Source: Vulcanimicrobiota bacterium
GTDB taxonomy: Bacteria > Vulcanimicrobiota > Vulcanimicrobiia > Vulcanimicrobiales > Vulcanimicrobiaceae
DNA length: 35,585 bases
Direction of reading: 5' to 3'
Assembly (NCBI GenBank): GCA_003158195.1
Contig: PMHP01000024.1
Span: 6,252-41,836 of the forward strand
Part shown: positions 1 to 35,585 of the stretch, in pieces
Position numbering within the stretch: the stretch's first letter is position 1
How the letters are laid out: each line of letters opens with the position of its first letter
Program-made: the position numbers and the translations under genes
Notes under the pieces: model-generated
Seen by the model: the letters and a program-made list of their open reading frames with translations, nothing else
Database searches by the model: none
Told to the model about the DNA's origin: nothing

Positions 1-1494
1 GCGCCGACGACGACAGCGCGTCCGGCCGCCACGGCAACGCCGAGCCCTAGCCCCACCGGACCTTCCGGCGCGCCTGCGAGCACGACGCAGACCGTAAAGC
101 TCGGACCCGCGCAGACCGTTACGTTCGCGAAGATCGCCTCCGGTGCGTCGGGAAGCATGAACTTTCCGGCAACGACGACCGGCCAGAGTTCGGCAACGAT
201 TTCGTTGCAATCGACGCTGCCGAACGGTATCCCCGTTCCGCAGCTGTTTGACGTCGCGGTTACGCCGCTGGCCTATGTCGTGGTCGATCTTAGCAGCGCA
301 GTGACTTTTCGGGCGACGCCCGGCCTTACGTTCACCTTTCCCGCCGGTGCGCTCGCAGGCTATGCGTATTTTGCCTTCTTCGACCCGGCGAACCCCCAAC
401 TTGGCTGGACTACCCTTGCCGGTCCGGTGCCGGCCGGCGGCACGAGCGTGACCGTCGACTCTCAACTAGACGCCTCGCCGCCGCTCGCGCTGAGCCCAAA
501 TCTCGGCTACATCTTTGCACTCGTCGAGAACGCGGCGGTGATTCCGACGCCGACGCCCGCGCCCGATACCATTGTCGAATACCAGGTACCGAACGGCGCA
601 ACTGCCGGTCTCAACAACGGTATCGCGGCGGGGCCCGACGGCAATATTTGGTTCACCGAATTCAGCAACGACAACATCGACAAGATCACGCCCGGCGGCG
701 TCATCACGAAATACACGGTGCCGCCGCCTCCTTTCGTGAACGTACCGAGCCACGGCCCGCAAGGCATCGCCGCCGGAGCCGACGGCAACCTCTGGTTTGC
801 CGAAAATGTTTCAGGCGCGATCGGAAAAATCACGCCCGCCGGCGCCATCACGCAATACCCGTTGCCGAATCCCTCCAGCGGTCCAGTCAACATCACGGCC
901 GGCCCCGACGGCAATCTCTGGTTTACCGAATACCAAAGCTCCGTCATCGGAAAGATTACGACGAGCGGCGCCATCACTGAATATCCGCTGCCGATAAGTG
1001 GGAGCCGAGCGTTCGCGCCGATGCTGTTCGGCATCACCGCCGGCCCCGACGGAAACGTGTGGTTCACCGAATTCGGCAACGAAAGTAACGGCGGAAACCA
1101 TGTCGGCAAGATCACGCCGAGCGGCGCGATCCAGTTGTACGAGCTCCCCGAAGACGGCTTAGGCCCGATCAGCATAACGACGGGTCCCGACGGCAACCTC
1201 TGGTTCACCGAAAACGGCGGTGGCCTCGTCGCCAAGATCTCTACGAAGGGCCTCGTCTCGCAAGATTACGAGTATCTCGGAAACGATCTGCAAGAAATCA
1301 CCAAAGGCCCGGACGGCAATCTCTGGGTTACGTATCCTGCGAACTACATCTACAGAATCGGCACGAATTACGTGGAAAGCCGGTACTTCACTCCGATTCC
1401 AAACGCGGCACCCGACGGCATCATCGCCGGTGCGGACGGCAACATGTGGTTCACCGAAGATGCCGGCTACATCGGAAAGCTCATCGTGCGATGA
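1..1494 (+). CDS. Streptogramin lyase-like (Vgb/NHL) seven-bladed propeller protein, 5' end outside window
   Basis: The reading frame is open from base 1, so the gene is cut by the window edge and the ATG at 157 is internal. Residues encoded before it align with the full-length paralogue at 3248-4969 (QTV-LG--QTVTF--IASG). The visible part holds a Thr/Pro-rich linker, an Ig-like beta domain of about 130 residues, a second TPTPAP linker, then seven repeats of the form G-P/A-D-G-N-x-W-F-T-E...IGKITPSG, as expected for a seven-bladed propeller. Lipoprotein export is inferred from the paralogue. Virginiamycin B lyase shares the propeller, but no histidine is visible in the last two blades, where the lyase has its catalytic His, so a binding or scaffolding role outside the membrane is more likely than antibiotic cleavage. 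The S53 peptidase gene follows after 50 bp. Confidence 0.85.
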   Translation, partial: APTTTARPAATATPSPSPTGPSGAPASTTQTVKLGPAQTVTFAKIASGASGSMNFPATTTGQSSATISLQSTLPNGIPVPQLFDVAVTPLAYVVVDLSSAVTFRATPGLTFTFPAGALAGYAYFAFFDPANPQLGWTTLAGPVPAGGTSVTVDSQLDASPPLALSPNLGYIFALVENAAVIPTPTPAPDTIVEYQVPNGATAGLNNGIAAGPDGNIWFTEFSNDNIDKITPGGVITKYTVPPPPFVNVPSHGPQGIAAGADGNLWFAENVSGAIGKITPAGAITQYPLPNPSSGPVNITAGPDGNLWFTEYQSSVIGKITTSGAITEYPLPISGSRAFAPMLFGITAGPDGNVWFTEFGNESNGGNHVGKITPSGAIQLYELPEDGLGPISITTGPDGNLWFTENGGGLVAKISTKGLVSQDYEYLGNDLQEITKGPDGNLWVTYPANYIYRIGTNYVESRYFTPIPNAAPDGIIAGADGNMWFTEDAGYIGKLIVR

Positions 1495-1544
1495 CCGTCC
1501 GCGGGTTTACAGATCTCTCGCCGTACCTAAGGAGTGCCCCAATT

Positions 1545-3251
1545 ATGACTCGTGGTTCATGGCCACTATTTGCCGGTACGTTCGCGGCCGGGCTGATGCT
1601 CGTGGCCTGTAGCGGCGGAGGCGGTTCCCCCGCGCCTTCGGCGCAAACCGCGCAGACGGCGCAACCGACTCAGTCACCGCAAAATCAGGCGACCCCGAAG
1701 CCAACGCCGGCGGCGACGCCGGCACCGACGCCGCTTGCATCGCCTGCGATCGTAACCATTCTCCTTACGGTGAACGGCACACCGGCCGTCGGCAGTCCGG
1801 GAACCTACACGATCACGATCGCCGCGGAGAGCGCGACCGGTTCCGTCATCACGGGCACGTACGCGACGCCCATTACCCTCTCGAACTCCGATACGAGCGG
1901 AGCCACGACGCTCAGCGTGACGAGTGTGCCGAGTTCCACGACGGCCGTAACGCTCGCCTACAGCGGTCTTGGCGGATCGCAGCTCGGCGGCTTCGACGGC
2001 GCGACGATCACCGCTTCGAGCGGCACCGCCTCGACCCAAGTCGCCTTTCTCTCCGGATCAGCCTGCACGACGTTCCCGGAAATCGGCGGCTACTATCCGT
2101 GCGATCTCCAAAGTGCGTATTCGCTCCCGAGCACGATTGCCGGAGCCGGTCAAACAGTCGCGGTCATCGATGCCTACGATAATCCGAAGGCGGAGACCGA
2201 TCTCGGCATCTACCGGGCGCAATTCGGATTGCCGCCGTGCACCACCGCCAACCATTGCTTTGAAAAAGTGAACCAACTCGGGCAGCAAGATAATCCGCCG
2301 GCCGCCGACACCATCGGTTGGTCGCTCGAGGAAACCCTCGACCTCGACATGGTTTCCGCCATTTGTCCGAACTGTCACATTCTTTTCGTCGAGGTGAACG
2401 ACGATTTAGGAAACGACCTCGCCGCCGGCGTAAGCGAGGCCGCTGCTCTCGGCGCAACGCAGATTAGCAACAGTTACGGCGGCCCCGAATACGCGACCGA
2501 GACCACCTTAGATTCGAACTACAACCAGCCGAACGCAATGGTCGTCGCTTCCTCCGGAGACTCGGATTACGGCGTCGCGTATCCCGCGAGCTCGCCGTAC
2601 GTCACCGCCGTCGGCGGGACCAATCTCACCGTCGCCTCCGATTTCCGCGGCTGGAACGAATTCGTATGGAACAACGCCAACGTGCAGGGCGCCGGCAGCG
2701 GGTGCAGCGCCTTCGAACCGAAACCGGCATGGCAAAACGATGCCGGTTGTCCAAATCGGATGGTCGCCGACGTCGCAGCCCTGGCCGATCCATACGCGGG
2801 CGTCGCCATCTACGATACCTACATCGTCGCCGGCTACACGTACGGCGGGTGGGCAGTCCTCGGCGGAACGAGCGTCGGCGCACCGATCGTTGCGGGCATC
2901 TATGCGCTCGCAGGCGCGAGCCCCGCGTTGCTCCACGATGCGTCGTACACGTACAGCCACACGAGCGCGCTCAACGACGTCACCAACGGCTCAAACGGCA
3001 CATGTCCGCTCACGACGCCGTACTTCTGCACGGCCGAAGTCGGCTACGACGGGCCGACCGGCAACGGAACGCCGAACGGTGTCGGCGCGTTCGGCGGACC
3101 GATGCTCGCCTCCACATCGTCCGCCGCGGTTCGTCGCAGCCACGTGAGGAAAGTACGTCAAGCGCTCCCCGGGGCTCGCCTCATCCGCGCCTGCCCGGAA
3201 CCGGTAACGGGGCACTTCTCCTGCGACTCGCTCTTCGTGCCGCAAACGTGA
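1545..3251 (+). CDS. S53 family (sedolisin) serine-carboxyl peptidase, lipoprotein, copy A
   Basis: Secreted endopeptidase of the sedolisin/kumamolisin family, expected to act outside the cytoplasmic membrane at acidic pH. The start at 1545 is chosen because AAGGAG lies at 1529-1534 and the copy at 5042 starts the same way; the longer open frame from 1446 only overlaps the upstream gene. Of 568 residues, 1-22 form a lipoprotein signal ending LMLVAC (lipid Cys22). Then come a Pro/Gln/Thr-rich linker, an Ig-like beta domain (about 66-165) and the S53 catalytic domain. The likely catalytic set is E262 and D266 in SLEETLDLD, oxyanion D339 in SSGDSD, and S443 in GGTSVGAP. The calcium site would be near NDVTNGSNG. 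The usual pro-kumamolisin activation domain is not recognisable. The C-terminus has ACPEP...HFSC, shared with copy B. The stop overlaps the GTG start of the next propeller gene by 4 bases. Confidence 0.92.
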   Translation: MTRGSWPLFAGTFAAGLMLVACSGGGGSPAPSAQTAQTAQPTQSPQNQATPKPTPAATPAPTPLASPAIVTILLTVNGTPAVGSPGTYTITIAAESATGSVITGTYATPITLSNSDTSGATTLSVTSVPSSTTAVTLAYSGLGGSQLGGFDGATITASSGTASTQVAFLSGSACTTFPEIGGYYPCDLQSAYSLPSTIAGAGQTVAVIDAYDNPKAETDLGIYRAQFGLPPCTTANHCFEKVNQLGQQDNPPAADTIGWSLEETLDLDMVSAICPNCHILFVEVNDDLGNDLAAGVSEAAALGATQISNSYGGPEYATETTLDSNYNQPNAMVVASSGDSDYGVAYPASSPYVTAVGGTNLTVASDFRGWNEFVWNNANVQGAGSGCSAFEPKPAWQNDAGCPNRMVADVAALADPYAGVAIYDTYIVAGYTYGGWAVLGGTSVGAPIVAGIYALAGASPALLHDASYTYSHTSALNDVTNGSNGTCPLTTPYFCTAEVGYDGPTGNGTPNGVGAFGGPMLASTSSAAVRRSHVRKVRQALPGARLIRACPEPVTGHFSCDSLFVPQT

Positions 3252-4969
3252 ACGGTTCGGGCCGCTTCGGTTCTTCCGTCGCCCTGCTCGCGAGTTTTGG
3301 GCTAGCAATCTCGTTTTGCGGCTGCAGCGGCGGAGGGAGCAACGCCGCTCCCGCGCCGCGGGTCGTCCCCACGACTCAAAGCGCTACCCCTACACAAAGC
3401 GCTACCCCGACGGCCAGTCCTGTTCGGACCGCAAGCCCAACCCAAACCGCGACCCCGTTGCCGACGGCAAGTCCGGCTCCCGCCACCCTAACGCAGACCG
3501 TGATGCTCGGCCTCTCGCAAACCGTCACGTTTGGTCAGATCGCCTCCGGGATCTCGGGAACCGTTGCCTTCCCTGCTACCAGCAGCGGTGAGGGCTCGGC
3601 CTCCGTTTCGCTGCAATCGACGCTGCCGGCCGGCGTGCCGGTTCCGCAATCGGTCGGTCGCGGGTCCGCATCCCGAGCGGAACGCTCGCGAGAGAACATC
3701 GGCGCGTCGGTCACGCCGCTGGCCTACATCGTGGTCGATACGAGCAGTCCGCTGACGTTCCAAGCGACGCCCGGCTTAACGTTTACCTTTCCCGCCAGTG
3801 CGCTCAGGGGCTATGCGTACCTGGCGTTCTTCGACCCGAACAATGCCGGGCTGGGCTGGAACGCGATCGCCGGTCCCGCGCCGGTGGGCGCTACGACCGT
3901 CACGCTTCCTTCAGCGCCGGATGCAACGCCGGCGCTCGAGCTCAGCCCAGGCACGGCCTACATTTTCGCGATCGTTGAGAACGGCTCAGTCCTGCCGACG
4001 CCGACGCCGGCTCCCTTCACGATCATCGAATACTACGTACCCGGGCCCAGCTCGTATATCGAGCCCATTACGGCGGGGCCCGACGGCAACGTCTGGTTTT
4101 TCCAGCAAGACGGCGTAGCCGGCGAGAGCGTCGACAAGATCACGCCAAGCGGCATTATCACGAAGTACGCGCTGAAAGTGCCGCCGTATCGCGATCCCCA
4201 GGGCATCACCGCCGGCCCGGACGGCAACATCTGGTTTACCGAAACGGCGCACTCTTCCATCGCAAAAGTCACGCCCGGCGGCGTGGTTACCGAGTATGCG
4301 TTGCCGATTCGTGGATCGGCGCCATGGGCAATCACGGGAGGTCCGGACGGTAACGTCTGGTTCACTCAACCGGATTTAGCGGTGGACGGCGGGTTCCCGA
4401 ACGGCGGTTATGGCGGGATCGGCAAGATCACCTCGAGCGGCGTCATAACGAACTACGCGCCTGCGATACCGCCGGGGACGCCGCCTAACACATTCGACCC
4501 GTCTCCGATCGGCATCGCGACCGGCGCCGACGGCAGCATATGGTTCGGCGACAACGGTAGCAATGCAATCGGCAAGATAACGCCGAGCGGCGTGCAGTCC
4601 ACGTATCCCGTACCCAGTGCGTACTCGGCCATAGACGGTCTTACCGCGGGCCCGGACGGCAATATCTGGTTTGTCGAACAGGGCGTAAGTCAGGTCGCCA
4701 AGATCACGCCGAGCGGGACGATAACGGAATTTCCCGTGCCCGGCGCAGGGGGTCTGACCGACATTGCGACGGGGCCCGACGGCAATCTCTGGGTGACCGA
4801 TCTGCCCTACAGTCAAATCTTTCGGATTACCCCGGCCGGCACGATCATCGGTACGTATCCCACCCCGACTCGACCCTCGGCACCCTATGGGATCACTGCG
4901 GGCCCGGACGGCAACATCTGGTTCGCAGAATCCGGAGTCAGCCAGATCGGCAAGATCTTGCTGCATTAG
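3248..4969 (+). CDS. Streptogramin lyase-like seven-bladed propeller lipoprotein, copy 2
   Basis: Exported propeller protein of 573 residues, paralogue of the gene at the left edge. The GTG start at 3248 overlaps the stop of the S53 gene (GTGA), which suggests translational coupling. It also gives a clean lipoprotein signal, with hydrophobic residues 11-23 followed by FCGCSGGG, so lipidation is at Cys24 or Cys26. A TQSATPTQSATPT-like linker follows, then the Ig-like beta domain, a TPTPAP linker and seven GPDGN-x-WF repeats. Compared with copy 1, about 15 extra residues rich in Arg and Ser sit in the beta domain (encoded at 3650-3709). The last blades lack the catalytic His of virginiamycin B lyase, so a lyase function is doubtful. 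A role in surface binding or interaction with the neighbouring peptidases is an inference from gene order. Confidence 0.86.
   Translation: MNGSGRFGSSVALLASFGLAISFCGCSGGGSNAAPAPRVVPTTQSATPTQSATPTASPVRTASPTQTATPLPTASPAPATLTQTVMLGLSQTVTFGQIASGISGTVAFPATSSGEGSASVSLQSTLPAGVPVPQSVGRGSASRAERSRENIGASVTPLAYIVVDTSSPLTFQATPGLTFTFPASALRGYAYLAFFDPNNAGLGWNAIAGPAPVGATTVTLPSAPDATPALELSPGTAYIFAIVENGSVLPTPTPAPFTIIEYYVPGPSSYIEPITAGPDGNVWFFQQDGVAGESVDKITPSGIITKYALKVPPYRDPQGITAGPDGNIWFTETAHSSIAKVTPGGVVTEYALPIRGSAPWAITGGPDGNVWFTQPDLAVDGGFPNGGYGGIGKITSSGVITNYAPAIPPGTPPNTFDPSPIGIATGADGSIWFGDNGSNAIGKITPSGVQSTYPVPSAYSAIDGLTAGPDGNIWFVEQGVSQVAKITPSGTITEFPVPGAGGLTDIATGPDGNLWVTDLPYSQIFRITPAGTIIGTYPTPTRPSAPYGITAGPDGNIWFAESGVSQIGKILLH
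3650..3709 (+). other. In-frame palindromic insertion inside the copy 2 propeller gene
   Basis: Between the conserved PVPQ and VTPLAY stretches, copy 1 has 5 residues and copy 2 has 20, so about 45 bases were gained in frame. The added stretch encodes an Arg/Ser/Glu-rich peptide (GRGSASRAERSRENIG) unlike the surrounding neutral sequence. It contains a perfect palindrome, CGAGCG-GAA-CGCTCG, at 3674-3688. It resembles the small palindromic elements that insert into genes in some bacteria. Loss from copy 1 is the alternative. Confidence 0.55.
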
Positions 4970-5041
4970 CATGTCGCGCCGAACGCTTTTCGTCGTTGCG
5001 ACCAAAACTCGTCGGCCCCAAGTTCAAGGAGTGTCCGAACT

Positions 5042-6742
5042 ATGACTCGAGGTTCATGTCCATCGCTCATTGGAGCCGTTGCGGCCGCGGTGGTGCTGGC
5101 AGCGTGCGGCGGTAGCGCCGGCGGCGGCTCTTCGCCGGTTCAGGCCGTGCCGGCGCCGCAAGCGACACAGGTCCCGCGACCGTCGCAGACCTCGCAGGCG
5201 GTTTCACCGACGCCAACGCCGGCGCCGGCCGCCGTGCAACTCGTGGTGGCCCTGGGCGGGACGCCCGAGATCGGGACTCCTGGAACCTATCCGATCACCA
5301 TCACCGCGGAGAGCGCCGGCGGCATGACCATCACGGGGACCTACGCAGCGCCGATCACGCTCTCCGACTCCGATGTGACCGGCGCGACCCGTCTCAGCGC
5401 GAGCACGCTGCCGAACTCCGCGAGCACCGTGTCACTCGTCTACAACGGCTTGGGCGGATCGGCACTTGGAGGCTTCCAAGGCGCGATCGTCACGGCGACA
5501 AGCGGAACCGTCTCGGGCGACGTCGTCTTTCTTTCCGGCGGAAACGGCTGCGTGTCGTTCAAGCAAATCAAGGGCTATTATCCATGCGATCTCCAGAGCG
5601 CGTACTCGCTGCCGAGTACGATTGCGGGCTCCGGACAAACCGTCGCCATCGTCGATGCGTTCTCCGACCCGAACGCGGAAGCCGATCTCGGCATCTACCG
5701 GTCGCAATTCGGTTTGCCGCCGTGCACGACGGCAAACCATTGCTTCACGAAAGTGAACGAGCGAGGGATTCAAGGCAGCCCACCGATGCTGGACACGACC
5801 GGCTGGTCCGTCGAGGAATCGCTCGACCTCGATATGGTTTCTGCGATTTGCCCGAATTGCCACCTGCTGATGGTCGAGGCAGACAGCAATTCTTCGCCTG
5901 ACTTAGGCTCCGCGGACGACGCAGCCGCCGCCTTGGGAGCAACCCAAATCAGTAACAGCTGGGGCGGCTACGAACAACTTGCGGAGACGACCTACGACGT
6001 TCACTTCAACCACCCCAACTCGACGATCGTCTTTTCCAGCGGAGACGGCGATTTTGATGATACGCCCGATTATCCGGCAAGTTCTCCGTACGTCACCGCG
6101 GTCGGCGGAACGAACCTCGCGATTGCCGCAAATGGCCGCGGCTGGATCGAAACCGTTTGGAATAACGGCGACGCACAAGGGACGGGCAGCGGCTGCAGCG
6201 GCTTCGAGCCGAAACCGGCATGGCAAACCGACGCGGGCTGCCCGAACAATCGCATGGTCGCCGACGTTGCAGCCGTGGCCGATCCCTTCAGCGGCGTCGC
6301 TTTCTACGACACCTACATCACCGACAACACCGGTGGATGGGAAGTCGTCGGTGGAACGAGCGTCGCTGCACCGATCATCGCCGGCGTGTACGCTCTCGCC
6401 GGTGCGAGCGCTGCATCGCTAAACCATGCATCCTCTACGTATAGCCACGCGAGTTCACTCAACGACGTAACGGACGGAAACGACGGCGACTGCGGAACCT
6501 ACGTCCAGTACTTCTGCACGGCCGAAGTCGGTTACGACGGACCCACCGGAAACGGGACCCCGAACGGCCTCGGCGCCTTCGGCGGACCAGCCTTGGTTTC
6601 AGAGCTCTCGAACGCATCCAGGAGCCGTCGCCCCGCCTGGCGCCATGTCGTCCAAGTACCTGCCGGCAGCCCCGTCATCCACGCGTGCGCGAAACCGGCA
6701 CCGGGCTTCTTCGGCTGCTTCGCGCTCATGGCGGTACCGTAG
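5042..6742 (+). CDS. S53 family (sedolisin) serine-carboxyl peptidase, lipoprotein, copy B
   Basis: Second sedolisin-type peptidase, 566 residues, closely related to copy A. The ATG at 5042 is preceded by AAGGAG at 5026-5031. The lipoprotein signal ends VLAAC (Cys22). A Pro/Gln/Ala-rich linker and an Ig-like beta domain precede the catalytic domain, replacing the usual activation prodomain. The likely catalytic residues are E258 and D262 in SVEESLDLD, D335 in SSGDGD, and S440 in GGTSVAAP. PNCHLL near the acid pair and GCSGFEPKPAWQ are conserved between both copies, and several paired cysteines suggest disulfides. The C-terminal tail carries HACAKP...FFGC, matching copy A. A 72-bp gap separates it from the propeller gene upstream, and I see no convincing promoter there, so the four genes may form one transcript. 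Confidence 0.92.
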   Translation: MTRGSCPSLIGAVAAAVVLAACGGSAGGGSSPVQAVPAPQATQVPRPSQTSQAVSPTPTPAPAAVQLVVALGGTPEIGTPGTYPITITAESAGGMTITGTYAAPITLSDSDVTGATRLSASTLPNSASTVSLVYNGLGGSALGGFQGAIVTATSGTVSGDVVFLSGGNGCVSFKQIKGYYPCDLQSAYSLPSTIAGSGQTVAIVDAFSDPNAEADLGIYRSQFGLPPCTTANHCFTKVNERGIQGSPPMLDTTGWSVEESLDLDMVSAICPNCHLLMVEADSNSSPDLGSADDAAAALGATQISNSWGGYEQLAETTYDVHFNHPNSTIVFSSGDGDFDDTPDYPASSPYVTAVGGTNLAIAANGRGWIETVWNNGDAQGTGSGCSGFEPKPAWQTDAGCPNNRMVADVAAVADPFSGVAFYDTYITDNTGGWEVVGGTSVAAPIIAGVYALAGASAASLNHASSTYSHASSLNDVTDGNDGDCGTYVQYFCTAEVGYDGPTGNGTPNGLGAFGGPALVSELSNASRSRRPAWRHVVQVPAGSPVIHACAKPAPGFFGCFALMAVP

Positions 6743-6782
6743 CAATCAGGTAGCGTGACGCCTGGTCTCGAAGGAAGAGACC

Positions 6783-7136
6783 ATGAACCGCGAGCTAGAC
6801 GGTATCGATCCAAAGGCAAAACCAAGCGGTACGGGCTGCGCTGAGTGCTTGGCAACGAACGGCTGGTGGCTACATCTCCGCCGGTGTGCCGAGTGCGGGC
6901 ACATCGGCTGCTGCGATACGTCGCCGAGCCGGCATGCCACGAAGCACAGCGAGAGCGCTCACCATCCGATTATTACGAGCTTTGAACCGGGAGAACGCTG
7001 GTTCTACGACTACCGCACCGAAAAATTCTTTGAGGGACCGAAGCTGCCGCCGCCGCATTCGCATCCAGCGGAACAATCCGTGCCCGGTCCGGAAGATCGC
7101 GTGCCCCCGAATTGGCAGAGTCTTCTGCACCAATAG
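6783..7136 (+). CDS. UBP-type zinc finger domain protein
   Basis: Small cytoplasmic protein of 117 residues that is almost entirely a UBP-type zinc finger (zf-UBP, PF02148). The visible ligands are C19-x2-C22, C35-x2-C38, C43, H51, H55 and H61, in the CxEC...CAECGHIGCCD...RHATKH pattern of the family. In eukaryotes this fold binds the free C-terminus of ubiquitin. In bacteria lacking ubiquitin the partner is unknown, and the domain is usually found as a short stand-alone protein like this one. The C-terminal 45 residues are Pro- and His-rich (PPPHSHP). AAGGAAG at 6771-6777 is a good ribosome site for the ATG. It lies 40 bp after the S53 gene on the same strand, but the products have no obvious functional link. 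Confidence 0.85.
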   Translation: MNRELDGIDPKAKPSGTGCAECLATNGWWLHLRRCAECGHIGCCDTSPSRHATKHSESAHHPIITSFEPGERWFYDYRTEKFFEGPKLPPPHSHPAEQSVPGPEDRVPPNWQSLLHQ

Positions 7137-7173
7137 CGACATTCGACCCTAAAGGGCGGAGGCAGTGCCGGAC

Positions 7174-7335
7174 TTAGCTCAGCTCTCTCGCAGCGTTGCT
7201 GAGGGAGTTCGATGCCTTCTCTCCGAGTACCCGGAGGGCGGCGATCGCAACGATTGCGACGAGCGAAATGATGAGCGCGTATTCGACGAGGCCTTGACCG
7301 GACTCGTCGGTGACGAAGCGAAGTGATGCGTGCAA
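7174..7335 (-). CDS. Flp/Fap-type (type IVb) pilin
   Basis: A 53-residue protein in a stretch that otherwise looks empty. After a short basic leader the frame reads DESGQGLVEYALIISLVA, then IVAIAALRVLG and a polar tail ending AARELS. The GQGLVEYAL core with Glu at position +5 is the signature of Flp/Fap pilins, which are cut before the hydrophobic helix by a TadV-type peptidase and assembled by a Tad system. No ATG is available. TTG at 7335 has GAGG about 9 bases upstream and is preferred; TTG at 7350 would add five residues. A perfect TATAAT box lies at 7402-7407 on the same strand. No Tad machinery is in the window, so the pilin is an orphan here. It is divergent from the kinase/regulator pair. 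Confidence 0.8.
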   Translation of the reverse strand: MHASLRFVTDESGQGLVEYALIISLVAIVAIAALRVLGEKASNSLSNAARELS

Positions 7336-7401
7336 GAAGGTAAGCCTCAAGGGGAGACGGCGACAGCGTAAAGTTCGACATCCTAAGCGTCGCCAGGAAC
7401 C

Positions 7402-7407
7402 ATTATA
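7402..7407 (-). promoter_or_regulatory. -10 box of the pilin promoter (TATAAT)
   Basis: The minus strand reads TATAAT exactly, 67 bases before the preferred TTG start of the pilin gene, which gives a leader of about 60 bases. No good -35 hexamer is present at the right spacing. That position falls in the dyad at 7423-7467, so activator dependence is plausible. Confidence 0.45.
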
Positions 7408-7422
7408 GGTGCGATCCCGGCC

Positions 7423-7467
7423 GAGGGGTATCGGCTATTCAGCCCCTAGCCGAATGGCTACCGCCTC
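7423..7467. promoter_or_regulatory. Extended dyad with three GGCTA/TAGCC half-sites between pilin and kinase genes
   Basis: TCGGCTA (7431-7437) and TAGCCGA (7447-7453) form a perfect 7-base inverted repeat with a 9-base spacer. It extends outward through GGTA/TACC and GAGG/CCTC with small bulges. TAGCC (7447-7451) can instead pair with GGCTA (7456-7460) around a GAAT loop, so two exclusive hairpins are possible. The element covers the -35 region expected for the pilin promoter and precedes the kinase start at 7491. It may be an operator, perhaps for the regulator encoded at 8603, or an RNA switch in the kinase leader. No run of T follows, so a simple terminator is unlikely. Confidence 0.45.
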
Positions 7468-7490
7468 TCCAAACGGCCGATAACAAGGAA

Positions 7491-8606
7491 GTGCAGGCAA
7501 TCTTTGCCGGGCGCCTCCACGCACCGGCCCTACGTATCGCCGCCACCGCGACCACGATTGCGGCGCTGGCGGTCGCCTTCGTGCTCGATGCCGTCACGCC
7601 GCCCGACCTATCGATCGAAGCGCTTTACGAGGTCCCCGTCGCGATTGCCGGGCTGACCGGAAGCCGCAAGACGCTCGTCCGGGTCGCGCTGGTCGCTGCT
7701 TTTCTGAACGTTCTCGGATACATAAGTGACGGACTACACTGGAATTTCAACGATCCGATCGGACTTCAAGACCGAATCATCTCCCTCGCCTCCTTAACGC
7801 TGGTCTGCTCGCTGATGCTCATCGTTCAACGCGAGTCTTCGCGTAACGCGAGATTGGAAGAAGGGCAAGCGAAGATCCGGATTGCGCGCGAACAAGCGAT
7901 CGAGATCGAGCGCAGAAATCGAGAACTGGCCTCCCGTCAGGAAGTGATCGAAGAACTGGTCGAGGCGATCGCACACGACGTGCGCACGCCGCTCGCCGCA
8001 CTCTCGCTTACGCTCAAGCAGGCTCTGCGCGGGCAGTACGGCGTCCTCCCGGAAGACTATCGCGAGGTCGCAAACGAGAGCCGCACGTCGATCGACGACA
8101 TCGCAAGGCTCGCCGATACATTGCTCGCGGTAGCGCGTTTCGAGGCGGGCGTAGACTTGCCGCCGCGCGTTGCCGTTCGGGTCGCTCCCTTAGTCCGCGA
8201 CATCGCGGCGAAATTCGTGCAGCTCGCACGGGCGCGCGAAATCGAGCTTGAATGCACGATTGCGGATGAAGTCGTCACCGCCGGAAGCGACGCCGAACTC
8301 CGGCGCGCGCTCGAGAACCTGCTCGCCAACGCGATCCGGCATACGCCGCCCGGCGGGCACGTCGGGATGGACGCGCGCCGCACCGAACTCGGCTGGCGGA
8401 TCGACGTCTGGGATGACGGTGTGGGCGTCGCCGAAACCGTTATGCCGACGCTGTTCGCGCGCTATACCCACGGCGCAAGCGGCACGGGGCTCGGCCTGCA
8501 CATCGTCAAGCGCATCGCTGAGGCCTCGGGAGGCAGCGTTGCGTATGCGGCTTGCCTGCCCCGCGGCTCTCGATTTTCAATCGATTTGCCGGCGTGGACT
8601 GGATGA
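7491..8606 (+). CDS. Membrane sensor histidine kinase
   Basis: Two-component sensor of 371 residues that autophosphorylates on His and passes phosphate to the regulator encoded next. The N-terminal 110 residues contain three to four hydrophobic segments with very short loops and no large external domain, so the signal is probably sensed in or near the membrane. A helical stretch (about 115-150) leads into the HisKA dimerisation helix with H162 in AIAHDVRTPLAAL. The ATPase domain has the N box (ENLLANAIRHTPPGG), G1 (WDDGVGV) and G2 (GTGLGLHIVKR). The GTG start at 7491 is uncertain because AAGGAA abuts it with no spacer and no in-frame ATG is near, so a later start is possible. The stop overlaps the regulator start as ATGA. 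The dyad at 7423-7467 lies just upstream. Confidence 0.9.
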   Translation: MQAIFAGRLHAPALRIAATATTIAALAVAFVLDAVTPPDLSIEALYEVPVAIAGLTGSRKTLVRVALVAAFLNVLGYISDGLHWNFNDPIGLQDRIISLASLTLVCSLMLIVQRESSRNARLEEGQAKIRIAREQAIEIERRNRELASRQEVIEELVEAIAHDVRTPLAALSLTLKQALRGQYGVLPEDYREVANESRTSIDDIARLADTLLAVARFEAGVDLPPRVAVRVAPLVRDIAAKFVQLARAREIELECTIADEVVTAGSDAELRRALENLLANAIRHTPPGGHVGMDARRTELGWRIDVWDDGVGVAETVMPTLFARYTHGASGTGLGLHIVKRIAEASGGSVAYAACLPRGSRFSIDLPAWTG

Positions 8607-9238
8607 ACGGCGCCATTCGCGTCGTTATCGTCGAAGATCATGCGCTCGTGCGCACGGGTCTGCGCACCGCATTGCGCGCCGCGGGTTTCGATGTCGTGGG
8701 CGAAGCGGCCGACGGCGTCTCCGCCGAAGCGGTCGTCGCGCGCGAACGTCCGGACGTGGCCGTGGTCGATCTTGGACTCCCGGGACGAGAGGGGGCGGAA
8801 CTCGTCCGCCGCCTTGGGGCGCTCGAAGGGGGACCGCGTTGCGTCGTGCTGACGACGCGCACGGACCGCAATTCAATCCTCGGATCGATCGAAGCCGGCG
8901 CTTATGGATACTGCTCGAAGTCCTCGGCGGAAGACGGCTTGCTCGATGCGATTCGGGCGGCGTCCCGCGGCGCGTTTTACCTCGACGCCGAAGCGGCCAC
9001 GGTCGTGCGTCGCACGGCGATCCCGAACGGCGAGCACGCGGACTCGCCGCTTACCGCGCGGGAGACGGAGATTTTGTCGTGCATCGCGCAGGGCGGTGGC
9101 AATTCGGACATAGCGGACGATCTGCACATCAGCCTCGCAACCGTAAAGACGTACGTTGCCGATATTCTGCGCAAACTCGAGGCCAAGGATCGGGCGCACG
9201 CCGTTGCCCTAGCCGTTCGACGTGGCTTTATCTCTTAA
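8603..9238 (+). CDS. NarL/FixJ-family response regulator
   Basis: Response regulator of 211 residues and partner of the upstream kinase, coupled by the ATGA overlap at 8603-8606; the longer open frame from 8552 lies inside the kinase gene. The receiver domain (1-120) has the acidic pair E11/D12, phosphoacceptor D56 in VVDLGLPG, and the conserved Lys in the CSKSSAE stretch. A LuxR-type helix-turn-helix occupies the last 65 residues, starting LTARETEILSCIAQG and including the recognition helix around SLATVKTYVADIL. Targets are unknown; the divergent pilin promoter with its GGCTA dyad is an obvious candidate. The last 30 bases overlap the 3' end of the RND gene on the other strand. Confidence 0.93.
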   Translation: MNGAIRVVIVEDHALVRTGLRTALRAAGFDVVGEAADGVSAEAVVARERPDVAVVDLGLPGREGAELVRRLGALEGGPRCVVLTTRTDRNSILGSIEAGAYGYCSKSSAEDGLLDAIRAASRGAFYLDAEAATVVRRTAIPNGEHADSPLTARETEILSCIAQGGGNSDIADDLHISLATVKTYVADILRKLEAKDRAHAVALAVRRGFIS

Positions 9239-11809
9239 CATTGCTGCGCTTCGGGCCGCGCTCTCCCTCCGTCGCGGCGACGCCGTCCGCTCCGCGGGAT
9301 TGACCAAAACGTAAGCTGCCGGCACGACGACAAGCGTCAGCAAGGTCGACGCGATCAGACCGCCGATGATCGTCACGGCCATCGGGGCGCGCAGTTCCGC
9401 GCCGGCGCCGAATCCGCACGCAATCGGCAGCATCCCTAAGATCGTCGCGGAGGTCGTCATCAAAATCGGGCGGAGACGTACGCGACCGGCCTCGACGATC
9501 GCATCCGCGAGCGACGACGTGGGCCGTCGCCGTTCGATCGCATCGACGAGCAGGATTGCGTTCTTTCCGGTGAGCCCGAACAAGAAGATAAAGCCGAGCA
9601 GCGAGATGATGCTGAAATCGGCATGCCAGAGCAATAACCCGAGCATCGCACCGACGACCGAAAGGGGCAGCGTCGCCAAGATCACGAGCGGCGCCTTCCA
9701 GCTCCGGAACAGCAGCACGAGGACGGCGATGACGCAAATCACCGACAGCGCCAACGTCTGCGCGAAGCCCAGAAGCGTGGTCGAGGCGCTCTGCGAATCG
9801 CCGCCGAGACTGACGCCGATCGACGCAGGCAGAATCCGATGTGCGAGATCCACGCCATATGACGTCGCATCGCCGATCGACCGGTCGTGCAAATCCGCGT
9901 CGACGAAGTTGGCGTACCGGCCGTCGTAACGCACGGTGCGCAGCGTCATCCCGAGCGTCTCGTCCGAAGCCGTGCGCGTTACGTCGATGAAGCCGGGCGT
10001 CTTAGCCAAAGCCGCACGCAGCTTCCATCCGGCGTTGTCCACGACGCTGCGGTTGGAGCCCGTCAGAATCAACTGTATGGGCCGGGTGAGCCCGCTATTG
10101 ACGAACGGCGTATCCTCTACCGTCGTCCGGTAGGCGCGGATCTTCGGCAATTCGCTGCGGACGCGATCCTCAACAGCAAGCGTCGTTGCGCGACGATCAC
10201 CCCGGAGCACAACGTCGAGTTCGGCATGCGCCGGGTTGCCGTTTTCACCGATCGTCGTCAAAACCGAACGCACGTCGCGATCGTGAATGACCGCCGCCTC
10301 GATCGGCCGCGACGCGTTCGCGAAGGCGCTGGTCGACGTTCCGGGCGGCGCCGTGACGTAAACGACGAAATCGCCGCGGTCCAAGTGCGGGATGAAGCCG
10401 ACGGGGATCACTTTGACCAGAGCGAGTCCGGCCAAAAACGCCACCACCGCCAGCGCGACGCTTCGCTTGGGATGCGCGATCGCTTGCACGAGAATTCGCC
10501 CGTACCAGTGCGTCAACGCGCCCGGCGGCGGAGGCGCGGCGGCCTCGCGCAGGAAGCGCGATGCAAGCATCGGTGAAAGCGTCCGAGCGACGGCAAGCGA
10601 CGTCAGCACCGCAGCCGATGCCGTCAGGCCGAAGGGCTTGAAGAACTGGCCGAAGTTCCCCGTTGCCAAGCCGATCGGCAAGAATACCGCCACGATCGTC
10701 AACGTCGCGGCCGATGCTGCGAGCCAGATTTCGTCCGTCGCCGCGACCGCGGCGGCGTGCGGAGGTTCGCCGGCCGCAACGTGGCGCGAAATGTTCTCGA
10801 CGTCGACGATCGCGTCGTCGACGATGACGCCGGTGACCAGCGCTAGCGCGAGCAACGTGATCATTTCAAGATCGAAGTGCATCAGGGACATGACGATCGC
10901 GGCGCCGCCAAGCGAGACGGGGATCGCAAGGGCGGAGATCACCGTCGCCCGCCAGTCGCGCAGGAACGGTAACGTGATCAGAGCGGCGAGCAGCAACGCA
11001 ATCGCGAGCGCTTCGACCGTCGCATGGCTAGCGTCGCGGATGTACGGGGCCTGTGTCGTCGCCAGGTCGATTGCAATGCCCAGACGCGGCTTCAGGCGCG
11101 CGACGACCGCATCGCTTTCACGCGCAACCTCGAGCGCGTTTGCGTCGGCGCGCTTGATGACGCTGAGCTCCAACACCGTTCGTCCGCGCAGCCGCGCCGC
11201 CGACGTGCTCCCGGGTGCGCCAAGCAGCTCGACGCGGCGAACGTCGGCAATGCGCTCGAGCTCCGGGATCACGACGTCGCGCACGTCGCGGAGAACCCGA
11301 GCCCGATCGCTTCCGGTAAACGGAACCGTGTACACGTTGACCGCCGACTCATTGAGGTCGATCGGGGCGATGCTATAGCCGCTTCCCTTGGGCAGCGTCA
11401 GGCGCTTCAAGATCGCCCGAACCTCGGCTTCGTGCCGCCCCAGGGTGTTTCCGAACCCGTAGGTCAGCTGCACGACGCTGCGGCCGGGATAGGTACTCGA
11501 CGTGTAGTAGGTCGGCTTGCTCGTCGCAAGCGCGCGTTCGAGCGGTACCGTCAGATCGCGCTCGGTCGCCGCGACGTCGATGCTTTGTTCGTGCGCCGTC
11601 ACCACGACGACGGGCAGTGCGATATCGGGCAACAACGAGTACTTGAGGTTCGCATATGCGACCGCGCCCCAAATTGCGATGGCGAGCCAGGCAATCCCGA
11701 TCGTCCAGGGATGGTCGATCGCGAAGCGCGAGACGTTGAAGCGTCTGCGCGCGCCGCTCAAGTCGCGGCTTCCGCCGGAATCGCCGGAAAACGATCGTCC
11801 CATCGCCAT
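9209..11809 (-). CDS. Compact RND-family efflux permease (AcrB/HAE1 type)
   Basis: Inner-membrane proton-driven exporter of 866 residues; typical HAE1 pumps have about 1,020-1,050. TM1 lies near residues 30-50 (PWTIGIAWLAIAIWG). The first external loop is followed by TM2-TM6 with the proton-relay motif VTGVIVDDAIVDVEN near residue 330. A second half repeats this pattern, with FGLTGKNAILLVDAI in its TM10 region. Both external loops are shortened by roughly 80-100 residues, consistent with a reduced porter or docking domain. The membrane helices look intact, so the gene is not simply broken. The ATG at 11809 has AGGA seven bases upstream. No membrane-fusion or outer-membrane factor gene is adjacent. 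It lies 93 bp downstream of the isochorismatase-family gene on the same strand and overlaps the response regulator tail to tail. Confidence 0.88.
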   Translation of the reverse strand: MAMGRSFSGDSGGSRDLSGARRRFNVSRFAIDHPWTIGIAWLAIAIWGAVAYANLKYSLLPDIALPVVVVTAHEQSIDVAATERDLTVPLERALATSKPTYYTSSTYPGRSVVQLTYGFGNTLGRHEAEVRAILKRLTLPKGSGYSIAPIDLNESAVNVYTVPFTGSDRARVLRDVRDVVIPELERIADVRRVELLGAPGSTSAARLRGRTVLELSVIKRADANALEVARESDAVVARLKPRLGIAIDLATTQAPYIRDASHATVEALAIALLLAALITLPFLRDWRATVISALAIPVSLGGAAIVMSLMHFDLEMITLLALALVTGVIVDDAIVDVENISRHVAAGEPPHAAAVAATDEIWLAASAATLTIVAVFLPIGLATGNFGQFFKPFGLTASAAVLTSLAVARTLSPMLASRFLREAAAPPPPGALTHWYGRILVQAIAHPKRSVALAVVAFLAGLALVKVIPVGFIPHLDRGDFVVYVTAPPGTSTSAFANASRPIEAAVIHDRDVRSVLTTIGENGNPAHAELDVVLRGDRRATTLAVEDRVRSELPKIRAYRTTVEDTPFVNSGLTRPIQLILTGSNRSVVDNAGWKLRAALAKTPGFIDVTRTASDETLGMTLRTVRYDGRYANFVDADLHDRSIGDATSYGVDLAHRILPASIGVSLGGDSQSASTTLLGFAQTLALSVICVIAVLVLLFRSWKAPLVILATLPLSVVGAMLGLLLWHADFSIISLLGFIFLFGLTGKNAILLVDAIERRRPTSSLADAIVEAGRVRLRPILMTTSATILGMLPIACGFGAGAELRAPMAVTIIGGLIASTLLTLVVVPAAYVLVNPAERTASPRRRESAARSAAMLRDKATSNG

Positions 11810-11902
11810 CGCCGCGTCCTTATACCCAGACTCGACACCCGGACTCGAACGGAGAGATCGCCATCGCCGGCCCGCCGGGAGCCGCTTGCGAGAAGGTCCG
11901 GC

Positions 11903-12424
11903 CTATGCCAGCGCCACGTCGGCGAACGCGTCGGCAGCAAGGACGATCCCGACGGTACCCCGCGCGACGCGGTGGACGTGGTTTCGGATCTGCTCTTCCG
12001 TGAGGTCGTCCGAGGGATACGTCGCATGACCGTCGCCGACGAGCGTTACGCGATACCCGCGCCGCTCGCCCTCGCGGATCGTCGAATCGATGCAAAACTC
12101 CGTTTGCATCCCGCACACGACGATCCGATCGGCGTCCAGACGCTGGAACACCGCGGCGAGATCGGTCTCGCGGAACGCGTCGCAATACCGCTTCTCGACG
12201 ATCGGGTCGGACGGGCGAGGCGCGATCTCGTCGACGATCTGCCAGTCGTCCGTCCCCGGCACCAGCGCTTCATCCGCGTGCCGGACATACACGACGGGAA
12301 CATTGCTCGCCCGCGCGTTTTCCAGCAAACCGCTCAGCGTGCCCAGAAATGCCGCCCGGCGGCCCGGCTCGAGAGCTTGGATCAGTTCTCGTTGGACGTC
12401 AATGACGAGCAATGCGATTCCCAT
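11903..12424 (-). CDS. Isochorismatase-family cysteine hydrolase
   Basis: Cytoplasmic hydrolase of 173 residues with the full family triad: D9 in LLVIDVQ, K78 in VEKRYCDAF and C111 in GMQTEFCIDST. The motif before the Cys matches the cis-peptide loop of the family. Members hydrolyse isochorismate, nicotinamide, N-carbamoyl compounds or similar amides; the sequence alone does not say which. The ATG at 12424 has AAGG seven bases upstream. It lies upstream of the RND gene on the same strand and could be co-transcribed with it, and it is divergent from the small acidic protein gene. Confidence 0.9.
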   Translation of the reverse strand: MGIALLVIDVQRELIQALEPGRRAAFLGTLSGLLENARASNVPVVYVRHADEALVPGTDDWQIVDEIAPRPSDPIVEKRYCDAFRETDLAAVFQRLDADRIVVCGMQTEFCIDSTIREGERRGYRVTLVGDGHATYPSDDLTEEQIRNHVHRVARGTVGIVLAADAFADVALA

Positions 12425-12490
12425 GCCGCGGCCTTCGATGTGCCAAGAGCGATCCTTTCCGGCCCCCTCGCGGATTTTTCGGCGTGCCTA

Positions 12491-12519
12491 TTGAAAAGCA
12501 GCGACCTGCGGAATCTAAC
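12491..12519 (+). promoter_or_regulatory. Promoter candidate for the small acidic protein
   Basis: TTGAAA at 12491-12496 and TCTAAC at 12514-12519 are separated by 17 bases, with 5 of 6 and 4 of 6 matches to the sigma-70 consensus. Transcription would begin close to the GGAGG at 12526-12530, giving a very short leader. Confidence 0.4.
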
Positions 12520-12537
12520 CGACACGGAGGCATACTG

Positions 12538-12711
12538 ATGCAGCGCGACCGCGACGGCGAACCCTTTCAAAACGATTTCACGGACAACCGTGGCCCAAGC
12601 GGCCCCGAGCAAGAAGAGAACGCCGAGCAGGAGGTTCTCGATCCCGATGTCGACTCACAAGAGGGCGACGTATTCATGGAAAAGGAGCTGCGCGGCTCGC
12701 TCGCCGACTAA
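12538..12711 (+). CDS. Small acidic hypothetical protein
   Basis: A 57-residue protein, very rich in Glu, Asp and Gln (PEQEENAEQEVLDPDVD) and with no hydrophobic segment; I do not recognise a family. The start is convincing because GGAGG lies exactly seven bases before the ATG at 12538, with a promoter candidate just upstream. It probably stays in the cytoplasm and is likely disordered. A second small acidic protein of different sequence lies at 21433-21588. Both genes end close to a copy of the TGTCA-ended repeat: this one stops 5 bases before the copy at 12717. A role in stress protection or as a mimic of nucleic acid would fit the composition but is speculation. Confidence 0.7.
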   Translation: MQRDRDGEPFQNDFTDNRGPSGPEQEENAEQEVLDPDVDSQEGDVFMEKELRGSLAD

Positions 12712-12716
12712 ATTGT

Positions 12717-12833
12717 TGTCACCCTGAGCGCAGCGCCCCCCTTCGCAGGCTCAGGACAGGCTCCGGCGCGCAGTCGAAGGGCCGACGGCGCAAGGCCAGC
12801 TCCCGTCGGCGCTTCGACCAGCTCAGCGTGACA
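12717..12833. repeat. TGTCA-ended palindromic dispersed repeat, copy 1
   Basis: This 117-bp element has inverted ends, TGTCACCCTGAGC on the left and the complement of TGTCACGCTGAGC on the right (12 of 13 match). Inside it are AGTCGAAGGGC and GCTTCGAC arms and a perfect 8-base stem, GCCGACGG/CCGTCGGC (12781-12809). The core matches the copy at 21296-21407 almost base for base from AGTCGAAGGGCCGACGG to CTTCGAC. It carries no gene and behaves like a short palindromic mobile or REP-type repeat. Confidence 0.8.
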
Positions 12834-12840
12834 TAATTAG

Positions 12841-12864
12841 CGCTTCGACAAGCTCGGCGTGACA
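12841..12864. repeat. Solo right arm of the TGTCA-ended repeat
   Basis: These 24 bases match the right arm of the preceding copy (12810-12833) at 22 positions, as a direct repeat. It is probably a remnant of a second insertion or a partial duplication. Between it and 12943 I see no gene or other signal apart from an A/G-rich stretch (AAAAGGGGG). Confidence 0.65.
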
Positions 12865-12943
12865 CACGTCAGCGAAACGCGTCCGCTCGGGGATGACTTG
12901 AAAAGGGGGCCCTCATCGTGGTAACCTCGTTCTCCATCGTTTC

Positions 12944-13093
12944 ATGGATGCGGTTGAGAAGATGGTCGTGCACGGTCGCCGGGTTCGAGCCGCAACGGGG
13001 AAGGTCGAACGCGATGTCCCGGCCGCATCGACGCAAATGGTTGATTCGCGGAAACGGCTGACGTTCGACGACCCAGACGGAGTAATCACGTAG
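12944..13093 (+). other. Uncertain 49-codon ORF, in frame with the downstream AraC gene
   Basis: An ATG at 12944 opens a frame of 49 residues (MDAVEKMVVHGRR to DDPDGVIT) that ends in TAG at 13091-13093. The AraC-type gene begins six bases later in the same frame, so a single TAG separates them. I do not recognise the sequence, and it does not look like the cupin sensor domain usual in AraC proteins. It may be a real mini-gene, the decayed front of a longer regulator, or chance. The ribosome site is weak. Confidence 0.3.
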
Positions 13094-13099
13094 CGCGCC

Positions 13100-13567
13100 A
13101 TGCTCCCGATGGCGGAATTGCACGAGCGTCTGCGCCCCGCAGCGCAGGGGTCGCGTGGTATCGGCGTGTCCCGGTCGGCCCCGCGGAGGTCGCCCGCCGG
13201 GCTTCGTGCTCGCACTCTTTCCGACGTCCTTGCGTACATGAACGAGCACATGAGCGAGCCGGTCGGCCTAGCCGAGCTTGCGAACGTGGCGCACGTGAGC
13301 CGCTTTCATTTTACAAGACTCTTCAAGACGAGCACGGGTCTTAGCCCGATGGCGTATCTCGAGCGTTCGCGGATCCGTCGCGCCCAAGAGCTGATCGTAA
13401 GCGGAGAGATGCGACTTGCCGAAATTGCGGTCGCCATGGGCTTCGCGGACCAGAGCCACTTTACGCGCCGCTTCCGCCGGCACACCGGTCGTACGCCCGG
13501 CTCGATCGCACGCACGGTCCACGCAAACGCAAGAACGTGCAATCCCGGACCTTCCCACGCCGGGTAG
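13100..13567 (+). CDS. AraC/XylS-type regulator consisting of the DNA-binding domain only
   Basis: Transcription factor of 155 residues; AraC family members are usually about 280-320. Residues from about 38 onward form the double helix-turn-helix: LAELANVAHVSRFHFTRLFK, then AEIAVAMGFADQSHFTRRFR and the closing TGRTPGSI. The first 35 residues are basic and low in complexity, and no ligand-binding domain is present. ATG at 13100 or 13109 are both possible; neither has a clear ribosome site. The frame continues upstream past one TAG into the 49-codon ORF at 12944, so the gene may be a shortened relic or a genuine single-domain regulator of the SoxS/MarA size. It sits directly before the hydrolase/DoxX genes, its most likely targets. 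Confidence 0.8.
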   Translation: MLPMAELHERLRPAAQGSRGIGVSRSAPRRSPAGLRARTLSDVLAYMNEHMSEPVGLAELANVAHVSRFHFTRLFKTSTGLSPMAYLERSRIRRAQELIVSGEMRLAEIAVAMGFADQSHFTRRFRRHTGRTPGSIARTVHANARTCNPGPSHAG

Positions 13568-13645
13568 CATGGGATGTATCGGCGCCCCTTTCGGGATCGC
13601 ATCCCGCGCGGCACTCGGATCATTTTCCAAACCGGAGGACACAGC

Positions 13646-14518
13646 ATGAACACGCTCACGATGAAAGACGGCACGGACGTCTATTTTAAGGACTGGGGAA
13701 GCGGACAGCCCGTCGTCTTCAGTCATGGTTGGCCGCTGAGTGCGGACGCATTCGAAGATCAAATGGCTTTCCTGGCAGACCGCGGATACCGTTGCGTCGC
13801 CCACGACCGGCGTGGCCATGGCCGCTCGAGCCAGCCGTGGACCGGTAACGACATGGACACCTACGTCGAAGATCTCGCGACGGTCGTGGAAGCGCTCGAA
13901 CTCAAGAATGCGATCCACGTCGGCCACTCGACCGGGGGCGGCGAAGTTGCGCGCTACGTCGCCCGCTACGGCGCGAAGCGGGGGGTTGCGAAAGCCGTAC
14001 TTATCGGCGCCGTTGTCCCGCTGATGCTCAAGACCGAGGCAAACCCGGACGGCTTGCCCATCGAGACATTCAACGGGTTCCGCGCTGTCGTCCAGGCGGA
14101 CCGCGCGCAGTTCTTCAAAGATCTTGCCGACCCGTTCTACGGTGCGAACCGCCCCGGCTCCAAAGTCTCGCAAGGCCTCAAGGATTCGTTTTTGCTCCAA
14201 GGGCTGTTGGCCGGCTATCCGGCCTCCTACCAGTGCATCAAGGCGTTCTCCGAGACCGACTTCACCGAAGATCTTCAGAAGATCGACGTCCCGACGTTAA
14301 TTCTTCACGGCGACGACGACCAGATCGTTCCGATCGCCGTTTCCGCGATGCATTCGGTCAAGCTGATCAAGAACGCACGGCTCGACATCATCAAGGGCGC
14401 ACCGCACGGCATGTGTTCGACCCTCAAAGATGAGATCAACGGTAAGCTCCTGGCCTTCTTTAGGGGTTCGAACGGCCAAGCGCAGAGCTCGGAACTCGAA
14501 ACGGCAACGACCGCCTAG
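13646..14518 (+). CDS. Alpha/beta hydrolase, chloroperoxidase-like (cofactor-free haloperoxidase family)
   Basis: Cytoplasmic alpha/beta hydrolase of 290 residues. GGAGG at 13634-13638 lies seven bases before the ATG and decides the start; the frame is open further up. The nucleophile is S95 in VGHSTGGGE. The acid is probably D225 in HGDDDQIVP, and the base is H254 in GAPHGM. The [10 protein letters not shown] and [13 protein letters not shown] blocks are typical of the non-haem chloroperoxidase/esterase group, whose members perhydrolyse carboxylic acids and hydrolyse small esters. The C-terminal 20 residues form a polar tail not typical of the family. It is followed after 31 bp by a DoxX-like gene and preceded by an AraC-type regulator, a common arrangement in oxidative-stress loci. 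Confidence 0.9.
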
Positions 14519-14549
14519 CAGCTCGGCTGCGATATGAGCGAGCTACTGC

Positions 14550-14933
14550 ATGTTTGATCTCGCCGGGCTGACCGACTACGCGCTCCTTCTTCTCCGGCTC
14601 ATGGCCGGCCTGATCTACGCCGACAGCGGCTACAACGACCTCCGCAATCCCGGCGCCCGCAGTAAGAGCATCGGCCTGTCCAAGAACGTCGCGATTTTCC
14701 TGGCGGTAGCCGAGCTCGCGGGCGGCGCGGGCATTATCTTCGGCGTACTTCAGCAGCTTGCAGCGATCGGCTTGATCCTGATCATGCTCGGCGCGATTCA
14801 GAAGAAGATTTTCGTTTGGAAAACCGGCTTTTGGGGTGAGGACGGTCTCGGCTGGTCGTACGATTTGACGCTGATCTCGATGTTGATCGTTATCTTGGCC
14901 ACCGACGGAGGCCGGTTCGTTCTGCTGCGTTAG
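14550..14933 (+). CDS. DoxX family membrane protein
   Basis: Integral membrane protein of 127 residues with four hydrophobic helices, in the order LLLLRLMAGLIYADSG, NVAIFLAVAELAGGAGIIFG, QQLAAIGLILIMLGAI and LTLISMLIVILATDGG. The AELAGGAGIIFG stretch and the overall size match the DoxX family. Members accompany quinone-dependent or thiosulfate-oxidising systems and oxidative-stress genes, but the biochemical role of most is unknown. The ribosome site is weak (GAGCGAG). Its position 31 bp after the chloroperoxidase-like gene suggests one operon. Confidence 0.85.
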   Translation: MFDLAGLTDYALLLLRLMAGLIYADSGYNDLRNPGARSKSIGLSKNVAIFLAVAELAGGAGIIFGVLQQLAAIGLILIMLGAIQKKIFVWKTGFWGEDGLGWSYDLTLISMLIVILATDGGRFVLLR

Positions 14934-14948
14934 CGGCGCCTAGCGTTT

Positions 14949-15839
14949 TCATCGATCCAGCGGCAACTCTAACGAGACCGGGCCCTCCGTGGAGGCCGGC
15001 GGAGCGTCGTGCAGGACTGCGTCCGGTAATCGCTCGCGCAGCATCTCCTCGAACATCTCGGCGTTGCGCACGGATTGGCCGCGCGCGTGGTTGTTGAAGT
15101 AGGCGTACACCTCGCGCACGCCCGGATCGGCGACGATGTCGACGATCCGATCCGCCCACGGCGCGATCTCATCGGGCCGATACGAATAGTCGTACCGCGT
15201 TACGTTGCTGCCGCGCCACCAGTCGGCGGCGTTGCGGCCGTGAAAACGAACGTACGCGATGGGGCTCGTCACGTCGCTGCTGGCGCGCGGCAGCGTCTTG
15301 AAGTGCGGCTCGTCGACGTTAACGAGCCCGATATGCAGTCCACGCAGCAGCTCGAGGGTGTCGCTCGTCTGCCACTCGCGATGGCGAAACTCCGCGACGA
15401 GCGCGACGTCGTCGAGCGCCTCGCGCAGCACTTCGAGATAGGATCGCGTGGCCGCGCTCGGACGAAACGAATTGGGAAACTGCGCAAGAAAGCATGCGAA
15501 CTTTCCGGCATCGATGAGCGGCGCGACGTTCTGTCGCAGCTGCAGCACGTCCGCATGGACACCAACTGCTGCCGGATCGGGAAGGTGCGTTCCCGTACCG
15601 GGGAGTTTCGCCGCGAAGCGAAAGCCCGGCGGCGTCCGGCGCGCCATTGACTCGAACGTCGAGGCTCCGGGAACGCGGTAATACGTCGCGTCGATCTCGA
15701 CCGTCGTAAAGTGCCGCGCGTAGAGATCGAGCATCTCACTGGGTCTGGTGCCGGACGGGTACACCGGGCCGATCCAGTCCTTGTACGAGTAACCGCAGGT
15801 GCCGACGGAGACGCTCGGGATCAGGCGACGGGTCTTCAA
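14949..15839 (-). CDS. DUF72 domain protein (TIM-barrel-like)
   Basis: Cytoplasmic protein of 296 residues with the DUF72 hallmarks. These are VGTCGYSYKDWIGPVYP at the N-terminus, HFTTVEIDATYYRVP, FRFAAKLPGTGTH, VAEFRHREW, AYVRFHGRN and YAYFNNHARGQSVRNA near the end. The family adopts a TIM-barrel-like fold and its function is not established. The start is TTG at 15839, which overlaps the TGA of the upstream metallopeptidase gene as TTGA; there is no in-frame ATG nearby. Translation probably depends on coupling. The C-terminal 40 residues beyond the conserved domain are Pro-rich and variable. Confidence 0.9.
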   Translation of the reverse strand: MKTRRLIPSVSVGTCGYSYKDWIGPVYPSGTRPSEMLDLYARHFTTVEIDATYYRVPGASTFESMARRTPPGFRFAAKLPGTGTHLPDPAAVGVHADVLQLRQNVAPLIDAGKFACFLAQFPNSFRPSAATRSYLEVLREALDDVALVAEFRHREWQTSDTLELLRGLHIGLVNVDEPHFKTLPRASSDVTSPIAYVRFHGRNAADWWRGSNVTRYDYSYRPDEIAPWADRIVDIVADPGVREVYAYFNNHARGQSVRNAEMFEEMLRERLPDAVLHDAPPASTEGPVSLELPLDR

Positions 15840-16210
15840 TGCGGCATCTCGTCATCGTCGAGTCCGAAGTAATGCCCGAGCTCGTGAATCACGGTCTCGC
15901 GTATTTCCTCGAGGGCCTGCTGGCGCGAGCGCGTGACGCGGTTGATCGGGCCGCGGAACACGGCGATCTCGTCCGGAAGCAGCGGCGCGTCATGCGTCCG
16001 CTCGGTGAGCGGGACGCCACGGTAGATGCCCAGGAGTTCGGAATCGGCGCCCGCACCGTCCTCGAAACTCTCGAGGTCGTCATCGGTTGGCTCGTCCTCA
16101 ACCGCGATGACCACGTTCTGGACGAGGTCGGCGAACCGTTTCGGAAGCGATTCCAGCGCTTCGCTCACGACACGTTCGAACTCGTCACGCGTTAGTTTCC
16201 CGCTAGCCAT
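15836..16210 (-). CDS. Zincin-type metallopeptidase family protein
   Basis: Small protein of 124 residues belonging to the bacterial metallopeptidase family found next to stress genes (zincin-like, PF06262-type). The zinc-binding helix is HELGHYFGLDDDEM close to the C-terminus, with two His and the catalytic Glu in HExxH. The N-terminal part has LESLPKRFADLVQNV and an acidic DEPTDDDLESFEDG stretch, followed by IYRGVPLTER, all typical of the family. Substrates are unknown. The ATG at 16210 has no strong ribosome site. The stop overlaps the TTG of the DUF72 gene, so the two genes form a coupled pair. A 141-bp divergent spacer separates it from the BBE flavoprotein. Confidence 0.92.
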   Translation of the reverse strand: MASGKLTRDEFERVVSEALESLPKRFADLVQNVVIAVEDEPTDDDLESFEDGAGADSELLGIYRGVPLTERTHDAPLLPDEIAVFRGPINRVTRSRQQALEEIRETVIHELGHYFGLDDDEMPH

Positions 16211-16351
16211 GTTGCCGGCCCATCACCGCAGATTGATGCTAACGCCGCGTAGCCTCCTGTGGCCGTCGATTCATGCCAGCCGCAGGCGAGCTTTCGGGAT
16301 CGTTGAAATAAGGGCCCGCGTAGGAACTGACGCCGTTTCGGAGACGGGTGC

Positions 16352-17737
16352 ATGTCTTTTCGACTGTCGCGCCGGGCACTGCTCGGCTCGCTGCTTGCGT
16401 CTCCGCTGCTCGCGGCGGCCCCGTCGTCTCCGTCCTCGCTTCACATCGTGCGCAAGGGCGACGCCGACTACGCGAGCGCACGGATCAACAAGAACCGCGC
16501 GGTCACGTCTTTACCGCAAGCCGTCGCCTACGCGTTCGACGAGCGAGACGTTATTGCAGCGCTCCGCTACGCAAAGGACGCCGGTCTTCCGATATCGGTG
16601 CGCAGCGGCGGCCACGATTACGAGGGATTCTCGACGAACGACAACGGCCTCGTGATCGATCTGAGCCGCTTCGATGGGATCGCAATCGATCGCGAAGACG
16701 GGTCGTGCCGGGTCGCGCCGGGCGTGCTGCTGCGGACGCTGTACCATCGGCTCTTCACCGAGGCGTCGGCCTCGCTTCCCGCCGGAAGTTGCGGCACGGT
16801 CGGCGTTTCCGGTCTGACCCTCGGCGGCGGTTTTGGTCCGCTCGGGCGGATGCACGGGCTTCTGTGCGATCGTCTGCGCGCGGTGCGCCTAGTCGATGCG
16901 GCGGGTGAGTTGCGCACGAGCGCCGCCGACCCCGATCTGCTCTGGGCATGCCGCGGCGGCGGCGGCGGCAACTTCGGCATCGTGACCGAATTCGTCTTCG
17001 ATTTGGTCGCGGTTCCGGCGATCGTCACGACGTTCTCACTCAACCCGGGGTGGAACGCGGGCGTCGCTCGCACGGCCGCACTTGCGTTCACCCAATCCGC
17101 ACCGAACCTGCCACGCGAGATCTCTCCGACGCTTCTTTTGAGCCGGAACGAGAACGCGGTCGAGCTTTTCGGACTGAGCCTGCTTGGCGAACCCCAGACG
17201 CAATCCGCCCTGCGCGAGATCGTTCTCGCGATCGGGGGGACCTTGACCACGAACCGCGTTCCGTATTTGGCAGCGGTCGAACGCGGTGCGGGCAACGACA
17301 CCGACGTCGCGTGTTGGAAGATGACCTCGTCGTTCTTAGGGGGCCCGCTATCCGGCGACGGGTGCGACGCCGTCACCCGGGCGCTGATCGCCCCGCACTC
17401 CGGGCAGGTGCAGTTCGAACTCTTCGGCGGCTCGATCGCGAGATTGCGCCAGGACGCAAGCGCCTTCTGGCACCGCGACAAGAGCGTGCTGATCCAATGC
17501 CAAAGCTACTGGCGCGATCCGGAGAAAGGGCAACCGGAACGCGCGTGGGTCGCGAGTGCGTTCGCCTCAATCGATCCCCATACGACGAGATCCAGTTATC
17601 GGAATTATTGCGATCTCGCATTGACCGACTGGCCGGTGCGCTACTACGGCGCGAATTACGCACGGCTACAGCAAATAAAGGCGCGCCTCGATGCACAAAA
17701 CCGCTTTTCATACCCCCAAAGCATCCGTTTGCCCTGA
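16352..17737 (+). CDS. Secreted BBE-type FAD-linked oxidoreductase
   Basis: FAD-dependent oxidase of 461 residues from the berberine-bridge/oligosaccharide-oxidase group. A Tat-like signal (LSRRALLGSLLASPLLAAA) marks export after folding with the flavin. The FAD domain shows RSGGHDYEGFS, with H88 for the 8-alpha-histidyl link. GSCGTVGVSGLTLGGGFG carries C147 for a 6-S-cysteinyl link, so bicovalent flavin binding is expected. The C-terminal BBE domain ends NYCDLALTDWP...YYGANYARL. Such enzymes oxidise sugars or alcohols with oxygen as acceptor; the true substrate is not visible. GGAG at 16340-16343 supports the ATG. The gene is followed by an unknown protein after 73 bp. Confidence 0.92.
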   Translation: MSFRLSRRALLGSLLASPLLAAAPSSPSSLHIVRKGDADYASARINKNRAVTSLPQAVAYAFDERDVIAALRYAKDAGLPISVRSGGHDYEGFSTNDNGLVIDLSRFDGIAIDREDGSCRVAPGVLLRTLYHRLFTEASASLPAGSCGTVGVSGLTLGGGFGPLGRMHGLLCDRLRAVRLVDAAGELRTSAADPDLLWACRGGGGGNFGIVTEFVFDLVAVPAIVTTFSLNPGWNAGVARTAALAFTQSAPNLPREISPTLLLSRNENAVELFGLSLLGEPQTQSALREIVLAIGGTLTTNRVPYLAAVERGAGNDTDVACWKMTSSFLGGPLSGDGCDAVTRALIAPHSGQVQFELFGGSIARLRQDASAFWHRDKSVLIQCQSYWRDPEKGQPERAWVASAFASIDPHTTRSSYRNYCDLALTDWPVRYYGANYARLQQIKARLDAQNRFSYPQSIRLP

Positions 17738-17810
17738 TGGAGTGGAACGGCAGGAAGGCGGCACGCACAAAATCAAGGGCCGTAGGCGGTGGTTCCGCGT
17801 GGAGTTCGCT

Positions 17811-18329
17811 ATGATTCATCTCGTCGTGCTCGCGATGATCGACCTTTGGGACATTGATGCTTCTGCTTCGCAGCCTCCCGCGGCCCAGTTCGGGCAACGG
17901 CTTGCCGGGGCGGGAAGCACGTCCGATGCTTTGCTTAATTCGAGCGACGCGCTCGGCCCGAGCCCGATCAAAGTCTGCACCTACGGAGCGCCGCCGCTTG
18001 GCCCGCAACTCTTTAGCGATGCGACGGGGCTCGCGCGGGCCTTCACCACGCCGGCCTGCGACGACGGCTCGAGCGCGTTCCAATCCGGTTTAGCAGCCCA
18101 ATCGCTTATGGATTTTCTACCGCTTGGGATGGTGCTTCCGTGGAGCCCGAGCTTTGCGCCGGGGATTCCCGTCACGCTCCCCGGGCGCACGGCGACGTCG
18201 CCAAGCGGGTCCGCCACGGGCCAGGCGCGCCTTGCGGGCCCGAGTAGCGTGCACCTACCGCCAGTCGAACGCGAGTCGTGGGCAACGTCGGGCGGAAGGT
18301 CAGACCGCACGTCGGTCCGCCGCCGCTAG
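17811..18329 (+). CDS. Hypothetical protein, Ala/Ser/Pro-rich
   Basis: I do not recognise this 172-residue protein. The start at 17811 is chosen because GGAG (17801-17804) lies six bases upstream; the frame is open earlier but overlaps the BBE gene. The N-terminus (MIHLVVLAMIDLWDIDASAS) is hydrophobic but short and lacks a positive charge, so it is at best a weak signal or anchor. Two cysteines (KVCTYGAPPLGPQLF and TTPACDDGSS) and a LMDFLPLGMVLPWSP stretch suggest a folded core. The last 45 residues are Arg/Ser-rich and may be disordered. The opposite strand is open too, but its product is extremely Arg-rich and looks like a shadow. Confidence 0.5.
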   Translation: MIHLVVLAMIDLWDIDASASQPPAAQFGQRLAGAGSTSDALLNSSDALGPSPIKVCTYGAPPLGPQLFSDATGLARAFTTPACDDGSSAFQSGLAAQSLMDFLPLGMVLPWSPSFAPGIPVTLPGRTATSPSGSATGQARLAGPSSVHLPPVERESWATSGGRSDRTSVRRR

Positions 18330-18384
18330 CCAACGCTTCCCGGTTCCTCGGCGCCCGCAAGCCTGCGGATAGGATCGGTATCGG

Positions 18385-19284
18385 ATGCCGGAACTTCCGG
18401 ACGTTGCCGCCTACATCAGCGCGCTCGAGCCGCGCATCGTCGGGCAGACCCTCGAGCGCGTGCGCCTGTCGAGCGCATCGTTGTTGCGCACCGTCGATCC
18501 GCCGCTCGCAAGCGTCGAAGGCCGCGTGGTCCGCGAGCTGCGGCGCATCGGCAAACGGATCGCCATCGGCCTTGAAGGCGACCGGTGGTTGGTGCTCCAC
18601 CTCATGATTGCCGGACGTCTGCATTGGCGGACGCCCGGGGCCAAACTCGCCGGCCGTAACGGCCTCGCGGCCTTCGATTTCCCCAACGGCACGCTAACCC
18701 TTACAGAAGCCGGCACCAAACGCCGCGCGTCGTTGCACGTCCTCGCGGGCGCGGAGCAGCTCGATGCCCTGGACCCCGGTGGCATCGACGTCTTCGCCTG
18801 CGACCTCGACGCGTTCAAAGCGGCGCTCACGGTCGAGGATCGCACGCTCAAGCGCGCGCTCACCGATCCACGCATCGTCAGCGGTATCGGCAACGCCTAC
18901 TCCGACGAGATCCTCCACGCCGCACAGCTTTCCCCGATTACGCGAACGCACAAGCTCACCTTACACGAATGGGGACGCCTGCTCGACGCTACGCGCACGA
19001 CGCTGCAGCATTGGATCGATCGTCTGCGCGCTGAAGCCGACGACGGATTCCCCGAACGCGTTACCGCCTTTCGTGACGAGATGGCAGTCCACGGCCGCTT
19101 CGGGAAACCTTGTCCGCGCTGCGGCCAGCCGGTGCAACGCATCCGGTACGCCGACAACGAGACGAACTATTGCGCCCAGTGCCAGACGGGCGGCTCGTTG
19201 CTCGCCGACCGCAGCTTGTCGCGGCTGCTGAAGGGCGACTGGCCGCGCACCCTCGAGGAGCTCGACGCACTCAAACGGCGCTGA
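18385..19284 (+). CDS. Fpg/Nei-family DNA glycosylase (formamidopyrimidine-DNA glycosylase type)
   Basis: Base-excision repair enzyme of 299 residues that removes oxidised bases and cuts the backbone. It begins MPELPDV, so the N-terminal Pro2 (Schiff base) and Glu3 are present. K57 in GKRIAIGLEG, HLMIAGRL and SGIGNAYSDEIL, which starts the helix-two-turn-helix, are also in place. The zinc finger is C243-x2-C246...C263-x2-C266, followed by LADRSLSRLLKGDWPRTLEE. MPELPD in place of MPELPE and the long conserved tail mark a subfamily common in Actinobacteria and other soil phyla. The Arg that in classical Fpg precedes the YC of the finger is not obvious, so the lesion range may differ. AGGA lies ten bases before the ATG. 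Confidence 0.92.
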   Translation: MPELPDVAAYISALEPRIVGQTLERVRLSSASLLRTVDPPLASVEGRVVRELRRIGKRIAIGLEGDRWLVLHLMIAGRLHWRTPGAKLAGRNGLAAFDFPNGTLTLTEAGTKRRASLHVLAGAEQLDALDPGGIDVFACDLDAFKAALTVEDRTLKRALTDPRIVSGIGNAYSDEILHAAQLSPITRTHKLTLHEWGRLLDATRTTLQHWIDRLRAEADDGFPERVTAFRDEMAVHGRFGKPCPRCGQPVQRIRYADNETNYCAQCQTGGSLLADRSLSRLLKGDWPRTLEELDALKRR

Positions 19285-19311
19285 GCCGGTCGTGACAAGG
19301 ACAATGCACCG

Positions 19312-21306
19312 ATGAAGAAACTCGCCCTACTTTTGATCCTCTTGTCGGCCGGCAGCGCCGGCCAGGCCGGCGTGCCGTCGACGTACCTGGCGGCTGCAAT
19401 GGCCGCCATGGGCGGTGAATCGAAGCTGCGGGGGATAACCGCGATCGAATATCGCGCCGTCGGAACGCGAATGATGGTCGAGCAGTCGGAGCGTCCGAGC
19501 GGACCGTACTTCATCGATCACTTTCGCCTGCACGAAATTCGCGATCTGGGGCGGCAGCGCACGCGCATCGAACAAGCGGATGAGGCATATGCGGCCGACA
19601 AATGGTGGCTGGACCAGACGGAGCCATCGAGCGGCACGACGATCATCAACGACGACGTATCGGCCTCCCTGTCCGCGGGAAAATACGCATTCGGCGGCAA
19701 CTTTCTCGAACAGGACAATCAGGAACAATTTGCCTTCGCACCGGAGCGGCTGTTGCAGACGGCCGCTGCCGCGCCGGATCTACGAGTGCTCCCCGACGCA
19801 GTCTTGCACGGCATGCGCCATCACGTTCTTGCGTTTACGTGGAACGGCGCTCCGTGCGTACTCTCCATCAACGCGCTGACGAACTTGCCCTGGTCCATCC
19901 AGTGGACCCGCGCCTATCCCTACCAGACGTTCCTCAACCCGTGGGGCGACGTCACGTCGAGCCTGACCTTTAACTCGTGGACGCTCGAGCCGTACGGCGT
20001 CTCCTATCCGCGCGAATGGACGTACGTGCGACTTGGGCTGCCGGACGTCCAGTTGGCGATCGTTTCCTTAAAGATAAATCCGACGCTCAACGATCCGGAA
20101 CTCGCCGTTCCGGCGGACATCTACGCGGCACACCACGAAAAGCTGCGCTGGGTGAATGCGATCCCGCTCGGGCTTGGCGGCTCGGGCCCGCCTCACGAGA
20201 TCGCGCCTGGAATTCTCTTCTATCCGGGCGGGTGGAACGTCGCGTTCGTCAAGCAAGCTGCCGGCACGATCGTGATCGAGGCGCCGTGGTCGACGGGATA
20301 CACGCAGCAGGCCCTCGACGCAGCGCTCAAATGGTCGCGGCGACCGGTCACGGCCGCGATCACGACGTCCGACTCATGGCCGCACATTGCGGGCGTCCGC
20401 CAGGCTGTCGCACGCGGGATTCCGGTGTACGCGCTCGATCTCAACATTCCGATCTTGACGCGATTGATCCGCGCACCACATCGTCAAATACCAGACTTGC
20501 TTGCCGAGCATCCGCTTGCGCCGAACTTCCGCATCGTGCGCAGCGACACGTTCGTTGGTTCGGGCGACAACCGATTGGAGATCGTCCCGTATCGGAGCGC
20601 AACCGGCGAGCGCCAGATGTTGATCTACTTTCCGGCCCGGCGGCTCCTGTACACGAGCGACCTCTTTTCGGGCGACGGAAACGGCGGGTGGTTCACCCCC
20701 CAATACCTCAAGGAGATGATCGGAGCAGTCGAGCGCCGGCACCTGGCCGTCGAGACGATTTGGGGCATGCATTACGATCCAACCCCATATCAAACGGTGA
20801 TCGACTACGAACGGGGATTCCTGGCAGAGTCGCCCGCGACGCCACAGCCGCAGCCGACCGGTTCGCAGGACGCCGCCGCGCAGACCGCGAGCCTCTCGTA
20901 CTTTCTCGGTCGTTGGGAATGCGACGGCTCGTTTCCAGCGAGCGGGAAAGCGATATCGTCGACGATGCGGTTCGAATCAGACTTGGACGGCTCGGCGGTC
21001 CTAAAACATCACGACGACGTCTCCCCGGCATCCTACCATGCCGTTGAGGCTTGGACGTATAACGCCGGCCAACGCCATTTCGCTGCCGCCGTGACGGACA
21101 ATTTCGGCGGCATCCGCGAGTTCACATCGGACGGATGGAGCGACGGCGTTCTCGTGTGGAGCAGCGCTCCACCGATTACCCCCGCTCAACAGTTCGTCTA
21201 CACGCGGCTCACCGGCACGAGCATGCGCGTCGATTGGCAAGTAGCCCACAATGGACCGACCTACGTCGTCGGCGACACCCTCTCATGCAAAAAAATGTCA
21301 CCCTGA
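19312..21306 (+). CDS. Secreted degenerate metallo-beta-lactamase-fold protein with a C-terminal DUF1579-like domain
   Basis: Exported protein of 664 residues with signal peptide MKKLALLLILLSAGSAGQA. Residues about 25-270 form a beta-rich domain of unknown function. Residues about 290-510 look like a metallo-beta-lactamase fold, with FYPGGWNVAFVKQAAGTIVIEAPWS and LLYTSDLFSGDG. However, the HxHxDH motif is replaced by SDSWPH near residues 353-359, and the later His before the sheet is missing too. At most three of the metal ligands remain (that His, the Asp of LYTSD and the His of WGMHY). Hydrolase activity of the usual type is therefore doubtful. After a Gln/Pro linker, residues 530-664 (YFLGRWECDG...) resemble a DUF1579-type beta barrel. 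The last codons ATG TCA CCC TGA lie in the TGTCA repeat. Confidence 0.7.
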   Translation: MKKLALLLILLSAGSAGQAGVPSTYLAAAMAAMGGESKLRGITAIEYRAVGTRMMVEQSERPSGPYFIDHFRLHEIRDLGRQRTRIEQADEAYAADKWWLDQTEPSSGTTIINDDVSASLSAGKYAFGGNFLEQDNQEQFAFAPERLLQTAAAAPDLRVLPDAVLHGMRHHVLAFTWNGAPCVLSINALTNLPWSIQWTRAYPYQTFLNPWGDVTSSLTFNSWTLEPYGVSYPREWTYVRLGLPDVQLAIVSLKINPTLNDPELAVPADIYAAHHEKLRWVNAIPLGLGGSGPPHEIAPGILFYPGGWNVAFVKQAAGTIVIEAPWSTGYTQQALDAALKWSRRPVTAAITTSDSWPHIAGVRQAVARGIPVYALDLNIPILTRLIRAPHRQIPDLLAEHPLAPNFRIVRSDTFVGSGDNRLEIVPYRSATGERQMLIYFPARRLLYTSDLFSGDGNGGWFTPQYLKEMIGAVERRHLAVETIWGMHYDPTPYQTVIDYERGFLAESPATPQPQPTGSQDAAAQTASLSYFLGRWECDGSFPASGKAISSTMRFESDLDGSAVLKHHDDVSPASYHAVEAWTYNAGQRHFAAAVTDNFGGIREFTSDGWSDGVLVWSSAPPITPAQQFVYTRLTGTSMRVDWQVAHNGPTYVVGDTLSCKKMSP

Positions 21307-21407
21307 GCGGAGCGCCGCAGGCGCGGAGTCGAAGGGCCGACGGTGCAAGGCGAGATCCCGGCGGCACTTCGACTGCGCTCGCTTCGCTCGCTCCGCTCAG
21401 TGTGACA
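21296..21407. repeat. TGTCA-ended palindromic dispersed repeat, copy 2
   Basis: A 112-bp element with ends TGTCACCCTGAGC and, inverted, TGTCACACTGAGC. The core reads AGTCGAAGGGCCGACGG, as in copy 1, and the right half contains GCTCGCTTCGCTCGCTCCG. It overlaps the last 11 bases of the metallo-beta-lactamase-like gene, whose TGA is part of the repeat, and lies between convergent genes. Its strong fold could also help end transcription from both sides. Confidence 0.8.
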
Positions 21408-21432
21408 AAGTTTACGCTATCGTCGCGAGCGG

Positions 21433-21588
21433 TTATTCGTTTCGGTGCGGGATCGCGGAGCCGCCCTCGGCGTCTACCTCGTCATCTAAGTCTTCGTCGG
21501 AGTCGATGTCGGTTGTCTCGACGACACCGGCGTCATCGTCCTGATCTCGGGGCGCGTCGGGTGAATCTTCTTCGGGAGATGTATCCAT
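21433..21588 (-). CDS. Small acidic hypothetical protein
   Basis: A 51-residue protein dominated by Asp and Glu (EEDSPDAPRDQDDD, then DIDSDEDLDDEVDAEGG), without hydrophobic segments. I do not recognise a family. The frame is open further upstream, but that part overlaps the ABM gene and is Arg-rich, so ATG at 21588 is preferred; AAAGAG before it is a weak ribosome site. It follows the ABM gene by 34 bp and probably shares its transcript. Its 3' end is 25 bases from the palindromic repeat at 21296-21407. The composition alone suggests a disordered acidic peptide. Confidence 0.5.
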   Translation of the reverse strand: MDTSPEEDSPDAPRDQDDDAGVVETTDIDSDEDLDDEVDAEGGSAIPHRNE

Positions 21589-21622
21589 AGCTGGCTCTTT
21601 CTGATGGCGTGGTGCGCGGCCC

Positions 21623-21994
21623 CTAGGGAGAGAGCGCCACGCCGGTAACGCTATCGTGCAATTCAGCAGTCGCCGTGAGCACCTTCTGACCGACGGAGAT
21701 AAAGACCGGCGTTTGCTCGTGCGCGTCAAGCGCGGCTTGCGAAGACCAGCGTTCAACGATAAAGAACGACCCTGCGTCCTCGGACGAGCGAAAAACGTCG
21801 TAGCTGATGTTGCCGGGGTGGCTCCGCGACGCATCCCGCATCGTGCGAAAAGCTGCGATCGCCGCCTCGATCCGATCGGGCGCAAAACGAAACACCGCAA
21901 CGTGCCAGAGTGCCGCCGGCCCGTCTTGGGCGGAGGCGCCGGCCGGTGAGGCAGCCGCTGCAACGAGCGCACCGAAAAACGCCGAGCGTTCCAT
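21623..21994 (-). CDS. Secreted ABM-domain (antibiotic biosynthesis monooxygenase-like) protein
   Basis: Protein of 123 residues with an N-terminal signal (AFFGALVAAAASPAGASA) and one ABM-type dimeric alpha/beta barrel domain. The domain reads LWHVAVFRFAPDRIEAAIAA, NISYDVFRSSEDAGSFFIVE and RWSSQAALDAHEQTP. This is the pattern of the YgiN/putative quinol monooxygenase group, whose members act as cofactor-free oxygenases or simply bind small aromatics. Export is unusual, since most family members are cytoplasmic. The ATG at 21994 faces the divergent leader of the molybdoenzyme operon, and the acidic mini-gene lies downstream. Confidence 0.82.
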   Translation of the reverse strand: MERSAFFGALVAAAASPAGASAQDGPAALWHVAVFRFAPDRIEAAIAAFRTMRDASRSHPGNISYDVFRSSEDAGSFFIVERWSSQAALDAHEQTPVFISVGQKVLTATAELHDSVTGVALSP

Positions 21995-22032
21995 CTCTTC
22001 CGCCCCCTAGCCGGCTTCGGCTTCTCGACTCA

Positions 22033-22038
22033 TATACT
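22033..22038 (+). promoter_or_regulatory. -10 candidate for the molybdoenzyme operon (TATACT)
   Basis: TATACT matches the consensus at five of six positions and lies in an AT-rich island of a GC-rich spacer. Transcription from here would start near 22045 and produce a leader of about 110 bases that contains the hairpins at 22061-22140. No clear -35 box is visible. The overlapping TATATG on the other strand could serve the ABM gene. Confidence 0.35.
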
Positions 22039-22060
22039 CATCGCACCCTTGCCCACTTTT

Positions 22061-22140
22061 GGCGAACGCCTACCGCGAGCGCCCAGCCCATCTGGGCGCT
22101 TGCTTGAACCTTCCGAAAAGGGGAAAAGCTCCCACGGAGG
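22061..22140 (+). ncRNA. Structured 5' leader of the aldehyde oxidoreductase operon, possible cis-regulatory RNA
   Basis: Three consecutive hairpins can be drawn. The first is GGC-GAAC-GCC (22061-22070). The second is a 12-bp stem at 22075-22086/22092-22103 with loop CCCAT and one G-U pair. The third is CTTCCG (22110-22115) with CGGAGG (22135-22140), enclosing GGG/CCC (22121-22123/22131-22133). The third stem buries the only GGAGG before the first gene. No T-run follows the second stem, so it is not a standard terminator. I cannot match it to a riboswitch class by eye; a Moco-related or other ligand-sensing leader is a hypothesis based on the downstream genes. Confidence 0.4.
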
Positions 22141-22155
22141 CAGCTTGACGTTCTA

Positions 22156-22683
22156 ATGAGACCTACCGAGGTTTTTGCACCGGCAGAGCCGCCGGCCGAT
22201 GGACAATCGGCACGGAAGAACCAGCTTGCCGTCACGCTTCGCGTGAATGGCGAATCGGTCGCACTCCAGATCGACCCGCGTACGACCTTACTCGACTGCC
22301 TGCGCGAGACCATGCGCCTTACCGGGACGAAAAAAGGCTGCGATCACGGCCAGTGCGGCGCCTGTACCGTTCACGTCAACGGGCGGCGGGTGAACTCGTG
22401 CCTGACGTTCGCCGTCATGCACCAAGGCGACGATATTACGACGATCGAGGGGCTCGGCCGCCCCGGCAGCCTTCACCCGGTGCAGGCAGCCTTCTTGGAA
22501 CACGACGCGTATCAATGCGGATACTGCACGCCGGGGCAGATCATGTCGGCCGCCGCACTCCTCGAAGAGCCCTGCGGTGCGACCGACGCTGACGTGAAGG
22601 AAGCGATGAGCGGCAACATCTGCCGGTGCGGAGCTTATCCGAACATCGTTTCCGCTATCCAGGACGTTCGGTCGGAGCGCTAA
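22156..22683 (+). CDS. paoA: Aldehyde oxidoreductase [2Fe-2S] subunit, PaoA (YagT)-like
   Basis: Electron-transfer subunit (175 residues) of a xanthine-dehydrogenase-family molybdoenzyme. The N-terminal plant-type [2Fe-2S] cluster uses C62, C67, C70 and C82 (KKGCDHGQCGACTV). The second cluster uses C121, C124, C156 and C158 (YQCGYCTPGQ and ICRCGAYPN). MHQGDDITTIEGLG and MSGNICRCGAY match PaoA of E. coli closely. Unlike PaoA, the 20-residue N-terminal extension has no twin-arginine signal, so this complex probably stays in the cytoplasm. The ATG at 22156 lies 15 bases after GGAGG, an unusually long gap, and that GGAGG can be paired in the leader. The stop is one base before the start of the FAD subunit. 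Confidence 0.93.
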   Translation: MRPTEVFAPAEPPADGQSARKNQLAVTLRVNGESVALQIDPRTTLLDCLRETMRLTGTKKGCDHGQCGACTVHVNGRRVNSCLTFAVMHQGDDITTIEGLGRPGSLHPVQAAFLEHDAYQCGYCTPGQIMSAAALLEEPCGATDADVKEAMSGNICRCGAYPNIVSAIQDVRSER

Positions 22684-22684
22684 C

Positions 22685-23686
22685 ATGGAGATGTTCGCGT
22701 TTAGCGAGGCCGCCGGCGTCGAGGACGCTATTCGCGCCGGAGCCGAATCGGGAACAGCGCAACAGGGCGCGCGCGTCCGCTTCGTCGCCGGCGGCACGAC
22801 GTTACTCGACCTGATGAAACTTGACGTCGAGCGTCCGCTCGCCGTCGTCGATATCAATGGTCTACCGCTCGATACGGTCACAAAGCTTACCGACGGTCGC
22901 CTGAAGATCGGCGCCCTCGTGCGCAATTCGGATCTCGCCTACCATCCCGACGTGCGCAGCAACTATGCCGTCTTATCGCAGGCACTCCTCTCCGGCGCCT
23001 CGGCCCAACTGCGCAACATGGCCACGACCGGAGGCAACCTGCTCCAGCGCACGCGTTGCATGTACTTCCGTAATCGTGCGCTGCCGTGCAACAAGCGAGA
23101 ACCGGGCTCCGGCTGTTCGGCAATCGAGGGCGAAAACCGCAGCCTAGCAATCCTCGGCACGAGCGCGCACTGCATCGCCACAAACCCCTCCGACATGAAC
23201 GTCGCGCTGACCGCCCTCGGGGCGGTTATTCAGATCGAGGGCACGGCGGGCAAACGCGAGGTACCGATCGAGGCCTTCTTCTTCGAGCCCGGCGATACGC
23301 CCGAGCGCGAGAACGTTCTCGATCCGGGAGACCTGGTTACCTCGGTCACGCTACCGCCGCCACCGCAGAACTGCAGCCAGGTCTACCTCAAGCTACGCGA
23401 TCGTGCCTCGTACGAATTTGCTCTGGCCTCTGCGGCGATCGTTGCGTCGGTAGACAACGGCACGTTCAGCTACATTCGCGTCGCACTCGGCGGCGTCGCG
23501 AGCAAGCCGTGGCGCTCGCTCGAAGCCGAGGAACAGCTTTACGATCAGCCCGTCGACGAAGCGTCGTTTCGGCGCGCTGCCGATGCGGCGCTAGCCGGGG
23601 CACGCCCGCAAAGCCGCAACGGCTTCAAGATCGAGCTGGCCAAGCGTTGCATCGTGCACGCGCTCGGCGTGGCGACGGCGTCATGA
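22685..23686 (+). CDS. paoB: Aldehyde oxidoreductase FAD subunit with extra [4Fe-4S] site, PaoB (YagS)-like
   Basis: FAD-binding subunit of 333 residues that passes electrons between the [2Fe-2S] centres and the external acceptor. The FAD loop is FVAGGTTLLDLMKL, and the second flavin motif is ATTGGNLLQRTRC. As in E. coli PaoB, an insert carries four cysteines, C125, C135, C144 and C163 (TRCMYFRN, PCNKREPGSGC, AHCIATNPSDM), which bind an additional [4Fe-4S] cluster absent from most xanthine dehydrogenases. The gene starts one base after the paoA-like stop and overlaps the next gene as ATGA, so the three subunits are tightly coupled. Confidence 0.93.
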   Translation: MEMFAFSEAAGVEDAIRAGAESGTAQQGARVRFVAGGTTLLDLMKLDVERPLAVVDINGLPLDTVTKLTDGRLKIGALVRNSDLAYHPDVRSNYAVLSQALLSGASAQLRNMATTGGNLLQRTRCMYFRNRALPCNKREPGSGCSAIEGENRSLAILGTSAHCIATNPSDMNVALTALGAVIQIEGTAGKREVPIEAFFFEPGDTPERENVLDPGDLVTSVTLPPPPQNCSQVYLKLRDRASYEFALASAAIVASVDNGTFSYIRVALGGVASKPWRSLEAEEQLYDQPVDEASFRRAADAALAGARPQSRNGFKIELAKRCIVHALGVATAS

Positions 23687-25887
23687 CGGTGTCGCCGGCC
23701 GGCAGCTCCGTGCCTCGCATCGAGGGACCGCTGAAAGTCAGTGGTATCGCGACGTACACTTCCGACTTCAACTTCCCGGGCTTGCTTTACGCGGTACCGG
23801 TGTGTGCGACGATCGGAAGCGGAACGATCGCCGGGCTCGATACAAGCGTTGCCGGGTCGATGCCGGGCGTGCAGGCCGTCTACCACCGTGCGAACATCGG
23901 GCGGATCTATCGTTCCGCGCCCGACGAGGGGCTGGGCACGCATCTGGACGAGCGGCGCCCGCCGTTCGAGGATGACGTTATCCGCTACTACGGTCAGTAC
24001 GTTGCCGCCGCCGTCGCCGATACCTACGAGCAGGCGATTGCCGCCGCTAACGCCGTCAAGGTGACGTACGACGCGAAAGAACCCGACGTCCGCGATCAGC
24101 TCGAGCCCGAGGGGCAACCGAACCTCGACGGCGAGCGTGGCGATCCCGATGCGGCATTCGATTCGGCTCCCGTCAAAATCGACCAGACGTACAGCACCCC
24201 GGTCGAAACGCACAATCCGATTGAGTTGCACGCGAGCGTCGCCGTCTGGGACGGGCAGGACTTCACGCTGTATGAGACCACGCAAGGCGTCGTGAACCAT
24301 CGCGACGTTGCGGCAGAGATGCTCGGCGTGCCGAAAGAACGGGTCCGGGTCATCTCGCGATTTCTTGGCTCCGGCTTCGGTGGCAAACTCTTCCCTTGGC
24401 CACATAGCTTCATCGCTGCCGCCGCCGCACGCGACCTGAATCGTCCCGTCAAGCTCGTCGTTTCGCGCGACATGATGTTCCAGAACGTCGGGCACCGCCC
24501 CCGAACGCAACAGCGCATCCGCCTTGGAGCCGGCTCCGACGGCAAGCTCGTCGCGCTCATGCACGACTCGCTCAACCACACCTCGATCCTCGACGACTAC
24601 CAAGAAAACTGCAGCGAAGCGACGCCCTACAGCTATTCGACGCCCAACTTCCGCGCGACGTCAGGCCTCGCCCGCCGCAACGTCGGCACGCCGACATCGA
24701 TGCGCGGCCCCGGCGCCGTGCCGGGCTTGTACGCGCTCGAGTCCGCCATGGACGAACTTGCCATCGCACTCGGCATCGATCCGGTCGAGCTTCGCCTGCG
24801 CAACGAGCCAAACAAGGATGAAGGTTTGGACCTGCCGTTTTCCTCGCGCCATCTCGTCGAGTGTTTGGCCGTCGGAGCTAAGCGGTTCGGCTGGTCCGGG
24901 CGCGATCCGCGCGTCGGTTCGATGCGCAAGAACGGGCTCATTCTCGGCTGGGGCGTCGCGGGGTGTTCGTGGATTGCGGAGCGGTTCGCCGCACAGGTAG
25001 CCGTTGATCTCCGCGACGACGGGAGCGCGCGCGTTGCAACGGCGACGCAGGACATCGGGACCGGCACGTACACCGTGCTCGCGAATGTCGTCTCCGAAAA
25101 GACCGGTATTCCGGCGAACAAGATCGAGGTCGTTCTCGGCGACACCAACTTGCCGCCGGGACCGATTTCGGGCGGCTCGATGGTTACTGCGTCCGTAATC
25201 CCGGCCGTCTCCCAAGCGATCGAAAGCGCACAACAGCGCATCCTCATGGCTGCGATCGAGACGGAGGGCACGCCGTTCTACGGCCTCGAGGCTGACGCGC
25301 TGGCGTTTAGCGGCGGCATCGTCCACCGCAAGAACGAAGGCCCCGAGCGGGGGATGGCGTTCGAGAAGATCCTCGCGAAGGCGAAGGCACGGTCAACTTC
25401 AGGCTTGGGCAAAGCCGAAGCGACCTTCGGCAGCGAAGACCGGAAATTCTCGCAGCATTCATTCGGGGCGCAGTTCGCCGAAGTGACGTGGCAGCCCGAG
25501 ATCGCGCGGCTGCGCGTGTCGCGCGTCGTGACCGTCATTGATGCCGGTCGCATCATCAACCCCAAGCCGGCGCGTAACCAGATCGAAGGTTCGGTCGTGA
25601 TGGGCGTCGGCATGGCGCTGCTGGAAGCGACCGAGTACGACGCGCGCTTCGGCGCACCGATCAACAACAATCTTGCGGATTACATGGTCGCAACCAATGC
25701 CGACGCACCGCAGATCGAGGTGACGTTCCTCGATTATCCTGACCGGGTGCTCAACGACATGGGCGCCCGGGGCGTCGGGGAGATTGGGCTCGCGGGCATC
25801 GCTGCGGCAATTACCGCCGCCGTTTACCATGCGACCGGCGTCCGCGTGCGCAACCTGCCGGTCCGGCTCGAAGAACTTCTCGCTTAG
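23683..25887 (+). CDS. paoC: Aldehyde oxidoreductase molybdenum-binding subunit, PaoC (YagR)-like
   Basis: Catalytic subunit of 734 residues, close to the 732 of E. coli PaoC, expected to oxidise aldehydes to acids at a Mo-MCD cofactor. The start at 23683 follows from the ATGA overlap with the FAD subunit; the longer open frame is an artefact. Cofactor-binding stretches include RFLGSGFGGK, MRGPGAVPGLYALE, TQDIGTGTYTV and SGGSMVTAS. The base-catalyst Glu is E700 in GARGVGEIGLAG. The SMRGPG motif and short length place it with PaoC rather than with xanthine dehydrogenase XdhB. No PaoD/XdhC-type maturation gene follows; the next gene is a convergent AraC regulator whose stop overlaps this one. 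Confidence 0.94.
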   Translation: MTVSPAGSSVPRIEGPLKVSGIATYTSDFNFPGLLYAVPVCATIGSGTIAGLDTSVAGSMPGVQAVYHRANIGRIYRSAPDEGLGTHLDERRPPFEDDVIRYYGQYVAAAVADTYEQAIAAANAVKVTYDAKEPDVRDQLEPEGQPNLDGERGDPDAAFDSAPVKIDQTYSTPVETHNPIELHASVAVWDGQDFTLYETTQGVVNHRDVAAEMLGVPKERVRVISRFLGSGFGGKLFPWPHSFIAAAAARDLNRPVKLVVSRDMMFQNVGHRPRTQQRIRLGAGSDGKLVALMHDSLNHTSILDDYQENCSEATPYSYSTPNFRATSGLARRNVGTPTSMRGPGAVPGLYALESAMDELAIALGIDPVELRLRNEPNKDEGLDLPFSSRHLVECLAVGAKRFGWSGRDPRVGSMRKNGLILGWGVAGCSWIAERFAAQVAVDLRDDGSARVATATQDIGTGTYTVLANVVSEKTGIPANKIEVVLGDTNLPPGPISGGSMVTASVIPAVSQAIESAQQRILMAAIETEGTPFYGLEADALAFSGGIVHRKNEGPERGMAFEKILAKAKARSTSGLGKAEATFGSEDRKFSQHSFGAQFAEVTWQPEIARLRVSRVVTVIDAGRIINPKPARNQIEGSVVMGVGMALLEATEYDARFGAPINNNLADYMVATNADAPQIEVTFLDYPDRVLNDMGARGVGEIGLAGIAAAITAAVYHATGVRVRNLPVRLEELLA

Positions 25888-26783
25888 CGTCGCGCTTGCC
25901 GCCGGTACGCGCTCGGCGGCGCGCCGGTCGCGCGCGCGAACCAGCGTGCAAAATAGCATTGGTCCGCAAGGCCCACAGCCTTCGCGACGCTCGCGATCGG
26001 GAGGGCCGTCGTCTCCAAGAGGCGCCTCGCGTGGCGCAGGCGCAGCGCGCCGAGAAATCCGTGCGGCGTGACACCGGTGTGCGCTTTGAACTGGCGCAAA
26101 CAGACCAGAGGTGAGAGGCCGACGCTCGAAGCGATGTCGGCAAGCAAGATCGGTTCGCTCGCGTGATCTTCGATGAAGCGCTTGGCGCGCTCCATGCGCA
26201 AACGGCTGGGACGATGCGGCCGAGCCCCACGTCGCGACCGCGTCGAAACGACGTCGAACGTTTCGAAGACGCGCGAATCGAACGTCTCGAAATCGCCGGC
26301 TGCGACGGCCCACTCGAGCTTCGGCACGCCCTGGATCGGCACGGTGTCGTCGATAAAGAGCGGTTCCTCGCCATCGACCGATCCGGGCCGCAAGCTCGCG
26401 ATCAGATTGCTGTCGGGAAAACGCGAATCGTGGCGGCAGCCGTAGCCCGCTCCCCGCACGCCGCAGACGAGCGTCTTGAGGTCGATGCGATCGTGGCCGC
26501 GGCGTCCCTGAAAGTCCCAGCTGCCGCGCGTCGTCTGCACGATAACGTCGACTTCGAAGAGCTTGTCTTCAGCGGCGTCGCGCACGCACGGGCCGGCGTG
26601 ATGATAGTGATAGACGACGCAATGCTTCGACCACCGCAGCGGAAGCAGCATTCCGCACACGAGGTCGATCGGATCCGGCGGCTCGGCGTCCGCAGCGCCG
26701 CATGGCGAAAAAGACGTCAAGTTCGTCCAAATGGGACGGCGGCCGGGCCCTGCTACTTGGTCTGTGAAGATGACGTCCCCCAT
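25884..26783 (-). CDS. AraC-family transcriptional regulator (minus-strand member of a divergent pair)
   Basis: Regulator of up to 299 residues. The C-terminal 105 residues form the AraC double helix-turn-helix: LLADIASSVGLSPLVCLRQFK, then ASVAKAVGLADQCYFARWFA and ATGAPPSAYRR. The N-terminal part, with CVVYHYHHAGPCVRD, looks like a cupin-type sensor, in the style of regulators that read small ligands. The start is uncertain. ATG at 26783 would overlap the divergent AraC gene and leave no promoter space, so GTG at 26660 or ATG at 26651 are realistic alternatives. The TAA overlaps the stop of the paoC-like gene tail to tail. It may regulate the molybdoenzyme operon, but that is inferred from position only. 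Confidence 0.82.
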   Translation of the reverse strand: MGDVIFTDQVAGPGRRPIWTNLTSFSPCGAADAEPPDPIDLVCGMLLPLRWSKHCVVYHYHHAGPCVRDAAEDKLFEVDVIVQTTRGSWDFQGRRGHDRIDLKTLVCGVRGAGYGCRHDSRFPDSNLIASLRPGSVDGEEPLFIDDTVPIQGVPKLEWAVAAGDFETFDSRVFETFDVVSTRSRRGARPHRPSRLRMERAKRFIEDHASEPILLADIASSVGLSPLVCLRQFKAHTGVTPHGFLGALRLRHARRLLETTALPIASVAKAVGLADQCYFARWFARATGAPPSAYRRQARR

Positions 26784-27732
26784 GGATTTTGCGGTTTACC
26801 GATCCAGCACCGGCCGGTGCTGGAATGGCTTCGACGCAACTCTTTACCAAACCACGCCGGGAATCGACGAGACGCTGTTTTCTCGGCACTGCGTCAGCAT
26901 GCACCTGGGGCCGCCGGTCCTGGCTGCCGTGGCCTGCGACGGCGCGGTCGTCCGCAAAGTCCACCGGGCAGGCGACATCAAGATCATTCCGGCCGGCTTT
27001 TCGCGGACGTGGGAGGTCGCAGACGCGGCGCGCAAGCTTTCGATCCGAATCGGCGACCGGCTCTTCGAGACGGCCGCCGACGCGATGAACGTGTCCTACG
27101 ACCGCGCCGCGATCGGGCCGCGCTTGGATGTGCGGGACCTGCGGATCGAATACGTTGCCCGCGCGCTTGCAGCCGAACTCGAGTCCGAGGAGCCCGCGGG
27201 CCGGCTGTACGCGGATAGCCTCGGCTTAGCACTCGCCGCGCACTTGCTGCGGCACTATGCGGGTGCGACGCACCCTCGCATGTCACGCGGTCTCTCGCAG
27301 CGGCGGCTGCGCCACGTCCTCGAGTACATCGACGAATCTGCCGGGCGCGATCTCGCGCTCGCGGAACTCGCGAGCGTCGCCGGCGTGAGCTCGTCGCATT
27401 TCAACGTGCTCTTCAAACGATCGGTCGGCCTTTCGGCACACCGTTACGTCGTGCGCCGCCGGGTCGAGCGGGCGCTCGGGTTGCTCGCCGAAGGCGAACT
27501 TCCCGTCAGCGCCGTGGCTCTCGAAGCGGGCTTCGCCAATCAAAGCCATTTGTCGGTGTGGATGCGGCGAATCGTCGGCACGACGCCCGGCGCCTTCCGG
27601 CACGGCGCGCAGACGTTCGATCGTATTCGAAATCGCGCGAACCTAAGCGACGGCGGCCGTCTCGAGTTGCTACGCTTGCCGACGCCCGAGGAGGAGGCGT
27701 ATGAACAGGCACGACGTGGCATGCACCTATAG
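26770..27732 (+). CDS. AraC-family transcriptional regulator (plus-strand member of a divergent pair)
   Basis: Regulator of about 320 residues. The N-terminal half is a sensor domain (GPPVLAAVACDGAVVRKVHRAGDIKIIPAGFSRTWEV region), of the type seen in AraC proteins with a cupin-like fold. The C-terminal part has LALAELASVAGVSSSHFNVL and VSAVALEAGFANQSHLSVWM, the two helix-turn-helix units, ending GTTPGAFR. ATG at 26770 or 26782 are possible; neither has a good ribosome site. The gene overlaps the following HAF-repeat gene by 32 bases, which suggests co-expression. Its relation to the minus-strand AraC protein is only at family level; they differ clearly in the sensor half. Confidence 0.85.
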   Translation: MTSPMDFAVYRSSTGRCWNGFDATLYQTTPGIDETLFSRHCVSMHLGPPVLAAVACDGAVVRKVHRAGDIKIIPAGFSRTWEVADAARKLSIRIGDRLFETAADAMNVSYDRAAIGPRLDVRDLRIEYVARALAAELESEEPAGRLYADSLGLALAAHLLRHYAGATHPRMSRGLSQRRLRHVLEYIDESAGRDLALAELASVAGVSSSHFNVLFKRSVGLSAHRYVVRRRVERALGLLAEGELPVSAVALEAGFANQSHLSVWMRRIVGTTPGAFRHGAQTFDRIRNRANLSDGGRLELLRLPTPEEEAYEQARRGMHL

Positions 27733-29014
27733 TCTGGCGATCGTCGCGACGGTGGCGGCGATGTCACTGCCCGCGGCCGCAACCGCAGGGACGCAGTATT
27801 CGGTCGTCAATTTGGGGTCGTTCGGCGGCGTGTGGGGTCAGGCGAGCAGCATCGATGACGCCGGTACGATCGCCGGCGCCTCGGATCCCAAAGGAGACGG
27901 GCTCACCCATGCCGCGGTGTGGGGTCGCGGGCACGGGCCGGTCGACCTCGGCACGCTCGGCGGCGGTAATAGTGCGGTGGCGTGGCCGAACCACGACAAT
28001 TTCCCGTTGATCGCGGGCATTTCGGAGACCGCGGAAGTCGAACCGCTGGGCGAAGACTGGAGCTGTGCGATATTTTTCTATCCGGTCGCGACGGGGCACG
28101 TGTGCGTCGGCTTCGTGGAGTTCGGCGGCCGCATGTGGCCGTTACCGACGCTCGGCGGATACGACGGCTATGCCGCCGGGACGAACGACTTCGGGCAAGT
28201 CGTCGGCTGGGCTGAAACGACATATCGCGATGCGACGTGCGAGGGCGCCGGCGTTGGGTTTGGCCAGGTCCTGCAGTTCTTGCCCGCGGTGTGGAATCCG
28301 CCGTATCGCAAGGCCGAAGCGCTGCCGACATTGCCGGGCGATTCCGACGGCGATGCGGTCGCGGTCAACGACTTCGGCGTGGCCGTCGGTAATTCGGGCG
28401 AGTGCGATCAAGCAGTCGGCCGTTTCACGGCGCAGCACGTCGTGATGTGGGATCACGGCCGGGTGACGAACATACCATACGCGCCGACGCTCGGGGGAGC
28501 CGCCTGGAATACGCCGACCGACATCAGCAACTCGGGCGAGATCGTCGGCTTCGCAAACCTGCGCGGTAATACGACCGGAAACTATGCGCCGCACGCGTTT
28601 GCCTGGACCGCGCGCACGGGGATGGACGACCTCGGCACGATCTCTGTGGCCGATGGGGTCAGCTCCGCGGGCGGCGTCAACGATTTCGGCGAAGTCGTCG
28701 GCTACTCGGGATCGCGCGCGTTTGTGTACCAGAACGGCACGATGACCGACCTCAACACGCTCGTCGACGCGTCGGGCGCATCGCTCTATCTTGTCGTGGC
28801 GAACGATGTCAACGATCGCGGCGAGATCGCCGGCCAAGCCTGCGTGCTTGCGAGCGGACAGTGCACCGATACGCTCGTCCCGTTCCTCGCGATTCCGCAT
28901 CGGGCCAACGGTGCGACGCGCGCGCCCGCGCGCTCATCGGGGCGATCCATCGTCATCCCGGCAAGCCTGCGCGCCCGGATACTGCGCCGGTATTTAGGAG
29001 CGTCCGCAATGTAA
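27701..29014 (+). CDS. Secreted HAF-repeat protein
   Basis: Exported protein of 437 residues. A signal peptide (LAIVATVAAMSLPAAATAG) precedes a chain of repeats of the HAF family type: VNLGSFGGVWGQASSIDDAGTIAG, LGTLGGG, ..GVNDFGEVVGYSG and VNDRGEIAGQA. The pattern N-D/N-x-G-x-x-V/A-G recurs about six times and suggests a beta-propeller-like fold. Four or more cysteines (DWSCAIFF, GHVCVGF, DATCEG, GECDQ, GQACVLASGQC) probably form disulfides. The function is unknown for this family. The last 30 residues are basic (RSSGRSIVIPASLRARILRR). The ATG at 27701 has a strong GGAGG but only three bases of spacing. The start overlaps the AraC gene by 32 bases. Confidence 0.83.
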   Translation: MNRHDVACTYSLAIVATVAAMSLPAAATAGTQYSVVNLGSFGGVWGQASSIDDAGTIAGASDPKGDGLTHAAVWGRGHGPVDLGTLGGGNSAVAWPNHDNFPLIAGISETAEVEPLGEDWSCAIFFYPVATGHVCVGFVEFGGRMWPLPTLGGYDGYAAGTNDFGQVVGWAETTYRDATCEGAGVGFGQVLQFLPAVWNPPYRKAEALPTLPGDSDGDAVAVNDFGVAVGNSGECDQAVGRFTAQHVVMWDHGRVTNIPYAPTLGGAAWNTPTDISNSGEIVGFANLRGNTTGNYAPHAFAWTARTGMDDLGTISVADGVSSAGGVNDFGEVVGYSGSRAFVYQNGTMTDLNTLVDASGASLYLVVANDVNDRGEIAGQACVLASGQCTDTLVPFLAIPHRANGATRAPARSSGRSIVIPASLRARILRRYLGASAM

Positions 29015-29042
29015 CAACCTCGTCCGCCGGTTCTTCGGGCTG

Positions 29043-29066
29043 CGCGCTTCGCGGAAAGGTTTTTTT
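29043..29066 (+). terminator. Weak intrinsic terminator after the HAF gene
   Basis: CGCG-CTT-CGCG (29043-29053) forms a short GC hairpin, followed by GAAAGG and a run of seven T (29060-29066), 28 bases after the stop codon. The stem is short and the T-run is set off by six bases, so efficiency is uncertain. The T-run is the only such run in this spacer. A TAGAAT box at 29103-29108 could start the next operon, but its -35 is poor. Confidence 0.35.
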
Positions 29067-29106
29067 GGCCGCCTTCCGAGAGTTTAGCGCAACGTTCTTT
29101 CGTAGA

Positions 29107-30372
29107 ATGGGAGCCGCTGCGGAATTGAAGGAATTGTCGGTTGCGCCTCAAGCGATGCTCGCGGGTCTTCGCGTGCTCGATCTCTCGACGATGATCGCGG
29201 CCCCGCTAGCCGGCACGTTGCTTGGGGATTGGGGCGCCGACGTCGTCAAGGTCGAGCAACCGGGCGAAGGCGATCACGTTCGGCGCTTCGGAGCGCAGCG
29301 TCTGGGCCAGGGGCTGTACTGGAAGGCGCTCGGACGCGGGAAACGAAGCGTCGCGCTCGATTTGCACCGGCCCGAGGCGCAAGCGCTGCTGCGCCGGTGG
29401 GCGCCGTCGTTTGACGCGATCATCGAAAATTTCCGCCCGGGTACGCTCGAACGCTGGAATCTCGATCCGAAAGCGCTCCTGGAGCAGACGCCGCGCCTAG
29501 TCGTTCTGCGAACGACGGCTTTCGGCCAGGACGGACCGTACCGGAATCGCCCCGGTTTCGGAACGCTCGCCGAGGCGATGTCCGGCCTCGCCGCCGTGAC
29601 CGGGTTCCCGGATCGGCCGCCCCTGTTGCCGGCATATCCGCTTGCCGACGTCCTGGCCGGATACCTCGGTGCGAGCGCGATTCTCGCCGCCCTCATACGG
29701 CGCGAGCGAACGGGGGCCGGCGAAATCATCGATCTTGCAATCTACGAGGCCGCGCTCAAAACGATCGAGTCTCAGGTCGTTGAGTACGATCAGAACGGGA
29801 CACTTCATTCGCCGCAAGGCAATCGGATCGGCGACTCGGCACCGCGAGGCGCATACCAGTGCGCGGACGGGAAATGGCTCGCGCTGTCGGCCAGCACGCA
29901 GAGCATCGCCGAACGCGTGCTGCGCGTGATCGGCGGCGAAGCGCTCGCCCGCGATCCGCGCTTTCGGACCAACCTCGACCGGCTGGCGCACATCGCCGAG
30001 CTCGACGAACTCGTCGCGGGGTGGTGTGCGCGCCTTCCGCGCGAGGATGCGCTCGCGGTGTTCGACGCAGCGAACTGCGCTGCCGGGCCGCTCGAGAACG
30101 TCGCAACGATGCTTGACAATCCGCAGGTCGTCGCCCGCGAATCGATCGTCTCCGTCGACGATCCGGTGCTCGGGTCCATCCGGATGAGCAACGTCTATCC
30201 GCGCTTCACGTCGGCGCACGCGCCCCCGCAGACGACCGGAGCGTCGCGGGTTGGGGAGCACACGCGCGAAGTCCTCGGCGCCGATCTCGACATCGATGCG
30301 GCGGAATTCGACCGTCTTGAGGCTCTGGGAGCGTTCGGGCCGAGCGGTGCTCGCGCGAGCGCAGGAGCGTGA
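29107..30372 (+). CDS. CaiB/BaiF family (class III) CoA transferase
   Basis: Cytoplasmic enzyme of about 421 residues that moves CoA from a donor such as succinyl- or acetyl-CoA to a carboxylic acid. It opens with LAGLRVLDLSTMIAAPLAG and WGADVVKVEQPGEGD, the standard front of the family. The catalytic Asp is in PAYPLADVLAGYLG (D181 with this start). The later GRGKRSVALDLHRPE, FRPGTLERW, RPGFGTLAEAMSG and GAGEIIDLAIYEAA blocks are also typical. ATG at 29107, TTG at 29134 and ATG at 29155 are alternative starts; the last would begin MLAGLRVL, nearest to family members. None has a clear ribosome site. The stop overlaps the GTG of the CitE-like gene (GTGA). As first gene of the operon, it should activate the acid imported by the TRAP system. 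Confidence 0.92.
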   Translation: MGAAAELKELSVAPQAMLAGLRVLDLSTMIAAPLAGTLLGDWGADVVKVEQPGEGDHVRRFGAQRLGQGLYWKALGRGKRSVALDLHRPEAQALLRRWAPSFDAIIENFRPGTLERWNLDPKALLEQTPRLVVLRTTAFGQDGPYRNRPGFGTLAEAMSGLAAVTGFPDRPPLLPAYPLADVLAGYLGASAILAALIRRERTGAGEIIDLAIYEAALKTIESQVVEYDQNGTLHSPQGNRIGDSAPRGAYQCADGKWLALSASTQSIAERVLRVIGGEALARDPRFRTNLDRLAHIAELDELVAGWCARLPREDALAVFDAANCAAGPLENVATMLDNPQVVARESIVSVDDPVLGSIRMSNVYPRFTSAHAPPQTTGASRVGEHTREVLGADLDIDAAEFDRLEALGAFGPSGARASAGA

Positions 30373-31262
30373 GCGCGACCAGCAGTCCGGCTTGGCGCTC
30401 GCTGCTGTATGTCCCGGCGAACGTCGAACGATTCGTCGAGGCCGCGAACCGCAGCGGTGCCGACGGGATCCAGCTCGATCTCGAGGACGCGGTCGCGCCA
30501 AGCGAAAAAGCAGCTGCGCGGCGAGCCGTCCCCGCGGCGGCGGAAACGGTGTCCCGCGGTGGGGCCGACGTTATCGTGCGCATCAATCGGCCGCTGTCGC
30601 TGGCCTTGGACGACATCGAGGCCAGCGTCTCCCCGAACGTCGGCACCCTCGCCTTACCGAAAGTCATGGGCGCCGACCACATACGGCTGCTCTCCGAAGC
30701 CGTCGCCGAAGCTGAGGCGCGTAACGGCATCGTGCCTGGAACGACGCGTTTCATCGTCATGATCGAGACGGCGGAAGCCGTCGCCCGCGCGAGCGAGATC
30801 GCCAAGGCCGATCCGCGCGTGATTGCGCTGACGCTCGGAGGCGAGGATCTCGCAAGCGACCTCGGCGTCGATCCCGGCGCCGACGTGCTCGGCGCATACC
30901 ATGCCGCGGTCGTCGCCGCAGCCGTCGCGGCCCGCGTGATCCCCCTCGGGCTCGTCGGTTCGATCGCGCAGTTTCGGGATCTCGACGCTTTCGCCGCCAC
31001 CGCCCGGCGTTCGCGCGAATTCGGCTATCGCGGCGCCGCGTGCATCCATCCGGCCCAAGTTCCGATTCTCAACGCCGCGTTCACGCCAAAACTCGAGGAC
31101 GTCGAGCGCGCTCGAGAGATCGTCGCCGCGTACGAAGCAGCCCACGCTGCCGGAGCGGGCGCGATCTCGCTCGACGGCCGCATGATCGACGTTCCGGTAG
31201 CCGAGCGCGCCCGCGCGCTCATTGCTTCGTATGAAGCCGCCACTTCACACCTCGCTCGATAA
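30369..31262 (+). CDS. HpcH/HpaI-CitE family acyl-CoA lyase (malyl/citramalyl-CoA lyase-like)
   Basis: Cytoplasmic TIM-barrel lyase of 297 residues. It has the CitE/Mcl features: RSLLYVPANVERF at the start, substrate Arg R71 in VRINRP, metal and CoA region E39/D40 in LDLEDAV, E133 in VMIETAEAV, D160/D164 in GGEDLASDLG, and the C-terminal YRGAACIHPAQVPILN. Enzymes of this type cleave beta-hydroxyacyl-CoA esters, for example malyl-CoA, citramalyl-CoA or citryl-CoA, to acetyl-CoA plus an oxoacid. Next to a class III CoA transferase this predicts a two-step activation and cleavage. The GTG start overlaps the upstream stop by four bases, with AGGAG just before it. The next gene follows after 9 bases. 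Confidence 0.92.
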   Translation: MSATSSPAWRSLLYVPANVERFVEAANRSGADGIQLDLEDAVAPSEKAAARRAVPAAAETVSRGGADVIVRINRPLSLALDDIEASVSPNVGTLALPKVMGADHIRLLSEAVAEAEARNGIVPGTTRFIVMIETAEAVARASEIAKADPRVIALTLGGEDLASDLGVDPGADVLGAYHAAVVAAAVAARVIPLGLVGSIAQFRDLDAFAATARRSREFGYRGAACIHPAQVPILNAAFTPKLEDVERAREIVAAYEAAHAAGAGAISLDGRMIDVPVAERARALIASYEAATSHLAR

Positions 31263-31271
31263 AGGTTAAGC

Positions 31272-32297
31272 ATGCAACAATCATTGTCTCGTAACACCTT
31301 CGTGCGCGTTGCCGCGGGCGGAGCCGCTGCCTTCGCCTCGATCGGCATCTTGCGCTATCCGGCCGGGGCGGCCGAATTCACGCTGAAGTTCGCCGACGAC
31401 CTTCCGCCCGATCACCCGACCAACGTGACCGCCCGCGATGTTGCGGCGAAGGTTTCCGCTCGCAGCAACGGCCGGGTCGAGCTCCAGGTCTTTCCGGCGA
31501 ATCAATTGGGCAACGATACGCAGATGCTCTCGCAGTTACGATCGGGCGCGATTCAATTCATGGCAGTCGGCGACAATATCCTCGCAACGCTCGTCCCCGC
31601 GGCCGCCATCGACAACGTCGGGTTCACGTGGGCCGATGCTAAGACCGCGTTTCGCGCGCTCGACGGCGACCTCGGCGCCTACGTTCGCGGCGAGATCGAG
31701 AAAGCCGGACTTCACCCGATGACGAAGATCTGGGACGAGGGCTTTCGCGAGATGACGAGTTCCACGAGGCCGCTCCTAAAGCCGGAAGATCTTGCAGGCT
31801 TTAAGATGCGCGTCCCACCGAGTCCGATCTCGACGGCACTCTTCGCGGCGCTCGGCGCTTCGCCGACGACCATTAACATCAAGGACCTTTATTCAGCGCT
31901 CGAGACGCACATCGTCGACGGCCAGGAAAACGCGCTTTCGTTGATCGACTCGCAGAAATTCTACGAGGTGCAAAAGTACTGCTCGCTGACGAATCACATG
32001 TTCGTCGGCTATTGGGTTTTGGCGAACCCGGACGCCTTCAACAAGTTGCCCAAGGACATGCAGAACCTCGTCGCTGGGGCGCTCGACGAAGGCGCGCCGT
32101 CGCAGCGCGAGGCCAACGTTCACGAAGACGCGACCGTGCGCGGCAAACTCACCTCCGAGGGCATGCAAATCGCCGACGTCGATCGGGGCGCATTCCGGAA
32201 AAAACTCGTCGAAGCCGGGTTCTATAAGCAGATGCGCGATCAGTTCGGCCCCAAGGCGTGGGGGCTGCTGGAAAAATATGCCGGAAAAGTGACCTGA
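31272..32297 (+). CDS. dctP: TRAP transporter substrate-binding protein, DctP family
   Basis: Periplasmic binding protein of 341 residues. A Tat-like signal (LSRNTFVRVAAGGAAAFASIG) precedes the mature part, which begins EFTLKFADDLPPDHPTN. Family landmarks are VFPANQLGNDTQML, PEDLAGFKMRVPPSP, LGASPTTINIKDLYSALET and VDGQENALSL. The Arg of the KMRVP segment normally makes the salt bridge to the substrate carboxylate, so an organic acid is the likely ligand. AAAGG at 31261-31265 overlaps the stop codon of the lyase gene. The fused permease gene starts five bases after this stop. Confidence 0.93.
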   Translation: MQQSLSRNTFVRVAAGGAAAFASIGILRYPAGAAEFTLKFADDLPPDHPTNVTARDVAAKVSARSNGRVELQVFPANQLGNDTQMLSQLRSGAIQFMAVGDNILATLVPAAAIDNVGFTWADAKTAFRALDGDLGAYVRGEIEKAGLHPMTKIWDEGFREMTSSTRPLLKPEDLAGFKMRVPPSPISTALFAALGASPTTINIKDLYSALETHIVDGQENALSLIDSQKFYEVQKYCSLTNHMFVGYWVLANPDAFNKLPKDMQNLVAGALDEGAPSQREANVHEDATVRGKLTSEGMQIADVDRGAFRKKLVEAGFYKQMRDQFGPKAWGLLEKYAGKVT

Positions 32298-32301
32298 GGC
32301 G

Positions 32302-34203
32302 ATGGCGGCGACCGAAGGGACCCTAACTGCCGACGCCGTCGGCGCGTCCCAGTCGTTGGAGACGGAACGGGAGCCGATTCGGCGGTTCGACGCAGTCGAC
32401 CGCTACCTCAAATGGATCACCGAGATCCCGGCAGCGCTGCTCGTCATAACGGAAGTCGGCGTTCTTCTGGCCGGCGTCGTGGCGCGCTACGTCCTCAACA
32501 AGCCGCTCCTCTGGAGCGACGAGCTGGCCGAGACCTTGTTCCTGTGGCTCGTTATGTTCGGTTCCGTCATCGCGCTGCGCCGCAGCGAGCACATGCGCAT
32601 GACGGCGATCGTCAACCGGCTACCGCTAAAATGGCAGCGCTGGACTTCGACGACGGCGCTGCTCGTCGTCGGCGTCGTGCTGTTGATCCTGCTTCCCAAC
32701 GCCAAAGATTACATGGTGACGCAATACGACATCCTCACGCCCGCGATGCAGATCCACGATGCGTATCGGGTGCTCGGAATGGTCGTCGGTATCGTCTTGA
32801 TGCTCGTGATCGCCGGCGTCAGAATCGTCGAGGAAGCCGATTGGCGCGGGGTGGCCGGCGCGGCCGGCATCGTCGCGCTCGTGGGCGTCGCGATGGCGCT
32901 CGCGCGGCCTGAGTTCGCGGCGCTCGGCAACCTCAGCCTCGCGGTGTTTTTCCTCGGCCTCGTCGGCGTTTGCGTCGCGGCCGGCATTCCGATCGCGTTT
33001 TGCTTTGCGCTTGCCACGTTGACCTATCTCACGTTCGCCGCGCCGACGACGCTTTCGGTCGTCGTCGGTCAGATGGATCAGGGAATGTCGTCGCTCGAGT
33101 TGCTCGCCGTCCCGATGTTCGTGCTCCTCGGACTCCTGCTCGAGATGACCGGCATCGCGCGCGTGCTCGTTGACTTTCTGGCCGCGCTCGTCGGGCGCGT
33201 GCGCGGCGGTCTTTCGTACGTCTTGCTCGGAGCGATGTTTCTGATCTCGGGGATTTCGGGCTCGAAGGCAGCCGATCAAGCCGCCGTCGCACCGGTGCTG
33301 TTTCCCGAAATGAAGCGCCGGGGCGCGAATCCGGGCGAACTCGTCGCGCAGCTAGCCGCATCGGCCGCGATGTCGGAGACGATCCCGCCGAGTCTCGTGC
33401 TGATCATCATCGCATCGGTAACCGGCGTGTCGATCGCATCCCTCTTTACCGGCGGGATCATGCCGGCATTCGTCGCGGGCCTCGCGCTCGTCATCGTCAC
33501 GTTCTTCCGATCGCGGGGCGAAAAGTCCGGAGAAGGGCCGCGCCCGACTGCAGCGCAGATCGCTCGCGCCTTCGTGATCGCGATCCCGGGTCTACTCTTA
33601 CCGTTTCTCGTGCGCTACTTCGTGCTCAAGGGGATTACGACGGCGACCGAGGTCGCGACGATCGGTATCGGGTACTCGGTCATCGTCGGGATTTTCGTGT
33701 ATCGTCGATTCCAGTGGCGGCGCGTGCTGCCGATCTTAGTCGATACGGCGTCGCTCTCCGGTGCGATTCTGCTCATCATCGGGTCGGCGACCGCAATGGC
33801 GTGGGCGTTGACGCAAGCGGGCTTCGCCCAGTCGCTCGCCGACTCGATGTCGAAGGTTCCCGGCGGCGCCGGCGGCTTTCTTGCGATCTCGATCGTCGTG
33901 TTCATCGTACTCGGCAGCGTGCTCGAAGGCATCCCGGCGATCGTGCTTTTCGGTCCGCTGCTGTTCCCGATCGCGCGCGAACTGCACATCAACGACGTGC
34001 ACTACACGATGGTCGTCATTCTCTCGATGGGGATCGGGCTGTTCTCACCGCCCTTCGGCGTCGGCTTCTATCAATCGGTGCTCATCGGACGCTCGACCAC
34101 GGACGCCGCGATCGGGCGGATGTTCCCGTATCTGGCCGCCGTCGCCGTCGCGCTCGTTCTCGTCGCCGCGATCCCGTGGCTGTCGACCGGTTTTCTGCAC
34201 TAA
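32302..34203 (+). CDS. TRAP transporter fused permease (DctQ-DctM)
   Basis: Inner-membrane sodium- or proton-coupled permease of 633 residues that combines both membrane subunits. Residues about 40-200 are the small DctQ-type domain with four helices and the motif LLWSDELAETLFLWLVMFG...RRSEHMRM. Residues about 205-633 are the large DctM domain with AAGIPIAFCFALATLTYL, SSLELLAVPMFVLLGLLLEMTG, FLISGISGSKAADQAA and AMSETIPPSLVLI. The helix between QITRAF and the second half is intact, and no frameshift is visible. Fused QM permeases are known, often for dicarboxylates and related acids. GAGG is only two bases before the ATG. It is the last gene of the operon and ends five bases before the convergent NIPSNAP gene. 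Confidence 0.93.
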   Translation: MAATEGTLTADAVGASQSLETEREPIRRFDAVDRYLKWITEIPAALLVITEVGVLLAGVVARYVLNKPLLWSDELAETLFLWLVMFGSVIALRRSEHMRMTAIVNRLPLKWQRWTSTTALLVVGVVLLILLPNAKDYMVTQYDILTPAMQIHDAYRVLGMVVGIVLMLVIAGVRIVEEADWRGVAGAAGIVALVGVAMALARPEFAALGNLSLAVFFLGLVGVCVAAGIPIAFCFALATLTYLTFAAPTTLSVVVGQMDQGMSSLELLAVPMFVLLGLLLEMTGIARVLVDFLAALVGRVRGGLSYVLLGAMFLISGISGSKAADQAAVAPVLFPEMKRRGANPGELVAQLAASAAMSETIPPSLVLIIIASVTGVSIASLFTGGIMPAFVAGLALVIVTFFRSRGEKSGEGPRPTAAQIARAFVIAIPGLLLPFLVRYFVLKGITTATEVATIGIGYSVIVGIFVYRRFQWRRVLPILVDTASLSGAILLIIGSATAMAWALTQAGFAQSLADSMSKVPGGAGGFLAISIVVFIVLGSVLEGIPAIVLFGPLLFPIARELHINDVHYTMVVILSMGIGLFSPPFGVGFYQSVLIGRSTTDAAIGRMFPYLAAVAVALVLVAAIPWLSTGFLH

Positions 34204-34208
34204 CGCGC

Positions 34209-34514
34209 TTACGAAACGCGCCGGACGAAGGCTCGCTCTTCGTTGAGAATGCATCCGGCCGCGTCGACGCGGCGCAGGCATTCGACGGCGCCCGGGTCGG
34301 ACATCAGCCGTTCGCGGTACTGTTCGTAGGCCGCAAGATTTGGAAAGTCGATCAGTCCTAGCGCCACGTTTGTGGGCCCGGCAACCTTGGTCGGCAAATA
34401 GTAGGCGACGGACGCGCCGCCGCACCGTTCGATCGGCTGCACCAAGGCCTGCGCATACGCCTCGAAATCGGCTAACTTCCTTGGGTCAAGCGTGTAGCGG
34501 ATGCACAACGTCAT
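34209..34514 (-). CDS. NIPSNAP family protein
   Basis: Small protein of 101 residues with a ferredoxin-like dimeric alpha/beta barrel of the NIPSNAP type: CIRYTLDPRKLADFEAYAQAL, GASVAYYLPTKVAG, NVALGLIDFPNLAAYEQYRERL and the closing NEERAFVRRV. The molecular function is unknown; relatives are found beside catabolic and transport genes and may bind or isomerise small acids. The ATG lies inside the end of the ArsR-type gene (29-base overlap), so the two are co-transcribed. It converges on the TRAP permease gene. Confidence 0.9.
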   Translation of the reverse strand: MTLCIRYTLDPRKLADFEAYAQALVQPIERCGGASVAYYLPTKVAGPTNVALGLIDFPNLAAYEQYRERLMSDPGAVECLRRVDAAGCILNEERAFVRRVS

Positions 34515-35244
34515 CGTTCGCCTCCCCGTTGAAGCCGCGGAAATTTCGGCCGAGTTCGTGTGCCCAGACGATGCCGAATGCGTCGCGAAGTGCGGCGATC
34601 CCGCGCGCGGTCACGTCGAGCGCGCGCGTGGACGCGCGGCGTCGCACCCACTCGTTTTCGAGCGCGTGCCGGCACAGTGCCGCGCCGGCAACTCCCGCGA
34701 CGTGCCAGCGGCGCTCGCTCCAGTCGAGACACGCGCGGCACTGCGGGCGGCGTCCTGCGAGGTCATACGCGATGCCAAGTCGCCCGAAGAGGTCCAGCCC
34801 TTGTGGCGTAAGCCGCACGCCGGCCTCGTCGAACGCGATCGCGCCGCCGTTGCGCAACGCGTCGGCGAGCGAGACCCCGAGCACCCCGGCAAGGTGATCG
34901 TAACAGGTTCGCGCGCGTCGTAGCGCCTCATCCAGGCCGCGTGCGGTCGGATGTCGCGGCTCGGGTGCCGGGGCGAGAACCATCAGCGACTCGAGCGCGT
35001 GGGCTACTTCCGGGGAGCCGATCCGGTAATACCGATGGCGGCCTTGCGCAATAACGCTCACGAGCGCGCTGCGAACCAAGCGCGCAAGATGCACGCTCGC
35101 CGTCGATGGCGTCACGTTCGCCGCGCGCGCGAGTTCGCGGCCGGTCCATGCGCGACCGTCCATGAGGCTCGCGAGCATTTCGGCGCGCGAGGGGTCCGCG
35201 ACGAGTCGCGCCAGGCCTGCGAGGGAAAACGCGCTATCCGACAC
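34486..35244 (-). CDS. ArsR-like winged-helix regulator with C-terminal extension
   Basis: Transcription regulator of 252 residues. Residues 10-90 are an ArsR-type winged helix: LVADPSRAEMLASLMDG, ARAANVTPSTASVHLARLV and the wing QGRHRYYRIG. The long C-terminal part, about twice the usual size, includes RPQCRACLDWSERRWHV and ALCRHALENEWVRR. Its Cys residues do not match the known metal sites of ArsR, so a small organic ligand is more likely. The start is GTG at 35244, as an in-frame TGA lies six bases upstream. It is co-transcribed with NIPSNAP and may control that gene, itself and the convergent CoA-transferase operon. Confidence 0.88.
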   Translation of the reverse strand: MSDSAFSLAGLARLVADPSRAEMLASLMDGRAWTGRELARAANVTPSTASVHLARLVRSALVSVIAQGRHRYYRIGSPEVAHALESLMVLAPAPEPRHPTARGLDEALRRARTCYDHLAGVLGVSLADALRNGGAIAFDEAGVRLTPQGLDLFGRLGIAYDLAGRRPQCRACLDWSERRWHVAGVAGAALCRHALENEWVRRRASTRALDVTARGIAALRDAFGIVWAHELGRNFRGFNGEANDDVVHPLHA

Positions 35245-35369
35245 GCATCATCGTTTTCCGCCGGCGAAGGTTCTTCCCCACCATCGTTCGACGATCGTCA
35301 AACAGACGGACCGCGGGCTTAGCTCCCCGAACGCGACCATGCGAGTAACGTCGGAACGGAGCCGGATCT

Positions 35370-35585
35370 ATGCGAGTCGGGCGGGTCGAGCTGCGAATCG
35401 CGAACGTCGAGGGATTCCTCGTGCGGATCCGGCACCTCCACGGCGCCGACGTCCGCTCGGATCGCGAAGGATTGCCGACCTGGCCGTACGAGCGCGCCGC
35501 GAAGGATACCTGGAGCGTCGCCGACTGGAAACGCGAACGATTCGCGCCGCGCTACCCGGGGTTCGAGGTCGATGTGGTCGACGGC
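35370..35585 (+). CDS. Hypothetical protein, 3' end outside window
   Basis: The frame is open from ATG 35370 to the end of the window (72 codons) and GGAG at 35358-35361 lies eight bases upstream. I do not recognise the family. The visible part (RVELRIANVEGFLVRIRHL, then DREGLPTWPYERAAK and WSVADWKRERFAPRYPGF) is charged, with aromatic residues, no signal peptide and no membrane segment, so it is probably cytoplasmic. It is divergent from the ArsR-type regulator with a 125-bp spacer in which I see no clear promoter. Confidence 0.65.
   Translation, partial: MRVGRVELRIANVEGFLVRIRHLHGADVRSDREGLPTWPYERAAKDTWSVADWKRERFAPRYPGFEVDVVDG

What the first reader, a model, noticed from the sequence alone, without database searches (positions are those of the whole stretch)
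29107..35244. Candidate pathway: TRAP uptake, CoA activation and CitE-type cleavage of an organic acid
The tight order CoA transferase, lyase, TRAP binding protein and fused TRAP permease, facing an ArsR-NIPSNAP pair, predicts a complete route from an external acid to acetyl-CoA plus an oxoacid. No hydratase is present, so the substrate is likely a hydroxyacid such as malate or citramalate, or a close analogue, rather than itaconate.
Basis: partly seen in the sequence, partly recalled or inferred. Interest (0 to 1): 0.6.

Follow-up and report, generated by a model that had tools for sequence, protein, structure and literature searches.

The report
Uptake-and-cleavage operon for hydroxy acids
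A bacterium carries a compact set of four genes that probably imports a small organic hydroxy acid, attaches coenzyme A to it and splits it in two; relatives of the set recur in other bacteria, but the acid itself is not yet known.

Summary
The gene order is real and exact: family III CoA-transferase, CitE-like lyase, TRAP binding protein and fused DctQM permease form a tight operon (4-bp overlap, 9-bp and 4-bp gaps). It is more than chance. The binding protein belongs to a strongly supported clade of 18 sequences (16 loci); 9 of the 16 loci carry a CitE-like lyase nearby, nearly always with a CaiB, against 0 of 55 loci from the rest of the subfamily. Three points change. The ArsR-NIPSNAP pair occurs elsewhere without these genes and is probably an independent neighbour. 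The lyase keeps every catalytic residue but sits in an uncharacterised subfamily in which an Asp and a Lys conserved in the solved relatives aligned here are replaced, with a two-residue insertion; malate or citramalate specificity cannot simply be transferred. The operon is a mosaic: its CoA-transferase groups with home-family enzymes, one of them beside a 2-hydroxyisobutyryl-CoA mutase. My best guess is a tertiary alpha-hydroxy acid, citramalate first; malate is unlikely. No step is proven biochemically.

The parts
29107..30372 (+). Family III (CaiB/BaiF) CoA-transferase; proposed activator of the imported acid; catalytic Asp at residue 181
   Evidence: PF02515 1.3e-112; Asp181 present in 53 of 53 aligned sequences including YfdE; sister with 100/100 support to same-family CaiBs beside TRAP genes. 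An in-frame ATG at 29155 is an alternative start.
30369..31262 (+). CitE-like acyl-CoA lyase; proposed retro-aldol cleavage of the CoA ester into acetyl-CoA (or another acyl-CoA) and a 2-oxoacid
   Evidence: PF03328 3.2e-34; D37, E39, D40, R71, E133, D160 and lid D274 conserved; Gly194, insertion 197-198 and Ala223 mark an uncharacterised subfamily
31272..32297 (+). TRAP substrate-binding protein (DctP)
   Evidence: PF03480 2.7e-72; TIGR00787 233 bits against cut-off 175; closest solved structure 4oan; clade of 18 with motif Gly100-Asp101-Asn102 and Ser187
32302..34203 (+). Fused TRAP permease: DctQ domain (residues 52-178) and DctM domain (219-627)
   Evidence: PF04290 1.4e-25 and PF06808 1.2e-101
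34209..34514 (-). NIPSNAP-family protein, probably an independent neighbour
   Evidence: PF07978 9.4e-16; recurs beside the same ArsR type in Methylorubrum and Rhodovulum without CaiB, CitE or TRAP genes
34486..35244 (-). ArsR-type winged-helix regulator with long C-terminal part (252 aa), partner of NIPSNAP
   Evidence: PF12840 1.6e-6, NF033788 51.5 bits against cut-off 55; plasmid homologues at 45-53% identity

Best explanation
The four plus-strand genes form a catabolic operon. The TRAP system imports a small, already hydroxylated carboxylic acid. The family III CoA-transferase moves CoA onto it, probably from succinyl-CoA or acetyl-CoA. The CitE-like lyase then splits the 3-hydroxyacyl-CoA by Mg2+-dependent retro-aldol cleavage into acetyl-CoA (or another acyl-CoA) and a 2-oxoacid such as pyruvate. 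Most likely substrate: a tertiary alpha-hydroxy acid, with citramalate as the leading single candidate (about 35%). Shown: gene identities, operon layout, conserved linkage, intact catalytic residues. Inferred: transport direction and ligand, CoA donor, substrate and products. The ArsR-NIPSNAP pair is probably not part of it.
For: Operon spacing and families. Linkage: 9 of 16 loci of the SBP clade carry CitE nearby against 0 of 55 loci outside it (Fisher p 1.5e-7; 3e-6 without the window and the locus found through the lyase), including the same CaiB-CitE-SBP-QM order in L087 and, with a duplicated SBP, L285, and variants L208, L266, L282, L287, L288, L289. SBP clade support 100/97. Lyase and CoA-transferase catalytic residues conserved. 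In place of the Trp that lies near the methyl group of the oxoacid in malyl-CoA lyases (PMC3832036) the window has Ala, as in RipC. No hydratase noticed inside any of these clusters. Related home-family CaiB-SBP-QM genes adjoin a 2-hydroxyisobutyryl-CoA mutase operon (L060; 4r3u best hit 2e-212), and 2-acetolactate is a reported TRAP ligand (PMC5812351); both are 2-hydroxy-2-methyl acids like citramalate.
Against: The lyase subfamily has lost an Asp (position 194) and a Lys (223) found in the solved relatives aligned here and carries an insertion next to the residue that contacts the citramalyl methyl group in Rv2498c, so its substrate may differ. The SBP residues that mark the clade differ from 4oan, so the 4oan ligand cannot be transferred; that 4oan is the acetolactate structure is my recollection. 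The window CaiB belongs with enzymes whose loci lack a lyase. Seven of 16 clade loci show no lyase in the sequence read, some on short contigs.
Confidence: 0.7

Rival explanations
1. Same route but another substrate: 3-hydroxy-3-methylglutarate, a 2-alkylmalate, citrate-type or other branched hydroxy acid, with a product other than pyruvate.
For: Rebuilt beta7/beta8 region of the lyase; a single CitE-like enzyme, Rv2498c, cleaves both citramalyl-CoA and (R)-HMG-CoA (PMC6689899); one clade locus (L187/L087) lies near an aconitase-family hydro-lyase and MmgE/PrpD genes.
Against: No conserved extra enzyme in the clusters points to one of these acids.
Confidence: 0.35
2. The operon serves uptake and activation of malate, cleaved to acetyl-CoA and glyoxylate.
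For: Malyl-CoA lyases are the best-scoring solved relatives.
Against: Malate enters the TCA cycle directly; Pro and Trp of the malyl-CoA lyase pocket (PMC3832036) are absent; haloarchaeal malyl-CoA lyase model 64 bits against cut-off 500.
Confidence: 0.07
3. The lyase-like protein is a thioesterase, as (3S)-malyl-CoA thioesterase of Rhodobacter, or only tunes CoA pools, and the CoA-transferase feeds another pathway such as the B12 mutase on contig C148.
For: Home-family CaiB-SBP-QM loci lack the lyase and one adjoins a 2-hydroxyisobutyryl-CoA mutase; this genome has such a mutase elsewhere.
Against: The thioesterase group has Glu in place of the lid Asp (PMC3832036); here it is Asp274, as in nearly all aligned relatives. 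Lyase linkage to this SBP clade recurs in other genomes.
Confidence: 0.1
4. ArsR senses the substrate or its CoA ester and NIPSNAP is an accessory of the pathway.
For: They face the operon with a 5-bp gap.
Against: The pair recurs with other neighbours; no NIPSNAP relative was found in the 80 lyase loci searched or around the clade SBPs.
Confidence: 0.08

Closest known systems
Itaconate degradation pathway (Ict/RipA, Ich/RipB, Ccl/RipC)
   Same: CoA-transferase followed by a CitE-superfamily lyase that yields acetyl-CoA and pyruvate
   Different: No hydratase; lyase of another subfamily (149 bits against RipC cut-off 375); dedicated TRAP transporter
Succinyl-CoA:citramalate CoA-transferase plus citramalyl-CoA lyase (EC 2.8.3.20/2.8.3.22 and 4.1.3.46/4.1.3.25)
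   Same: Two-step activation and cleavage without hydratase; the closest functional parallel
   Different: Membership not tested by sequence for the CoA-transferase; the lyase here lacks the Asp/Lys pair of CLYBL and RipC and has an insertion
Second citramalyl-CoA lyase homologue of Cupriavidus necator beside a CoA-transferase (PMC12290011)
   Same: CoA-transferase and lyase without hydratase; judged by its authors not to serve itaconate assimilation
   Different: No sequence comparison made here; no TRAP link described in the section read
TRAP binding protein 4oan and its subfamily
   Same: About 54% identity; fused QM permease typical of the group
   Different: Window clade has Gly-Asp-Asn at 100-102, Ser187, Val245 instead of Ser-Gly-Leu, Trp, Asp
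2-hydroxyisobutyryl-CoA mutase system (HcmAB)
   Same: A home-family relative couples related CaiB-SBP-QM genes to HcmAB
   Different: The window operon has a lyase instead of a mutase

Membership tests
CitE-like superfamily (PF03328) | Pfam match over the gathering score and the equivalents of D42, E44, D45, R76, E141, D168, D299 of R. sphaeroides malyl-CoA lyase | tested here: met
   118.6 bits against 25; all equivalents present (residues from PMC3832036)
RipC/Ccl itaconate lyase | NCBIfam NF038242 equivalog cut-off 375 bits | tested here: not met
   148.8 bits
RipABC itaconate pathway | itaconyl-CoA hydratase in the cluster | tested here: not met
   none among the cluster genes or the neighbours scanned
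Citrate lyase CitE subunit | TIGR01588 cut-off 443.4 bits and CitD/CitF partners | tested here: not met
   170.9 bits; no CitD or CitF in the operon
Haloarchaeal malyl-CoA/beta-methylmalyl-CoA lyase | NF041626 cut-off 500 bits | tested here: not met
   64 bits
Malyl-CoA thioesterase group | Glu in place of the lid Asp (PMC3832036) | tested here: not met
   Asp274
Solved CitE-like lyases (CLYBL, RipC, 1sgj, malyl-CoA lyases) | Asp on beta7 and Lys before the IHP motif, no two-residue insertion | tested here: not met
   Gly194 in 95 of 95 and no Lys at 223 in the window subfamily, against Asp in 11 of 12 and Lys in 11 of 12 outside; insertion also seen in an independent profile alignment
Family III CoA-transferase | PF02515 and catalytic Asp | tested here: met
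   377 bits; Asp181
Named CoA-transferases (succinate-glutarate, oxalate, mesaconate, formyl-CoA, carnitine) | NCBIfam model cut-offs | tested here: not met
   best 242.8 bits against 750
TRAP DctP/QM transporter | DctP plus DctQ and DctM | tested here: met
Citramalate degradation by CoA-transferase and lyase | activity on citramalate and citramalyl-CoA | not testable with these tools
   needs enzyme and binding assays

The most novel reading that the evidence does not exclude
A widespread, hydratase-free catabolic route for an imported tertiary alpha-hydroxy acid, run by an uncharacterised CitE-like lyase subfamily whose altered beta7/beta8 active-site side gives it a substrate range not known for malyl- or citramalyl-CoA lyases, and paired with interchangeable carboxylate importers.
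Probability: 0.45. Interest if true: 0.55.

Novelty: new variant of a known kind. Interest (0 to 1): 0.42.

Why it matters
It gives a testable function to three protein groups that the curated models searched here leave unassigned: a CitE-like subfamily common in Pseudomonadota, a TRAP binding-protein clade, and a family III CoA-transferase branch. Citramalate and related branched hydroxy acids occur in soil and root exudates (own knowledge), and a dedicated uptake and degradation operon for them did not turn up in the literature searched here. The link between relatives of the same genes and 2-hydroxyisobutyryl-CoA mutase suggests a shared theme, uptake of 2-hydroxy-2-methyl acids, that ligand screening could settle quickly.

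Tried and rejected
Considered and rejected: citrate lyase, RipC and haloarchaeal malyl-CoA lyase (model scores far below cut-off); thioesterase (lid Asp); ArsR-NIPSNAP as part of the pathway. Direct transfer of the acetolactate ligand was rejected because the window clade differs from 4oan at likely pocket positions. No structure was predicted, since the tools return no coordinates to inspect. An ungapped reading of the beta7 segment was first considered; the gapped alignments replaced it.

Full report
Observation. The four plus-strand genes are packed as an operon: the CoA-transferase stop overlaps the lyase start by 4 bp, then gaps of 9 and 4 bp. The permease is a true DctQ-DctM fusion. The minus-strand NIPSNAP and ArsR genes overlap each other by 29 bp and end 5 bp from the permease. 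No hydratase was found among the cluster genes or the neighbouring genes scanned. The window is part of a 44-kb contig of a 4.03-Mb, 79% complete genome in 248 contigs; the organism name is not given.

Is the linkage more than chance? A scan with the lyase gave 80 loci, mostly alpha- and betaproteobacteria. A CaiB gene lies within about 6 kb of the lyase in 57 of 88 loci examined, directly upstream on the same strand in 35. Several transporter kinds occur beside this pair: TRAP with a distant binding protein plus aldehyde and alcohol dehydrogenases (L046, L047, L115, L128), TctABC (L048, L138), and in G005 a branched-chain-type ABC system beside the lyase alone, judged by eye from translations (L052). 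One locus, L087, repeated the window order exactly. Starting from the binding protein instead, a tree of 74 sequences puts the window in a clade of 18 with 100/97 support. Of the 16 loci in that clade, 9 carry a CitE-like gene nearby (window, L087, L208, L266, L282, L285, L287, L288, L289), and all but L289, cut by the contig end, also carry CaiB; a tenth genome, G239, has the pair 55 kb away on the same contig. None of the 55 loci from outside the clade does (Fisher p 1.5e-7; 3.2e-6 without the window and L087, which came from the lyase scan). Caveats: the loci are not phylogenetically independent and the flanks differ in length. I saw no hydratase inside any of these clusters, although not every neighbouring gene was scanned with profiles.

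The lyase. All residues that the malyl-CoA lyase structures identify as catalytic or Mg-binding are present, including the lid Asp, which is Glu in the thioesterase group (PMC3832036). The tree separates the window protein, with 94 others, from human CLYBL, RipC and 1sgj with 100/100 support. The 95 share Gly194 where 11 of 12 others have Asp, lack the Lys that 11 of 12 others have at position 223, and mostly carry a two-residue insertion at 197-198. A separate profile alignment to solved structures shows the same replacements and the same insertion relative to malyl-CoA lyases, CLYBL, 1sgj and RipC. [quoted passage not shown] placing these residues on the window stretch 194-200 and position 224 is my reading of the alignments. 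The window has no Pro or Trp there. I read this as a more open pocket than in malyl-CoA lyases, which speaks against malate, but the exact substrate cannot be deduced. Within the binding-protein clade, L287 and L288 carry a lyase of the ordinary Asp/Lys kind and L266 carries both kinds in tandem, which hints that both kinds serve the same chemistry.

The CoA-transferase. The catalytic Asp is present (residue 181). It matches none of the named enzymes at cut-off. Its closest relatives are CaiB genes of the same bacterial family that precede related TRAP genes without a lyase (100/100), not most CaiBs of the lyase modules. The operon therefore looks like a mosaic. One of these relatives, L060, is followed by the large subunit, GTPase and B12 subunit of a 2-hydroxyisobutyryl-CoA mutase and a CoA ligase; the best solved relative is 4r3u, and the Ile and Asp that set this mutase apart (own knowledge) are present. 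The window genome has another such mutase on contig C148.

The binding protein. The nearest solved structure is 4oan, about 54% identical. A review lists 2-acetolactate among TRAP ligands found by large-scale screening (PMC5812351); that 4oan is that structure is from memory. The window clade differs at Gly100-Asp101-Asn102 and Ser187 (18 of 18) and Val245 (17 of 18), where others have mostly Ser-Gly-Leu, Trp and Asp. That these positions line the pocket is inferred from other TRAP proteins, not measured.

ArsR and NIPSNAP. The same long ArsR type sits beside NIPSNAP in Methylorubrum and Rhodovulum plasmids with hydrolase, monooxygenase or LysE genes, and no CaiB, CitE or TRAP genes. No NIPSNAP relative was found near the lyases or clade binding proteins. 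A short ArsR gene next to the L208 binding protein may be coincidence.

Mechanism and confidence. Import, CoA transfer and retro-aldol cleavage: 0.7. Citramalate as the substrate: about 0.35. Other branched hydroxy acid: about 0.35. Malate: below 0.1. The argument for a 2-hydroxy-2-methyl acid is circumstantial: acetolactate among TRAP ligands, 2-hydroxyisobutyrate by gene context in a relative, and the need for a ready-made hydroxyl group.

Novelty. CoA-transferase plus lyase routes are known for itaconate and citramalate, and a CoA-transferase/lyase pair without hydratase was noted in C. necator as not serving itaconate (PMC12290011). The conserved coupling to this TRAP clade and the distinct lyase subfamily did not turn up in the papers searched. 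I rate it a new variant of a known kind, of moderate interest.

Noticed in passing
L060:1938-10580 (G023:C238): A same-family genome couples CaiB, TRAP binding protein and fused permease to a complete 2-hydroxyisobutyryl-CoA mutase operon, suggesting a dedicated uptake route for 2-hydroxyisobutyrate.
   Followed up: partly
L258:791-3871 (G000 contig C148): The window's genome carries its own 2-hydroxyisobutyryl-CoA-mutase-type enzyme (56% identity, Ile/Asp hallmark residues) with a GTPase and B12 subunit.
   Followed up: partly
L046, L047, L115, L128: The CaiB-CitE pair with a distant TRAP system plus aldehyde and zinc alcohol dehydrogenases, as if a primary alcohol were oxidised before activation and cleavage.
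   Followed up: no
L149-L156, L190, L195, L196: Relatives of the binding protein sit beside split transketolases with a short-chain dehydrogenase, or beside acyl-CoA synthetase, thiolase and DUF296 genes; the subfamily probably has several substrates.
   Followed up: no
L285 (G923), L290 (G922): Two tandem binding-protein genes before one permease; in L290 a carboxymuconolactone-decarboxylase-family gene lies between them.
   Followed up: no
window 22156-25887: Molybdenum hydroxylase set: 2Fe-2S subunit, FAD subunit and large molybdopterin subunit in consecutive genes.
   Followed up: no
window 1446-6742: Lipoprotein-like proteins with similar starts in neighbouring genes; the one scanned (5042-6742) has no Pfam match.
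   Followed up: no
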